From a virus, in the IMG/VR virus record IMGVR_UViG_3300030085_000236, positions 1 through 48,173 of that record: a stretch of DNA of 48,173 nucleotides, one strand, 5' to 3'. The translations under genes were made by a program, and so were the position numbers. The notes beneath the pieces are model-generated. The model was not told the DNA's origin and made no database searches. It worked only from the letters and a program-made list of their open reading frames with translations. Positions within the stretch are counted from its first letter, which is position 1, and each line of letters starts with the position of its first letter. Positions 1 through 48,173 of this stretch are shown here, piece by piece.

Positions 1-764
1 AAAATTGCAGGAAATTCTATAACTTCCCATTGGTCAGCACTTTTTTCTTGTGCCATTTTCTTAATTAATCTTCCTGTTAAATCTTTTTTAGACCAACGAG
101 TCATAACTATTACGATTGCACCTCCAGGCTGTAGCCTTTGTCGAGGTCCTGTCATAAACCATTCGTAAGCTTCGTCTAATGCTTTATCAGACATAGCGTC
201 TTGTTCCGAATGTGGGTCGTCGATAATAAACAAATCCGCACCTCTACCCGCTAAAGCACCACCTGTACCAGCAGCATAGTATTCACCGCCTTTATTAGTT
301 AACCATTTACCTGCAGAACGGCTATCTGCTTTTAATTCAGTTTCAGGAAACAAAGCTTTATATTCTTCGCTATCGATTAAATCCCTAACTTTTCTACCAA
401 AGTTAATTGCAAGGTCAGCAGTGTGAGTGGCTTCTATAATTTTTAGTTTTGGATTTTTACCTAAAAGGTAAGCAGGAAATAAATGCGATGCAAATTCAGA
501 TTTAGTATGACGCGGTGGCATATTAATTATTAAACGTTTTAATTTACCACTAGCGATATCATCAAAAGCTTTTGCCATTTTTACATGGTGGTCGCCATTT
601 ATAAATTCTTTCCAAATACCTTTAACAAAATTTAAAAAAGTAGATGTAGAAATTTCTTGATGGTCGCGTTTTTCTAATTCTTCTAAAAGAATAGTAAATT
701 CTTTAGCTTCTTGCGTACTTAGGTGTGATAAATCTAAGTTTTTTAAATTTTTTAAATCAGTCAC
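1..764 (-). CDS. terL: Terminase large subunit, N-terminal part (truncated by window edge)
   Basis: The DNA-packaging motor ATPase; 254 codons are visible and the nuclease domain lies beyond position 1. A Walker-A-like loop (PPRHTKS) sits at residues 83-89, the Walker B DLFIIDDPH at 177-185 and a coupling-type motif VMTRW at 220-224, the pattern of the GpA/Terminase_6 class. The start is GTG at 764: an in-frame stop (TAA) lies immediately upstream, so no longer start exists. The start overlaps the end of the ART-like gene by 8 bases (GTGACTGA), indicating translational coupling. TerS is about 3.6 kb upstream, separated by small genes, an unusual spacing since the two often adjoin. Confidence 0.95.
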   Translation of the reverse strand, partial: MTDLKNLKNLDLSHLSTQEAKEFTILLEELEKRDHQEISTSTFLNFVKGIWKEFINGDHHVKMAKAFDDIASGKLKRLIINMPPRHTKSEFASHLFPAYLLGKNPKLKIIEATHTADLAINFGRKVRDLIDSEEYKALFPETELKADSRSAGKWLTNKGGEYYAAGTGGALAGRGADLFIIDDPHSEQDAMSDKALDEAYEWFMTGPRQRLQPGGAIVIVMTRWSKKDLTGRLIKKMAQEKSADQWEVIEFPAI

Positions 765-1869
765 TTAATTTTAATAAATCTTCTAAAGATATTTCTTGTG
801 CGTATTTTATCGCATCATCATCTAACGATAATATTGTATCACCTTCTTTACCCATACGTGTAAAAGCTCTAGGTGGGAATTGTATCGCATCAAATCCCCT
901 ATCTCTAAAAACATCTGCAACAGGTTTACTAAACATAGATGGTGCACCTTTATCGGCTGCACCAATTAATCGGTCTGTTAGAAAAAGTGTATTTCTAGCT
1001 AACGCTGCATCATATGGGTTGCCTGATTTTGTAGCCGTTCTACCTAATTGTTCTACTAATTCATATAAATCGTCAATTACGTTATCAGGTAAATTTTTAG
1101 CATCAGCTACATTTACAAATGAAGGTTGTATTGCATATACAGATTTTTTAGGTAAATCTTTTAATATTTCTGGGACACCGATTTCTAAACCTAAATCATC
1201 GGTAACACCGTACAATGGTAATCTCGGGTCAGTTTTATCTAATACCGAATAAATACCGCCTGTAGATTGTTTAAGATTAGCTAAATCGCCATACCTGTAT
1301 TTTGGTGTTTGTAACGTTTCTATACCTGCAGGTCCACCATGATAAATAGGTTGATTAAATTTAGGCGTTAATTTAACATTTTTTAAATTACCACCTTCGT
1401 CTAAAACCGTTGATGTTATAATTCCGCTTCTTTTTTCGGATTGGTCACCAGCAGCTAATTTTTTATTAACTTCGTTTAATTGTTTTTGTACATTACTTTT
1501 AACTTGGGTATTGCCTTTTAAAATCGGGTCGGTTTCTATATCTTTTAATGTTTTTATTAACTCTTTTCTTTTAGCGATTAAAAAAGCACTCCCCATTTTT
1601 ACACCAGTTGCTGTTCCTGCAGTCATTGCATCTAAATAACCTAATGCTTCGCCTAACTTATCTCCTCTAGCTTCAGCAACTTTACCACTTACAAAAGGTA
1701 TGTACGATGCAATATCCCCTAACCTTTCACGTTCTAGCTTTTTATCTCCAACAAGTCCAGGCTCGGTAATAAATCTTTGAAAAGGTCCAAGTTTTGACAT
1801 ATCCACCCCATACTGATTAAACATTCCTGCGTAAGATTGTTTATTATCTAAGGGTACTAGTGTTGCCAT
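757..1869 (-). CDS. ADP-ribosyltransferase-like (ART/polyvalent-type) protein
   Basis: A 370-residue protein with a helical N-terminal half and a C-terminal region (about 170-365) resembling ART domains of phage polyvalent proteins. Seen: IYHGG near residue 174, a serine-containing strand GGIYSVLDK near 203, the strand-turn pattern SVYAIQPSFVNVADAKNLP, then GFDAIQFP and TILSLDDDAIKYA near the end. The H-Y/S...E-like layout and the final 'D..IKYA' strand match that fold, but I could not place a certain catalytic Glu. It starts one base into the stop of the preceding gene (TAATG) and overlaps terL by 8 bases, so it is made with the packaging genes. Possible roles are an injected host-modifying enzyme or a structural relic. 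The family call is inference. Confidence 0.5.
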   Translation of the reverse strand: MATLVPLDNKQSYAGMFNQYGVDMSKLGPFQRFITEPGLVGDKKLERERLGDIASYIPFVSGKVAEARGDKLGEALGYLDAMTAGTATGVKMGSAFLIAKRKELIKTLKDIETDPILKGNTQVKSNVQKQLNEVNKKLAAGDQSEKRSGIITSTVLDEGGNLKNVKLTPKFNQPIYHGGPAGIETLQTPKYRYGDLANLKQSTGGIYSVLDKTDPRLPLYGVTDDLGLEIGVPEILKDLPKKSVYAIQPSFVNVADAKNLPDNVIDDLYELVEQLGRTATKSGNPYDAALARNTLFLTDRLIGAADKGAPSMFSKPVADVFRDRGFDAIQFPPRAFTRMGKEGDTILSLDDDAIKYAQEISLEDLLKLSD

Positions 1870-2498
1870 TATGCTTTACCTTTTGGTGGTTTCATAGCTA
1901 ATAATTGATGATATGTTTCTGGTAAATACTTTGAACTTAATTCATATTTTTGGTTATAGTTTTGTATTTTACCTAGAAGATTTATACCTACAGGTGATAA
2001 TACGCTATTAAAAATTAAATCATCAGAAAAATTTAATTTACCACTGTGAGATTTTTCCATAATATCTCTAAAACTACTATATTCGCGTTCTAATCCTTTT
2101 ACACCTAAATTTTTATCACTGTCTGCGTCGTAACTGTCGGTAAATAAACTTGAAGCTGTTTTATTATATTTAGGTTTTCCAAATAAACTTGTTTCATAAA
2201 TATAATCAGGAGAAAGTTTTTTACGGTTTATATTTTTCAGTTCTGTTAAAAAATCACTAAAAGGAATATGGTCTTCAGCACCTACTTCGGAGTAACCGCT
2301 GTAACGATATAACCGTCTTGCTTTATCTTTTGGCGATAAATTTGCTAAATACTCTTCGTACATTTCAGGCGTATAAGTATCGTTTTCTTGTGCCTCAAGA
2401 ATATCTTGAATAGTCGGAGGGGGTTTGGGTGGTTGGTAAGCGTTTGGAGGTTTGATAAGACTATCTTGAGCTATTAATAAATCTACTATGCCAGCCAT
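1869..2498 (-). CDS. Hypothetical protein, proline-rich N terminus
   Basis: 209 residues, not recognised. The N terminus (about 15-32) is proline-rich (PPNAYQPPKPPP) and is followed by an acidic, Tyr-rich helical region with no predicted membrane segment. Its stop overlaps the start of the ART-like gene (TAATG), so the two are probably co-translated and may act together, perhaps as virion or packaging-associated proteins. Function unknown. Confidence 0.7.
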   Translation of the reverse strand: MAGIVDLLIAQDSLIKPPNAYQPPKPPPTIQDILEAQENDTYTPEMYEEYLANLSPKDKARRLYRYSGYSEVGAEDHIPFSDFLTELKNINRKKLSPDYIYETSLFGKPKYNKTASSLFTDSYDADSDKNLGVKGLEREYSSFRDIMEKSHSGKLNFSDDLIFNSVLSPVGINLLGKIQNYNQKYELSSKYLPETYHQLLAMKPPKGKA

Positions 2499-2545
2499 GT
2501 TAAGTAAAGCAGTTTAAACTATGAATGAGTTTCTTTGTCGGCGAT

Positions 2546-3013
2546 TTATTTTTCGCTATGCGATGCACCGAAATAAAAACTAATCACAGCACTTGCTAAT
2601 CCTCCTAAATAACCAAGAACTAAATTAATCAGTGCTTCACTGTTTTGTTCTGGTGGTTGTAATGTAACTAAAAATATATAACCTAAAAATCCTGATACCA
2701 TTGCGATACCAATAATACGTGCGGTCCAATCTTTACTAAACTTGGTCCGTGCGTCTTGTTTATCTTTTGTTTCAATATCAAACAAGTTAACATCAAGTTC
2801 TTTCATTTTAACTTCAAAATCTTTTTCTGCTTTTTTAATCTCTAACAACTGTTCAGGGGTAGCGTTTGCTAAAGCTTGTTCAATAGTTTTTTCATCATTG
2901 TTCACGCCTAAAACTTTAGAGATAACGCCTGTTGCCATACCGCCCAGTGGACCGTTGAGTGCCGTACCAAGTGTGGGTGCGACTGCACTAACTATATTTA
3001 ATATCTTTTTCAT
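2546..3013 (-). CDS. Holin of 3TMs family (GTA-type holin)
   Basis: 155 residues. Layout is a small Gly/Ala-rich N-terminal segment (VSAVAPTLGTALNGPLGG, with GVISKVLG after it), a charged coiled-coil middle (about 50-90) and two strong membrane helices near the C terminus (ARIIGIAMVSGFLGYIFLV and LVLGYLGGLASAVISFYFG). This matches the holin family first described in gene transfer agents and common in marine phages. I chose ATG at 3013 rather than an upstream ATG at 3082 because the family starts MKK and a good promoter ends just before it. There is no Shine-Dalgarno; a -10 box (TATACT, 3025-3020) lies six bases upstream, suggesting a leaderless mRNA. It would permeabilise the inner membrane at lysis. 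Confidence 0.8.
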   Translation of the reverse strand: MKKILNIVSAVAPTLGTALNGPLGGMATGVISKVLGVNNDEKTIEQALANATPEQLLEIKKAEKDFEVKMKELDVNLFDIETKDKQDARTKFSKDWTARIIGIAMVSGFLGYIFLVTLQPPEQNSEALINLVLGYLGGLASAVISFYFGASHSEK

Positions 3014-3019
3014 AGCAAA

Positions 3020-3047
3020 AGTATAACTGTAAAAAATTTTTTTGCAA
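3020..3047 (-). promoter_or_regulatory. Sigma70-like promoter abutting holin ATG 3013
   Basis: TTGCAA (3042-3047), 16-bp spacer, TATACT (3020-3025), six bases before the ATG. No Shine-Dalgarno, again suggesting a leaderless transcript. Confidence 0.55.
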
Positions 3048-3171
3048 AATTTTTTTACTAGGGACTTATTTGTAAAGTACATGCAATTAAGAGGCTGAAA
3101 CTAAGGAGCGGCGGAGGGTGAGGAGTCAACGGTAGCGTAAAAGGGGTATAGGGGGGCTTAAAAACGGGTAT

Positions 3172-3196
3172 AAGGGCTACTTGTAGAGTAGCCCTT
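3172..3196 (-). terminator. Hairpin after gene 3243-3626
   Basis: Nine-base-pair stem AAGGGCTAC/GTAGCCCTT with a seven-base loop; a T5 run follows on the minus strand seven bases later. Works as second of two hairpins after the gene. Confidence 0.55.
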
Positions 3197-3208
3197 AGGT
3201 TAATATAT

Positions 3209-3226
3209 GCCCCGCCTAAGCGGGGC
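3209..3226 (-). terminator. GC-rich hairpin after gene 3243-3626
   Basis: GCCCCGC, four-base loop, GCGGGGC. No adjacent T-tract, so termination is less certain than stability. It sits beside a run of TTAGC repeats (3231-3250). Confidence 0.5.
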
Positions 3227-3242
3227 GTTAGGTTAGCTTAGC

Positions 3243-3626
3243 TTAGCTTATATTAAAGATATCTAGCTCTTCACTAGTAAATCTTTTATAGCCTTTACTA
3301 AACACATTGAGGTAATGAGCAATCACTACGCTAGCGTCTTGCTTATACACATCTTTAGCTACATACAAATCAAACCATACTTTGTTTAGGTCTTTCATTG
3401 TGCATGAGCCTTGTGTATTGCTAATAGTATCAATGTGATGTAGCAAGTTCTTAACTTGATTAGGCATAGCTAAGTAAACCTTATCAGCTTTAGACTCATT
3501 AATAGAAATTACTTGGTTATCAGCTAAGTTTTTTCTATTAGTAGCTTTGCTATATTTAGATACATATACATTCTGTTTCTTGGGTGTATTGCCCTCAGCT
3601 TTTTTTGCGTTTATTTTCTCGTTCAT
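3243..3626 (-). CDS. Small hypothetical protein, own promoter, probably leaderless
   Basis: 127 residues: a basic, disordered N terminus (about 1-45) and a helical C-terminal half. The C-terminal part loosely follows the layout of the proteins at 3918, 12969 and 13728 (a short 'D.L' helix, then a Tyr/Phe-rich helix and a short strand), so it may be a distant member of that winged-helix-like set. A near-consensus sigma70 promoter (TTGACA, 16-bp spacer, GATAAT) ends seven bases before the ATG and no Shine-Dalgarno is present. Two hairpins follow its stop. Function unknown. Confidence 0.75.
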   Translation of the reverse strand: MNEKINAKKAEGNTPKKQNVYVSKYSKATNRKNLADNQVISINESKADKVYLAMPNQVKNLLHHIDTISNTQGSCTMKDLNKVWFDLYVAKDVYKQDASVVIAHYLNVFSKGYKRFTSEELDIFNIS

Positions 3627-3633
3627 ACTGCGT

Positions 3634-3661
3634 ATTATCCGTATATATTTTTACATGTCAA
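3634..3661 (-). promoter_or_regulatory. Sigma70 promoter directly abutting ATG 3626
   Basis: TTGACA (3656-3661), 16-bp spacer, GATAAT (3634-3639), then seven bases to the ATG. Different -35 from the common phage promoter. No Shine-Dalgarno, implying a leaderless transcript. Confidence 0.7.
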
Positions 3662-3713
3662 TAGGTTAGACAAAAAAACATATACTTTTTTTATTAGGTT
3701 ATATTACTTATAT

Positions 3714-3870
3714 AAGTTAGTTAAGTTAGTTAAGTTAGCTAATATTTGTGGACGGACGGACGGACGCACGCACGCAGAAGGGAACGGGAATAATAAAGGG
3801 GCAGGGATAGAGTAGAGGTAGAGGGATAGAGCGACGGATAGAGTAGAGCGATAGAGTAGACTAGAGTAGA
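3714..3870. repeat. Simple-repeat patch
   Basis: Consecutive low-complexity runs: TTAGTTAAG-type repeats (3714-3740), GGAC/GCAC tetramer runs (3752-3776) and AGAGTAGAG/GATAGAG-type repeats (about 3800-3870). No gene is seen between 3627 and 3917. Confidence 0.7.
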
Positions 3871-3874
3871 GCAC

Positions 3875-3900
3875 AAAAAAGGCGACCGAAGTCGCCTTTT
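3875..3900 (-). terminator. Rho-independent terminator with UUCG loop
   Basis: On the minus strand AAAAGGCGAC, loop TTCG, GTCGCCTTTTTT: a textbook terminator for the gene at 3918-4214. Confidence 0.9.
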
Positions 3901-3917
3901 GGAACCAGTCAGTAAGT

Positions 3918-4214
3918 CTAGCTTACTGTTACCAATCCTTCGTCGATGAGTCTGTTTCTGTAGTGATTCCAGATATCCATCGGTGTTTGAACTGTTACCA
4001 ATCCAACTTTTTCGAGGGCAGAATCAGTCGAGCCGTCAGTTCCGACTAACTCACCAACTGTAAGAGTGTAGTCTTTCGCAGTTAGTAAAGCTTCGATAAT
4101 TTTCCCCGCTTGGGCAGGAAATTTACCCTCAGGCGTTGCTATTAATGTAACAATCGCGTTTAAGTTAGCAGTCCCTTTTTGGTTAGCTGCTTTAAAGTTT
4201 TTATCTATTTTCAT
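3918..4214 (-). CDS. Small winged-helix-like protein, paralogue family member
   Basis: 98 residues. It ends TPMDIWNHYRNRLIDEGLVTV, which parallels the C termini of the genes at 12969 (DPLRIFRFYKDRLVSEGFLSEV without its first residue spacing exactly preserved) and 13728. The layout helix, turn with a Gly/Asp-rich loop, helix with aromatic and Arg/Lys residues, then a short strand suggests a small winged-helix fold that may bind DNA. A consensus phage promoter (-10 TATAAT at 4262-4267) and an AAGGAGAA site precede it, and a strong UUCG terminator follows, so it is a monocistronic unit. Function unknown; a regulatory role is inference. Confidence 0.8.
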   Translation of the reverse strand: MKIDKNFKAANQKGTANLNAIVTLIATPEGKFPAQAGKIIEALLTAKDYTLTVGELVGTDGSTDSALEKVGLVTVQTPMDIWNHYRNRLIDEGLVTVS

Positions 4215-4261
4215 AATATTCTCCTTTCTAATAGTGGGAACTACCCCGTTAATATAGGTAT

Positions 4262-4290
4262 ATTATATGGCAGATTGGTACCAAAGTAAA
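4262..4290 (-). promoter_or_regulatory. Phage promoter P-98 (TTTACT-N17-TATAAT)
   Basis: -35 TTTACT at 4285-4290 (read on the minus strand), 17-bp spacer, -10 TATAAT at 4262-4267, for the gene at 3918-4214. Confidence 0.8.
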
Positions 4291-4333
4291 GGAGTAAAAA
4301 GAACGGAAGAAAGTCGGTCTATCAATCTGTCGG

Positions 4334-4861
4334 TCAGTGTTTCTTGGTGAAGTCGCCCTCGATTATATTGTCAGTTTTCTTTGCAATTAATTCTTTGAGC
4401 CGAGTGAGTATATCGTCCTTGGTCATCAAATCAATTTTTGCAGTCAATATCTCTCTCCTATCGATGTAGAGTCCACCAGCTTTGCCTCGATGGACCTCTG
4501 CAGTGATAGCAGCGGATATCTGTCCTTGGTCCTTGGCTTCTTCTCGTAGGTCGTGTAGAGTAGAGAGGTGGTTCTCTAAGGAAACTGCTTCCTTCTCCGA
4601 GGCTTGTATTTCCAAGTCAATGAGGTAGTTTCGTACAACAGGGTTATGATTCAGTAATACGCTGCCTTGTGTTTTGGCACCCTTCCTATCCTTTGTATAG
4701 CCTGCTTTTATAGCGGCTTCAGTTGCTGTTTGTCCTTTAATATACTCTTTACAAAATAGTTTTTGTTTAGAGTTGAGTGGCTGCCACGTCTTACCATTTT
4801 GGTCTACGAAAGCTTTGCCGTCTTCGGTGGGAACTAAATGAGTATAAGTTAGCTTTTTCAT
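4334..4861 (-). CDS. terS: Terminase small subunit
   Basis: 175 residues. The central stretch LNSKQKLFCKEYIKG, then TATEAAIKAGY and VRNYL, is the N-terminal DNA-binding helix-turn-helix signature of the Terminase_2 small-subunit family; a helical oligomerisation region (EIQASEKEAVSLENHL) follows, and the basic tail (FTKKH) could contact TerL. I start at ATG 4861 (MKKLTY), preceded by GAGG, rather than an upstream ATG at 4882. It recognises packaging sites and recruits TerL. The 315 bases upstream hold AT-rich repeats rather than a gene, and TerL lies well downstream on the same strand. Confidence 0.85.
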   Translation of the reverse strand: MKKLTYTHLVPTEDGKAFVDQNGKTWQPLNSKQKLFCKEYIKGQTATEAAIKAGYTKDRKGAKTQGSVLLNHNPVVRNYLIDLEIQASEKEAVSLENHLSTLHDLREEAKDQGQISAAITAEVHRGKAGGLYIDRREILTAKIDLMTKDDILTRLKELIAKKTDNIIEGDFTKKH

Positions 4862-5033
4862 TGTAATACCTCGCTTCAGCAAATGATATTACAAATATAT
4901 TAAAAAAGATAATTTTCAAATTACTTTTCTCGTGCCCTCTAGTAATCTTACCATAGTTTCTAATAACTAATAGAAAATCTATTAGTTTTGTAGATTCAAA
5001 GAACAGAGTAACAAAGAGGGTTGTAGACTGATT

Positions 5034-5057
5034 CTATTAGTATATTAGAGATATTAG
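5034..5057 (+). repeat. Shared 24-bp AT-rich element, copy 1
   Basis: CTATTAGTATATTAGAGATA and TTAG; 22 of 24 bases match copy 2 in inverted orientation. Followed by A/T tracts. Confidence 0.55.
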
Positions 5058-5125
5058 TAGTTTTGTAGATTTCTTTCAATAAAATTTTTTATTTTTAAAA
5101 ACACTAATACGATAGGTCTAATAAT

Positions 5126-5160
5126 AAAAACCCCCGAGCCGTAGATAACGGCACGAGGGC
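5126..5160 (-). terminator. Rho-independent terminator after gene 5177
   Basis: Minus-strand CCCTCGTGCCGT, loop TATCT, ACGGCTCGGGGG, then TTTTT; one U-U mismatch and one G-U pair. Confidence 0.85.
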
Positions 5161-5176
5161 ATTTAGCAGATAGTCC

Positions 5177-5875
5177 TTAGTATCTATCTACGAATCTGCT
5201 GGCACCATCAGTATCTAAAAGTGCACCAATGATTTCCTGTACAGTTTCTTCTATGTCTGTATCAGCGTTAATCTCATAAATATTAAAATATTTAATATCA
5301 AACATATCCGACTGGTCCCAACCGTCGGCAGTTATCACCATAATACTGTCATCAGTCATATTTTCTATCTCGTCGCCCAACACTCTCGTTTCTTTCGGAG
5401 AGTAATACCCTTTCGGTAATTCATGTTGTCGCAACGCTATAGGAAATAAATTCGACGTTTCGGCTAATCTATCGAATTCTTTCTTAGTCCATATAAAACT
5501 ATAATTACCCATAGTCTCGTGGACCATAAAATTAATAACTAACGGTCTATGCTTACCGTCTTTTATATCGGTATTATAAAAACTAATATTCCACTCTTTT
5601 AAATCATTCCAGAAATCATTCGCTAACTCCCAATAATAACTAGGTGTAAGTATATTAGCATTTCTCTCATGACAGTAGGTCGTTGTAACATTTTTCCAAT
5701 CGTCGGTCACTTTAATCGGAACCATTCTACCAAACCAACCACTATCGTCAAATGCGTGTAATCTCATCCCAACAAACTCGTTGTTGAAATGTTTTCTAGT
5801 AATTTCCAACATTTTATCCACTAGTTTTACTTTTCTAGCTAATGTTTTCAAAAAGTCTTTATATTTATCATTCAT
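5177..5875 (-). CDS. Hypothetical protein, 232 residues
   Basis: Not recognised. Acidic, aromatic-rich globular protein with motifs such as DDSGWFGRMVPIKV and WNDLKEWNISFYNTDI, no membrane segment or zinc ligands. A monocistronic unit: TATAAT-type promoter at 5926-5955, AAGGAGAAATT leader, and a strong terminator at 5126-5160. Its position at the end of the small-gene block suggests an accessory role early in infection. Confidence 0.8.
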   Translation of the reverse strand: MNDKYKDFLKTLARKVKLVDKMLEITRKHFNNEFVGMRLHAFDDSGWFGRMVPIKVTDDWKNVTTTYCHERNANILTPSYYWELANDFWNDLKEWNISFYNTDIKDGKHRPLVINFMVHETMGNYSFIWTKKEFDRLAETSNLFPIALRQHELPKGYYSPKETRVLGDEIENMTDDSIMVITADGWDQSDMFDIKYFNIYEINADTDIEETVQEIIGALLDTDGASRFVDRY

Positions 5876-5925
5876 AATAATTTCTCCTTTCTTAGTTAAT
5901 CGTAAAAATAATTTTTTACCCCTAT

Positions 5926-5955
5926 ATTATACCTAAGATTTTTAAGACGCGCCAA
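5926..5955 (-). promoter_or_regulatory. Phage promoter for gene 5177-5875
   Basis: -10 TATAAT at 5926-5931; -35 TTGGCG (5950-5955) with an 18-bp spacer, the least typical of the set. Confidence 0.6.
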
Positions 5956-5979
5956 CGACTTTTAGATTACTACAGGCGT

Positions 5980-6004
5980 AAAAAACCCCCGCATAAAGCG
6001 AGGG
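5980..6004 (-). terminator. Rho-independent terminator after gene 6020
   Basis: Minus-strand CCCTCGC, loop TTTAT, GCGGGGG, then TTTTTT. Confidence 0.85.
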
Positions 6005-6019
6005 TCCTTCGAGTGTTAA

Positions 6020-6283
6020 TTATCTAAGCAATCCCATACGCTCCCGCTCTATAGTGTCGTAAGTCCACAAAACTCCTTCAAACTCAGGGCTAACATATCC
6101 TTGTGTTCCATCGTCAAATGTTAGTAGCTCAGCTGGTGCGTTAAATGTAAACTCATCGTCCATACATCTAGTCCCACGTTTTACTAATTCTATCTTAGTA
6201 ACCTTCCTTGGCTCAGTATATTCATTCGACCAATCCCATTCTTGTCCTATGTAGACGTGTCGTCCTCTAGTATATTCTTTCAT
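6020..6283 (-). CDS. Hypothetical small protein
   Basis: 87 residues, mixed beta-type sequence (GRHVYIGQEWDWSN, TFDDGTQGYVSPEFEGVLW). Not recognised. It has its own promoter (6326-6354), AAGGAG site and terminator (5980-6004), so it is expressed independently of its neighbours. Confidence 0.8.
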   Translation of the reverse strand: MKEYTRGRHVYIGQEWDWSNEYTEPRKVTKIELVKRGTRCMDDEFTFNAPAELLTFDDGTQGYVSPEFEGVLWTYDTIERERMGLLR

Positions 6284-6325
6284 AATTTCTCCTTTCTTTG
6301 AAAATTAATATTTTTAACTATATAT

Positions 6326-6354
6326 ATTATAGCTACCAGCAAACCGAAAATAAA
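6326..6354 (-). promoter_or_regulatory. Phage promoter for gene 6020-6283
   Basis: TTTATT-N17-TATAAT with the spacer end GCTGGTAGC shared with other copies. Confidence 0.75.
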
Positions 6355-6377
6355 ACAACCCCCGCATAAAGCGAGGG
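6352..6377 (-). terminator. Rho-independent terminator after gene 6386
   Basis: Stem and loop identical to the terminator at 5980-6004, with tail TTGTTTT; a copied cassette. Confidence 0.8.
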
Positions 6378-6385
6378 CTTACACT

Positions 6386-6694
6386 TTAAGAGTCTCTACG
6401 ATTCTCAGTTTCTTCGACCCATTCAGCGTCGACTTTAACCATAGAATCAAACTTAGATTCACACTGACTAGCAGTTAAGACCGCAGGGCATTTTTCGAAA
6501 TGATAGACCGCAAACATACCGTCATTAACATTTATACGCATAATAGTAGAGTTACCGACAACAAAGAAATCAGCAACTACAGGTCCACCATTCAGCTTAT
6601 CGGCTAAATCTTCGGGGTAGGCTTTACTAAAAATCTTAGCGTCTAGCTTTTCGCTAGGGCTATTTATTCCTTCAAATTCTGGTGTATCGTTCAT
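6386..6694 (-). CDS. Hypothetical small acidic protein
   Basis: 102 residues, acidic, not recognised. The middle (VVADFFVVGNSTIMRINVND) looks like a beta-hairpin. Own promoter (6726-6754), a GAAAGGAGAATATT leader and a terminator (6352-6377) nearly identical to that of the preceding unit. Confidence 0.75.
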   Translation of the reverse strand: MNDTPEFEGINSPSEKLDAKIFSKAYPEDLADKLNGGPVVADFFVVGNSTIMRINVNDGMFAVYHFEKCPAVLTASQCESKFDSMVKVDAEWVEETENRRDS

Positions 6695-6725
6695 AATATT
6701 CTCCTTTCTTTTTTAATACCCTTAT

Positions 6726-6754
6726 ATTATAGCTACCAACAAAGCGATTATAAA
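6726..6754 (-). promoter_or_regulatory. Phage promoter for gene 6386-6694
   Basis: TTTATA-N17-TATAAT; spacer ends GTTGGTAGC as in its sister copies. Confidence 0.75.
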
Positions 6755-6768
6755 GCAGCCTACGAGCT

Positions 6769-7083
6769 TTAGATTTTCTCTAACTTATACTTGTCTGTAC
6801 CAATGATTTCTATATACTCAAACTTTTCGCCTGTCTCAATATTCTCAAGTTTTGTTCCTTCGAACGATTCCCAACCTTGTAATACTTCGTCGTTTGTTAA
6901 TTTTTCGATAGGGTATTTATCGAGTAAATGTATATTTCTATCTACTACTGAACACCAAAGTTCAGCATAACTTTCTAATATATCGTCTACTTGTTCTGGT
7001 CGGCACATGCAAACGAATACATCGTCCATCGGTTGCACTTCATGTCTATATTCTAAATATAATTTAAATAATTTATCGCTCAT
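6769..7083 (-). CDS. Hypothetical protein, tandem paralogue 1
   Basis: 104 residues beginning MSDKLFKLYLEYRHE. It is a clear paralogue of the next upstream gene (7080-7421): both start MSDKLFK, share a Glu/Tyr-rich core with 'YxELW', a 'W(E)SF/W(E)AF' and an 'ETGE' motif, and end YKLEKI / YELEKI. Overlaps that gene by ATGA. Alpha+beta fold likely; function unknown. Confidence 0.8.
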   Translation of the reverse strand: MSDKLFKLYLEYRHEVQPMDDVFVCMCRPEQVDDILESYAELWCSVVDRNIHLLDKYPIEKLTNDEVLQGWESFEGTKLENIETGEKFEYIEIIGTDKYKLEKI

Positions 7084-7421
7084 AAGATTTTCTCCAACTC
7101 ATATCTATCTACACCATTTTCGCGTATAGTCACATACCAAAATTCTTCACCTGTTTCTACACACTCTAATAACGCATCGAAATCAAATGCTTCCCATTCT
7201 TGTAGTATTTTACTTTCCGTTAGTTCATCGACTGGGTAGTATTCTCCTTTTTGATTAGTATGGCATGGGTCCATTATTAAACCCCACAACTCCGAGTAAT
7301 GTTCATGTATCTTTGCTACACGGTCTGCTGTAGTGATACATAAAAATTCTTTGTATTGATTAGGGGTTCTTTCTCTCTCGTGATGATAACATAAATATAC
7401 TTTAAATAATTTATCGCTCAT
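7080..7421 (-). CDS. Hypothetical protein, tandem paralogue 2
   Basis: 113 residues (MSDKLFKVYLCYHHER start). I begin at ATG 7421 because GGAGGAAGT lies directly upstream, although the frame is open further. The junction CGCTCATACTTCCTCCG (plus strand) recurs unchanged at 7744-7760, so the start region was duplicated together with the gene. Paralogue of the gene at 6769. Function unknown. Confidence 0.8.
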   Translation of the reverse strand: MSDKLFKVYLCYHHERERTPNQYKEFLCITTADRVAKIHEHYSELWGLIMDPCHTNQKGEYYPVDELTESKILQEWEAFDFDALLECVETGEEFWYVTIRENGVDRYELEKIL

Positions 7422-7750
7422 ACTTCCTCCGTCTTTGTAACATTCATCCAATCAAAACCGTCTCTGGGTGCAAAATATCTTTTACCGTCAGTGTGGCTGA
7501 CTGCGACTATCTCTCCGTTGACCATAGTAGCTATAATCGGGTCGTCCGTAGTATCAGTTGTTAACATATTTCCTACCTTATCTTCTAAACCTTCAGGTGC
7601 ATACATCAAATCAAACACTTTATCATATGCTTGTATCAACTTATTCGCTTGGTCTAGTGTTACGTATTTCCATATCAAATAGAATTTACCGTCTTCTGCA
7701 TAAGCATCACTCGGCTCGGGATAAACCCTTAATTCAAATATTTCGCTCAT
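7418..7750 (-). CDS. Hypothetical protein, divergent tandem paralogue 3
   Basis: 110 residues (MSEIFELRVYPEPSDAYAED). The first strand and spacing resemble the two genes downstream (MSD/MSE, aromatic strand, later 'YDKVFDLMY' at the position of 'YAELW'), so it is probably a diverged copy. It overlaps both neighbours by ATGA, and the same GGAGGAAGT ribosome site is used. Function unknown. Confidence 0.75.
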   Translation of the reverse strand: MSEIFELRVYPEPSDAYAEDGKFYLIWKYVTLDQANKLIQAYDKVFDLMYAPEGLEDKVGNMLTTDTTDDPIIATMVNGEIVAVSHTDGKRYFAPRDGFDWMNVTKTEEV

Positions 7751-8061
7751 ACTTCCTCCGCATTTTGGTTAATTCTAGTAATCGAAGCACTGAATCCATG
7801 TCCGTCTCCAATCTTCAATATATGGTAGATATAATCTTTCGATTGTATAACTGTAGTACCTATAACGTCGGCTTCAGTGAAACCTCTGCGTTCTTCGTCA
7901 ATCACAACTATATAACCGTCAACTAATCCGCCTGGTCCAATAGTATCTACTAAATCGTCAGCCATTACCCCTCCATCTTCTGATAGAGGTATCGTACAGT
8001 GCCACTCGTCAACTCGATTCTTATCAAGCTGTTCGTTTATATTATTAAAAATTTCGTTCAT
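7747..8061 (-). CDS. Hypothetical small protein
   Basis: 104 residues, not recognised. Contains a Gly/Asp-rich turn (DTIGPGGLVDGYIVVIDEE) followed by strand-helix segments. Start ATG 8061 chosen because GAAAGGAGAAAGAT precedes it and promoter 8104-8132 lies upstream; it is the first gene of the unit 8061-6769. Confidence 0.75.
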   Translation of the reverse strand: MNEIFNNINEQLDKNRVDEWHCTIPLSEDGGVMADDLVDTIGPGGLVDGYIVVIDEERRGFTEADVIGTTVIQSKDYIYHILKIGDGHGFSASITRINQNAEEV

Positions 8062-8103
8062 ATCTTTCTCCTTTCTATCGTAATAATAATTTACTACTTT
8101 ACT

Positions 8104-8132
8104 ATTATAGCTACGAGTTTTACCAAAGTAAA
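8104..8132 (-). promoter_or_regulatory. Phage promoter for unit 8061-6769
   Basis: TTTACT-N17-TATAAT, spacer ending CTCGTAGC. Confidence 0.8.
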
Positions 8133-8183
8133 ACAACCGCCGAAGCTAGCAAAAGCCAAGCCATTAGTAACCAAAGTCCGTCA

Positions 8184-8342
8184 TCATTTCTCATCTTGTT
8201 TATAGAGTTCATCAAAAGTTTCTACCTCTCGTTTGCCACAGTCCTCACATTCTAATACGCTGATTAATACGCCGTCTTTCGTAATTTTATGACTGTTGCG
8301 TATATCACAATCTCCGAGCACTTTATATTTACAATCAGTCAT
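8184..8342 (-). CDS. Tiny Cys-rich (zinc-binding) protein
   Basis: 52 residues, MTDCKYKVLGDCDIRNS..., with Cys at 4, 12, 32 and 35 (ECEDCGKRE), a likely single zinc site. Start overlaps the stop of the upstream gene by 8 bases (ATGACTGA), the same overlap geometry as terL. Last gene of the unit 8995-8184; the next promoter follows within 55 bases. Function unknown; small zinc proteins of this kind often modulate host proteins. Confidence 0.7.
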   Translation of the reverse strand: MTDCKYKVLGDCDIRNSHKITKDGVLISVLECEDCGKREVETFDELYKQDEK

Positions 8343-8520
8343 TTTTCTCTTTTTGTGCCTTCATCCAAGCACCTGTAATATCTACAGCTTCGTGTCTGCC
8401 AAGTTCTGGAAATACTTTTCTTAACTCTGCAGGTGCTCCGAACATATTAATACTTCCCATTTCCTGCATAGTATCTAACATTTCAAAGTATGGTTTATTT
8501 TTATTTTCTTCAGTTTGCAT
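8335..8520 (-). CDS. Small phage protein with INMFGAP motif
   Basis: 61 residues. The motif INMFGAPAELRKVFPEL is one I recall from small hypothetical proteins in other marine phages; function is unknown there too. It follows a TAGTTATG junction identical to that of the next upstream gene. No membrane segment. Confidence 0.75.
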   Translation of the reverse strand: MQTEENKNKPYFEMLDTMQEMGSINMFGAPAELRKVFPELGRHEAVDITGAWMKAQKEKND

Positions 8521-8522
8521 AA

Positions 8523-8801
8523 CTACCTCCCAATAGTTTTAGTTTTACATTCGTCGCAGGTAGTGATTATTCTAGGCTCGTCACCTATCAATAAACTACC
8601 GCACTCACGACACTCTAAAGTAGCATTATCTAATTCATGACACGGTGAACATAATGTTCCCTCATCAGTATTAATTACATAATAATCTTTTACATCTACG
8701 GTATTTTCTGAATACTCGTCTCCGCATTGAACACAAGTCCATCCGTCAGGACAAGAGCTAACAGCATCTTGTCCAAATAATTTTTCTGTTGAAATACTCA
8801 T
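8523..8801 (-). CDS. Zinc-ribbon protein, four CxxC pairs
   Basis: 92 residues with CVQC (23-26), CSPC (51-54), CREC (64-67) and CDEC (82-85), enough ligands for two zinc ribbons. It ends KTKTIGR, and the preceding gene in the operon ends DTKTIGR, with the same 26-base junction (CATAACTACCTCCCAATAGT and on) after each, so gene ends and ribosome sites have been copied. Likely nucleic-acid or protein binding; function unknown. Confidence 0.8.
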   Translation of the reverse strand: MSISTEKLFGQDAVSSCPDGWTCVQCGDEYSENTVDVKDYYVINTDEGTLCSPCHELDNATLECRECGSLLIGDEPRIITTCDECKTKTIGR

Positions 8802-8803
8802 AA

Positions 8804-8995
8804 CTACCTCCCAATAGTTTTAGTATCGTTAATAGTGATATACTGATATGCACCTTTGTTATACGCTGGTGCAATCTGTGTTTTACGCTGTTCAGCTAAT
8901 CGCTGTGCAGCTTCTTCGCCGCACGATGTACAGGTCGAATAACCTAGTTTAGCTCGTGCGGTCGGTATTTTATCTCGGCATAATGAACATATCAT
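8804..8995 (-). CDS. DksA/TraR-type zinc-finger protein
   Basis: 63 residues. CSLCRDKIPTARAKLGYSTC followed by TSC gives a C-x2-C...C-x2-C finger with the internal I-P-x-A/G-R pattern of the DksA/TraR C-terminal finger. The long coiled coil of DksA is absent, so direct entry into the RNA polymerase secondary channel is doubtful; a short TraR-like effector remains possible. Start ATG 8995 is set by GAAAGGAGAAAGATT and promoter 9029-9057. First gene of a zinc-protein operon. Confidence 0.65.
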   Translation of the reverse strand: MICSLCRDKIPTARAKLGYSTCTSCGEEAAQRLAEQRKTQIAPAYNKGAYQYITINDTKTIGR

Positions 8996-9028
8996 AATCT
9001 TTCTCCTTTCTTTTATTACGCTATAAAT

Positions 9029-9057
9029 AGTATAGCTACGAGTAAAGCCAAAGTAAA
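9029..9057 (-). promoter_or_regulatory. Phage promoter for zinc-protein unit
   Basis: TTTACT-N17-TATACT; drives 8995 down to 8184. The spacer ends CTCGTAGC. Confidence 0.8.
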
Positions 9058-9060
9058 GCA

Positions 9061-9528
9061 CTACCACCATACGTGCATTACCGCACCACGTTTACCAGCA
9101 ATACCGAGTAAAGTCGCTAGGTCTTTAACTTCGCCGAGTGTATATTCAGCCCAATCCTCTACTTGATAAACTATAGTGTCGTCATCAATATCTAAAGGAC
9201 AGTTCGTATCATTAGGGTCGCTACCAAACACACCATATTCTTCTCTAACAGTATGTAAAAATTCTTCTAACACATCAGCTTGTGCTTTTAGTTCATCGCT
9301 TGTAACATACGGCGGGTTATCGTGCTCCGATTTATGCCATATACCTCCTCGATGTTGCATAAGCTCATCAACTAAAGGCTCGTATACTTTACCCCTAAAC
9401 GAGCCATCGCTACCACTTCCGCTGAGCATACCTCCGCAAAGGTTGATATCTTTTAGGCGTTCATCATCTTCGTGCGTAAACGCTTTATCATGGTCGTTAC
9501 CATGTACTATATAACAATCTAATCCCAT
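9061..9528 (-). CDS. Conserved phage hypothetical (MGLDCYI type)
   Basis: 155 residues beginning MGLDCYIVHGNDHD; GLCGG-like NLCGGMLSGSGSDGSFRGKVY in the middle. Proteins with an MGLD start and an LCGG...FRGK core occur in many phages without known function. Start at ATG 9528 is preceded by AGGGAGTTAATT. Conserved His, Asp and Cys residues could bind a metal but nothing proves an activity. Confidence 0.75.
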   Translation of the reverse strand: MGLDCYIVHGNDHDKAFTHEDDERLKDINLCGGMLSGSGSDGSFRGKVYEPLVDELMQHRGGIWHKSEHDNPPYVTSDELKAQADVLEEFLHTVREEYGVFGSDPNDTNCPLDIDDDTIVYQVEDWAEYTLGEVKDLATLLGIAGKRGAVMHVWW

Positions 9529-9530
9529 AA

Positions 9531-9605
9531 TTAACTCCCTGCTATCATTATTAAGATAGCTAAACAAAACATCATTGCTGGTAAAATAAATATCTCAACA
9601 CCCAT
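9531..9605 (-). CDS. Possible 24-residue membrane peptide
   Basis: A 25-codon frame (MGVEIFILPAMMFCLAILIM plus four residues) fits exactly between two genes, is preceded by GAGGAGTTGATT, and stops two bases before the next ATG. It would form a single membrane helix. The spacing and ribosome site support translation; its brevity keeps this tentative. Confidence 0.5.
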   Translation of the reverse strand: MGVEIFILPAMMFCLAILIMIAGS

Positions 9606-9607
9606 AA

Positions 9608-9802
9608 TCAACTCCTCATCTGTGCAATACGTGCAGGTATAACGACTGTCATATTACATTCGTCACAACATCTGCCTTCGTTAACAGGCTCGGCGTTATT
9701 GCCGCCTTCCCATACTATCTCGCCCTTATCGTTTCTTAAAGGCTCGATATGTCCTTCGCAAATAGAACATTTGCGGTCTTCTAGTTTAGTTACATTATTC
9801 AT
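9608..9802 (-). CDS. Small zinc-finger protein (GRCCDEC type)
   Basis: 64 residues: CSIC at 17-20 and CCDEC near 46-50 separated by WEGGNNAEPVNEG. The GGNNA-PV-GRCC pattern is one I recall from phage proteins of unknown function. Preceded by AGGAGGAATT. Probably a structural zinc site. Confidence 0.75.
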   Translation of the reverse strand: MNNVTKLEDRKCSICEGHIEPLRNDKGEIVWEGGNNAEPVNEGRCCDECNMTVVIPARIAQMRS

Positions 9803-9811
9803 AATTCCTCC

Positions 9812-10075
9812 TTAATATAACAATCTTTTAATAGTAGTAGCTTCGCCTGTATCACGTAATTTGTATACATTCAAACCTTTCCACTTTTCGTTTTGTCTGT
9901 CGACTTCTGCTTGTGCAGACTCTAACTTACTATGCGATGTGTGTAACATCCAGTTTTCGCTGTGCGGTGTATCAGCATGTTGGTATATAACTCTATACCT
10001 TAATACTCGCTCGTCGTGGTATAAATTACCGTCAGAGCCTCGATAAACGCCGTCTTCAATTTTTGTAAATTTCAT
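9812..10075 (-). CDS. Hypothetical small protein
   Basis: 87 residues, beta-rich start (MKFTKIEDGVYRGSDGNLYH) and helical end, not recognised. First gene after promoter 10108-10136 with the standard GAAAGGAGAAAGTT leader; heads the unit running to 9061. Confidence 0.75.
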   Translation of the reverse strand: MKFTKIEDGVYRGSDGNLYHDERVLRYRVIYQHADTPHSENWMLHTSHSKLESAQAEVDRQNEKWKGLNVYKLRDTGEATTIKRLLY

Positions 10076-10107
10076 AACTTTCTCCTTTCTTAAAATTAAC
10101 TATAACT

Positions 10108-10136
10108 AGTTTACTTACCAGCAAACCGAAAGTAAA
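10108..10136 (-). promoter_or_regulatory. Phage promoter for unit 10075-9061
   Basis: TTTACT-N17-TAAACT; upstream of it lies the hairpin-rich 3' region of the MazG-like gene. Confidence 0.75.
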
Positions 10137-10145
10137 GCAAAGGGC

Positions 10146-10312
10146 GGACTGTAGAATGTATGAATAGTTGAACGGAGCACTCTACAGCCCTTGTATGCTC
10201 ACTATAATGAAAGTTGTTGCATACCAAAAAAAGCAGGACTTAGTCATGTCTGTGTTTGCCACTGCGTGCTTATCCACTTAACTATAGTCTTGGCTGAGCC
10301 ATAACTAAGTCC
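10146..10312 (-). ncRNA. Three-hairpin non-coding region
   Basis: Three nested inverted repeats in a 180-base gap: GGACTTAGT/ACTAAGTCC (10236-10312, 77 bases, followed on the minus strand by TTTTTTT), GTATGC/GCATAC (10193-10224) and GGACTGTAGA/TCTACAGCCC (10146-10190, one G-U). No coding frame. Could be a 3' UTR terminator set, or a small structured RNA. It is not a tRNA (no T-loop). Confidence 0.45.
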
Positions 10313-10322
10313 CTTTCGCGAA

Positions 10323-10649
10323 CTAATCTTTCTTAAATAATCCATCCTCTAATTTACCTGTACGGTCTTTAATTTCGTCCCAAGCATGGTCTAAACATTG
10401 TTCAAACGTTAAACCATATTGTGCTGCTAATATAATCAATACTACTGCACAATCGCCTATACCATCTTTTAAACTTTGTTCGTCACGATAAGCTACAGCT
10501 TTCGCTAGTTCACCTACTTCTTCCATAAGTTTCAACGTTTGTGCGTTAGTATCTATTAAATCTTGTGTAAACTTTTCTACATTCAGTAAACCACGTTCTT
10601 CACCCCAGTTCTCAACTCTCGTTACTTCTTCTAATCTAGTTGTTCTCAT
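10323..10649 (-). CDS. MazG-like nucleotide pyrophosphohydrolase
   Basis: 108 residues, all-alpha. The paired metal motifs of the MazG/NTP-PPase superfamily are present: KLMEEVGELAKAV (EExxE) about residue 40 and DGIGDCAVVL (ExxD-type, here D..D) about 62. The family hydrolyses NTPs to NMP and pyrophosphate; in phages it is thought to lower (p)ppGpp or clear damaged or non-canonical nucleotides. The second is notable beside a putative base-modification module. SD AGAGGAAAACT precedes ATG 10649. A hairpin-rich 3' region follows. Confidence 0.8.
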   Translation of the reverse strand: MRTTRLEEVTRVENWGEERGLLNVEKFTQDLIDTNAQTLKLMEEVGELAKAVAYRDEQSLKDGIGDCAVVLIILAAQYGLTFEQCLDHAWDEIKDRTGKLEDGLFKKD

Positions 10650-10679
10650 AGTTTTCCTCTAAATATATACCTAAGTGCA

Positions 10680-10943
10680 TCAAGTTTCTTTTTGCTCAGG
10701 TGTCGTAGGTGTTTCGGAACTTCTTGCTCTTTCGGGGTAGAGTTCTTTTGCCCACTTGTCGATTTGTTCGATTGCTGCTCCATAAAATACTCCTGTTTCG
10801 TGTTCTCTGGCAAGCCGTGCTATTACATGCTGTGCTTCCCAATTTGCTAAATTAGGGTGTAGTTTTTTAACATCGTCTATTGTTATTTTAACACCCAACT
10901 CTATATCTCTTAAAGCTGTATATTTATTAATAACTACTTTCAA
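10680..10943 (-). CDS. Hypothetical small protein (TTG start)
   Basis: 87 residues, helical, not recognised. Starts at TTG 10943 after GGGAGATACAAA and overlaps the end of the upstream gene by 17 bases. The C terminus is Pro/Thr/Glu-rich and probably disordered. Confidence 0.65.
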   Translation of the reverse strand: MKVVINKYTALRDIELGVKITIDDVKKLHPNLANWEAQHVIARLAREHETGVFYGAAIEQIDKWAKELYPERARSSETPTTPEQKET

Positions 10944-11118
10944 TTTGTATCTCCCTTTCTTGTACTCGACCGAACGGAGCTTCCGCTAGTCGATTAATAT
11001 TACAACGATTATCAAATTTATCTCGTTGTCGTTGTTGTATTTCTTGAGCGATTTTAACAGCTTCTTTATCGCTATCCGCCCAAATATATAATTGTAAATC
11101 TACTGTATACCTATCCAT
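10927..11118 (-). CDS. Hypothetical small protein
   Basis: 63 residues, MDRYTVDLQLYIWADSDKEA. A beta strand followed by a helix (DKEAVKIAQEI) suggests a ferredoxin-like fold. Start at ATG 11118 overlaps the preceding stop (TAATG). Function unknown. Confidence 0.7.
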   Translation of the reverse strand: MDRYTVDLQLYIWADSDKEAVKIAQEIQQRQRDKFDNRCNINRLAEAPFGRVQEREIQIESSY

Positions 11119-11417
11119 TACATACCCCTTGTCATATGTGAATAACAATTTCTACCGTTGGCTTCTAGTGGTAAACCACAAACACAGGTATCTTCATAAC
11201 TGTAATTGCCGTAAGTATCTTCAAACCAAATATCGAAAAAGTGGCTTACGTCAGCAACTTTGATTTTAGTATAAGGCTCGTATATTCTATGGTAATCCCA
11301 TAAAGCAGATGTAACAAAATCATAGGCTTTTAACCTATCTTCATCAGACATATCTAAATAGTATGTTAACCTACTGATATGCCGTAATGTTTGTTCTTTA
11401 ATAATTTCTAAGTTCAT
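11118..11417 (-). CDS. Hypothetical protein, structured leader
   Basis: 99 residues, not recognised, with Cys residues near the C terminus (CVCG). I start at ATG 11417 (GAAAGGAGAATATT upstream); the open frame to 11498 runs through a structured leader. Heads the unit 11417-10323, ending with the MazG-like gene. Confidence 0.75.
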   Translation of the reverse strand: MNLEIIKEQTLRHISRLTYYLDMSDEDRLKAYDFVTSALWDYHRIYEPYTKIKVADVSHFFDIWFEDTYGNYSYEDTCVCGLPLEANGRNCYSHMTRGM

Positions 11418-11426
11418 AATATTCTC

Positions 11427-11555
11427 CTTTCTATAAAAATTGAGAGTGTGTGCCGAGTGGGTCTTCCTCGGATTTGCATGCGTTTTTCCCCTACACACAC
11501 CCTCGTCTAGTTGTGAGGTCGTATGAACGAGAGTAATTCCTCACAACTAAAACTT
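11427..11555 (-). ncRNA. Structured 5' leader of gene 11118
   Basis: Starting about seven bases after the predicted transcription start, a perfect 10-bp stem AGTTGTGAGG/CCTCACAACT (11509-11548) is followed by a second stem GAGGGTGTGTG/CACACACTCTC enclosing CCGAG...CTCGG, and then the ribosome site. A candidate cis-regulatory leader. Confidence 0.4.
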
Positions 11556-11561
11556 AATAAT

Positions 11562-11590
11562 AGTTTACTTACGACTAACGCCAAAGTAAA
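11562..11590 (-). promoter_or_regulatory. Phage promoter for unit 11417-10323
   Basis: TTTACT-N17-TAAACT; transcription would begin near 11555 and give a structured leader of about 140 bases. Confidence 0.75.
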
Positions 11591-11601
11591 GCACTAAAAC
11601 A

Positions 11602-11745
11602 TTACGGAGTATCGAAGTCAGCATGTTCAGTCACAACTTGATAAATTATATCCCAAGCCTCGTTAACAGCGTCTTCGTCGTATCCTGTTTTAGCCCCCGA
11701 TGAAACAACTTCACCAAGTAATTCTAACGCTTCTTGTATATCCAT
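11602..11745 (-). CDS. Small acidic hypothetical protein
   Basis: 47 residues (MDIQEALELLGEVVSSGAKT...), start overlapping the stop of the upstream gene (TAATG). Helical and acidic, no membrane segment. Its end lies just upstream of promoter 11562-11590. Unknown function. Confidence 0.65.
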   Translation of the reverse strand: MDIQEALELLGEVVSSGAKTGYDEDAVNEAWDIIYQVVTEHADFDTP

Positions 11746-12158
11746 TAATAATACCCCGCGATTTCCATTCCAGGCTCGTCATAAAACGCTGTAATACTAA
11801 CGCCATCACGTTCTTCTTTATATATCTCACGTAAATGAGCTACTGCCATTTCTGGCGGCGACCATGCAGTATTGAAACGATACTCTAAAGTTTCATTAAT
11901 TTCACATAACTCGTCGTCATAAGTATTCCATTTAGTACCCCAATTTTGAATACGCCAATCCCACCATTTTGGCATACGGTGGGTATCGTCTTCTTTACCA
12001 AACGTTGGCTTAACTGCGATACTTTCGTAGTCTGGCTCGGGTAATATATGGCTTAGGTCGAAACAAGTTTCTTCAGACTGTAAAAATTCTTTAATTTCTT
12101 TAGCCTGTTCTTCAGACCTACAATGTATTTCTACTCTATTAAAACAATGGTTTGGCAT
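11745..12158 (-). CDS. DUF1281/Api92-like ferredoxin-fold protein
   Basis: 137 residues. MPNHCFNRVEI at the start, WWDWRIQNWGTKWN in the middle and FNTAWSPP, then EPGMEIAGYY at the end are the signature elements of the DUF1281 family found on phages and plasmids. Function unknown. Start ATG 12158 is preceded by GGAGTTAATT; coupled to the DUF3846-like gene upstream. Confidence 0.8.
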   Translation of the reverse strand: MPNHCFNRVEIHCRSEEQAKEIKEFLQSEETCFDLSHILPEPDYESIAVKPTFGKEDDTHRMPKWWDWRIQNWGTKWNTYDDELCEINETLEYRFNTAWSPPEMAVAHLREIYKEERDGVSITAFYDEPGMEIAGYY

Positions 12159-12160
12159 AA

Positions 12161-12511
12161 TTAACTCCAAATTCTCGCAACCAACTTACCTTCAGGTAAA
12201 AACTGTATAGTTTTCGCATACTCGTTAACATCTAACGTAGTGGCAATACTCTCGCCCTCGTCGTTATGACCAAGTATTAAACCTTTGCCCGCAAGGGTCA
12301 CAAGTTGGTTGGTCGTATAACTATATATTCTAAAATAACGTGTAGGGTCTTTCAATAAACCTTCGTCATCTACGTATATATCGTTAGTATCGTCAAGTGA
12401 AACTACATCGAAAGTATTACAATCTGTAAGATTGTATATTTCTTTATAGTCACCGTTATAATCTACTTCTGACACAGATTGGTCAAAAGGGTCAATTAAT
12501 ATAGCTTTCAT
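12161..12511 (-). CDS. DUF3846-like protein
   Basis: 116 residues. KAILIDP start, a 'DIYVDDEGLLKDP' element and LAGKGLILGHNDEGES match the DUF3846 layout common in phages and mobile elements. Function unknown. First gene after promoter 12544-12572 with the usual GAAAGGAGAAAGTT leader. Confidence 0.7.
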   Translation of the reverse strand: MKAILIDPFDQSVSEVDYNGDYKEIYNLTDCNTFDVVSLDDTNDIYVDDEGLLKDPTRYFRIYSYTTNQLVTLAGKGLILGHNDEGESIATTLDVNEYAKTIQFLPEGKLVARIWS

Positions 12512-12543
12512 AACTTTCTCCTTTCTTAATTAGTTATATTAAT

Positions 12544-12572
12544 ACTTTACCTACCAGCAAGCCGAAAGTAAA
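12544..12572 (-). promoter_or_regulatory. Phage promoter for unit 12511-11602
   Basis: TTTACT-N17-TAAAGT; spacer ends GCTGGTAGG. Confidence 0.75.
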
Positions 12573-12578
12573 GCAACG

Positions 12579-12782
12579 TTATTTCATTTCTTTTTCAGTA
12601 AACATAGTATCGATAGTATCAATCACGCAGTTGATAAAATCAGCTTGGTCCCAACGGATTTCTGGTTTTTCTAAAACTCCATCAGCCATGTTAGGGACTA
12701 CAACATTGTTAAGCTTACGAGCGAGTGCTATAGCATTAGTTTCTACAACAGTGCCGTCGTGTTTAGTTATTGTAATTTCCAT
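12579..12782 (-). CDS. Hypothetical small protein
   Basis: 67 residues, MEITITKHDGTVVETNAIAL; two strands then helices, not recognised. GGAGGAGAAT precedes ATG 12782. Followed directly by a consensus promoter. Confidence 0.7.
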   Translation of the reverse strand: MEITITKHDGTVVETNAIALARKLNNVVVPNMADGVLEKPEIRWDQADFINCVIDTIDTMFTEKEMK

Positions 12783-12924
12783 ATTCTCCTCCTATGAATA
12801 ATAAATGATAAGGCGTTGTTCATATGACTTCACTCTAGCCTAACCTATGTAGATTAAACATCAATTCCTCGTCAAACTGGATTTATACTTTAATAGCTAT
12901 CCACTTTTCCGCTAACCTTATCGT

Positions 12925-12958
12925 GTGAGACTGTACTATTGAGGCAATACAGTCTCAC
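12925..12958 (-). other. 11-bp perfect hairpin after gene 12969
   Basis: GTGAGACTGTA/TACAGTCTCAC with a 12-base loop, a few bases past the stop, no T-tract. Possibly an RNA-stability element. The rest of 12783-12968 shows no gene. Confidence 0.4.
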
Positions 12959-12968
12959 GGTTTCCAAA

Positions 12969-13340
12969 TTATACTTCAGATAGGAAGCCTTCGCTTACTA
13001 ATCTATCTTTGTAAAATCTGAAAATTCTTAAAGGGTCTTGGCATGTAGACAAGAATCCTTTTTTAACAGCTAGTGCAACTAAGTCTTGAGCAGTAAACTT
13101 TTTAGGGTCTAGCTCAGTCTTTTTAGCTTCACTAATTGTTTGTAATAAAGCATACATTTGCGGTGTAAAGCCAGTTTGTTCAGGCATAGTGCCACTGAAC
13201 TTGTAGCTTTTTCTCGCTGCACCTCTAGTTTTTGCGACAGGCTTTGGCACTTTTGTTACTTGTGCTTTGCTTATAGGCTTGTCTGCAACAACCTTTGGCG
13301 GCATACTTTTAGATTTTGAAGTAGTAGTTGCTGTTCGCAT
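12969..13340 (-). CDS. Winged-helix-like protein with basic N-terminal tail
   Basis: 123 residues. Residues 1-50 are Lys/Thr/Pro-rich and disordered, fitting nucleic-acid contact. The C-terminal domain ends DPLRIFRFYKDRLVSEGFL, paralogous to the proteins at 3918 and 13728. Promoter 13397-13425 and GAAAGGAGAAAGAT precede it; an 11-bp hairpin follows the stop. Function unknown; DNA binding is inference. Confidence 0.75.
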   Translation of the reverse strand: MRTATTTSKSKSMPPKVVADKPISKAQVTKVPKPVAKTRGAARKSYKFSGTMPEQTGFTPQMYALLQTISEAKKTELDPKKFTAQDLVALAVKKGFLSTCQDPLRIFRFYKDRLVSEGFLSEV

Positions 13341-13396
13341 ATCTTTCTCCTTTCTAAATATTAATTTAATCTGTTTTTATACAGACACCAAGCTTT

Positions 13397-13425
13397 ACTA
13401 TACTTACCACTTTTACGAATGTAAA
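13397..13425 (-). promoter_or_regulatory. Phage promoter for gene 12969-13340
   Basis: TTTACA-N17-TATAGT; spacer ends GTGGTAAG. Confidence 0.7.
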
Positions 13426-13437
13426 GCAGCAAGTTCA

Positions 13438-13728
13438 TTAAGCGATACGCCAGACTCTGATACCAGATACTTCTACCAGTGTAGGGTTTGAAGGGTCAGA
13501 TATTTCTTCAAGTCTATAACGTAATACAAACTTCCACTCGGGTTCTTGTTTTTTACAAAAAGTCCTAGTAGATTGTTGTAATCTATTTTTTGCACGAGTT
13601 GCATTGTCATCTTCTCGCAATTCTATAAAAACTGAATCGCCGACTTCCATATCGCCCCATGCGTATTGTGAGCCTCTGCCCCTGATATCTTCAGGGATAG
13701 GAACTCCTTTTTCTATGTTAAATTTCAT
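13438..13728 (-). CDS. Conserved phage hypothetical (IEKGVPIP type)
   Basis: 96 residues. MKFNIEKGVPIPEDIRGRGS and GDMEVGDSVFI match a small protein I recall from many phages; the C-terminal half has the 'R...R...W.FVLRYR' pattern of those proteins. Possibly DNA-binding; function unknown. Start overlaps the upstream stop (TAATG). Confidence 0.75.
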   Translation of the reverse strand: MKFNIEKGVPIPEDIRGRGSQYAWGDMEVGDSVFIELREDDNATRAKNRLQQSTRTFCKKQEPEWKFVLRYRLEEISDPSNPTLVEVSGIRVWRIA

Positions 13729-13946
13729 TAGTGTATATCCTCGATTTTAATAAGTTTATTATCTTCTAAATATTTCTTCCAAAACATAAACACTAGAGCG
13801 GGGTCATTGACCCCCTCTAGTTGCTCACAGCCTTGTGCTATCATAAGGTCAGCTAGCTCTTGTGCTAGCTCATTCTCATGTGCTTTGCTGAATACAGCTT
13901 CCCATAGTCTGCCAAGTAGATTGGCTGGTACGCTATAATCATCCAT
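13728..13946 (-). CDS. Small winged-helix-like paralogue
   Basis: 72 residues, helical; its end DPALVFMFWKKYLEDNKLIK parallels the C termini at 12969 and 3918. Translationally coupled on both sides (TAATG). Probably the minimal form of this paralogous domain. Confidence 0.7.
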   Translation of the reverse strand: MDDYSVPANLLGRLWEAVFSKAHENELAQELADLMIAQGCEQLEGVNDPALVFMFWKKYLEDNKLIKIEDIH

Positions 13947-14971
13947 TAGGCAGCCCTCGATAGAGCCATATCTAGTGCTTTAGCTTTTCTATTAGCTCCT
14001 GCACCAAACCAAGCACTATGTAAAGCATTACCTTTTACTTGCGAAGTCCTAAGGTGGTCTTCGACATAGGTAACAGCATTAAATGCACCCCACCATGTTT
14101 CTTTAGCTGATTTAAGGTTTGCACCTGGAGAGTTGTAATACCCTTCCATAGCTAATGCAGGGAACTTATTAAGTTTCTCCGCTAATGGTTCTTGTATACC
14201 GACTGCTTTACCTTCTGAACGTAATTTTTCTTCTAGTTTATATTGCATAAGCATATCTGGTTGATATATTTCTGCAACGTAATCTATTACGTCAGAATGT
14301 TTAGCTTTCGCTTTAGATAGAGTTGTAGCGTATTGCTGAAACTCTTGCATTTTAGATTTAGATAAACCTAGTGCCTCTTCTGCAGTTTTAACAACTTGGT
14401 CATTGAAATCTCTAACATGCGGCACTCTAAAGTGATTACCTGCTTGTTCTAGAGCTAATGTAAGTGTGTTATTACAAACTACTCTTATAGGCGTTAGTTT
14501 TATCGTCATCGATTTACCTGCTACGTGTGGTTGATTAATTAAGAGATAACCTCCTATTTCATCACCACCAGCAAGTTCAAAGTCATCTGAGATTTTAGCT
14601 AAACCCCAAATTTCTTTACCGTTTCTTAAACTACCTGCAGTTTCCATGGTCATATCACCAGCTTCTGTAAAGCGTTTAAAAAACTCAAATACCCTCTCGT
14701 TTTGGAAAGGAACATAGTTCTTCCCGCAATGCGAAAGTATTGTATTGTCGCTGTCACGAACAATATGGTAGGTATCTTCAGCTTGAATTAACCCCACGTT
14801 GTCGCTCCAGTCTGGAGTATCGATAGTGTAGCTTGGACGTTTACTAACAGTCCAGTTTAACTCTGCCGCCTCCAACATTTGCAATGGCGTAAGATTAGAC
14901 TCTACCTTAACACCTAGTTTGTGCCAAGGGACATCGTTTGCCCACGCTATTGTTTCTATATTATGTGCCAT
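13946..14971 (-). CDS. DUF932 phage/plasmid-like protein
   Basis: 341 residues. AHNIETIAWANDVPWHKLG start, ADLNW-like AELNWTVSKRP, CGKNYVPFQN, and LTPIRVVCNNTL are hallmarks of the DUF932 family, widespread on phages and plasmids with no settled function (a nucleoid or DNA-associated role has been suggested). Start at ATG 14971 is fixed by GAAAGGAGAATTAT. It heads the unit 14971-13438 behind promoter 15029-15055. Confidence 0.9.
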   Translation of the reverse strand: MAHNIETIAWANDVPWHKLGVKVESNLTPLQMLEAAELNWTVSKRPSYTIDTPDWSDNVGLIQAEDTYHIVRDSDNTILSHCGKNYVPFQNERVFEFFKRFTEAGDMTMETAGSLRNGKEIWGLAKISDDFELAGGDEIGGYLLINQPHVAGKSMTIKLTPIRVVCNNTLTLALEQAGNHFRVPHVRDFNDQVVKTAEEALGLSKSKMQEFQQYATTLSKAKAKHSDVIDYVAEIYQPDMLMQYKLEEKLRSEGKAVGIQEPLAEKLNKFPALAMEGYYNSPGANLKSAKETWWGAFNAVTYVEDHLRTSQVKGNALHSAWFGAGANRKAKALDMALSRAA

Positions 14972-15028
14972 ATAATTCTCCTTTCTGATAGTGTATATGG
15001 TTGTAAGCCCCACGCTTACCCTTATAAT

Positions 15029-15055
15029 AGTATATAACAAACTTACGAAAGTAAA
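15029..15055 (-). promoter_or_regulatory. Phage promoter for DUF932 unit
   Basis: TTTACT at 15050-15055 with TATACT at 15029-15034 and a shorter, 15-bp spacer. Confidence 0.6.
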
Positions 15056-15432
15056 GCACTAGTAAGAGCAGCCCAGTCGTAGGGAACGGTGAGAGTTAGA
15101 AGAGCTTTATGATTATAACCACCTTTTACTAATTCTTTAATTCCTGTTAGGCTATCGATATGGTAGAGTTTGATTTCGTCATTTTTTCTAGCCATGACAA
15201 ACACCTGTCCTCCATGCATTGCACGTTTAGTTAACCATGATACTTGCATGGGTCGTAGAGTAAGTTTATTTCCTGAATGTATTTCTTTTAGTTCTATCCA
15301 AAATTCTTTGCCCCAACCACAACCGTTTACGTCGGGCACACCTGCACCTGTCATACCTGTTTCAATACGCTGTAGGTGAATATCTTTTAGATTTTCTCTT
15401 AATAAGAGCCAGAGATTCTTTTCTTTAGCCAT
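15043..15432 (-). CDS. VRR-NUC-type endonuclease
   Basis: 129 residues. GAGVPDVNGCGW followed by FWIELKE gives the PD...ExK catalytic core of the restriction-endonuclease fold, and NKLTLRPMQVSWLTKR is the helix typical of the VRR-NUC branch. Likely a structure-specific nuclease used in replication, recombination or resolving branches before packaging. Its start lies within the upstream gene (34-base overlap). Confidence 0.8.
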   Translation of the reverse strand: MAKEKNLWLLLRENLKDIHLQRIETGMTGAGVPDVNGCGWGKEFWIELKEIHSGNKLTLRPMQVSWLTKRAMHGGQVFVMARKNDEIKLYHIDSLTGIKELVKGGYNHKALLTLTVPYDWAALTSALLS

Positions 15433-16052
15433 TCTTCATGTTTGAATAAATCTGGTTTTTTAAGGTTTTGTTCATAATATTTTTTTGCATAAACTGCACG
15501 TTTTTTCCTAGCTTCTTTATTAGTTCTATATTTTTCTTTTGCTCTTTTGTTTATTTTATCTTTATTTTTTCTCGCATATTTTGTACTTTTGATACGCATA
15601 CCTACTTTTTGGTCTTCTGTTAAATTAGCTAGATATTTTTTAGACCGTAAAGTTTCATAAGATACGTCATGGTGTTTATTGTATTCTTCTACAAATGCTT
15701 CTAAACCTGCTATAACAACTTTAGCTTCGTGTTCATTTCTATCTTGCACGTACTGTTCATGGTTAGCTTCTGCTATAGCAAATATATCTGGGTCAACATG
15801 GTAGTCATCAACTGCGAATCTACCATTACCTGTAACATGAGTTTCGTCATGTTTAATAGAGTTTTCAACTTTAGTTAAACTTCTCGGTCCACCTGCCCAT
15901 CCGTCAAGGTCTTTATAAACACCTTTTCTACTTGCCGTGTTATTTTTAACCATACATTTCCTACTACAAAATTTTCTTTGCTTTCCTGTAAGTGGGTTAT
16001 CACACTTGGGTAAAGCACATCGTAGGTATGTAACTTTCTCTTTTTTACACAT
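15399..16052 (-). CDS. Zinc-finger, lysine-rich DNA-binding-like protein
   Basis: 217 residues. An N-terminal four-Cys finger (CALPKC...KFCSRKC, about 12-33) is followed by an acidic middle and a long Lys/Arg/Tyr-rich C-terminal helix region (INKRAKEKYRTNKEARKKRA) that resembles sequences in HNH-associated and DNA-binding phage proteins; no HNH motif is seen. A promoter (16059-16087) ends about six bases before the ATG and there is no clear SD, so this may be a leaderless mRNA. Confidence 0.7.
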   Translation of the reverse strand: MCKKEKVTYLRCALPKCDNPLTGKQRKFCSRKCMVKNNTASRKGVYKDLDGWAGGPRSLTKVENSIKHDETHVTGNGRFAVDDYHVDPDIFAIAEANHEQYVQDRNEHEAKVVIAGLEAFVEEYNKHHDVSYETLRSKKYLANLTEDQKVGMRIKSTKYARKNKDKINKRAKEKYRTNKEARKKRAVYAKKYYEQNLKKPDLFKHEEWLKKRISGSY

Positions 16053-16058
16053 ACCTAT

Positions 16059-16087
16059 AGGGTAAAGTAGATTAACGCCAAAGTAAA
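16059..16087 (-). promoter_or_regulatory. Phage promoter for gene 15399-16052
   Basis: TTTACT-N17-TACCCT, with the ATG only six bases beyond the -10 box, so transcription would start at or near the A of ATG. The -10 is weak. Confidence 0.5.
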
Positions 16088-16179
16088 GCAGTAAAACGAC
16101 GAAATTAGCTTTCTGTTTAATCTAAGCCGTTTTAAGCCCTGACTATATCTTCTAAGGCTAAACCCTTAACTACTCCGTC

Positions 16180-16198
16180 AAAACGCCTTAGGTGGCGT
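16180..16198 (-). terminator. Weak terminator after the polymerase unit
   Basis: Minus-strand ACGCC, loop ACCTAA, GGCGT, TTTG. Short stem, so partial termination at best. Confidence 0.4.
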
Positions 16199-16233
16199 CT
16201 GGTGAGACCGATTTTTCCGATATAGCTTAAAAT

Positions 16234-16578
16234 TTAGTATTTCCAGTCCCAACCGCTATGTGGTACTACTGACTGATTATTTCTAATAGTTTTTACACTT
16301 TTAGTCTTTAACCATGCATTATATTCGGCTGTTATTTCTTCCATATCATTATAAGTAGAGTTGAGTTCATTCCATTTATTACGTGCAACTTGCGTTCCAA
16401 GATAATAATCGCCATCACCTAACTTACAGCGTGTTACAATTTGCCATGCACGTTGTTTTGTTAAATCATATGCTTCTGCTAATTCGAGTAGAGTGATATC
16501 TTGTTTTAGCCACTCCTCATACATCATTGCATATTTTTCTTGACTTTCTGCTTTCTTTTTTGGTGTTATACCTCTCAT
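16234..16578 (-). CDS. Helix-turn-helix protein
   Basis: 114 residues. LLELAEAYDLTKQRAWQIVT is a good sigma-region-4/Trp-repressor-like helix-turn-helix. It overlaps the polymerase gene by ATGA, so is the last gene of the replication operon, followed by a short terminator (16180-16198). A transcription regulator acting on the repeated phage promoters is a reasonable inference, not shown. Confidence 0.65.
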   Translation of the reverse strand: MRGITPKKKAESQEKYAMMYEEWLKQDITLLELAEAYDLTKQRAWQIVTRCKLGDGDYYLGTQVARNKWNELNSTYNDMEEITAEYNAWLKTKSVKTIRNNQSVVPHSGWDWKY

Positions 16579-18440
16579 AGAGTTATCTCCTTAACTTCGC
16601 CCCAAGATTGACCAAGCTCTGCGTCGACTAATAGAGGAACTGCGATTTTTACACAGTTTTCCATAATCTCTATAACTTTTTTAGCCTGAGCATGATTTTC
16701 GATAGATATATCTACCTCATCATGTATTTGCAAGTGTGGGACTATTCCTTCCTTCCATAGTTCTATCATGGCTAATTTAGTCATATCAGCCGCAGAGCCT
16801 TGTATCAAACGGTTGAGTGCTTTATAAGTAAATGAACGTTTTAGTTCATCGCCGTATTTTGTTATTGCTTCATCTTTTGCTAGCGGTGTAGTTCTTTCAA
16901 ATTTACTTTCCCATAAATCGAAACGACATCTACGCCCACCGATAGTTTTTATAAATCCTTTTAAATTCGCTATCCGAGTGCATTGGTCTTGTAATGCTTT
17001 TATAAACGGAACTTTTTCATGATATTGTTGAAATAATTTTTCTGCTTCGAACTCGTCTAGCCCTAGCTCTCTAATTAATTTTTCTTTACCCATACCATAG
17101 CTTAATCCTAGATTAATCGTTTTAGCTTGTTTACGTGGTATGTTTGCCATATCTGCAACTATCTGGTGAAAGTCTGCATTATTTTCTGTATACTGTTGTA
17201 CAGCTTCTTGTGAGCCACGTAGACTCATTTCGTTGGCGTAATGCACCGTAAGTCTAGGCTCTTGTTGTGAATAGTCAAACGCTCCCCATTCACAGCCTTC
17301 TTCTGGTATAAATAATGACCGTATTAAATTACCTATTTCTGGGTCACGAGCAGGGACTTGTTGTAGATTAGGATTACTATAACTAAATCTACCACTGACT
17401 GTGCCACCCCTGTCGTTACGCATAGGGTGAGCTTCTGCATGTATACGACCATTAAATACATGGTCGCCTATCATTTTATCAATAAACGTAGTTCTCGCTT
17501 TATTTAACTTTCTAGCCCTAACAATTAGTTTAGGCAACTCGTGTTCATGTCCTTCTAACCACTGTCTTTGAAAACTAGGTGTGCCTTTTTCTGTACGTGG
17601 ATACCATAAATCGTTTTTATCGAATATGTTTTGTAATGAAGCGTTAGCCCATAAATTTACATCACTACCATATTTCCTTTTTATTTCTACTTGTATAAGT
17701 TGTTCTTCTTTAGATAATCGACTACTAACTTCATCTGCTTTATTAGTATCGACTCTTACACCCCTCCATCGCATTTCGATAAGTAGAGGTATTAGGCTAA
17801 GTTCCATATATAAAACTTTTTCTAAATCTTGTTCTTTAATTTGTTCTTCTAATTTATGCCACAGTTTATAAGTAAGTATGGCGTCTTGTTCACCGTAAGG
17901 TCCAACGTATTTTGCGGGTAGTCTATACATTTCGCTTTTAGGGTTAACACCATAAGTAAGTGCAGCGTCTTGTAATAACGTTTCATCTTTAGTTTCGTTA
18001 CACCAATCTTTACCTAAATTATCTAGCGAATATGAAAATCTATTTTCGTCTAGTAGAGGGGCGGCAATGATAGTATCAAGGATTGTACCTTGTATATCAA
18101 TGCCTTCCCTTTTTAACCACCCAACATCATACAGAGAATTATGAAAGATTACTTTGCGTTGGGTAGATAAAACATTTTTTAACCACCTTAATACAATACC
18201 CTCATCTAAATTGCCGCCACCTTCATGACGTATAGGAAAATACCCATGCCAATCTTTTGTAGCAACACCCACACCAACAATATGACCATTACCTGTAGCC
18301 CAACCTGGACCATTGATGAGTAGATTAGGGTCATAAGTCTCAAGGTCTATGGCTACCGTTTCATCAGTTGCAAACTGTGGAAACACATCAGGCACAGACC
18401 ATGAACTTTCGGGTTTAAATAAAGGACTTTGCAAAATCAC
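16575..18440 (-). CDS. polA: DNA polymerase I (family A) with 3'-5' exonuclease
   Basis: 621 residues, the replicative polymerase. Proofreading domain: exo I D32/E34 (AIDLETYD), exo II N101...D105, exo III Y182...D186. Polymerase domain: motif A DYSQQEPRL with D389; motif B R436...K440...Y448 (RKQAKTINLGLSYG); motif C HDE at 573-575. All catalytic residues are present. The residue equivalent to E. coli F762 is Leu444, a variant known from many marine phage polymerases. No 5'-3' nuclease and no DnaJ-like insertion, unlike HMO-2011-type phages. GTG start at 18440 overlaps the upstream gene (GTGA). Confidence 0.97.
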   Translation of the reverse strand: MILQSPLFKPESSWSVPDVFPQFATDETVAIDLETYDPNLLINGPGWATGNGHIVGVGVATKDWHGYFPIRHEGGGNLDEGIVLRWLKNVLSTQRKVIFHNSLYDVGWLKREGIDIQGTILDTIIAAPLLDENRFSYSLDNLGKDWCNETKDETLLQDAALTYGVNPKSEMYRLPAKYVGPYGEQDAILTYKLWHKLEEQIKEQDLEKVLYMELSLIPLLIEMRWRGVRVDTNKADEVSSRLSKEEQLIQVEIKRKYGSDVNLWANASLQNIFDKNDLWYPRTEKGTPSFQRQWLEGHEHELPKLIVRARKLNKARTTFIDKMIGDHVFNGRIHAEAHPMRNDRGGTVSGRFSYSNPNLQQVPARDPEIGNLIRSLFIPEEGCEWGAFDYSQQEPRLTVHYANEMSLRGSQEAVQQYTENNADFHQIVADMANIPRKQAKTINLGLSYGMGKEKLIRELGLDEFEAEKLFQQYHEKVPFIKALQDQCTRIANLKGFIKTIGGRRCRFDLWESKFERTTPLAKDEAITKYGDELKRSFTYKALNRLIQGSAADMTKLAMIELWKEGIVPHLQIHDEVDISIENHAQAKKVIEIMENCVKIAVPLLVDAELGQSWGEVKEITL

Positions 18441-18733
18441 TTCTTCTTCTTTTTAGGTGCTTTTCCGCCTACCCATGCTTCGTTTACATCAGGAGTAGAT
18501 TTATCGTCAGCAACATATCTTCCTTTTTTAGTTCTAGCACGTTTAGGTGTTACAGGCACTACGCCTTCTTTTACAGTTTTAGCTGATGTTAAAGGTTTTA
18601 GTTCTACTGTTGCTTCTTCTATTGCAGCATCAATTATTTCTGCTTCTTTTAAAAGTTTTTTAACTTTTGTTACTTCTGCACTTTCTTGTGTAGGTAATCC
18701 TAAAAAACCTTTTAATTTATTCCAAAAACTCAT
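18437..18733 (-). CDS. Hypothetical protein with lysine tail
   Basis: 98 residues. A short N-terminal amphipathic helix (SFWNKLKGFLGLP), a helical middle, then RTKKGRYVADDKSTPDVNEA and a tail ending KKKKK. The KGRY-ADD-STPDVNEAW motif recurs in marine phage proteins I remember, always uncharacterised. Coupled to polA by a 4-base overlap, so possibly a replication accessory factor. Confidence 0.7.
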   Translation of the reverse strand: MSFWNKLKGFLGLPTQESAEVTKVKKLLKEAEIIDAAIEEATVELKPLTSAKTVKEGVVPVTPKRARTKKGRYVADDKSTPDVNEAWVGGKAPKKKKK

Positions 18734-19074
18734 ATATCCTCCTCGTCTACGTCGTTATAAGATTCTGTTATTTCTTGTGGTTCATCTGTAGTTTGAACAA
18801 GTATTTCTTGTTCTACTAGTAAAAGATATCTACGTAAATCACGTATATCGTCTAATAGACCTGCCTCGCCACTATATACTTTACCCGCTTCGAAGATATC
18901 CCAACCATGTTTTTCAGATTGATGTTCTATCCTATCGAACTTACGAGCAAGCATCATAAAGGCACCGACACCGCCACGTCTTTTCCAAGAATCGCCGTAA
19001 GATTGTTCCGCTCGTTGTAGAGCTTGTAAATCGTTTTGAGCAACTTCTTTCATGAGATTAAAATCTGCACTCAT
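18730..19074 (-). CDS. Conserved phage hypothetical (KRGGVGAFMMLARKFDR type)
   Basis: 114 residues, helical. The core WKRRGGVGAFMMLARKFDRI and DDIRDLRRYLLLVE is conserved in phage proteins of unknown function near nucleotide-metabolism genes; it resembles the small helical nucleotide-hydrolase-associated proteins but has no visible EExxE. Start ATG 19074 follows AAGGAGAATAAC, two bases past the thymidylate synthase stop. Confidence 0.75.
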   Translation of the reverse strand: MSADFNLMKEVAQNDLQALQRAEQSYGDSWKRRGGVGAFMMLARKFDRIEHQSEKHGWDIFEAGKVYSGEAGLLDDIRDLRRYLLLVEQEILVQTTDEPQEITESYNDVDEEDI

Positions 19075-19075
19075 G

Positions 19076-20104
19076 TTATTCTCCTTTTTCCGCATGGTTA
19101 TTTCTACGCTCTTCTCGGGTGCGGAGCCAACTAAGACAAGCGTTTTTCCAATCTTTTGGAATTATATAATCACAGTGTGCGTATGCTTCCTCATACTTTC
19201 CTGATTTATATAAATAATAAGTAATTGCCATAGGCACTGCAATATCTCTATAACAGGGGTTTACCCAATTAGCAGCACCTATGATATCTGCAGGGTGGTA
19301 ATTAAAAAATCTATCGTGTTCCCAGTCTAAACAATCATGTTCTATAAATAAATCACTACATTGGTAATCAGGCAAAGTTTCGTAAATATTTTTAAAAGGT
19401 GTATAAACATCTATAGATAAATGTTTAACTTTATCCCATACCTCGTTAATATAGACATGAAAACTATCACTAACTTGTCGATATACGCCAACGGGTACAC
19501 CAAGTCTATGTGCAACAAGTTCTTGTAGCACTGACATATGTACCACGTTGGCACCATACGCACCCCATAGCATATCGTTAGACCTATTACAAACAGTCAT
19601 ATTTAATTTATTATCTCTTATCTTAAAATAAATATTAGTATTACAAGGCACATCTTTACTGACTCTAGCTAAATCTTTATTTGGGTCCCACATCTGTAAT
19701 ACTGCACGTCTATCGTCTGGGTTTTCTTTAAGAAGTTTTACAATCATATCTATTTGGTCTTTATGAAAATATTTTCTCCACCTATAACCATACGCACCCC
19801 ATAGAGTTTCGCCATCATCTGAAAAATTAGACATACTCGCAACATAATAAGTTAATGATTTTAAATCGTTTCTGCCTGCTAACATCCACATACTTTCTAT
19901 AAAGTGAAAGAAAGGATTTGCATCTCTTGCTTCTATAAGACATACTCTTTCTGTTGGTTTTAGGTATACAGTAGTAACAGGGTCAACACATTCTAATGTT
20001 TTACCGTTTCTACTGTCTTGTTCGATATAATTTGTTTCATCTTGAAATAAATCTACACCTCTTAAAATAGCCTCGTTTACATTTCTAACTTTTATAACTT
20101 TCAT
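19076..20104 (-). CDS. Thymidylate synthase / dUMP hydroxymethylase homologue
   Basis: 342 residues of the ThyA/dCMP-dUMP hydroxymethylase superfamily. Seen: E70 in IESMWMLAG, LWGAYGYRWR (101-110), the phosphate-binding arginines in DDRRAVLQMWDP, catalytic C154 in DVPCNTN, RSND (174-177), and a histidine/tyrosine pair in SDSFHVY. In place of the usual LGLPFN, this protein has WGAYGAN (180-186), so the residue that reads the pyrimidine in true ThyA is not conserved in register. It could make dTMP or, like phage relatives, hydroxymethyl-dUMP. Coupled (4-base overlap) to the aGPT-Pplase-like gene upstream. Confidence 0.85.
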   Translation of the reverse strand: MKVIKVRNVNEAILRGVDLFQDETNYIEQDSRNGKTLECVDPVTTVYLKPTERVCLIEARDANPFFHFIESMWMLAGRNDLKSLTYYVASMSNFSDDGETLWGAYGYRWRKYFHKDQIDMIVKLLKENPDDRRAVLQMWDPNKDLARVSKDVPCNTNIYFKIRDNKLNMTVCNRSNDMLWGAYGANVVHMSVLQELVAHRLGVPVGVYRQVSDSFHVYINEVWDKVKHLSIDVYTPFKNIYETLPDYQCSDLFIEHDCLDWEHDRFFNYHPADIIGAANWVNPCYRDIAVPMAITYYLYKSGKYEEAYAHCDYIIPKDWKNACLSWLRTREERRNNHAEKGE

Positions 20105-21000
20105 AGTTCCTCCACTAATGGTAAATTTTCGTCATAGGTATACATAGACCTTGTTCTTCCCTCGCCTTTATAAATACGAGAATACTTATCAAACTCACAT
20201 AAACCCCCCTCTATTTCTCTCATCTCATAAGGTAAATCATTTCTAAAAGTTATGTTTACTGGTAGTTTATGTAGTGCTATATCGTATAACGCCACCATTT
20301 CACTACACCAATCATGGCTACGCTGACAAAAATCTAATGGTCTACCTGTTAATCTGTTTAGTCCTCGCATAGCTCCTGGACCTGCATTAGCCCATGAATA
20401 TCTATCATTTGCTCCTTGTAATAGGTAAGTAAATCTTAAATCTGTAACAACTTCATAAGCCATGAACGGTCCCATGTATGGATATTCTCGTAATAAATTC
20501 CAACAATACTCTAAAGAACTTTCATTATTATCTCTACGTTTTACAAGCTTTTCTATCATATAATCTTTACGTTCCCACATATGGGTTATACATTCTGCTA
20601 CACCTGTAACTTTATCCATACCGTTTGGAGACTTTACTATATAAGCTCCTGTGACCCATTTATCTTGTTTAGTTATTTCTTCTATCGCTTTTTTTCTATC
20701 CCAATTTTTAAGTAAGTCGTGTTTTATCAGAGTTCTTCCAGTAGGTATCCAATTAAACCAACGAAAAATAACCGTAGCCATAAGCACGTCAGTATCTTCA
20801 CGCATAGGCTCTCGTATATGTTTTTTAAACCAACGAGTTGTTCTATCTTCTTCGCGAAAAACTTGACAGAACTTATACTGCTGAAGTATAGGGTCATCAG
20901 TCCAAGGAGGTGGGAAGTTTTGGACTTCTTTTTGTAGTCTGATGTTTTCCCTCTCTACTTGCCAATACAAGTATCTATCAAGTTCCTCTTGAATAAACAT
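20101..21000 (-). CDS. aGPT-Pplase / 5-hmdU-kinase helical-domain family protein
   Basis: 299 residues, all-alpha, of the DNA-glycosylase-related family implicated in thymine hypermodification. Recognised elements: YKFCQVFREEDRTTRW (about 42-57), FRWFNWIPTGRTL, the central MAYEVVTDLRFT, WANAGPGAMRGLNR, and the terminal GGLCEFDKYSRIY. These match what I remember of alpha-glutamyl/putrescinyl-thymine pyrophosphorylases and the helical domain of 5-hmdU DNA kinases. Such enzymes act on 5-hydroxymethyluracil in phage DNA. No P-loop kinase partner is seen in this window, so the pathway is incomplete here. It sits between a methyltransferase and the TS homologue, in one operon. Confidence 0.8.
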   Translation of the reverse strand: MFIQEELDRYLYWQVERENIRLQKEVQNFPPPWTDDPILQQYKFCQVFREEDRTTRWFKKHIREPMREDTDVLMATVIFRWFNWIPTGRTLIKHDLLKNWDRKKAIEEITKQDKWVTGAYIVKSPNGMDKVTGVAECITHMWERKDYMIEKLVKRRDNNESSLEYCWNLLREYPYMGPFMAYEVVTDLRFTYLLQGANDRYSWANAGPGAMRGLNRLTGRPLDFCQRSHDWCSEMVALYDIALHKLPVNITFRNDLPYEMREIEGGLCEFDKYSRIYKGEGRTRSMYTYDENLPLVEEL

Positions 21001-21839
21001 TACTTTTTACGCAATACCCATGAACAGTTATTCGCATATTCTGGATAGAATGTTGCAGCAACAACTCTTAAAAACTGTCTACCGTATCTATTTTCTAACA
21101 TACTAAATTGTTCTGGAGTCCATCCTAAGTTAGGAATTTTCATAGCTTTCTTTAAATTAGGCATTTGTATAAATGTTCCTGTAACAGCTTCTATAGTAAA
21201 GTTTCTTTCTAACTCATCTTTTAGTTCTTGGAAACCCCACTCATATACGTGGTCTTCAGGTAGTTTATCGTTAGAGCCGTCATGGTTAGGAGTAGATACA
21301 AAACCTAAAGCTCCAGGACGCATCACCCTAGCTACATCGTCAAGCCACGGAGCTATAAACTGTCTACCCATATGTTCAATAACTTCAGTAGACCAAAAGA
21401 AATCTATACTTTCGTCCTCTAGTTTAAATACAGGGTCGACTGTTAAGTCTTGAATTACTATCGTTGGATTAAAATTCTGGAACCACGTAGAGTCCATAAC
21501 TTTACCCCCCGCGTTAGACCAATAAGGTAATTCCATTTCACAAGCAGGGTCTATATCTGTGCCATAAAAAGAAGCTATAACATCTGTCTTTTTAATAACA
21601 TATGCTTTATATAGGTTTCTTAAAGCCCAACATTCACCGCAGCCTACTTCAAAAGTATCTAATGGTCTGCCTAATCTTTTTGCTTCTTCTATACATAGAG
21701 AAGCTATTTTATCGAAACGACTCATATGAGCTATTTCATCAGGACGCCAATTAGCTAATACACCCGCACTAGCAATATCCATCCTTGTGTTTTTACTATC
21801 GTTTTCGTTTACTAAAAGTTTCTTTCTAATAGATGACAT
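21000..21839 (-). CDS. SAM-dependent methyltransferase
   Basis: 279 residues. Class I Rossmann methyltransferase: motif I FEVGCGECWALR (62-73 region), acidic motif II GTDIDPA, motif IV-like SIDFFWSTEVIEHM and a post-IV RPGALGFVSTPN. The target cannot be read from sequence; Methyltransf_11/23-type domains act on small molecules, tRNA or sugars, and DNA base modification is possible given the neighbours. Coupled (TAATG) to the aGPT-Pplase-like gene. Confidence 0.85.
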   Translation of the reverse strand: MSSIRKKLLVNENDSKNTRMDIASAGVLANWRPDEIAHMSRFDKIASLCIEEAKRLGRPLDTFEVGCGECWALRNLYKAYVIKKTDVIASFYGTDIDPACEMELPYWSNAGGKVMDSTWFQNFNPTIVIQDLTVDPVFKLEDESIDFFWSTEVIEHMGRQFIAPWLDDVARVMRPGALGFVSTPNHDGSNDKLPEDHVYEWGFQELKDELERNFTIEAVTGTFIQMPNLKKAMKIPNLGWTPEQFSMLENRYGRQFLRVVAATFYPEYANNCSWVLRKK

Positions 21840-21842
21840 AAT

Positions 21843-22325
21843 TTACCTCCACCAACTTGGTTGTTGTCTATTTCTATTCCATTGAGCGTAATGTTTTTCA
21901 TGTATCACATAATCCCTGTACGCTTTTACAGGGTTTTTATTCTTATACTCATCAGGCATAGCTTGTGCTAAAGGTGTCATCGCATTAATAGTTATATTAG
22001 CAGGTGCTAAATATAATGCTTCCCTTAACTTTTCTACGCTAAGATGATTTTTACCGTATCGGTGAGTATATTCGTCACCTAACGCTATAAAGTGATTATA
22101 GAGCCATCTATAATTACCACTTGTTTCTCTAGCCCATATAGTGCACGGATGATTTTTATAAGCAGTTTTATATAAACCGAGCTTATCTGATTCTTCATCG
22201 CCGTCTAATACCCTATGGGCGGTACATAACATCTGTGCTGTTTCAAGCGGCATTTTAACCAACAACTTATCGGGTTGGTCTTGTGCCGACTTTACAGGAC
22301 ACTCGTTAAAATAAAATATGTTCAT
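21843..22325 (-). CDS. Conserved phage protein (KMPLETAQMLCTAHR type)
   Basis: 160 residues, helical, with KMPLETAQMLCTAHRVLDGD, ARETSGNYRWLYNHF, PLAQAMPDEYK and a C-terminal PSWW. I recall this family in many marine phages without an assigned function; the final PxWW/PxWY tail recalls T4 endonuclease V, but the catalytic Thr-2/Glu-23 layout is not evident. Start ATG 22325 follows GAAAGGAGAGATAT and promoter 22364-22392. Heads the modification/polymerase unit. Confidence 0.75.
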   Translation of the reverse strand: MNIFYFNECPVKSAQDQPDKLLVKMPLETAQMLCTAHRVLDGDEESDKLGLYKTAYKNHPCTIWARETSGNYRWLYNHFIALGDEYTHRYGKNHLSVEKLREALYLAPANITINAMTPLAQAMPDEYKNKNPVKAYRDYVIHEKHYAQWNRNRQQPSWWR

Positions 22326-22363
22326 ATATCTCTCCTTTCTTTTAAACATAAATTTACCATATA

Positions 22364-22392
22364 TTTATACTTTACATTTATAGCAAAGTAAA
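22364..22392 (-). promoter_or_regulatory. Phage promoter for unit 22325-16234
   Basis: TTTACT-N17-TATAAA, inside the replication block; gives PolA and the modification genes separate control from the primase-helicase genes. Confidence 0.75.
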
Positions 22393-22396
22393 GCAC

Positions 22397-23893
22397 TTAA
22401 ATTTGAAAACATCTAGTAGTTTTTGGTTCAATTAAATATAAATTTTCTTTAGCTCTTGTCATACCTACATAAAACACTCTATTTTCATCATCAGGATTTT
22501 TCTGATAATTTTTATACACCCTTGTAGTTATATCAGTAAGTAATACAACGTTGGTAGCCTCTCCGCCTTTTGCTGCGTGTATTGTAGATAATCGTATACG
22601 TGGTTCTTTTGTTATTTTCTCACCTCTACGTAACATCGCTCTTATATAGCTAATTTCTGCAGGTCTTAGTAAAGTAAAAACATCGTACCATTCACCTATA
22701 GGTAAATCTGGAAACTGTTCTTTAAGTGATGTCAGATTAGGCTTTGCTGACGCTTCTAATAAATCTAACTTTTTAAAATCTTTTACCTTGATATATTTAA
22801 GAATATTAGCACATTCTGTTAGTGGTAATCGGGCACCTTTTCTAAGGCGTTGCCAATTTATAACAGCTCTTACTTTGCTTTCGGGCAAACTCGTTTTACC
22901 TTTAACTTCGAAAAACCAACCTTCGTTTCTACAATACTCATCAACTTCTTCTAATAGATAATTTGTTCTCGCTAGTACAAGCCAATCACTTTCTTCCATA
23001 TTTAGTAATGTTATACTCGGCTCCCAACGTACCATTCCTTCGTCCTTTCGTGGGTGCCATACTTTATGTATACGTGAACTAACTTGCGATATACAACGTC
23101 TAGCATACTCATGAACGCTAGAAGGTATCCTATAAGATTGTTCTAATACCATAGCATTTTTACTATTCTTTATTAAATAATCTACATCTGCGCCTGCCCA
23201 CTTGTAGATAGCTTGGTCATCGTCTCCTGCTACATAAATACGTTTTGCATTATCTGCAAGTTTACGAACCACTGCCCATTGAACAGGAGATAAATCTTGT
23301 GCTTCGTCTACGAACATAACATCTAGTTTTGGTACGGTGCCTTCGTGTATAAACTTATGTAGCATATCCGTATAATCAACTAATAATTTATCTTCTTTAA
23401 ATAATTTTAATCCTCTAGCAAAACGTTCTAATTCAAACCAACCCACAGCTTCGTCCACGTCATGCCATTGGTCTTCTAACGATACGTAACGCATACGTGC
23501 TAAATTTTCTATAAACGCTAACCTATCGTCATGAGTCATAGCGAATAGATGACCGTCTTCTGATTGTGTTTTACCTGTAAGCTTTAGGTTTAGTTTTTCG
23601 TTTAGTTCATCTATATCTTGTTTACCCATAACGTTTTCTCTTGTTAATCCTAGTTGTCTAAACGCTAATGAATGTAGAGTTCTAAAGTATGGTAATTGAG
23701 TATTAGTTATTCCGAACTTAGTTATAGCTCTTTCTTTACCTTCGTTGACTGCTTTGCGAGTAAATGTAAAAAAACCTATATCGGTGGGCTCTGTTCCTGA
23801 ATCAAGTTCTTTTTCAATTAAATCTAGTAAAGTCGTCGTTTTACCTGTTCCTGGTGGTCCAAGAATAACTTGGGTATGGCTTGGTAACGTCAT
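22397..23893 (-). CDS. UvrD/Rep-like superfamily 1 helicase
   Basis: 498 residues, short for the family. Walker A GPPGTGKT (12-19), motif Ia GFFTFTRKAV, Walker B MFVDEAQDLSPVQ, motif III YVAGDDDQAIYKWAG, motif IV region LEQSYRIP and motif VI VFYVGMTRAKENLYL are all present, so it is an active 3'-5' DNA helicase in prediction. Compared with UvrD, the 1B/2B subdomains are reduced. Role: replication-fork or recombination helicase. Coupled to the AlkB-like gene by ATGA. Confidence 0.95.
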   Translation of the reverse strand: MTLPSHTQVILGPPGTGKTTTLLDLIEKELDSGTEPTDIGFFTFTRKAVNEGKERAITKFGITNTQLPYFRTLHSLAFRQLGLTRENVMGKQDIDELNEKLNLKLTGKTQSEDGHLFAMTHDDRLAFIENLARMRYVSLEDQWHDVDEAVGWFELERFARGLKLFKEDKLLVDYTDMLHKFIHEGTVPKLDVMFVDEAQDLSPVQWAVVRKLADNAKRIYVAGDDDQAIYKWAGADVDYLIKNSKNAMVLEQSYRIPSSVHEYARRCISQVSSRIHKVWHPRKDEGMVRWEPSITLLNMEESDWLVLARTNYLLEEVDEYCRNEGWFFEVKGKTSLPESKVRAVINWQRLRKGARLPLTECANILKYIKVKDFKKLDLLEASAKPNLTSLKEQFPDLPIGEWYDVFTLLRPAEISYIRAMLRRGEKITKEPRIRLSTIHAAKGGEATNVVLLTDITTRVYKNYQKNPDDENRVFYVGMTRAKENLYLIEPKTTRCFQI

Positions 23894-24477
23894 ATACCCG
23901 TCCTAAATGTAAGGTTAATTCTTTCTTCTGCACCAACGATGTCGGGTACAGCGTGAGTAGATTTCATCTGGCTATGTCCATCGAATATTAATACGTCGCC
24001 GTGTTCTAATAGATATGTATCTTCAGCAACTACAAAGTTTTCTATTTTTGTTTCTATCTCGCTTGTATCTGTTTTCTTTTTTATTTCATTTTGATAATAC
24101 CGCCAAGTAAATACTCTTGGTGCTCCAAACGATATAGAGACAACTAAGTCATCTAATGTGGGTACGGTGTCGCTGTGGTGGGGGATTCCTTTGCCATCAA
24201 CACCATAATACCCACATAGACAAAACGAAAAATCAACTCGTAAATCATAATCTCGTAATAGCATATACTCAGTTAATGTTTTAATTCTAAAGATACGGTG
24301 GTTATCTGTCCACAAGCGTCCTTTATATTCTTTACCTGCGTATGCAAAAGTATTTCCATAACCGACTGTTTTTCTGCCTAAAACTTTATGACCGTTAAAC
24401 TCACGTATGGTAGGCTCATCCCAATCAGTAATAACAGGGTTTTCTTTTTTGAAATATCCTTTTTTAAAATCTATCAT
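23890..24477 (-). CDS. AlkB-like 2-oxoglutarate/Fe(II) dioxygenase
   Basis: 195 residues, double-stranded beta-helix oxygenase. Iron ligands H101 and D103 (PHHSD) and H175 (STHAVPD); 2-oxoglutarate arginine in RINLTFR (R186/R192). CLCGYYGVDGKGIPHHSD and ISFGAPRVFTWR match the AlkB pattern 'N.Y..G.DGI..HSD...ISLG'. It probably demethylates or hydroxylates bases in DNA or RNA; next to a putative thymine-modification cluster it may instead tailor phage bases. Short ATGA overlaps on both sides place it inside the replication operon. Confidence 0.88.
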   Translation of the reverse strand: MIDFKKGYFKKENPVITDWDEPTIREFNGHKVLGRKTVGYGNTFAYAGKEYKGRLWTDNHRIFRIKTLTEYMLLRDYDLRVDFSFCLCGYYGVDGKGIPHHSDTVPTLDDLVVSISFGAPRVFTWRYYQNEIKKKTDTSEIETKIENFVVAEDTYLLEHGDVLIFDGHSQMKSTHAVPDIVGAEERINLTFRTGI

Positions 24478-25997
24478 ATTTTTGTATCGTTAAACTCTGG
24501 TAAGTCGTGGGGCTCATTTTGAGTTTCGAATTCATTAATATACCATACGTTTACACCTTTGCCTTTAATATTGAAAAAATAAGGCTCACCATCAAGCTGT
24601 TTTAATTTAGATGTTAACCTGTTTCTTTGGTATTCTTTAAAATTATTTCTATGTAAATAATCCATCAAGTCTGCTAATCTGAAATATGTTTTACCTTTAT
24701 TTGTCCATGGTTTATGTAATAATAATTCATCTCTTTCTCTAGCAGGTCGTTCTGTACAAAAAGCTTCTAATAGCTCCATAAAATGTCCTTCAGTAGAACT
24801 TTCTTTAGGAACTTCTACAATAGTAATAACATCTAGTAGCTGTTGTATAATTTGTCTCCAGACATTATCTTTTACTTTAGGTGGTATTTTATTGAGAGCG
24901 TCCATACATTTACGCTGAAACCTGTTTTGATTTAATAGGTCATCTGTTTCTAGTTCTAGTCTACCCCCCTCTACATCTAAAAACCATATCGGTGGGTCAC
25001 TATCTTGTTTTGTAAGATTACTAAATAAAGGTGTGCCACCATTGGCTCCTATACCGAACTTACGAGTTCGACATAGTGGACTATTACAGTGACTTGCTAT
25101 GGGTTGGTCATTACATCTATAAAAATAATCTTTACGTTTTAATTGTTTTACAACTGTTAGAACTTCTTGTGCACCTAAAGGTGGTTGCATATACTGTATA
25201 TTAATATCTTCTAGTCTTTTTTCCCAATCGTCTGCATACTTTTTACGCAAAAATACACCAACGTTGAACAATCCTGAATTACGTGTGCCTTTAGGAAAAC
25301 CTTGTACAACTAGATGTTGAATACATGGTGGTGCTTGGTCTAACCATTCATGTTGTTCATTCAAAGGGCTAGCCTCTAATAGTTCTAATGTTTTTGAGTT
25401 TATTTGTATTTCTTCTATACGTTCTATAAATTCTGTTGGTGTAAGTGCTTGTCCTTCTACGCCGTAAGCATACCTTGTTGAGTTTTCGCCACCAAAATAC
25501 GGCATATTAAGTGTGCTTCCTCTATCCCCTCTATCTAATAATAGTTTAGTTTGTTTAGGAAATATCTCTGCTTGACCATAGCCTATAGAAGCGGCAATCT
25601 GTCTAAGTTTTCTTTGTAGCATAGAAGCAGGGACAGGGTCTATTAAAAATATGTATATATGTGCACCGCCACTTTTACTTCTACAGATTATTAGTGGCAG
25701 ATTTTGTTTTGCTAATTTAATAGCTAGTTGTTTTAAATCTAATTGGTATTCGTCAACATCTATAGCCCCCCACACACACTCGTTATTTTCATTTATGGGG
25801 ACTATCCCTAAACTTTGTTGACCCGATAGATGTTTTGTCCATAACTCTAGGACATCATTATCGTCTAGGTTTTTAGATATGGTAATATTTTTACCACTGG
25901 CTTTGCCGTCCTCTCTAGTTTCATTTGTAGAAGTAAACGTTCCGTATGCAGAACGTAGTCCTGCATACTTCTTAGCGAACGTTTCAGCTAACGACAT
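24474..25997 (-). CDS. Archaeo-eukaryotic primase (PrimPol) with zinc element
   Basis: 507 residues. Catalytic D80-x-D82 in WGAIDVDEY, the sxH motif GGAHIYIF with H113, and the nucleotide-binding segment ending RGSTLNMPYFGG define an AEP/PrimPol domain (about 1-200). A later CxxxxxxxxHCxxxxC element (CNDQPIASHCNSPLCRTRKF, about 297-316) looks like the zinc site of helicase-primases. The C-terminal third is a helical, partly winged-helix-like region. It lays primers, and perhaps extends them, for PolA. Similar primases occur in TOTE elements; here it is a phage replication gene. Confidence 0.85.
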   Translation of the reverse strand: MSLAETFAKKYAGLRSAYGTFTSTNETREDGKASGKNITISKNLDDNDVLELWTKHLSGQQSLGIVPINENNECVWGAIDVDEYQLDLKQLAIKLAKQNLPLIICRSKSGGAHIYIFLIDPVPASMLQRKLRQIAASIGYGQAEIFPKQTKLLLDRGDRGSTLNMPYFGGENSTRYAYGVEGQALTPTEFIERIEEIQINSKTLELLEASPLNEQHEWLDQAPPCIQHLVVQGFPKGTRNSGLFNVGVFLRKKYADDWEKRLEDINIQYMQPPLGAQEVLTVVKQLKRKDYFYRCNDQPIASHCNSPLCRTRKFGIGANGGTPLFSNLTKQDSDPPIWFLDVEGGRLELETDDLLNQNRFQRKCMDALNKIPPKVKDNVWRQIIQQLLDVITIVEVPKESSTEGHFMELLEAFCTERPARERDELLLHKPWTNKGKTYFRLADLMDYLHRNNFKEYQRNRLTSKLKQLDGEPYFFNIKGKGVNVWYINEFETQNEPHDLPEFNDTKI

Positions 25998-25999
25998 GG

Positions 26000-26764
26000 C
26001 TACAAAGTAACAGAATCGTCTAGCTGTTCTTCTTTAACCTCAACCTCACCTGCTCTTGCTGCAGACATAAATGTCTTAGCAGTCTGTGCATCTTCGATAA
26101 CAGTAGGATTTGCTTGGCTTATGCTGAAGCTATTCCAAGTACCTTTATCATTAGATTGAGTTGTTGTTGAAAGAATATAGTTATAAGCAAACATAGGTGC
26201 TTCTACATGCTTTCCTGCAGAGGTTTGTACTCTAGCCATTCTCATCATAGTTAACCATTTACGTGCTACACCTAATTGTGTAGAAGTAAATGCAAGAACT
26301 GCTTGTTGAGGCTCTGGCTCTAACACCAACACATAAAACTGTGCTGTTTCAACTATCTCGTTTCCTTCAGGTGTATAAAATCTCCTAGATTCAGGGTCTT
26401 TTTTACATTTATTTAGGATAGAAATATCGTGGTTAGCGTTGACCAAACCACCGCCTTTTTCTCTAGGCACCCATTCTATGTATTTTTTAGTATAAGCACA
26501 TGGAACAATAGTTATTCCTTTGGCACCGTCATAAACACTATTTGTTACAGTGTTATAAAGGTCTCCTGCACTCGCACCCTCTACATAGTTACCACTTGCT
26601 TTATTAAGCTGTGGAGACATGGGTTGTAAAACTCTGATAAAAGGAATTGCAAAATCCTCTACCGTAGTTTCTTCTAGACCAGTCCCTTCTGATAATAAAG
26701 TATCATCGAAAGCGACTACGTTTGTTGTAGCTTTGGGGGCTACATTTTTATCTTCATCAATCAT
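26000..26764 (-). CDS. Probable ssDNA-binding-like replication protein (hypothetical)
   Basis: 254 residues with acidic ends. The core DFAIPFIRVLQPMSPQLNK, then GASAGDLYNTVTN and TIVPCAYTKKYIEWVPRE is widely conserved in marine phages next to primases. Acidic C terminus and beta-rich core fit an SSB-like protein (as for T7 gp2.5), but there is no diagnostic OB-fold signature I can confirm. Translated just upstream of the primase. Confidence 0.6.
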   Translation of the reverse strand: MIDEDKNVAPKATTNVVAFDDTLLSEGTGLEETTVEDFAIPFIRVLQPMSPQLNKASGNYVEGASAGDLYNTVTNSVYDGAKGITIVPCAYTKKYIEWVPREKGGGLVNANHDISILNKCKKDPESRRFYTPEGNEIVETAQFYVLVLEPEPQQAVLAFTSTQLGVARKWLTMMRMARVQTSAGKHVEAPMFAYNYILSTTTQSNDKGTWNSFSISQANPTVIEDAQTAKTFMSAARAGEVEVKEEQLDDSVTL

Positions 26765-26767
26765 GTT

Positions 26768-27340
26768 TTACTCCTTTTTGATGATAGCCTTAGTGCCTAT
26801 ATAGACACCAAAAGGCTCGGTTGGAACATCATTCCCTGTAGTTAATTGCTCTTTAACAAAAGCTTTTAATGTAGAGGGATGAATACTCTGTTTAACCTCT
26901 GGTGATAGACCACGAGATTTAAGTGCTAAAACAGTTTCATCTACTATAGCACTTTCTCCACGAGCGAACTTTAAAGATACTTCGTTCTTTATAATACCCT
27001 CGTGTCCGTTATCTAATAACCATTGGTATGCCTGTTGCTGATTAGCCTTAGATATATGAGCACTATAGAACTCGTTTATAGATATCTTTTCTCCAGAGGA
27101 TAAAGTTATCTGCGAGAGTCCTGCTTCTGACATAGCGTCAGGTAACTCTTGTTCTTGGCATAATCGCAATTCTTCTTTTTTAGCTTTTAAGTTTTCTTCA
27201 ATACTCGCAACTTCATCGGATAGACGTAATTGTTTTTCAGCTAAACTAGAAACGGTGTTTAATTCATTATCAGTAACATTACTCCCCCATGAGTCGGGTT
27301 CGCTACTACCAATAAGTTCTTCAAATGTAGGTTTACTCAT
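26768..27340 (-). CDS. Coiled-coil hypothetical protein
   Basis: 190 residues. A coiled coil at about 30-65 (EKQLRLSDEVASIEENLKAK), followed by a QELPDAMSEAGL element and a beta-rich domain. The layout 'coiled coil + LP..M.E.G....' is common in phage proteins accompanying recombination/SSB genes. Function unknown. Confidence 0.7.
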   Translation of the reverse strand: MSKPTFEELIGSSEPDSWGSNVTDNELNTVSSLAEKQLRLSDEVASIEENLKAKKEELRLCQEQELPDAMSEAGLSQITLSSGEKISINEFYSAHISKANQQQAYQWLLDNGHEGIIKNEVSLKFARGESAIVDETVLALKSRGLSPEVKQSIHPSTLKAFVKEQLTTGNDVPTEPFGVYIGTKAIIKKE

Positions 27341-27659
27341 CTAATTCTCCTTTCTGATGTATGTCTATATCTACAGGATAATACAAGCCTTCTTGTTTAT
27401 CCCATTTTAATATACTATATTTACCTCGATTAAAAAATGCAGCTAATGAACACGCCACACCTATAGCGGCAGGGTCCCCTATCAACAATAAGTAATCTCC
27501 TTCTTTATAGTCTTGTAGAAGTTTTTTCATCCTACGCACCGAAGGTCCAGAGCTTAACATGATTTGTGTATTAGAAGGTAACAAGACTTCAAAGTCGCCG
27601 TACTGTCTAGCACCTGCGATATTTCGTCCTGGAACTTCTTGAACAACATATACTGTCAT
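27333..27659 (-). CDS. Hypothetical protein, first gene of replication operon
   Basis: 108 residues with GDYLLLIGDPAAIGVACSLA near residue 57, a pattern I recall from small conserved phage proteins near primases; no catalytic motif seen. SD AAAGGAGAAAAA and promoter 27691-27717 precede it. It starts the leftward unit divergent from the SNF2 gene. Confidence 0.75.
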   Translation of the reverse strand: MTVYVVQEVPGRNIAGARQYGDFEVLLPSNTQIMLSSGPSVRRMKKLLQDYKEGDYLLLIGDPAAIGVACSLAAFFNRGKYSILKWDKQEGLYYPVDIDIHQKGELDE

Positions 27660-27690
27660 TTTTTCTCCTTTCTTATTTCTAGGCTTTTAA

Positions 27691-27717
27691 TTTATAATAG
27701 AGTTTTACCAAAGTAAA
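27691..27717 (-). promoter_or_regulatory. Phage promoter for unit 27659-22397
   Basis: TTTACT at 27712-27717 with TATAAA at 27691-27696 (15-bp spacer), heading the leftward replication operon. Confidence 0.65.
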
Positions 27718-27777
27718 GCTATTAGTATTATTTATTTTAAAAATATTTTATTTTATAAAAAAATTTTTTATAAATAG

Positions 27778-27801
27778 CTAATATCTCTAATAGAGTAATA
27801 G
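27778..27801 (-). repeat. Shared 24-bp AT-rich element, copy 2
   Basis: Read on the minus strand CTATTACTCTATTAGAGATA and TTAG, in the divergent promoter region between the leftward replication operon and the SNF2 gene; followed by similar A/T tracts. Confidence 0.55.
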
Positions 27802-27818
27802 ATTTCTAAATCAAACGC

Positions 27819-27846
27819 TTTACTAAACGGACTAGAAGATTATTAT
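27819..27846 (+). promoter_or_regulatory. Putative plus-strand promoter for SNF2 gene
   Basis: TTTACT-N16-TATTAT about 60 bases before ATG 27907, using the same -35 box as the minus-strand copies. Confidence 0.5.
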
Positions 27847-27906
27847 TTTGGTCTTTAAACTCTATTAGTTTTACTATATTATTATTACTAGAAATTAGAA
27901 AGTAAA

Positions 27907-29355
27907 ATGGAAATTAAATATAAGTTTAAAACTAAACCATATGAGCATCAGTTAAAAGCTCTGCAAAAATCGTGGAGAAAACACGAGTACGCATATTTTA
28001 TGGAAATGGGTACAGGTAAATCTAAAGTCCTTATAGATAATATTGCATTACTATATGATAAGGGAGCTATAAACTCCGCTATTATAGTAGCACCTAAAGG
28101 AGTATATAGGAACTGGTTAGAGAAAGAAATACCAAGCCATATGCCTGACCATGTTGAATATAAAATGGCTATATGGAATCCTGCTCCTAATAAAAAACAA
28201 AAGAAAGATTTAGTAGAATTATTTGAGCCTTGTTACGAACTTAAAATATTTATCGTAAATGTAGAAGCTTTTAGTACGAAGAAGGGTGTTACTTTTGTAG
28301 AAAAATTTATACTTAGCTCTAATTCACTTATTGCTGTAGATGAATCTACTACTATTAAAAACCCGAAAGCACAAAGAACTAAAAATTTAGTTAAACTCGC
28401 TGTTAATACAAAATATCGCAGAATACTTACAGGCTTCCCTGTTACAAGGTCACCACTAGATTTATATAGTCAATGTGCATTTCTTAATACACATTTGTTA
28501 GGTTACGGCTCTTATTATTCTTTTCAAAATAGATATGCACAAGTTATGAATAGAAAGTTAGGAACACATAGTTTTAGACAGGTTGTCGGATATCAAAACT
28601 TAGATGAACTTACATCATCGTTAGATAGTTTTTCTTTTAGAGTTTTGAAAAAAGAATGCTTAGATTTACCAGATAAAATATACACTACTAGAGAAGTAGA
28701 ACTTACTCCTGAACAAAAGAAAGTATATAAAGAATTAACTAAATATGCTGTTGCAGAATTAGAATCTAATGAAACAGTTAGCGTAACATCTATTCTTACA
28801 CAGATATTAAGACTACACCAAGTTGTTTGTGGTTTTGTTAAACACGACCAAGGAGACGAAGTAGAAATAAAAAATAATAGGCTAGATGAATTAATAAACG
28901 TATTACAAGAAGTTCAAGGTAAAACTATTATATGGGCGAACTATCAATACGATATTAAAAGAATACTTAAAACATTACAAGGTATTACAGGCACAGATAG
29001 TGTAGCGACTTATTACGGTGAAACACCTGATGAAGAACGTCAAGAAATTATACGTAGGTTTCAAGACCCTAATTCAGAATTACAATATATTATTAGTAAT
29101 ACTCAAACAGGTGGTTATGGTATTACATTAACTGAAGCTAAAAATGTTATTTATTACAGCAATAATTACGACCTCGAAAAACGTTTACAATCTGAAGACC
29201 GTGCTCATCGTATAGGTCAAACAAATAAAGTAACTTATATTGATTTAGTTGCTAAAGGAACTGTAGATGAGAAAATAGTAAAAGCTCTTAGAAATAAACT
29301 AGACTTAGCACAAGAAGTATTAGGTGACGAAAAATGGAAAGATTGGATTAATTAA
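27907..29355 (+). CDS. SNF2-type superfamily 2 helicase/translocase
   Basis: 482 residues and the only plus-strand gene. Motif I MGTGKS (34-39), motif Ia IIVAPKGVYRNW, motif II VDESTTIKNP, motif III LTGFPVTRSP, motif V TGGYGITLTEA and motif VI SEDRAHRIGQ are all present. This is the phage SNF2-like helicase type that replaces a DnaB helicase in many marine podoviruses; it probably remodels forks or branched DNA. It faces the leftward replication operon across a divergent control region and its stop overlaps the stop of the convergent gene at 29352. Confidence 0.93.
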   Translation: MEIKYKFKTKPYEHQLKALQKSWRKHEYAYFMEMGTGKSKVLIDNIALLYDKGAINSAIIVAPKGVYRNWLEKEIPSHMPDHVEYKMAIWNPAPNKKQKKDLVELFEPCYELKIFIVNVEAFSTKKGVTFVEKFILSSNSLIAVDESTTIKNPKAQRTKNLVKLAVNTKYRRILTGFPVTRSPLDLYSQCAFLNTHLLGYGSYYSFQNRYAQVMNRKLGTHSFRQVVGYQNLDELTSSLDSFSFRVLKKECLDLPDKIYTTREVELTPEQKKVYKELTKYAVAELESNETVSVTSILTQILRLHQVVCGFVKHDQGDEVEIKNNRLDELINVLQEVQGKTIIWANYQYDIKRILKTLQGITGTDSVATYYGETPDEERQEIIRRFQDPNSELQYIISNTQTGGYGITLTEAKNVIYYSNNYDLEKRLQSEDRAHRIGQTNKVTYIDLVAKGTVDEKIVKALRNKLDLAQEVLGDEKWKDWIN

Positions 29356-29912
29356 CCGTATCTTTGTTTCATTAATTCGTTTAAAGAACCACCTTCAGCA
29401 TAGCCCATAGATTCTACAGCCTTTTTACCTTTTTCACCGCTTTCAGCTAAAGCTTTTAAACCTTCATTAGGAAGATTATCTGTATCTGTAGCACCGCCCG
29501 AGCTCATCATTCGTGGTCGTTCGCTACCGCTTATAATGTTCATGATAATACTTTTTGCTGTGTCTAATATTTGTAAAGCAGTTTCAGGATTACCTTGTGA
29601 CCTTTTAACTACTGCATCTGCTAACATCTGTGCATCTTGTCCTGTATCAACTCCTTGTTGTAACATTTCAGGTGCTTGGTCTTGCATTAGTTCCCTTGCT
29701 TGTCCTGGATATGATTCAGGATTAGTTGGGCTACCGACAGGACCGCTTTCTATACCCATACCTGCTAACAATTCTCTAGGCACAGGTGTTTGATTACCTC
29801 GCTCTTTGGCTTGTCCTGGATATGATTCAGGGTTATTAGGTCCTCCTATAGGTCCACTTTCTATACCCATGTTTCTTAACTGGTCTAGTTTACTCATTAT
29901 ACCTTTCATCAT
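29352..29912 (-). CDS. Hypothetical protein with internal 37-residue duplication
   Basis: 186 residues. The segment MGIESGPIGGPNNPESYPGQ is repeated 37 residues later as MGIESGPVGSPTNPESYPGQ, and the DNA TGTCCTGGATATGATTCAGG occurs at 29701 and again at 29812. A Gly/Asp-rich tail follows. AAGGAG precedes ATG 29912. Last gene of the virion block; likely a small virion or ejection-related protein. Confidence 0.75.
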   Translation of the reverse strand: MMKGIMSKLDQLRNMGIESGPIGGPNNPESYPGQAKERGNQTPVPRELLAGMGIESGPVGSPTNPESYPGQARELMQDQAPEMLQQGVDTGQDAQMLADAVVKRSQGNPETALQILDTAKSIIMNIISGSERPRMMSSGGATDTDNLPNEGLKALAESGEKGKKAVESMGYAEGGSLNELMKQRYG

Positions 29913-29916
29913 AATT

Positions 29917-30840
29917 TTATCTCCTTGGCTTAAAAGCGTTTTGAAATATTCTTGTAGTCATTGTATCACCTTGTTGACTTTGCGGCAACCTCATAATACC
30001 TGCGTTTAAAGGTCCACCAAATTTCATACCTCCTGGTCTAGGTGGTTCTTTAGGTGGCACTTGTGGTGGTTTAAGTATAGGTTTTTTAATTGGAGTAGTA
30101 ACATAGCCAGGAGCTTGACCAAATGTTCTTGTACTAATTCCTGGAGAAAGTCGAATACTAGGAACGCCACTACTAAAATCAGTTGGTGGTTTATACATAC
30201 GTCTCCTAGGTGTAGGAACATCTACAGGAGGAGGTGGTGTATACGGAGGGTCCTGTGGTGGGTCCTGTGGTGGGTCGTACGGTGGGTCTATTATACCGTC
30301 ATCAAACGGTGGTTTAAACGGTGGGTCCATAGGCGGTGTAAACGGTGGCTCTATAGGTGGTGTAAACGGTGGCTCTATAGGTGGTGTAAACGGTGGTGGT
30401 GTAAACGGTGGCGGCATATCTACAGGTGGCTCAAACGGTGGAAAATCATCTACAGGTGGTCTAAATGGGGGTAAATCGTCTATAGGTGGTGTAAAAATAT
30501 CTTCGTAGATGTTATCTACAGGTGGCACAAATATTTGTTCATCTCTAGGCGGCACGTTTATAGGTAATTCATCGAACAAATAATCATCAAACGAAGGAGG
30601 TAGAAAAACATCTTCTTGGGGAATGTCTAGCAGTATACTGGGGGATTGTATATTCGAGGGGTTTTTAAAAGTATCACCACTAGACATAAAATCATTTTCT
30701 ATTTCAGAAACTAAAGCATCTTTAAAATCTGCAACATCAGCTTCGTATTGGTCTGTTGCTTCCATACGAGATAGATTAGCGTCACGTCTTGCGTTTGCTA
30801 ATGATAATATTCCGTCTCTACCTATATCATCGTAAATCAT
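29917..30840 (-). CDS. Proline-rich repeat protein
   Basis: 307 residues. Residues about 100-215 are a chain of PPFTPP, PPIEPP, PPFKPP and PPYDPP units, encoded by GGTGG-rich tandem DNA repeats including two perfect adjacent 24-bp copies (30337-30384). Such a polyproline stretch forms an extended helix, suited to a virion linker or fibre-like protein. Coupled to the 1149-residue protein (ATG overlap), so likely part of the same internal virion complex. Confidence 0.8.
   Translation of the reverse strand: MIYDDIGRDGILSLANARRDANLSRMEATDQYEADVADFKDALVSEIENDFMSSGDTFKNPSNIQSPSILLDIPQEDVFLPPSFDDYLFDELPINVPPRDEQIFVPPVDNIYEDIFTPPIDDLPPFRPPVDDFPPFEPPVDMPPPFTPPPFTPPIEPPFTPPIEPPFTPPMDPPFKPPFDDGIIDPPYDPPQDPPQDPPYTPPPPVDVPTPRRRMYKPPTDFSSGVPSIRLSPGISTRTFGQAPGYVTTPIKKPILKPPQVPPKEPPRPGGMKFGGPLNAGIMRLPQSQQGDTMTTRIFQNAFKPRR
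30337..30384. repeat. Tandem 24-bp repeats in the polyproline gene
   Basis: Two perfect copies plus degenerate ones around them, encoding PPFTPPIE units. Confidence 0.85.
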
Positions 30841-33800
30841 TAATAAATACCCCCTGAAATAACTTTATCTATAATTTTATTATCTTGTATCATAGGAAAA
30901 TTTACTTCTTCTCTATCTTCTGGAATTTGTAAAGCTCGTTCATATTCGTTATATAATTCATCTTCGCTACCTAAATCTTGATATATGACTATACCATAAG
31001 AAGACATAATATTAGTAAGTTGGTCATAACTTATTTTACCCTCGTAAAATTTTCTATAAGCATCTGCATATTTTTGGTCTAAAACCATATAACCTATATG
31101 TGTTCTTGACCTCCTCTCTTGATTACGTAAAAGAGCGTTCACCCTTCTACCTACAATACTTAAAGGAGCTATCAACATTCTCTGTAAAAATCTTGCATCT
31201 TCTATGTTAGCTCCTTGTTTATACTCATCACCCATTACTTTTCTTTGTACTTGGGGAGTAGGTGCCTGACCTGCTTCTTTTAACATCATCTCATTTAATA
31301 GTTTTAAATTTTTAACATATTCATCTGCTTCTTTACCTAATAAAGGTTTTATAAAATTATCAAAAGTTAATTGTGGACCGACCATGTTTTCAGGTCCAAA
31401 TCCCTTATATAAAAGGTCATCTAATGCAAAAGGGTCGTAAGAATATTGTGCTCCTCTCCTGCCAGTGGGTTTGAGTATTTGTTGTAATATATATCTTTTA
31501 GTTACATCTGCCATACCTTCTTGTAAAGCTGGATTTCTTTTTACTATATTTGAAAAAAATTGTATATCGTCTAATAAAATACCAGACTCTTTTTGTGTTC
31601 TACCCGCAGATAATATATTTTCTACAATATTAAACATTCTTTCGTCAGGTCTACCTAAATTTGACACACCGAAACGGTTTGTTAAAAACAATAAATCATC
31701 ATTCATTCTTTCTAACGGCGTTATAACTTCGTCAATAAATCTTTTAGGTTGAAAAATCGGCACGTCATCGCCATATATAGCTCTCAAAGTGCCTTTATTT
31801 TCTCTAGCAAACTGTCTAAAAGCTGTAGCTCTTTGTAATGAACTTTTAGATGTATCTTCTAAAAGTTCCGCTTCTAAATACCGTGCTACTCCTAATTGTA
31901 TTTGTCTTAATTCATCGCCGTTTTCAGCTTTCAATATTCGTAATAAAGGCTCTAATCTAGTATTACTGCTAGCGTTTTTAGAGTTTGTACTTAAAATATA
32001 TCTAGCAACATCTTCAGGATTTTTCTTTAAAAGTTCTCTTATGATTTGAGAGTAAGAATCTTTTATAGCTTCTTTTTGTGTTGTCCATGCTGTTCTTAAA
32101 TCTTCACCAAAACCTGATTCTGCTCTTCTACGCATCACCGCTTTCGGTGTAGGGTTTATACCTTCTTTAGTTAATTGTTGTCTAACAGCACTATTAATTA
32201 ACTCATCTATTTGTCTTTCAAACCCACGTTCTAAATCTCTTGCTAATCGTGCAGCTTTCGGATATTTATCAGCATATCTACTTGCAAAATCATTTAAAGT
32301 AACTCTAGCGTCATGTAATTCTCTTAAATTAAAACCTAATTCGTCAGGTCCTGCAAATTTACCTGCTTTATTTTTTGCGGTTAATCTTCTTAATGTCTCA
32401 CCACCATTAGTTCCTAATAATTCTTTTAGAACATTTTTAGCGTCTTTATCACCAAAAGCTTGAAAAAGATTTTCAGATTTTTTACGTGTTGAGTTTATCC
32501 AAGCTTGTGTGGGTCTTTTTAAATATCCAGCACCAGTTACTAAATCTTGATACAGTGGATTTGCTAAAGCTTGCTCCATTAAATCATTCGCATTAGTCAT
32601 ATAATTATTACGCATTTGATTTAGTCGACTAGTTGTCCTTTGAAACATAGGAGAAGAAGCATTAGGGTCTATTACATCTTTCATTAAAGCATTACCAGCA
32701 CTATCTACGGTGCCTCCTTGGGGTAAAGCTCCACGTACCTCAGTAATCATATCTTCCATATCTCTTACAATTTTATCATAATTTTCTTGTGCTAGTCCAC
32801 TTAATCCTTTAGATAAATCTGCTGCTGTTACATCTGATGTTGACCCAGCAACTTTAGTAATTAAGTTATTTATAACTTCGTCATTACCTAGTTTTATTTG
32901 TATAAAAGCTTCACGTAACTTCGGGTCATCAGCGTATTTTAAAAACATAGTTTCTAAATCAGCAGCTTCTACTGTTTGTGTTTGACCTGATAATGTTGGG
33001 TTGTATTTTTTTAAATCAACTCCCATACGTCTAGCTAATTCTTCAATTTGTCTATTAAGTTCTGCAACACCTTCTACACCATAATTTATCCCACCCGCAG
33101 GTCCACCTATTTCATCTGCTCTAGCGGCTTTATACAAATCATCTATTTGTTCGTAAAAAGTATCAGGTACGTCTTTTCCTGTTATCATACCCCAAACTTT
33201 TGGTATAACTTGTGCACCTGTGCTAATTAATGCGGTGCCACCAAAACTTAGGGCACCAATCATTCCTGACTCTTTGAAAATATCATCAAAATCTCTATCA
33301 TGTGAGCCTAAAGCCACTCCTAAAGTCATACGTAGAAAATCACCACCTGCAGCACCTGCACCCGATAAAGCAGAAAGTCCTAATATTTTTTTACCTTTAG
33401 AACGTAAAGTAGGTCCAGACATTCTTAAACGTCCACCTTTTCTTGTAGCATATATAACTAATCCTGCATCTAATGCTAGTGCGGGGAATTCTTGTAATAA
33501 AAAATTAAACGTATCTTCACTTGTAATAAGCGGACTATTTATTACTTGCCAATCAGCTTCTGGGTTTGGTTTGATAGCTATGCCGTCAGCAGGGTTACTA
33601 GGATTCATATACATAAATTCAGCCCCTTCCATACCATATTTTTTAGCTAAATGTTCATAATCAGCTGTAGTCATAATACGTGGATTTAAAGCTCTATCGA
33701 AAGCAAAACGTCGACCTGCTTCTACATCACTGAATTTGTATTCTGCTTGTTTAGTTGCATCAAAACCTAAAGCTGCAAGACGTTGAACTCTTGCTGCAGG

Positions 33801-34289
33801 AGAAGAATCCCACGAGCCATCAGCCAAACCTATTAAATAAGGCTGTTGTCTCATATCAAGTTCTCTTTGGTCTAATGGGTTATAGGGTGTAAATATGCCT
33901 TGTTTTTCCTGCTCTCTTATACGAACAGCCTCGTCTGAATTATAGATTCCCATTCTTCTATCATAATCAGGAAAATATTCCGATATTTCAAAAGGGAGTG
34001 GTGGGCGGTCATAAGGTTTTATTCTTTTATTAACATCAACAGCATTAATTAAGTTATTAACACTGTCTAATCCATAAATATTTACTGCTTCTGCTTTTAA
34101 CTCTGGACTATAAACTAAAGCTAGTGCCTCTAATTCTTTAGGCGATAATATAGCTCCATAAGTTACGTTTGGGTTTTGAGGTAAAGTTTTTGCAGCTAAT
34201 TCTTGACCAAGTGCTTCACGTTTTTGGTTATAAAGTTGTTTAGCACCTACCGTTATTTGATTTCCTGTTGTTTGTGTATCGGTAACCAT
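30840..34289 (-). CDS. Large internal virion/ejection-type protein
   Basis: 1149 residues, the longest in the window. Mostly helical, with an early globular part, a Gly/Ala-rich possibly membrane-active segment (LGLSALSGAGAAGGDFLR, about 305-322), and a long helical region rich in Lys/Glu. No enzymatic motif found. Size, helical content and position between the polyproline gene and another large virion protein fit a podovirus ejection protein (T7 gp15/16-like role). Coupled to both neighbours by one-base overlaps (TAATG-type). Confidence 0.65.
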   Translation of the reverse strand: MVTDTQTTGNQITVGAKQLYNQKREALGQELAAKTLPQNPNVTYGAILSPKELEALALVYSPELKAEAVNIYGLDSVNNLINAVDVNKRIKPYDRPPLPFEISEYFPDYDRRMGIYNSDEAVRIREQEKQGIFTPYNPLDQRELDMRQQPYLIGLADGSWDSSPAARVQRLAALGFDATKQAEYKFSDVEAGRRFAFDRALNPRIMTTADYEHLAKKYGMEGAEFMYMNPSNPADGIAIKPNPEADWQVINSPLITSEDTFNFLLQEFPALALDAGLVIYATRKGGRLRMSGPTLRSKGKKILGLSALSGAGAAGGDFLRMTLGVALGSHDRDFDDIFKESGMIGALSFGGTALISTGAQVIPKVWGMITGKDVPDTFYEQIDDLYKAARADEIGGPAGGINYGVEGVAELNRQIEELARRMGVDLKKYNPTLSGQTQTVEAADLETMFLKYADDPKLREAFIQIKLGNDEVINNLITKVAGSTSDVTAADLSKGLSGLAQENYDKIVRDMEDMITEVRGALPQGGTVDSAGNALMKDVIDPNASSPMFQRTTSRLNQMRNNYMTNANDLMEQALANPLYQDLVTGAGYLKRPTQAWINSTRKKSENLFQAFGDKDAKNVLKELLGTNGGETLRRLTAKNKAGKFAGPDELGFNLRELHDARVTLNDFASRYADKYPKAARLARDLERGFERQIDELINSAVRQQLTKEGINPTPKAVMRRRAESGFGEDLRTAWTTQKEAIKDSYSQIIRELLKKNPEDVARYILSTNSKNASSNTRLEPLLRILKAENGDELRQIQLGVARYLEAELLEDTSKSSLQRATAFRQFARENKGTLRAIYGDDVPIFQPKRFIDEVITPLERMNDDLLFLTNRFGVSNLGRPDERMFNIVENILSAGRTQKESGILLDDIQFFSNIVKRNPALQEGMADVTKRYILQQILKPTGRRGAQYSYDPFALDDLLYKGFGPENMVGPQLTFDNFIKPLLGKEADEYVKNLKLLNEMMLKEAGQAPTPQVQRKVMGDEYKQGANIEDARFLQRMLIAPLSIVGRRVNALLRNQERRSRTHIGYMVLDQKYADAYRKFYEGKISYDQLTNIMSSYGIVIYQDLGSEDELYNEYERALQIPEDREEVNFPMIQDNKIIDKVISGGIY

Positions 34290-35998
34290 TATTTGTATAA
34301 ATCAGTTATATTATTTGTATCTCTAGTAATCTCATCATCTAGAACATTTTGGTCAATAATCGCACTTGGATTCGAAGGCGTTCCTGTTTTTCTTTGATAA
34401 TAGTCAGGATTAGAGGGTAAGTTTGTATATTGGTCGAAAATCTTAATACCTTTGTTATAACTTCTTTCTGTAAACGGAACAAACTCATAAGCATTTACAT
34501 TTGCAAAATCATAATCGTTAGTTCCTTCTATCAAGGGTGGTTTATAAAAGTCAGTTATTAAAGATAGTCCTGTTTGATTATTTGTTCGATGAAGATGTCT
34601 TATAATATTAGGACTTACACGTCTACGTGTTTCTAATTCAAGACCATTTAACATTTGGTCAGTAACTCTTAATAAATTATGGTATGCAATATTAGCGTCT
34701 TGTGTTGCACCAAAACCGACGATTTGTAAATGATACGCTAAATCTTTATCAGATAAAGTTCTTCCTGTTTGACCATTCATAGCAGCTAACATATAAGCCA
34801 TTTGTAAAAAGTTTGCTTGTTGTGCAACATTTTGAAAAGCTGTTGGTCCTACTTTCTCCATAAAAGTTTTCTTATATGTAGGTTGTGTTTCCATTAAAGT
34901 TTGAAAAGCTGTGTTTAGTGCTGCTTTTGCTTCAGGGTCGTCTGGATTAGCTTGATATCTTTCTAAAGCTTTAAATGTATTTTCAGCATTTACACCTGTG
35001 CCTCTTGTTAAATCTGAACCACCACCATTTTCATCTTTAGAAAAAATAGCATATATATCATCTTGACCTGCTCCATATTTTTGACCAAAGAAAGAGGCAA
35101 TCTGTTTAAAGTTAGCTCCCATACTATTAGCAAAATTTGCAATATCTGCTGTAGTAGTTATACCTGATTTAGAAGGGTCTTGTATTGCCGTGAACAACAT
35201 TTCAAGTTGGGGTACAGCAATATTTAAAAATTGTGTAGCAGCAATATCTTTGTTTTTTATTTCGTCGTAATCTTTAAAAAACTCTGTTGATACATCGTCT
35301 TTCATTGCACTTCCAGAAACACTATCTGCATCAATATACCTAATCCAATTTTCTCCTGCTAATTGTGGCTCTCCGTCATCGCTAATTAAATATGGTTGTC
35401 CTGGAGTGTCGCCTTTGGTATAGTAAAATCCAGGCTTAATTATAGTTACTCCACGATTTCGTAGTGCATCTGTATCTAAAAGATTTAAAAACGTTGCTGT
35501 TCCTTTATCTTCTTCTAAAAATTTTTCAATTAATTCTCCTCTAGCTTTATTTATATTTACATCTCTAGTATCTTCTGCTCCTCTTAACGATATAGCTGTT
35601 CTAGTGTAATCGGGTGCACCTCTACCCATTTGTGAAGCTGCTATTAAATCAACTATATCCATGCCTCTAAAACCTCCTACATCTCTCTGTGGACCATAAG
35701 CAGTATAAGCAGCACCTAAAGCTTTTTCTTCTCTAGTAAGATTTTCAGGGTCAGCTCCTATACTTTCATAATACTCGCTAGGGGTCATAGTTTTCTGGTC
35801 TTTTTGGAATAAGCCTGCTATACCACGAGGTATAAAAGGCAGTAGTCCAGCAATTTTTTCTTTTGTTGTTGGCTCAGGTGCTCTACGCAGTGGTGGTCTA
35901 GCAGTGGGAAATGATGTTCTTACTTGTGGAACTTGGATAGGTTGTATACCTGCTATACCTTGTTTACCGCCGAATGTTGGAAATGGTGCAAATTTCAT
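34289..35998 (-). CDS. Virion-associated protein, hypothetical
   Basis: 569 residues. A Pro-rich N terminus (TSFPTARPPLRRAPEPTTKE) is followed by a helical body; TRDVNINKARGELIEKFLEE and a helical Gln/Asn-rich segment are seen, no enzymatic motif. Its stop overlaps the start of the 1149-residue gene. Together with that and the next two genes it forms a typical marine-podovirus internal virion block. Function inferred from position only. Confidence 0.6.
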   Translation of the reverse strand: MKFAPFPTFGGKQGIAGIQPIQVPQVRTSFPTARPPLRRAPEPTTKEKIAGLLPFIPRGIAGLFQKDQKTMTPSEYYESIGADPENLTREEKALGAAYTAYGPQRDVGGFRGMDIVDLIAASQMGRGAPDYTRTAISLRGAEDTRDVNINKARGELIEKFLEEDKGTATFLNLLDTDALRNRGVTIIKPGFYYTKGDTPGQPYLISDDGEPQLAGENWIRYIDADSVSGSAMKDDVSTEFFKDYDEIKNKDIAATQFLNIAVPQLEMLFTAIQDPSKSGITTTADIANFANSMGANFKQIASFFGQKYGAGQDDIYAIFSKDENGGGSDLTRGTGVNAENTFKALERYQANPDDPEAKAALNTAFQTLMETQPTYKKTFMEKVGPTAFQNVAQQANFLQMAYMLAAMNGQTGRTLSDKDLAYHLQIVGFGATQDANIAYHNLLRVTDQMLNGLELETRRRVSPNIIRHLHRTNNQTGLSLITDFYKPPLIEGTNDYDFANVNAYEFVPFTERSYNKGIKIFDQYTNLPSNPDYYQRKTGTPSNPSAIIDQNVLDDEITRDTNNITDLYK

Positions 35999-36001
35999 AA
36001 A

Positions 36002-37069
36002 TTAACTCATCATGAAGTTAGGAAACCCACCACCGAATCCTGGAAACATAAAATTACCTATACCACCAGGAGGCATTCCTGTTTGTGGCATTCCTGTTTG
36101 TGGTGTTCCTGTTGATGGTGTGTATGGTGTTTGTTGAAAAGGTAAAGACATATTACCTATGCCTGTATAACTTGGTGAAAAATTGTTAGGTGTATAAGCT
36201 GAGCCTGTTGCAGGTGTTGCACCTGCATAGCCATAACCACCTGCTAACGGTCCTAAAGAAGCTGTTAACGAACCAAGATTCTGTACTAATTGCATAGGTA
36301 AATTATATTGACCTGTAAAGTTTTGATACGCTAAATCCATTAATGATTGACTTCTACCTCTACCTAAACCACCTAAACCCATAGTTCGGCTTATATCTTG
36401 TCCTTGTAATGCGGGAAGGGTTTGTGCTAAATTTTGAAAATTTCTGCCTATTCCTGCTAATGCCCCCGCACCTTGTAAACCCCTACGTTGAGCTTGTTCG
36501 AAAGCATTTGATGCAAGTCGCGAAGCTTGACCGAAACCACCACTTCTTATTTTACCGACTGCTTCTGCTGCACCCCTACCTGTAGCTCTAGCTAATTCAT
36601 CTTGTGCTATACGACCTCTAGAGCCTCCGAAAGCTCCTTGACTAACAGCTCTATCACGTAAACCTATATCTGATTGTGCAAATCCTCTATTAATATCTTC
36701 TAAAGTTTGGTCTACAACTGCATCTTCAAAAGGATTATAAAATTGGTCAATCATACTTGGGTCGAACTGTCCCGTGCTACCACGAGTCATAGCACCCGCT
36801 TGGTTTAATAAATCGGCAGAAGCACCTAAATATGGTCTATAACTACCAATAGCACTATCAGATAGTTGCATAGCTAATCTTTCTCTAGGGTCAAAATCAG
36901 CTACCCTTTGTCCTGTATAGGTAAACGGTGAACTATCTTCCGTGCCTAAATTCGCAAACTGGTCTTTAAAATATTGCGTCGCATACGGGAATATAGTTTG
37001 TGATAATAAATCACCTATATACCCTGCGGGGGCTTGACTGGAATATTCTTGTTCTTCTCTACTAGCCAT
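36002..37069 (-). CDS. Virion protein (GAFGGSRGRIAQDEL type)
   Basis: 355 residues. The helical core DRAVSQGAFGGSRGRIAQDE is a motif I recall from many marine phages in front of the large ejection proteins. N- and C-termini are Gly/Pro/Ser-rich: the tail contains TGTPQTGMPQTGMPPGGIG. Probably an ejection or tail-core protein. Eight-base overlap with the upstream gene. Confidence 0.7.
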   Translation of the reverse strand: MASREEQEYSSQAPAGYIGDLLSQTIFPYATQYFKDQFANLGTEDSSPFTYTGQRVADFDPRERLAMQLSDSAIGSYRPYLGASADLLNQAGAMTRGSTGQFDPSMIDQFYNPFEDAVVDQTLEDINRGFAQSDIGLRDRAVSQGAFGGSRGRIAQDELARATGRGAAEAVGKIRSGGFGQASRLASNAFEQAQRRGLQGAGALAGIGRNFQNLAQTLPALQGQDISRTMGLGGLGRGRSQSLMDLAYQNFTGQYNLPMQLVQNLGSLTASLGPLAGGYGYAGATPATGSAYTPNNFSPSYTGIGNMSLPFQQTPYTPSTGTPQTGMPQTGMPPGGIGNFMFPGFGGGFPNFMMS

Positions 37070-37841
37070 ACATTCTATTTCCTTTATTATTTAATTTTTC
37101 TAATGTTTTTATACCTTTATTATGATTACCACCACCAACTAAATCGACCGTAGCTTTAGATAACATAAATTCACCGTCACTAGCCATAATAGGTATCATA
37201 TCATCTTTGGGTCCTCCTGGACCGTCGAGTTCACCACCACCTATTATGGGTTTAAACATTTTTCTATCTAAGACCTCATCTGGGTCTCCACCGTTTTTCA
37301 TACCTATGGGGTCGAACTGGAGCCGTCTTCTATTAGCATTGCCTGCAGGTAATGTTCGTGTACTAACTATGCTACCTTTAGGTTCCTCACGCTTTTTTAT
37401 TAAAGCTAAAATACCACTAGATAAAGTATTGTTGATAATATCTTGAACTTCTTCGGATTGATTTTCATAAAAACTTTTCAAATCGAAAATGGGGTCCATA
37501 TTATTTAAAAGACCGAAACCAAAAATACCTCCTCCATCTTGATATTTATGAACATTACCGCCATGATACATACCCATAATACCTTCTGGGTCTTGTTGTA
37601 GTAGTTGCATTATAGCTTCTTCGTCTGAATCTGTCATAGTACCACTTTTTTCTTTTTGCGATGCATCTTCTGGTGAAGTAACTTGTGTGCCTAAAATTTC
37701 TTGTATCTCTAAAGGTAAACCTGAATCTAAAGTAGGAGCAGTACCACTACCTATAGCAGCTTTTTGTTCAGGTGCTCTTTTACGATTTATTTCACCAACT
37801 ATCGCACCTCCTATAACTGTAGCTAACAACTGACCGAGCAT
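37062..37841 (-). CDS. Virion-type protein with DMIPIMASDGEFMLSK motif
   Basis: 259 residues. The C-terminal GPGGPKDDMIPIMASDGEFM, then SKATVDLVGGG, matches the 'DsIPAmLSdGEFVis' motif that recurs in phage virion proteins. An N-terminal hydrophobic helix (GQLLATVIGGAIVGEI) could insert in a membrane. AAAAGGAGATATTTA precedes ATG 37841; this gene directly follows the cyclase gene. Confidence 0.7.
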   Translation of the reverse strand: MLGQLLATVIGGAIVGEINRKRAPEQKAAIGSGTAPTLDSGLPLEIQEILGTQVTSPEDASQKEKSGTMTDSDEEAIMQLLQQDPEGIMGMYHGGNVHKYQDGGGIFGFGLLNNMDPIFDLKSFYENQSEEVQDIINNTLSSGILALIKKREEPKGSIVSTRTLPAGNANRRRLQFDPIGMKNGGDPDEVLDRKMFKPIIGGGELDGPGGPKDDMIPIMASDGEFMLSKATVDLVGGGNHNKGIKTLEKLNNKGNRMYG

Positions 37842-37869
37842 TAAATATCTCCTTTTGACTGATTATATA

Positions 37870-39603
37870 TCAAAAAGTATATATTATTAAAGGTTTTTCT
37901 TTACCTTTTACTTTTATAGGTTTTACTGATTTTAGGTGATGACCACAATATTTTTCAGTTTCTTCCCCTATAAGTATGTTTACACCTGCTTCTTTTGTAG
38001 CCGATTCTAGTCTAGCAGCAGTATTTACAGCGTCTCCAATAGCACTATAATCAAATCTTGTATCACTTCCCATATTACCAATTACAGCTTCTCCTGTATT
38101 TACACCAACACCAATAGCTACGCCTATATCAGCTTTTTCTATATTTTCTTGTATTTCTTTAGCACATTCTACAGCCACTTGTTCGTGATGTGGTAAATCT
38201 AATGGTGCGTTAAATATAGCCATCATTGCATCACCAATATATTTATCTACCATACCGTTGTATTTTTTGACAGCCTCTGATTGTATCGTAAGTACTTTAT
38301 TCATTATTTTAGTAACTTCTTCAGGCTCTAATTTTTCAGATAATGCAGTAAACCCTCTAACATCAGTGAATAAAAAAGTACATCTTCTTTTTTCTCCACC
38401 TAGTTTTAATAAATCAGGGTCTTTTTGTAAACGTTTTACTTGTCGTGGGTCTAAATAATGTTCAAACTGTTTTTTAATTTGTAAACGTAATTTATATTGT
38501 TCTCTGAATCTAAGGTAAAAAGCTACGCTACCTGAGATAAACTGGCTAATTAAAGCCCACGTTACGTCTATTAAAAGACCTGCACCTATCGTATAAGCTC
38601 CGTATAAGCCCGTTAATCCCATGGTTAGTAAACCTAAGACTACGCCCCAAGTTATTCCTAAATAGCTTATAAACGCCCATACGAGCCCTACAGATACTAT
38701 AAATATTAAAAGTTCTAAAGCTAACGCATAATCAGGAACATAAGGACTATTTTGTATAAGTATCGATTCTGCTAACGCTGCTTGTATTTTATGTGGTTCA
38801 AGAAGTCCAACAGGCGTAGCTATTTGTGGCATTACACCATTAGCAGTAACACCTACAAACACAAACTTACCATTAACATCCATTTCTTGTAAATCTGTTT
38901 CTTCTGTTTTTACCCACGATACCCATTTACGACCAAAACTATCGGTTTTAACTGGTGGTATTCCTTTAACAGCTATTTCTTGTACCCCGTTATTGTTAGT
39001 TGTAATTATATAAGTACGAGCTCCTGTTAAATTTTTTAATACATGAACTCCGAAAGAAGGAGACCAACCGTCAGGCGTTTTTAATAATAGAGGTATTCTT
39101 CTAACAAGTTGGTCTATTTCTGTGGGGGCTATAGCAACTCCTTGTGCTATATCATCATATAAATAAAAGTTTTCTTTAACACCTGTAGACATGAATCCAC
39201 CGACATCAGGACCTTTAATTACTGTTCCTGTTGTTTTAGGATAATTTAAACTGCCGTCTTCAAACGTTGCTAAAACACTAGGAGCATAGCCAAGAGACCT
39301 TGCAAAATCTTCATCTCCCATAAGTCTGTCTGGTTGTGGAAAACTTATTACCCAACCAACACCTAACGCACCTTTGCCTAATATTTCTAATTGTATATCA
39401 GCTAATCTTTTTCTAGGTAAAGGATAACCGCCTTCTCGTTCTACATCTTCTTCTGTTATATTTAGAATCATGAAATTACCACTAGGCTCTTGTTCTTTTA
39501 CTAAAGCATCAAATGTTTTTAATTTAATTATTTCAGTAGGTGTGCTTTGAAACAATAAAGGTAATGCTAATAAAGGTAATAATATAAGTATAAGTTTCTT
39601 CAT
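37870..39603 (-). CDS. CHASE2-domain class III adenylate cyclase
   Basis: 577 residues. N-terminal membrane helix (1-19), a periplasmic CHASE2 sensor domain (about 20-285), three membrane helices (about 293-365), a linker, then a class III cyclase catalytic domain (406-577). Metal ligands D414 (FTDVRGFT) and D458 (KYIGDAMMA), adenine-selecting K454 with S520, and transition-state N527 and R531 (GDAVNTAARL) are all present, so it is predicted active, a Lys-Ser type IIIb cyclase making cAMP. Start overlaps the FecR gene by ATGA. Bacterial CHASE2-cyclases are often encoded beside FecR-domain proteins. A cyclase is rare in a phage genome. Confidence 0.95.
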   Translation of the reverse strand: MKKLILILLPLLALPLLFQSTPTEIIKLKTFDALVKEQEPSGNFMILNITEEDVEREGGYPLPRKRLADIQLEILGKGALGVGWVISFPQPDRLMGDEDFARSLGYAPSVLATFEDGSLNYPKTTGTVIKGPDVGGFMSTGVKENFYLYDDIAQGVAIAPTEIDQLVRRIPLLLKTPDGWSPSFGVHVLKNLTGARTYIITTNNNGVQEIAVKGIPPVKTDSFGRKWVSWVKTEETDLQEMDVNGKFVFVGVTANGVMPQIATPVGLLEPHKIQAALAESILIQNSPYVPDYALALELLIFIVSVGLVWAFISYLGITWGVVLGLLTMGLTGLYGAYTIGAGLLIDVTWALISQFISGSVAFYLRFREQYKLRLQIKKQFEHYLDPRQVKRLQKDPDLLKLGGEKRRCTFLFTDVRGFTALSEKLEPEEVTKIMNKVLTIQSEAVKKYNGMVDKYIGDAMMAIFNAPLDLPHHEQVAVECAKEIQENIEKADIGVAIGVGVNTGEAVIGNMGSDTRFDYSAIGDAVNTAARLESATKEAGVNILIGEETEKYCGHHLKSVKPIKVKGKEKPLIIYTF

Positions 39604-40715
39604 CCGCTACTTTGGTTAATCGTTATAACAGAGTCTCCTCCACCATTGATTTTTATTATATTAGATACTCCGTCTTGTATCAAAATTACTGTATAACCGT
39701 TTCCTGAATTTAAATCTAATTGCACAGATTCACTTACTTTCCTACGTAAACTTATAACCTGTCCTGTTACTATTGTGGTTATCTGTGTATCTGGGTCTTG
39801 ACCTATTAAAGTACCAGAAACATTCACACCTGTAGCTAACGCTAATTGGTCTTCCTCTTTTTCTATAGCAAGAGCGTCTAGTACATTTAATAAATCTTCA
39901 AGAAAATTTACATCAAGATAATTTATATCTAATTCTGTAAACTCTAAACTATTGTCTTCTAAAAAATCTTCTGATAAATAATCTATATCTAAATCATTAA
40001 AATCTAATAAGTTTACTGTTTTAGCTGTAGCTGTTTCTTCTTGCGTAATATTTTCTTCTTTAGGTGGCGTAACTATTAACATATTATCTATAATATCTAA
40101 AGTTAAATCTAATATAACAGGTTTACTAGGTGTGCTTTCCCAAACAGAAACAGTTGTAGCTTGATAAGGTTTATTTAATAAAACACTTCCTGTTGCTGTA
40201 ACCACCTCTATTTCGCCACTAGATAACCCAAAAGGGTCAGGCAGTAAAATAATAAGGCTACGCCCTAGTTCATCAACTGTTGCTGTAAAATCTGTGCCAC
40301 GAATAGCAATGTTTGCAGTCGGTGTTTTTAACCGTATATTTTGTTTATCTATACGATTTAAATTACCTGTAATAAACCTAGCTGTACCTAAACCAAAAGT
40401 AAGAGCCATTTTAGATTTAGACGGGTCAGGGTCGTATATGTACTCATCAATGAGTAGTTGTGAATGTTCAGTAAGTTTTACAATAGAAGCATCAAGAAAA
40501 GTAATAGCCATACGACCATTAGTCGTTATAGCTTCATCATTACTTTTTATAGCAAATTGTAAATTGGCGTCGTAGGGTTTATCTCTTACTATTTGAGCAG
40601 AGCCGTTAAGTTCAGATATATCTCCGATATCAGCAGCTTGTGCTTGTGCCTTGGTCGTTTTGAATGACACAAACAGTGCCACTATTACCGCTAGACAAAA
40701 TCTTGAGCCAGTCAT
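39600..40715 (-). CDS. FecR-domain periplasmic protein
   Basis: 371 residues. A signal peptide (MTGSRFCLAVIVALFVSF, cleavage near TKAQA) precedes a FecR domain (about 60-160) with DEAITTNGRMAITFLDASIV, LLIDEYIYDP, FGLGTARFITG and NIAIRGTDFTATVDE, the typical 'beta-solenoid' strands. The rest is acidic, Leu/Asp-rich (repeated DLDIDYLSEDFLED, DINYLDVNFLEDL) and probably calcium-binding or disordered. Its first 86 bases overlap the curlin gene in another frame. Likely senses or transmits a periplasmic signal to the coupled cyclase. Confidence 0.85.
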   Translation of the reverse strand: MTGSRFCLAVIVALFVSFKTTKAQAQAADIGDISELNGSAQIVRDKPYDANLQFAIKSNDEAITTNGRMAITFLDASIVKLTEHSQLLIDEYIYDPDPSKSKMALTFGLGTARFITGNLNRIDKQNIRLKTPTANIAIRGTDFTATVDELGRSLIILLPDPFGLSSGEIEVVTATGSVLLNKPYQATTVSVWESTPSKPVILDLTLDIIDNMLIVTPPKEENITQEETATAKTVNLLDFNDLDIDYLSEDFLEDNSLEFTELDINYLDVNFLEDLLNVLDALAIEKEEDQLALATGVNVSGTLIGQDPDTQITTIVTGQVISLRRKVSESVQLDLNSGNGYTVILIQDGVSNIIKINGGGDSVITINQSSG

Positions 40716-41334
40716 TATCTAATGTACTTGATTGTGTAATGTTAAACGTTCTAGAGTTACCTGTTTGGTCTAAGTAAAAATAACCACCCGCATAACCAGA
40801 ACCAGTAAAATTAACTGTATTACTATCACCGTCTACATCTACATAAGAAGTACCGCCGTCATAATTTATATCGAAATCAAAAGTATTTCCATCCCCTTGA
40901 ATAATCCAATCTAAATCTAATGTTGCAGCTAATGCAGTTGTTCCATGGTCTAATGTAAATGTATTAGTGCTGCCCGTAACGTCTACGTTATAGTTAGAGT
41001 TATCTATACCATAGGTATTTGTTGGGTCTCCCTGTATAGTAAATGTATTACTATCGCCATCGAATTCGAAAAATCCTGTTATAGAATCTCCTAAAATATC
41101 ACCTAAAAATTTGTTTGTATCTCCTAACTGGTTTATATCAAGAGTTAACGAAATACCGTCTAAATCTAACGCAGTTAAAGAGCCTGCAGAAGAATTGAGA
41201 CCACCAATAATATTACCTGAACCAAGTTGTTCTAAATCAATATTCGCTGTTGCACCTGATTGGTCGACATAAATTTCGTTATCAGCAGCAAAAAGAGATG
41301 TTGAAATTAATAATATACTAATTAATATTTTCAT
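40630..41334 (-). CDS. Curlin-repeat (CsgA-like) secreted protein
   Basis: 234 residues. Signal peptide MKILISILLISTSLFA, then about eight degenerate curlin repeats of the form h-x-h-D/Q-x-G-x-x-N-x-h-x-h: YVDQSGATANIDLEQ, LDINQLGDTNKF, FEFDGDSNTFTI, NVDVTGSTNTFTL, WIIQGDGNTFDF, YVDVDGDSNTVNF, FYLDQTGNSRTFNITQ, LKILSSGNSGTVCVIQ. Classical Gln positions are often Asp. Two C-terminal Cys (near 223 and 234) may form a disulfide. Probably exported through the CsgG pore encoded upstream. Overlaps csgG by 17 bases and fecR by 86. Confidence 0.85.
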   Translation of the reverse strand: MKILISILLISTSLFAADNEIYVDQSGATANIDLEQLGSGNIIGGLNSSAGSLTALDLDGISLTLDINQLGDTNKFLGDILGDSITGFFEFDGDSNTFTIQGDPTNTYGIDNSNYNVDVTGSTNTFTLDHGTTALAATLDLDWIIQGDGNTFDFDINYDGGTSYVDVDGDSNTVNFTGSGYAGGYFYLDQTGNSRTFNITQSSTLDNDWLKILSSGNSGTVCVIQNDQGTSTSC

Positions 41335-42139
41335 CGATTACCTCCCAGAAACTTTTATCATACCCTATTTTGACGATTTGCAAAACTGCTTCCTCGATAG
41401 CTCGTTGTAAAGCTAATGTTGCAGGCTCGTTTTCGGCGTCTCCTGTTTCTATCTCTACAAGTTCTGTGCCTGCCTCAATAAACTTAAAAACGTCTTGAGA
41501 CTGACCATAACTATATAATTGTTTACTGACTAAAACGTCTATTAAAACTTCACCTGTCGCTACAGATACCATACGTAAAGCTACTGTAATATTGTCTACT
41601 CTATATTGTTTACTTGTTCCTATACCTAAATATCTAGCTCCGATACCTCCACTTTGTATATTTGTATCAAAACCAATAACAGCTCCTTCCATTAGCACAC
41701 CTGCAAAAAGTAAAGGCATGATAGGTTTAGGTCCATCAGTTTTTTCGTTTTGTTCTCTAGCAGAGCGTATAAGCTGTCTTTCTTTCGTTAGATTATCAAG
41801 ACCAACTCTTTCTGCAACACGAAAGAATTTTCCATTGGATGTATGTTTTAAACTTCTGATAAGTAGGTGGCTTGGTGCTTGCGTGAGTGCTGTAGAAAAT
41901 AAAGCAAACTCACTGTTACTTTTACGCTGACCTGTTTGGTCTGTAAAACTATTAGGATAAACAGCAACAACAATAGGAACTTTAGGTTGTGCTACATTCA
42001 ATAATTCTTCGGATTGAATTTCTAAAATAGTTGGTAAAGTTTTACCTTGTTGTATAGTGGTATCTACAGGAGCTAAGCTGCAACTAGAAAGAAAAATCGC
42101 CAACAGGCAACTGTATCTCGGTAATATTTCCATCAGCAT
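41318..42139 (-). CDS. csgG: CsgG curli secretion-channel lipoprotein
   Basis: 273 residues; lipobox LSSC with Cys20 as the lipidated residue. Family signatures: FRVAERVGLDNLTKERQLIR, then LLFAGVLMEGAVIGFDTNIQ, SGGIGARYLGIGTSKQYRVD and MVSVATGEVL align almost residue for residue with E. coli CsgG. The constriction-loop region keeps the Phe of E. coli F56 (ALFSTAL), while Tyr51 and Asn55 are not kept. It should assemble a nonameric outer-membrane pore. Sits between csgF and the curlin gene in overlapping frames. Confidence 0.96.
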   Translation of the reverse strand: MLMEILPRYSCLLAIFLSSCSLAPVDTTIQQGKTLPTILEIQSEELLNVAQPKVPIVVAVYPNSFTDQTGQRKSNSEFALFSTALTQAPSHLLIRSLKHTSNGKFFRVAERVGLDNLTKERQLIRSAREQNEKTDGPKPIMPLLFAGVLMEGAVIGFDTNIQSGGIGARYLGIGTSKQYRVDNITVALRMVSVATGEVLIDVLVSKQLYSYGQSQDVFKFIEAGTELVEIETGDAENEPATLALQRAIEEAVLQIVKIGYDKSFWEVIDENIN

Positions 42140-42569
42140 CAGTTATCTTGAGAATTATGATTCCATTTTCAATACTATATTCTATAGTGTTTCCCTCTAG
42201 GGTCAAAGTACCTTCTGTGCTAGGAGTTTCTCCGAATAAATTTTCTACTAATTGTCTTGATAATTGTGCATAAATTCGTGACTCAAGATTCCTTATAAAT
42301 CTAGCTAATGTAGTATTTTCTTTATCTCTTTCTATTTGTTCTTGTATAGCTTTTATTTCTTCTTTAATACTCATTTTACGATTAAACTCTTGATTTTCTA
42401 TCGTTAAATAATGTGAAGAAGTATTAATACCATTAAAAGAAGGGTTTTTAAATTTATGAACTATTTGGTCAGCCCATAAAGGGTTTGTTAAAACTACAAG
42501 AAAAAAGAAAATACAAAGCAAGCCTGCTATCCTATAAATCCAAGTATTATTAATCTTTTCTTTGGTCAT
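42084..42569 (-). CDS. csgF: CsgF curli nucleation/pore-accessory protein
   Basis: 161 residues. N-terminal membrane/signal segment (RIAGLLCIFFFLVVLTNPLW, cleavage near WA|DQ), then the CsgF hallmark KFKNPSFNGINTSSHYL matching E. coli QFRNPNFGGNP, a helix (IKEEIKAIQEQIERDK) and a C-terminal beta sheet (LEGNTIEYSIENGIIILKIT). In E. coli the N-terminal segment of mature CsgF binds inside the CsgG channel, forming a second constriction. It overlaps csgG by 56 bases and the upstream holin-like gene by 20. Confidence 0.9.
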   Translation of the reverse strand: MTKEKINNTWIYRIAGLLCIFFFLVVLTNPLWADQIVHKFKNPSFNGINTSSHYLTIENQEFNRKMSIKEEIKAIQEQIERDKENTTLARFIRNLESRIYAQLSRQLVENLFGETPSTEGTLTLEGNTIEYSIENGIIILKITDADGNITEIQLPVGDFSF

Positions 42570-42903
42570 CTCTTTTTGCTTTAGCTATTTTACTGCTGTC
42601 TATTAAATTAGGTACTCCAAGTATAGTCTTAATTAAGGTGTCTTGTCTAATTATCTCATTATCTAGACTACGTACTCTATCGATTAGAGCTACTAATATA
42701 CCGTGTTGTGTATCTAATTTAGTACCTAGCCTTTCTTCTATAGCGTTTATCTGACCTGCTACTTTTTCGTCAACAACATCTAATTTTTGTTCCATGCCGT
42801 CAACAATACGTATTACTAATTTATATATAAACCAACCAAGACCTATTGCAGCTGCTATAGGAAAACCAACTTCTTGTATAAGTGTTACAGCTTGTTCCAT
42901 CAA
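42550..42903 (-). CDS. One-TM coiled-coil protein, holin-like
   Basis: 117 residues: TM helix at about 12-34 (VGFPIAAAIGLGWFIYKLVI), then a coiled coil (KLDVVDEKVAGQINAIEE...). The arrangement resembles BhlA/UviB-type holin-like proteins with a cytoplasmic coil. Overlaps SNase-like gene by 4 bases and csgF by 20. Confidence 0.65.
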   Translation of the reverse strand: MMEQAVTLIQEVGFPIAAAIGLGWFIYKLVIRIVDGMEQKLDVVDEKVAGQINAIEERLGTKLDTQHGILVALIDRVRSLDNEIIRQDTLIKTILGVPNLIDSSKIAKAKRDDQRKD

Positions 42904-43280
42904 TAATCACCCCAAACTTTAGTTTTTTTACCTCCATCGTACTTTACAGCATGACCTTCTTTTATTAAAACATCGCATATATCTCTACCGTCTTCTGTAT
43001 AAGGTATACCTAATATACGACCATACTTGCCTTTACCTAAAGATTTGACTTGTATTTTACCTATACACAACTCTTTTAACCTATTCTTAGCGGCAAGTCC
43101 TAATACCTTTTCTGCTTTATCTCTAGTCCTGCTTTCAGGTGTGTCTATACCTGCAAGTCTGACACGTTGTTTATGTAGCTTTACATCAAAACCTAAATCT
43201 AAAGTACAGTCAAATGTATCACCATCAACTATGCGTTCTAGTGTTGCGTTATATACGAATGAATCTGGAGCTTTAGCCAT
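42900..43280 (-). CDS. Thermonuclease-like (SNase) protein
   Basis: 126 residues. LERIVDGDTFDCTLDLGFDV, VRLAGIDTPESRTRDKAEK, a later GRILGIPY and DVLIKEGHAVKYDGG match the staphylococcal nuclease fold: catalytic Asp/Arg/Glu positions D (DGDTF), R (RLAGIDTPE), E (DTPES), and Arg near GKYGRIL. No signal peptide, so cytoplasmic or virion-borne; it may degrade host DNA. Lies between a basic protein gene and the holin-like gene. Confidence 0.85.
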   Translation of the reverse strand: MAKAPDSFVYNATLERIVDGDTFDCTLDLGFDVKLHKQRVRLAGIDTPESRTRDKAEKVLGLAAKNRLKELCIGKIQVKSLGKGKYGRILGIPYTEDGRDICDVLIKEGHAVKYDGGKKTKVWGDY

Positions 43281-43580
43281 TTAACATTTCCACCTTCTAC
43301 GAGCTTGTCTAATTCTTGAATTAGGGTCATTTCTAGTTTTAGCAGAACTTCTTTTTAATTGTCCTAAAGACCTAGCACAATATGACTTACGTCTTTTCGC
43401 TGCTTTACTGCCTTTTTTAACTTTACCTGTAACAGCCCCTTTAAGTTTACTTCCAGGATTTGCTTTTCTGTAAGCCCTAATCCCTTTTTTGGTCATTCCT
43501 GCCCCAGATTTGGTAGGTCGGTAATTACCACCTTTTCCTGTTGTTCTTCTTATAGCTTTAGCTTTTTTTCTTTTTGCCAC
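43281..43580 (-). CDS. Basic protein (GSKLKGAVTGKVKKGSKAAKRR type)
   Basis: 99 residues, strongly basic with four Cys at spread positions. NPGSKLKGAVTGKVKKGSKA and RRKSYCARSLGQLK match a small phage protein family that I remember only as a DUF. Start GTG 43580 is preferred over an upstream ATG because AAGGAGGACTC lies directly before it. Possibly DNA-condensing or virion-internal. Confidence 0.75.
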   Translation of the reverse strand: MAKRKKAKAIRRTTGKGGNYRPTKSGAGMTKKGIRAYRKANPGSKLKGAVTGKVKKGSKAAKRRKSYCARSLGQLKRSSAKTRNDPNSRIRQARRRWKC

Positions 43581-43863
43581 GAGTCCTCCTTTTCTTAACA
43601 AATGTTCTTACGTTCGTTGGCTTACCACCAGGATTACCAGCGGCTCTTTTTCTTCTTACAGCACTAGCACGTTGTGAGGCTGTCATACTTCTAGCTTTAC
43701 TACGTGGAACACATTTCGGGTATTTACGTTTACTTTTACCTTTAGCAGATTTTCTACCGCATTTTTGAAACTTACCTTTTTTCTTAGGAGCACCGATATC
43801 TACCCAGTCTCCTTTCTTGCCTTTACCAAACCATGCGGTAAGACCACCTTTCGGTTTAGCCAC
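43558..43863 (-). CDS. Basic protein (GLTAWFGKGKKGDWVDIGAP type)
   Basis: 101 residues, GTG start at 43863 after AGAGGTAGAC. An N-terminal AWFGKGKKGDWVDIGAPKKK and Cys-containing KCGRKS...KRKYPKCVPRSKA; C terminus all Lys/Arg. Family members occur in phages next to similar basic genes; nucleic-acid binding is likely. Overlaps both neighbours (23 and 8 bases). Confidence 0.7.
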   Translation of the reverse strand: MAKPKGGLTAWFGKGKKGDWVDIGAPKKKGKFQKCGRKSAKGKSKRKYPKCVPRSKARSMTASQRASAVRRKRAAGNPGGKPTNVRTFVKKRRTRGKKKKS

Positions 43864-44029
43864 GTCTACCTCTTGCTCTTGTTTTGCGTTTTGTACCTTT
43901 TCTAGCTTTTTTCATTTGAGCTGCAGTAGGTGCACCTTTAGCACCTTTTTTACGCATACGCTCACCAGAGCCTGCTTTAATCCTTTTACGTTTAGCGTGT
44001 ATATTAGCCCATAAGCCTTTTCTTGCCAT
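43856..44029 (-). CDS. Tiny basic protein, 57 residues
   Basis: MARKGLWANIHAKRKRIKAG start, later GAPTAAQMKKARKG and an Arg-rich end. Begins at ATG 44029, one base into the stop of the gene before it. Too short to be found by length-based gene callers but well placed and coupled. The motif 'WANIHAKRKRI..GSGERMRK' recalls small phage basic proteins. Confidence 0.8.
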   Translation of the reverse strand: MARKGLWANIHAKRKRIKAGSGERMRKKGAKGAPTAAQMKKARKGTKRKTRARGRRG

Positions 44030-44223
44030 TACCTATAACCTCCACCACGTTTCTTATATTCACGTACAAGCCACCCATTTGCATAAGCACTTGGGTATAC
44101 TTTGAACTTACGTTTAGCCTCAGCTTTTACTCTAGCATATAAACTAGGGTTTGTAGGTGTAGCTCCTTTCTTTTTCTTTTTCTTAGTAGTTTTCTTTTTT
44201 GCTTTAGTAGGTTTTTTAGGCAT
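44029..44223 (-). CDS. Basic protein with YPSAYANGWLVREYKKRGG motif
   Basis: 64 residues: a Lys-rich tail (1-20) then SLYARVKAEAKRKFKVYPSA and YANGWLVREYKKRGG, a strongly conserved small domain in marine phages. Function unknown; nucleic-acid binding likely from charge. Confidence 0.85.
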   Translation of the reverse strand: MPKKPTKAKKKTTKKKKKKGATPTNPSLYARVKAEAKRKFKVYPSAYANGWLVREYKKRGGGYR

Positions 44224-44225
44224 AT

Positions 44226-44900
44226 TTAATCCTCGTATAAATTATTAAAAGTTATAGATGGGTCAAGATAACTTTCATGTCCTTCTGCAGAATGTGTGTG
44301 TTGTGATGGTGTAAAATCTGGTGCACCCTCACCTGTTACCCATAGGGCAGGACTTGTGGCTCTAACTCTATTGTTTGGTAAAGCTACCAAGTTTCCTTTC
44401 CACTCGCAATCTTCTGTTATATAAAGCACATGCGACTGTTTGTGTTGTGCAGGACAATCGGCAATAGCGTTATTTGTGTAATCTACTGTAAACATATACT
44501 TACCAGTATAAAACTTTCCATCGATTTTGCAAAGCCATGGAGACGAACTAACTCTATCCATAACTATAACAGAATGGTCTCTCGACTCACAATCCCAAGG
44601 CTGTGCTAAATGGTCTTCCATAGGAATAGCCCATTCATCAACAGGTATATCGGCTATTAAGCCTTGAATAGGCATTCTTGCCCACATAGCACCTCCATGG
44701 ATGTTGCCTTCTTCCCAATCATCATATTCTCTTTCACAACCTGTAAAAACAACTTGAAAACTTAATGACCTATCAGGAATAGTATTTACCGCGAAAGCGA
44801 TAGCATGAAGAAACTCTCCATGGTAGTTTGCATGATTAGCTGTAAACTCCCTTCGCACCCAACATTTAAAGTGCGGGATATTACTTATGAGATAAGACAC
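44226..44900 (-). CDS. Hypothetical protein, 224 residues
   Basis: Beta-rich, His/Cys/Trp-rich protein beginning MSYLISNIPHFKCWVRREF, with GEFLHAIAFAVN early and WVTGEGAPDFTPSQHTHSAEG near the end. I recall similar proteins from marine phages beside lysozyme and basic genes, uncharacterised; a virion-surface role is possible. Ends two bases before the 64-residue gene. Confidence 0.7.
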   Translation of the reverse strand: MSYLISNIPHFKCWVRREFTANHANYHGEFLHAIAFAVNTIPDRSLSFQVVFTGCEREYDDWEEGNIHGGAMWARMPIQGLIADIPVDEWAIPMEDHLAQPWDCESRDHSVIVMDRVSSSPWLCKIDGKFYTGKYMFTVDYTNNAIADCPAQHKQSHVLYITEDCEWKGNLVALPNNRVRATSPALWVTGEGAPDFTPSQHTHSAEGHESYLDPSITFNNLYED

Positions 44901-45014
44901 TTACTTCTTCTTCTTTTTTCTCATGGTTTTTCTTTTCATGCCGCCTTTCTTTTTATATTTAGAACTTTTGAGTTTTCCACCTCTTTTCATTCCTTTAGCT
45001 TTTTTCATGACCAT
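44901..45014 (-). CDS. Tiny Lys-rich peptide, 37 residues
   Basis: MVMKKAKGMKRGGKLKSSKY then KKKGGMKRKTMRK and a KKKKK end. AAGGAGAATAAT precedes ATG 45014 and the gene fills the space between lysozyme and the next gene exactly. More than half its residues are Lys/Arg/Gly, so it is protamine-like; role unknown. Confidence 0.65.
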   Translation of the reverse strand: MVMKKAKGMKRGGKLKSSKYKKKGGMKRKTMRKKKKK

Positions 45015-45015
45015 A

Positions 45016-45459
45016 TTATTCTCCTTTTAATACTCTTTCTTTTAAACGAATCGCACGAGGACCAACTTGGGTCGCCCAACGACTATCCATCATTTCAACT
45101 GCAGCAGTTTCCCAATCATGTTCTTCTAATGCGGCTAAAAACTTTTTAAATTTTAGTAATCGTGTAATACCTAAATTGAAACACATATTTGCTAAAACTC
45201 TTTGTATATTTTCAGGTAAATGTATCCACCACTCTAAATTTCTATCTAATTCTGTAGTAACGATATTTATATCTTTTTCAAAACAATCTTTTATTCTATC
45301 TTCAGATACAGGCGTATCTACATCTTGACCGTGTTCGGGGTCTGATTCTAATATAAGATGTCCTATACCAAATGTAGGATATCCAAGGTGGTCTAAATAA
45401 ATTTTATTTACACAACCTTCATCGAAAGTTAATTCTTCTCTTAATTTATCTACATTCAT
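45016..45459 (-). CDS. T4-type lysozyme (GH24 endolysin)
   Basis: 147 residues. Catalytic triad pattern E-8-D-5-T: TFDEGCVNKIYLDHLGYPTF, with Glu in DEG, Asp in YLD and Thr in YPTF, followed by GIGHL, as in T4 lysozyme. Start at ATG 45459 overlaps the preceding stop (ATGA); the open frame reaching 45576 lies inside the upstream gene and is not needed. Cleaves peptidoglycan at lysis; no signal anchor, so depends on a holin. Confidence 0.92.
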   Translation of the reverse strand: MNVDKLREELTFDEGCVNKIYLDHLGYPTFGIGHLILESDPEHGQDVDTPVSEDRIKDCFEKDINIVTTELDRNLEWWIHLPENIQRVLANMCFNLGITRLLKFKKFLAALEEHDWETAAVEMMDSRWATQVGPRAIRLKERVLKGE

Positions 45460-45782
45460 TTTATCGGGACTATTGTTGCTCCGTTTGTTTGTACTGTTAT
45501 TTTGCCCAGAGTTGCCGTTCCCTGAACGCCATTTTCTTCCCCACTGTATAAATTTATCCATTCTACACCACTCCATAACTGTAATTGATTAGTGCTTAAA
45601 TTAAAAATTATATCACCTTTATTGAATTTATTTAAATTTCTTTGCGTCTCATTAACTGTCAAAGTTGCGTCTATATCTTTAGAATTTAAAGATAATTCGA
45701 GAACTCTTACTAATCTATTAAATAATTCAGGACTAAGAGGACCAACTGCTATCGGTAATTTAGTCTGTAATAATTTAGCCAC
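45456..45782 (-). CDS. Small virion-type hypothetical protein
   Basis: 108 residues: MAKLLQTKLPIAVGPLSPEL, then helices and GDIIFNLSTNQLQLWSGVEW, a beta motif seen in phage tail-fibre or decoration proteins ('F.....Q.Q.W.G..W..L'). Starts on the last base of the tail-protein stop (TAGTGGC-like junction) and is coupled to lysozyme. Likely virion. Confidence 0.65.
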   Translation of the reverse strand: MAKLLQTKLPIAVGPLSPELFNRLVRVLELSLNSKDIDATLTVNETQRNLNKFNKGDIIFNLSTNQLQLWSGVEWINLYSGEENGVQGTATLGKITVQTNGATIVPIK

Positions 45783-47668
45783 TATCGTCTACCGTCTGGT
45801 TTTACATCTAGACGGGTGGCTCCTAATCTAAAACTCATACCTATATCATTAGCATCATCATCATTAGATTGAACTCTTAAAACTACTTGTCTAGCTCTAA
45901 GACGAGTATCAATTTTAGTTGTAGTTGAAAAGCAAGAAGCTGTGGTGACTGTGCTTAAATCATCTCCTGGAAAATCTCTTTTCTTTAAAACAAAATCTAG
46001 TTTTTGTCCTGTGCTGCCTGTTGCAGCATCGCCTATAAAATTAACATCAGGAATTATTCTACTTACTGCGGAAAATACTTCGCCCGCAGGGTCTATATCA
46101 AAATCGCTAGACTCTATAAAAACATTTTGCATAGCAGAACCATCAGCGTCATTACCTACTTCATGGTTATACAAATAACTTGTGTTTGATGTTGTGTAAG
46201 AAGCTATAGGTTTATCGAAAACCCCTTCATCTAACCAAGCACATCTATCAAGTTGTCCTATCGACCAAACATTTTCATTATAGTTATAAGTGACATATCT
46301 ATCTATACTTGATGAAGCGGCAGAACAATAAAACCAACCCACCTCATTAAAAGCTTTATTTATAAAAGCAAATATTTGAAAACTTTGTGTTACATTAATA
46401 TCGTTGAAAACATAATCTTTAACCGAACATGGTAGAGTTTGTACTTGACCTGTATAAGCGTAAAAACCTTTTTTATCCATCCAAAAAACACCTTTAGGTG
46501 AATTAACAGCAGCATTAGGACCCACCATACCTACGCCTTCATTTACTAAATTTAATCCGAAAGTAAACGGCTGACCGATAAACTGTAAACTATATAAAGC
46601 TATATCAGTCCATATTAAAGTTTCTTGCCTTGCTCTAATTCCACCGATAATTGCAGAGCCTGCTGATACTCGCAAAGAGCCTGCTGTGTTTGTAGATAAA
46701 GGCTCCCATTGGGTAACATCTTCTTGGTCACTAAAAGCTATTAACATAGGGTCTTGTACACCGCTTCTGCTTTCTCCTTCTATAGGGTCTGCTCCTAAAC
46801 AGATTACGTGTCTATCTATATCGCTAACTAAAACTTGTGCGGCAACAGTAGGAGCTAAATTAGAATTAGCTAAATCTGATAAAGCTACTCCTCTCGTTGA
46901 AGTGCCACTACTTGCGTCCCAATAATAAATACCACCGTTTCTTACATTAAAAACTAAATCTTCTCCAAAATTATCGTGAGAATATAGTCTTAATTGATTT
47001 GTTACAGATAAAGTAGAAGCTGAACCAAAAGTTCCCGCTCCCCATGTATCTATACCCCAACCAGAGGACGGTACAAAAACATCTAAACCCACATTGATTT
47101 GATAAGCTCCGTCTACAGCAGAACCACCATTACCGCTATCACTAGCATTAGCTGTAACAGTATTACCGTCAGTATCTTTAGCTACGAAAGTATAAGTATT
47201 AGATGTTGGCACAGAAACTATTTGGTATTCTTGATTTAATACAGCAGCTGTTATATTGCCACCCAAACTTACAGCTTCGCTAAATGTGACGAAATCATTT
47301 TGTACAGCACCGTGATTACTATCAGTAGCTGTTATAGTTGAACTACCATTAGTTGCTGCGAACGTAATACTATTAGTTGAAGATTTTCTTATAGGAGTAA
47401 TATCGTAATAATTATCTCCTTCTAATACGTAATATTTTTGTGTAGCTCCTATACCTACATATTTTATACCGTTTAAAGCAGTCCAGCCTATTAAAGCTCT
47501 AGCTTTAGATATAAAAGTATTAGAAGTTCTTTTTACCCAACCACCTATTTTCTCTGGTAATCCCTTTCTAAATCTTACTAAATTACCATCAAACCAACCA
47601 CCTTCATTTGTATAAGCAGTTGTGTCTTTATTAATTCCTGGTTTAAATAAAAATTTTTGAAGAGGCAC
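45782..47668 (-). CDS. P22 gp10-like tail/stabilisation protein
   Basis: 628 residues. PLQKFLFKPGINKDTTAYTN and GGWFDGNLVRFRKGLPEKIG at the start are the hallmark of the phage tail protein family related to P22 gp10 (packaged-DNA stabilisation, beta-propeller). A Thr/Ser/Asn-rich insert of about 70 residues (near 110-190; NDFVTFSEAV..., QEYQIVSVPTSNTYTFVAKD) breaks the propeller and looks like an added domain. Seals the head after packaging or forms the tail tube connection. Expressed with lysozyme downstream. Confidence 0.75.
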   Translation of the reverse strand: MPLQKFLFKPGINKDTTAYTNEGGWFDGNLVRFRKGLPEKIGGWVKRTSNTFISKARALIGWTALNGIKYVGIGATQKYYVLEGDNYYDITPIRKSSTNSITFAATNGSSTITATDSNHGAVQNDFVTFSEAVSLGGNITAAVLNQEYQIVSVPTSNTYTFVAKDTDGNTVTANASDSGNGGSAVDGAYQINVGLDVFVPSSGWGIDTWGAGTFGSASTLSVTNQLRLYSHDNFGEDLVFNVRNGGIYYWDASSGTSTRGVALSDLANSNLAPTVAAQVLVSDIDRHVICLGADPIEGESRSGVQDPMLIAFSDQEDVTQWEPLSTNTAGSLRVSAGSAIIGGIRARQETLIWTDIALYSLQFIGQPFTFGLNLVNEGVGMVGPNAAVNSPKGVFWMDKKGFYAYTGQVQTLPCSVKDYVFNDINVTQSFQIFAFINKAFNEVGWFYCSAASSSIDRYVTYNYNENVWSIGQLDRCAWLDEGVFDKPIASYTTSNTSYLYNHEVGNDADGSAMQNVFIESSDFDIDPAGEVFSAVSRIIPDVNFIGDAATGSTGQKLDFVLKKRDFPGDDLSTVTTASCFSTTTKIDTRLRARQVVLRVQSNDDDANDIGMSFRLGATRLDVKPDGRR

Positions 47669-47677
47669 GCTTTTCTC

Positions 47678-47860
47678 CTAAATAAAAGTAGCAAATACTA
47701 TAGAGCCTAGTATAAACGGATAAACCCCCCATAACAACATTTCTAATCTTTTAAATTTAGCAGAGCCTTCGTCTAATCTTTTTTCTATATATTCGTAACG
47801 AATAGCACATTCTCTCTCATGCGCATTAAGTTCTGCTAAAGCGTCCTTTACAGTTGCCAT
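47678..47860 (-). CDS. XhlA-like holin-associated membrane protein
   Basis: 60 residues: amphipathic N-terminal helix with charged coil (ALAELNAHERECAIRYEYIE), then one C-terminal TM helix (LLWGVYPFILGSIVFATFI). The arrangement matches the XhlA haemolysin family common in marine phages. Starts one base into the stop of the upstream gene. Confidence 0.65.
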   Translation of the reverse strand: MATVKDALAELNAHERECAIRYEYIEKRLDEGSAKFKRLEMLLWGVYPFILGSIVFATFI

Positions 47861-48021
47861 TATTTATCTTTAGCTTTACCTATATTTAAAGCACACCAAT
47901 CAATAACTTTATAAAGTTTACCAACCCATGCATCATCTTTTGGTGTTGGTGTAATCGCGGCTACAACAGAAGCTATCGAAATTATAGCTGTAACCCACAT
48001 AATTATATTTAACCACATCAT
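47860..48021 (-). CDS. Small phage membrane protein (TPTPKDDAWVGKLYK type)
   Basis: 53 residues. One N-terminal TM helix (IIMWVTAIISIASVVAAI) then TPTPKDDAWVGKLYKVIDWC and ALNIGKAKDK, a motif typical of phage proteins next to holins. Starts at ATG 48021 after GGAGGAAAAGTAAA; too short for most gene callers. Probably part of the lysis set. Confidence 0.75.
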   Translation of the reverse strand: MMWLNIIMWVTAIISIASVVAAITPTPKDDAWVGKLYKVIDWCALNIGKAKDK

Positions 48022-48022
48022 T

Positions 48023-48173
48023 TTACTTTTCCTCCTTTAAAATTTGTTCGGATTCTTCTTTAGTTGAAGCTATAAAATTATTTTGAAAAACATTTAAAGC
48101 AGCGTCTACTTGGTCTAAATCAAACAACATCTGCTCTCTTTTTTGTCTTAAATTAGTTATTTGGTTAGCGAGA
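48023..48173 (-). CDS. Coiled-coil protein, 3' part only
   Basis: The last 50 codons of a gene running off the right edge: LANQITNLRQKREQMLFDLD then QVDAALNVFQNNFIA, helical with no membrane segment. Ends two bases before the next ATG. Identity unknown. Confidence 0.6.
   Translation of the reverse strand, partial: LANQITNLRQKREQMLFDLDQVDAALNVFQNNFIASTKEESEQILKEEK

What the first reader, a model, noticed from the sequence alone, without database searches (positions are those of the whole stretch)
757..1869. ART-like protein coupled to the terminase gene
Late co-expression with packaging genes suggests loading into the virion, as for T4 Alt, to modify host proteins after injection; no certain catalytic Glu.
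Basis: inference. Interest (0 to 1): 0.5.

Follow-up and report, generated by a model that had tools for sequence, protein, structure and literature searches.

The report
Swappable ADP-ribosyltransferase-fold phage protein beside terminase
A marine phage gene that overlaps the start of its DNA-packaging gene makes a protein whose second half is predicted to fold like enzymes that attach ADP-ribose to other molecules; across related phages this half is swapped between different front halves, as expected of an effector weapon, but enzyme activity and injection into the host remain untested.

Summary
The gene is real: 370 codons on the minus strand, 757-1869, starting on the stop of a 209-codon gene and overlapping the terL start by 8 nt. 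Its C-terminal ~200 residues are predicted to have an ADP-ribosyltransferase (ART) fold. Best solved match: the C-terminal part of a cyanophage A4 pre-ejectosome protein (Foldseek E 2.2e-4, VIA Z 8.1); the other VIA rows shown are, by name, ART-fold proteins, all below Z 8. In 32 non-redundant relatives H177 (28), Y207 (30), D327 (32), E342 (28), T345 (32) and E359 (30) are conserved. By eye, Thr345 replaces the PARP1 catalytic Glu, but acids lie nearby, as in the active phage ART AcrIF11: 'no certain catalytic Glu' is right, yet inactivity does not follow. N-terminal modules and ART domains recombine (front halves 89% identical with ART halves 36% identical in one pair), and some phages keep the front half without ART: an accessory, polymorphic effector. 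It is not T4 Alt-like by active site (H-Y, not R-S-E) and falls below the ART-PolyVal Pfam threshold. Virion loading is plausible from precedents (LIMEstone1 ORF173, A4) but untested. New variant of a known kind.

The parts
757..1869 (-). Gene of 370 codons (P0001): helical N-terminal module plus C-terminal ART-fold domain
760..1362 (-). ART-fold domain, residues 170-370 (family profile; the AF2 domain model covers 760-1386)
1420..1869 (-). N-terminal module, residues 1-150, predicted helical with low confidence; recombines with different ART domains and also occurs without one
1339..1341 (-). codon of H177 in the first strand (YHGG), candidate NAD-binding His
   Evidence: 28 of 32 non-redundant members H, 3 gaps, 1 R
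1249..1251 (-). codon of Y207 in the second strand (GGIYS)
   Evidence: 30 of 32 Y, 2 F
889..891 (-). codon of D327 (G[FY]D before strand 5 of the model)
   Evidence: 32 of 32
835..846 (-). codons of E342-G-D344-T345: conserved loop acids and the Thr that by eye takes the PARP1 Glu position
   Evidence: E342 28 of 32, D/E344 24 of 32, T345 32 of 32
793..795 (-). codon of E359 on the last strand of the model; the profile alignment to Ackermannviridae ART-PolyVal proteins pairs their Glu with this region
   Evidence: 30 of 32; alignment; strand
3..764 (-). terL (terminase large subunit), runs off the window; GTG start overlaps the ART gene by 8 nt
1869..2498 (-). 209-codon gene of unknown function whose stop overlaps the ATG of the ART gene
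2546..3019 (-). upstream gene of phrog_1544 (unknown function)
   Evidence: E 4e-26
4337..4864 (-). terminase small subunit
   Evidence: PF03592 E 1.9e-13, phrog_51 E 5e-18

Best explanation
The gene makes an accessory, polymorphic effector: a helical N-terminal module joined to a C-terminal ART-fold domain. Shown here: a real, selected gene whose start and stop overlap its neighbours, terL included; a predicted ART fold; conserved H177 and Y207 plus acids D327, E342, D344 and E359; exchange of ART domains between N-terminal modules. Inferred: the domain binds NAD+ with H177 and Y207 and uses one of those acids (most likely the loop acids E342 or D344, as AcrIF11 uses D115) to mono-ADP-ribosylate a host macromolecule, perhaps part of the transcription or defence machinery; the N-terminal module targets it; and it is made with the packaging genes and loaded into the particle, to act at the start of the next infection. 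My odds for the steps: ART fold 0.93, enzymatically active 0.6, carried in the virion 0.5.
For: Fold: AF2 domain model of 209 residues from a 30-row alignment, mean pLDDT 83.5, pTM 0.81. Foldseek against PDB: one hit with E <= 0.001, the A4 pre-ejectosome chain 9k3a_B, identified with Anabaena phage A-4L ORF27L over residues 1-1717, whose C-terminal part reads YHGT...GTYFS...GVDAL..DGDTTLVINP. VIA: 9k3a_B Z 8.1, then MbcT 7.4, diphtheria toxin 7.2, AcrIF11 6.9, NatT 6.6, PARP1 about 6. BFVD: 5 of the first 12 rows are named ART or ART-PolyVal and 2 more 'large polyvalent protein'. Motifs; the profile alignment to A-4L pairs E342-G-D344-T345 with D-G-D-T (E 0.053). An active ART with its acid in a loop is known: D115A of AcrIF11Pae1, and D146A/E147A and H20A/Y46A of AcrIF11Pae2, lose function (PMC12421852 passages; Pae1 sequence checked against 6kyf). 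Effector-like evolution: among 57 unique members, 43 pairs have N-terminal parts at least 60% identical over at least 90 residues with ART below 40%, and 21 pairs have ART at least 60% identical with the N-terminal part unrelated (13) or only partly shared (8) (pairs are not independent). Delivery precedents: LIMEstone1 ORF173; A4. Iyer 2022 reads ART genes near terminase and portal genes as likely packaged (PMC9503650 passages).
Against: Thr345 is invariant (32 of 32) and by eye stands at the canonical Glu; E342 is Q, P or G in 4 of 32. My by-eye alignment is not confirmed by the profile alignment to seven ART-PolyVal proteins, which is insignificant (E 0.14) and pairs their last strand with the E359 region instead. 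AcrIF11Pae1 itself is described as H-F-H-D, not H-Y. Only one VIA row reaches Z 8, and the tool warns that lower Z can reflect common arrangements. The N-terminal parts tested matched only ORFs of this locus, no recognised virion protein (loci held). Five of the nearest named phages by TerL give no match to the family over the whole record (no positive control in that set). 19 of 63 terL loci lack the domain upstream of terL, and 4 of 24 virus records searched whole had no match, so the domain is dispensable.
Confidence: 0.45

Rival explanations
1. An active ART that works in the cell that makes it, late in infection: it modifies host or defence proteins that would attack packaging, and is not carried in the particle.
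For: Same fold and residues. AcrIF11 is a phage ART that modifies a host CRISPR protein in the infected cell (PMC12421852 passages). Iyer 2022 names protection of the packaging apparatus as the alternative reading. No match to a virion protein was found for the N-terminal parts.
Against: Phage ART-type proteins with physical evidence are in virions: LIMEstone1 ORF173 and the A4 chain. The N-terminal module is kept even without the ART, which suits a targeting part but does not prove one.
Confidence: 0.28
2. A catalytically dead ART fold used as a structural or binding domain, for instance in head assembly or genome ejection as in the A4 pre-ejectosome.
For: Thr345 in 32 of 32 members, by eye at the Glu position; the best solved match is a virion protein that also has Thr there.
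Against: H177, Y207 and acids are kept in members as low as 27% identical to the window domain. The domain is swapped and lost between relatives, unlike a fixed assembly part. AcrIF11 also has Thr at the aligned position (by eye) and is active.
Confidence: 0.22
3. The likeness to ART is accidental: another alpha/beta fold with a chance YHG motif.
For: No curated sequence family matches convincingly; all VIA rows but one lie under Z 8.
Against: A template-free model, two structure libraries and the order of motifs (HG, GGIY, GYD) agree.
Confidence: 0.05

Closest known systems
C-terminal domain of the Anabaena phage A-4L ORF27L 'tail protein' (PDB 9k3a chain B, cyanophage A4 pre-ejectosome)
   Same: Best structural match (Foldseek E 2.2e-4, VIA Z 8.1); same motif order, including G-x-D-A-L and D-x-D-T before the last strands
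   Different: A 1717-residue virion protein in which the domain is near the C-terminus; here 370 residues, gene next to terL; no significant sequence match between the two
ART-PolyVal / Tox-ART-HYD2 domains of phages (PF18760)
   Same: H in strand 1, Y in strand 2, G[FY]D before strand 5, frequent names among the top BFVD rows; occur in phages, one in a virion by mass spectrometry
   Different: Below Pfam detection; by eye, Thr where the Ackermannviridae members have Glu; not in a large multi-domain polyvalent protein
AcrIF11 (6kyf), phage ART that blocks type I-F CRISPR
   Same: VIA Z 6.9; HG motif; functional acid in a loop before the last strand, Thr on that strand (by eye)
   Different: 132 residues, no significant sequence similarity, key residues given as H-F-H-D, no N-terminal module
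T4 Alt (R-S-E clade)
   Same: Proposed role: phage ART made late and delivered
   Different: H-Y class residues instead of R-S-E; delivery not shown
MbcT / RES toxins
   Same: VIA rank 2 (Z 7.4); one of 30 members hits PF08808 at E 0.078
   Different: His where RES proteins have Arg (recalled); the neighbour gene has no antitoxin-like match

Membership tests
ADP-ribosyltransferase superfamily | split beta-sheet ART fold | tested here: met
   AF2 model and structure searches; predicted, not solved
ADP-ribosyltransferase superfamily | NAD-dependent transfer or hydrolysis | not testable with these tools
   needs an assay
ART-PolyVal (PF18760) | score above the curated cut-off | tested here: not met
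   no match in the window record at E <= 10; 1 of 30 members, best E 0.12
ART-PolyVal / Tox-ART-HYD2 | H in strand 1 and Y in strand 2 | tested here: met
   H177 28 of 32 (3 gaps, 1 R), Y207 30 of 32; strands
ART-PolyVal / Tox-ART-HYD2 | D in strand 5 | tested here: inconclusive
   D327 is invariant just before strand 5 of the model, but how the paper counts strands could not be checked
ART-PolyVal / Tox-ART-HYD2 | part of a large polyvalent protein | tested here: not met
   370 residues, one recognisable domain; longest member in the 62 is 615 residues
T4 Alt / VIP2 (R-S-E clade) | R, S, E active site | tested here: not met
   H177 and Y207 at the first two places; an E-x-[DE] pair precedes T345
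T4 Alt / VIP2 (R-S-E clade) | packaged in the head and injected | not testable with these tools
   needs virion proteomics
AcrIF11 | acid in the loop before the last strand required for activity | tested here: inconclusive
   E342 and D344 are in such a loop by sequence and model; residue-level superposition not available
Polymorphic effector (swappable C-terminal domain on shared N-terminal modules) | close N-terminal parts with divergent C-terminal domains, and the reverse | tested here: met
   43 and 21 pairs among 57 unique members

The most novel reading that the evidence does not exclude
The gene before terL in HTVC023P-related marine phages is a polymorphic effector slot: recombining N-terminal modules carry fast-diversifying ART warheads of an H-Y class in which an invariant Thr replaces the catalytic Glu and a loop E-x-[DE] motif supplies the acid; a related domain sits in the ejection apparatus of cyanophage A4, so virion-delivered ADP-ribosylation would be common in short-tailed marine phages, where ARTs were thought rare (3% of siphoviruses and podoviruses in PMC9503650 passages).
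Probability: 0.3. Interest if true: 0.65.

Novelty: new variant of a known kind. Interest (0 to 1): 0.45.

Why it matters
HTVC023P-type phages are called widespread among the abundant viruses of SAR11 bacteria (PMC9599517 abstract and passages), and that paper's main text does not mention ADP-ribosylation ('ribosyl' 0 times). If this family is active and delivered, these phages would reprogramme or disarm their hosts by ADP-ribosylation from the first minutes, and the conserved Thr with nearby acids would define an ART variant that sequence models miss. The locus also gives a simple marker (the ORF before terL) for finding more such effectors.

Tried and rejected
Sequence searches that led nowhere: P0001 and two relatives against 50,697 phage records by tblastn (no match); PDB by sequence (E 0.19 or worse, unrelated names); Pfam, PHROGs, NCBIfam, PADLOC (nothing convincing). 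In the Pfam scan of 30 members the ART-type hits (RES E 0.078, ART-PolyVal E 0.12, one member each) are no better than unrelated ones (MgtE_N E 0.0017, DUF2977 E 0.031). Foldseek PDB rows other than rank 1 have E >= 0.39 and mix PARP entries (ranks 4, 8, 10) with unrelated proteins. Profile alignments of the family to single ART sequences (E 0.024-0.069) and to seven ART-PolyVal proteins (E 0.14) are not significant; the last matches the HG, GIY and G[FY]D motifs in order but places the final strand against E359 rather than T345, against my by-eye alignment. Of those seven, EspM4VN looks frame-shifted at its C-terminus and SecTim467 was poorly aligned. PF18760 also gave sub-threshold matches in A-4L (E 0.0035) and in Synechococcus phage MinM2 (E 0.0098, in a 2804-residue frame), the latter not followed up.

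Rejected: T4 Alt kinship (active-site class differs); RES toxin (His instead of Arg, recalled); fusion to virion proteins as direct proof of packaging: six N-terminal stretches (five from relatives and the window's) matched only ART-bearing ORFs and ART-less ORFs that lie just before terL (one search gave the first five with its listing cut). The full-length model is poor in the N-terminal half, so nothing is claimed about its fold, and it was not used for a structure search. Promoter scan: 17 sigma-70-like sites against 15.9 expected, so no evidence on late expression; terminator-like sites 8 against 3.5, 7 of them on the + strand. The output was cut; later steps used its files.

Full report
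What is there. The stretch 757-1869 is one open reading frame of 370 codons on the minus strand. It begins on the stop codon of a 209-codon gene (TAATG) and ends 8 nt inside the terminase large subunit gene, which starts with GTG and runs off the window. Upstream lie a gene of phrog_1544 (unknown function) and, further, the terminase small subunit. Among five sequences (10 pairs) dN/dS is below 1 throughout, 0.11-0.47 in the C-terminal part and 0.23-0.69 in the N-terminal part.

How the family was found. The protein itself finds only five loci in IMG/VR and none among 50,697 named phage records. I used synteny: the terL gene found 465 loci, of which the best 80 were kept. ORFs upstream of terL were collected and grouped by iterative profile search (62 ORFs in the final round). 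A profile of the C-terminal domain then gave, over the loci held at that time, 124 hits; 122 were near full length, 56 of them unique and 32 left at less than 90% identity. Some loci are overlapping pieces of the same contig, which the dereplication removes.

Fold. AF2 on a 30-row domain alignment gave mean pLDDT 83.5 and pTM 0.81. Foldseek against the PDB has a single hit with E <= 0.001: chain B of 9k3a, the cyanophage A4 pre-ejectosome (E 2.2e-4, probability 0.99). A sequence search pairs this chain with Anabaena phage A-4L ORF27L over residues 1-1717 of both. VIA-align gives the same chain first (Z 8.1, 144 residues, rmsd 5.0), then MbcT, diphtheria toxin, AcrIF11, NatT and PARP entries (Z 7.4 to 5.8); judging by their names, the 50 rows shown are ART-fold proteins or the A4 chain. 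The tool warns that Z under 8 is common by chance, and only one row reaches 8, so the weight lies in the agreement of the rows, in the viral library (five of the first twelve rows named ART or ART-PolyVal, two more 'large polyvalent') and in the motifs. I put the ART fold at 0.93.

Active site. In the 32 non-redundant members: H177 in 28 (3 gaps, 1 R), Y207 in 30 (2 F), D214 and R216 in 32, D327 in 32, P332 in 32, E342 in 28 (2 Q, 1 P, 1 G), D or E at 344 in 24, T345 in 32, E359 in 30. By eye the strand T345-I-L-S-L-D lines up with PARP1 E988-Y-I-V-Y-D (PARP1 sequence recalled), so Thr would take the place of the Glu. A weak profile alignment (E 0.053) pairs E342-G-D344-T345 with D-G-D-T of A-4L ORF27L. 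In the Ackermannviridae ART-PolyVal proteins (Mutine, LIMEstone1) a Glu begins the strand [MIV]V[VL][FY]; by eye it meets T345, but the profile alignment, itself insignificant (E 0.14), sets it against the E359 region. In AcrIF11Pae1 the place is a Thr too (by eye), and D115, needed for function, lies five residues earlier in the loop; that protein is described as H-F-H-D (passages of PMC12421852; residue number printed before it failed). The polyvalent ARTs are described as H-Y-D, with the D in strand 5 (PMC5512222 section 9). The window protein thus keeps H and Y and has four candidate acids (D327, E342, D344, E359). Which one is catalytic, if any, cannot be settled without coordinates.

An exchangeable domain. 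Of the 80 terL loci, 63 have at least 1 kb upstream. In 32 the ART ORF ends within 100 nt of the terL match (13 with the 8-nt overlap, 19 with 7-21 nt measured to residue 4 of the query), in 12 it ends 140-1467 nt upstream, and 19 have none; 9 of these 19 carry a protein with the N-terminal module but no ART. Of 24 virus records searched whole, 20 have one match each and 4 have none, three of these four 59-65 kb long (records may be incomplete). Among 57 unique members with at least 120 residues before the domain, 43 pairs have N-terminal parts at least 60% identical over at least 90 residues while their ART domains are below 40% identical (among the 20 pairs printed, up to 89% over 179 residues with ART at 36%); 21 pairs show the reverse, with ART at least 60% identical and the N-terminal part unrelated (13) or only partly shared (8). 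The pairs are not independent and no tree-based test was run, but exchange of whole domains is the plain reading. The pattern is that of polymorphic effectors and speaks against a fixed assembly role. The N-terminal stretches tested (six) matched no ORF outside this locus type.

Which phage. The nearest TerL among named phages are 023Pt_psg01, DSL-LC04, HTVC027P and HTVC023P at 51-59% identity. None of these, nor MinM2, gives a match to the family profile over the whole record (no positive control in that set; fetched flanks). MinM2 has a sub-threshold ART-PolyVal match in a large frame. The window also carries a curli cluster with FecR and adenylate cyclase and a thymidylate synthase beside a hypermodification-type gene, of the kinds described for HTVC023P-type pelagiphages (passages of PMC9599517). 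I take the window for a fragment of a relative of that group; the host is inferred, not shown.

Delivery. There is no direct evidence. For it: the position, read as packaging by Iyer 2022 (PMC9503650 passages); the A4 pre-ejectosome protein with the same predicted fold; and LIMEstone1 ORF173, 62.5% identical to the Mutine ART-PolyVal protein, marked 'confirmed structural protein' in its record on the strength of one unique peptide, 11.84% coverage (PMC3296691 Table 2 in passages). Against it: no link to a recognised virion protein was found, and AcrIF11 shows that a phage ART can act inside the infected cell. I give delivery 0.5.

Verdict. The finding is sound as an observation and its refutation test was passed. 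The comparison with T4 Alt is one of possible role, not of kinship. I rate it a new variant of a known kind, interest 0.45. Literature searched for a prior report: 'pelagiphage' with 'ADP-ribosyl' gave two papers; in the one I opened (PMC9038755, passages) the hits concern a phage ADP-ribosyl hydrolase, the other was seen in the listing only; 'cyanophage A4' with 'ejectosome' gave none; 'ejection protein', 'ADP-ribosyl', 'podovirus' (two of three) gave 78, of which ten were listed.

Noticed in passing
window 37870-42569 (-): Curli (type VIII secretion) cluster: CsgF, CsgG, a repeat protein (by eye; no Pfam hit), FecR and a CHASE2-adenylate cyclase; this arrangement is already described in HTVC023P-type pelagiphages (PMC9599517 passages).
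   Followed up: partly
window 19076-24477 (-): Thymidylate synthase next to a 5-hmdU DNA kinase helical-domain protein, a methyltransferase and a 2OG-Fe(II) oxygenase: a DNA hypermodification set, of the type noted for these phages.
   Followed up: partly
window 24474-25997 (-): Protein with a TOTE-type archaeo-eukaryotic primase domain (PF22548 E 3.5e-13), perhaps the replication primase.
   Followed up: no
window 36005-37069 (-): DNA ejection protein family (phrog_4287 E 1.9e-14): the phage's likely ejection apparatus is encoded far from the ART gene.
   Followed up: no
L178 3001-3456 (Dickeya phage LIMEstone1 ORF173): A mass-spectrometry-confirmed 'unknown structural protein' (one peptide) is a homologue of an ART-PolyVal protein, so a stand-alone phage ART-type protein is a virion component.
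   Followed up: yes
L159 20116-25269 (Anabaena phage A-4L ORF27L): Virion (pre-ejectosome) protein annotated 'tail protein' whose C-terminal region has YHG and GTYF motifs and is the best structural match of the window domain; Pfam ART-PolyVal only below cut-off.
   Followed up: yes
L165 (Synechococcus phage MinM2, record 20092-20169): Sub-threshold ART-PolyVal match (E 0.0098) inside a 2804-residue open frame.
   Followed up: no
family domain, residues D214, R216 and P332 of P0001: Invariant residues (32 of 32 each) outside the usual ART motifs, possibly target or loop determinants; unexplained.
   Followed up: no
window 3700-3880: Short-period repeats (GGAC and GCAC units, then tagag-type runs) beside the small genes upstream of the ART locus (seen by eye).
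   Followed up: no
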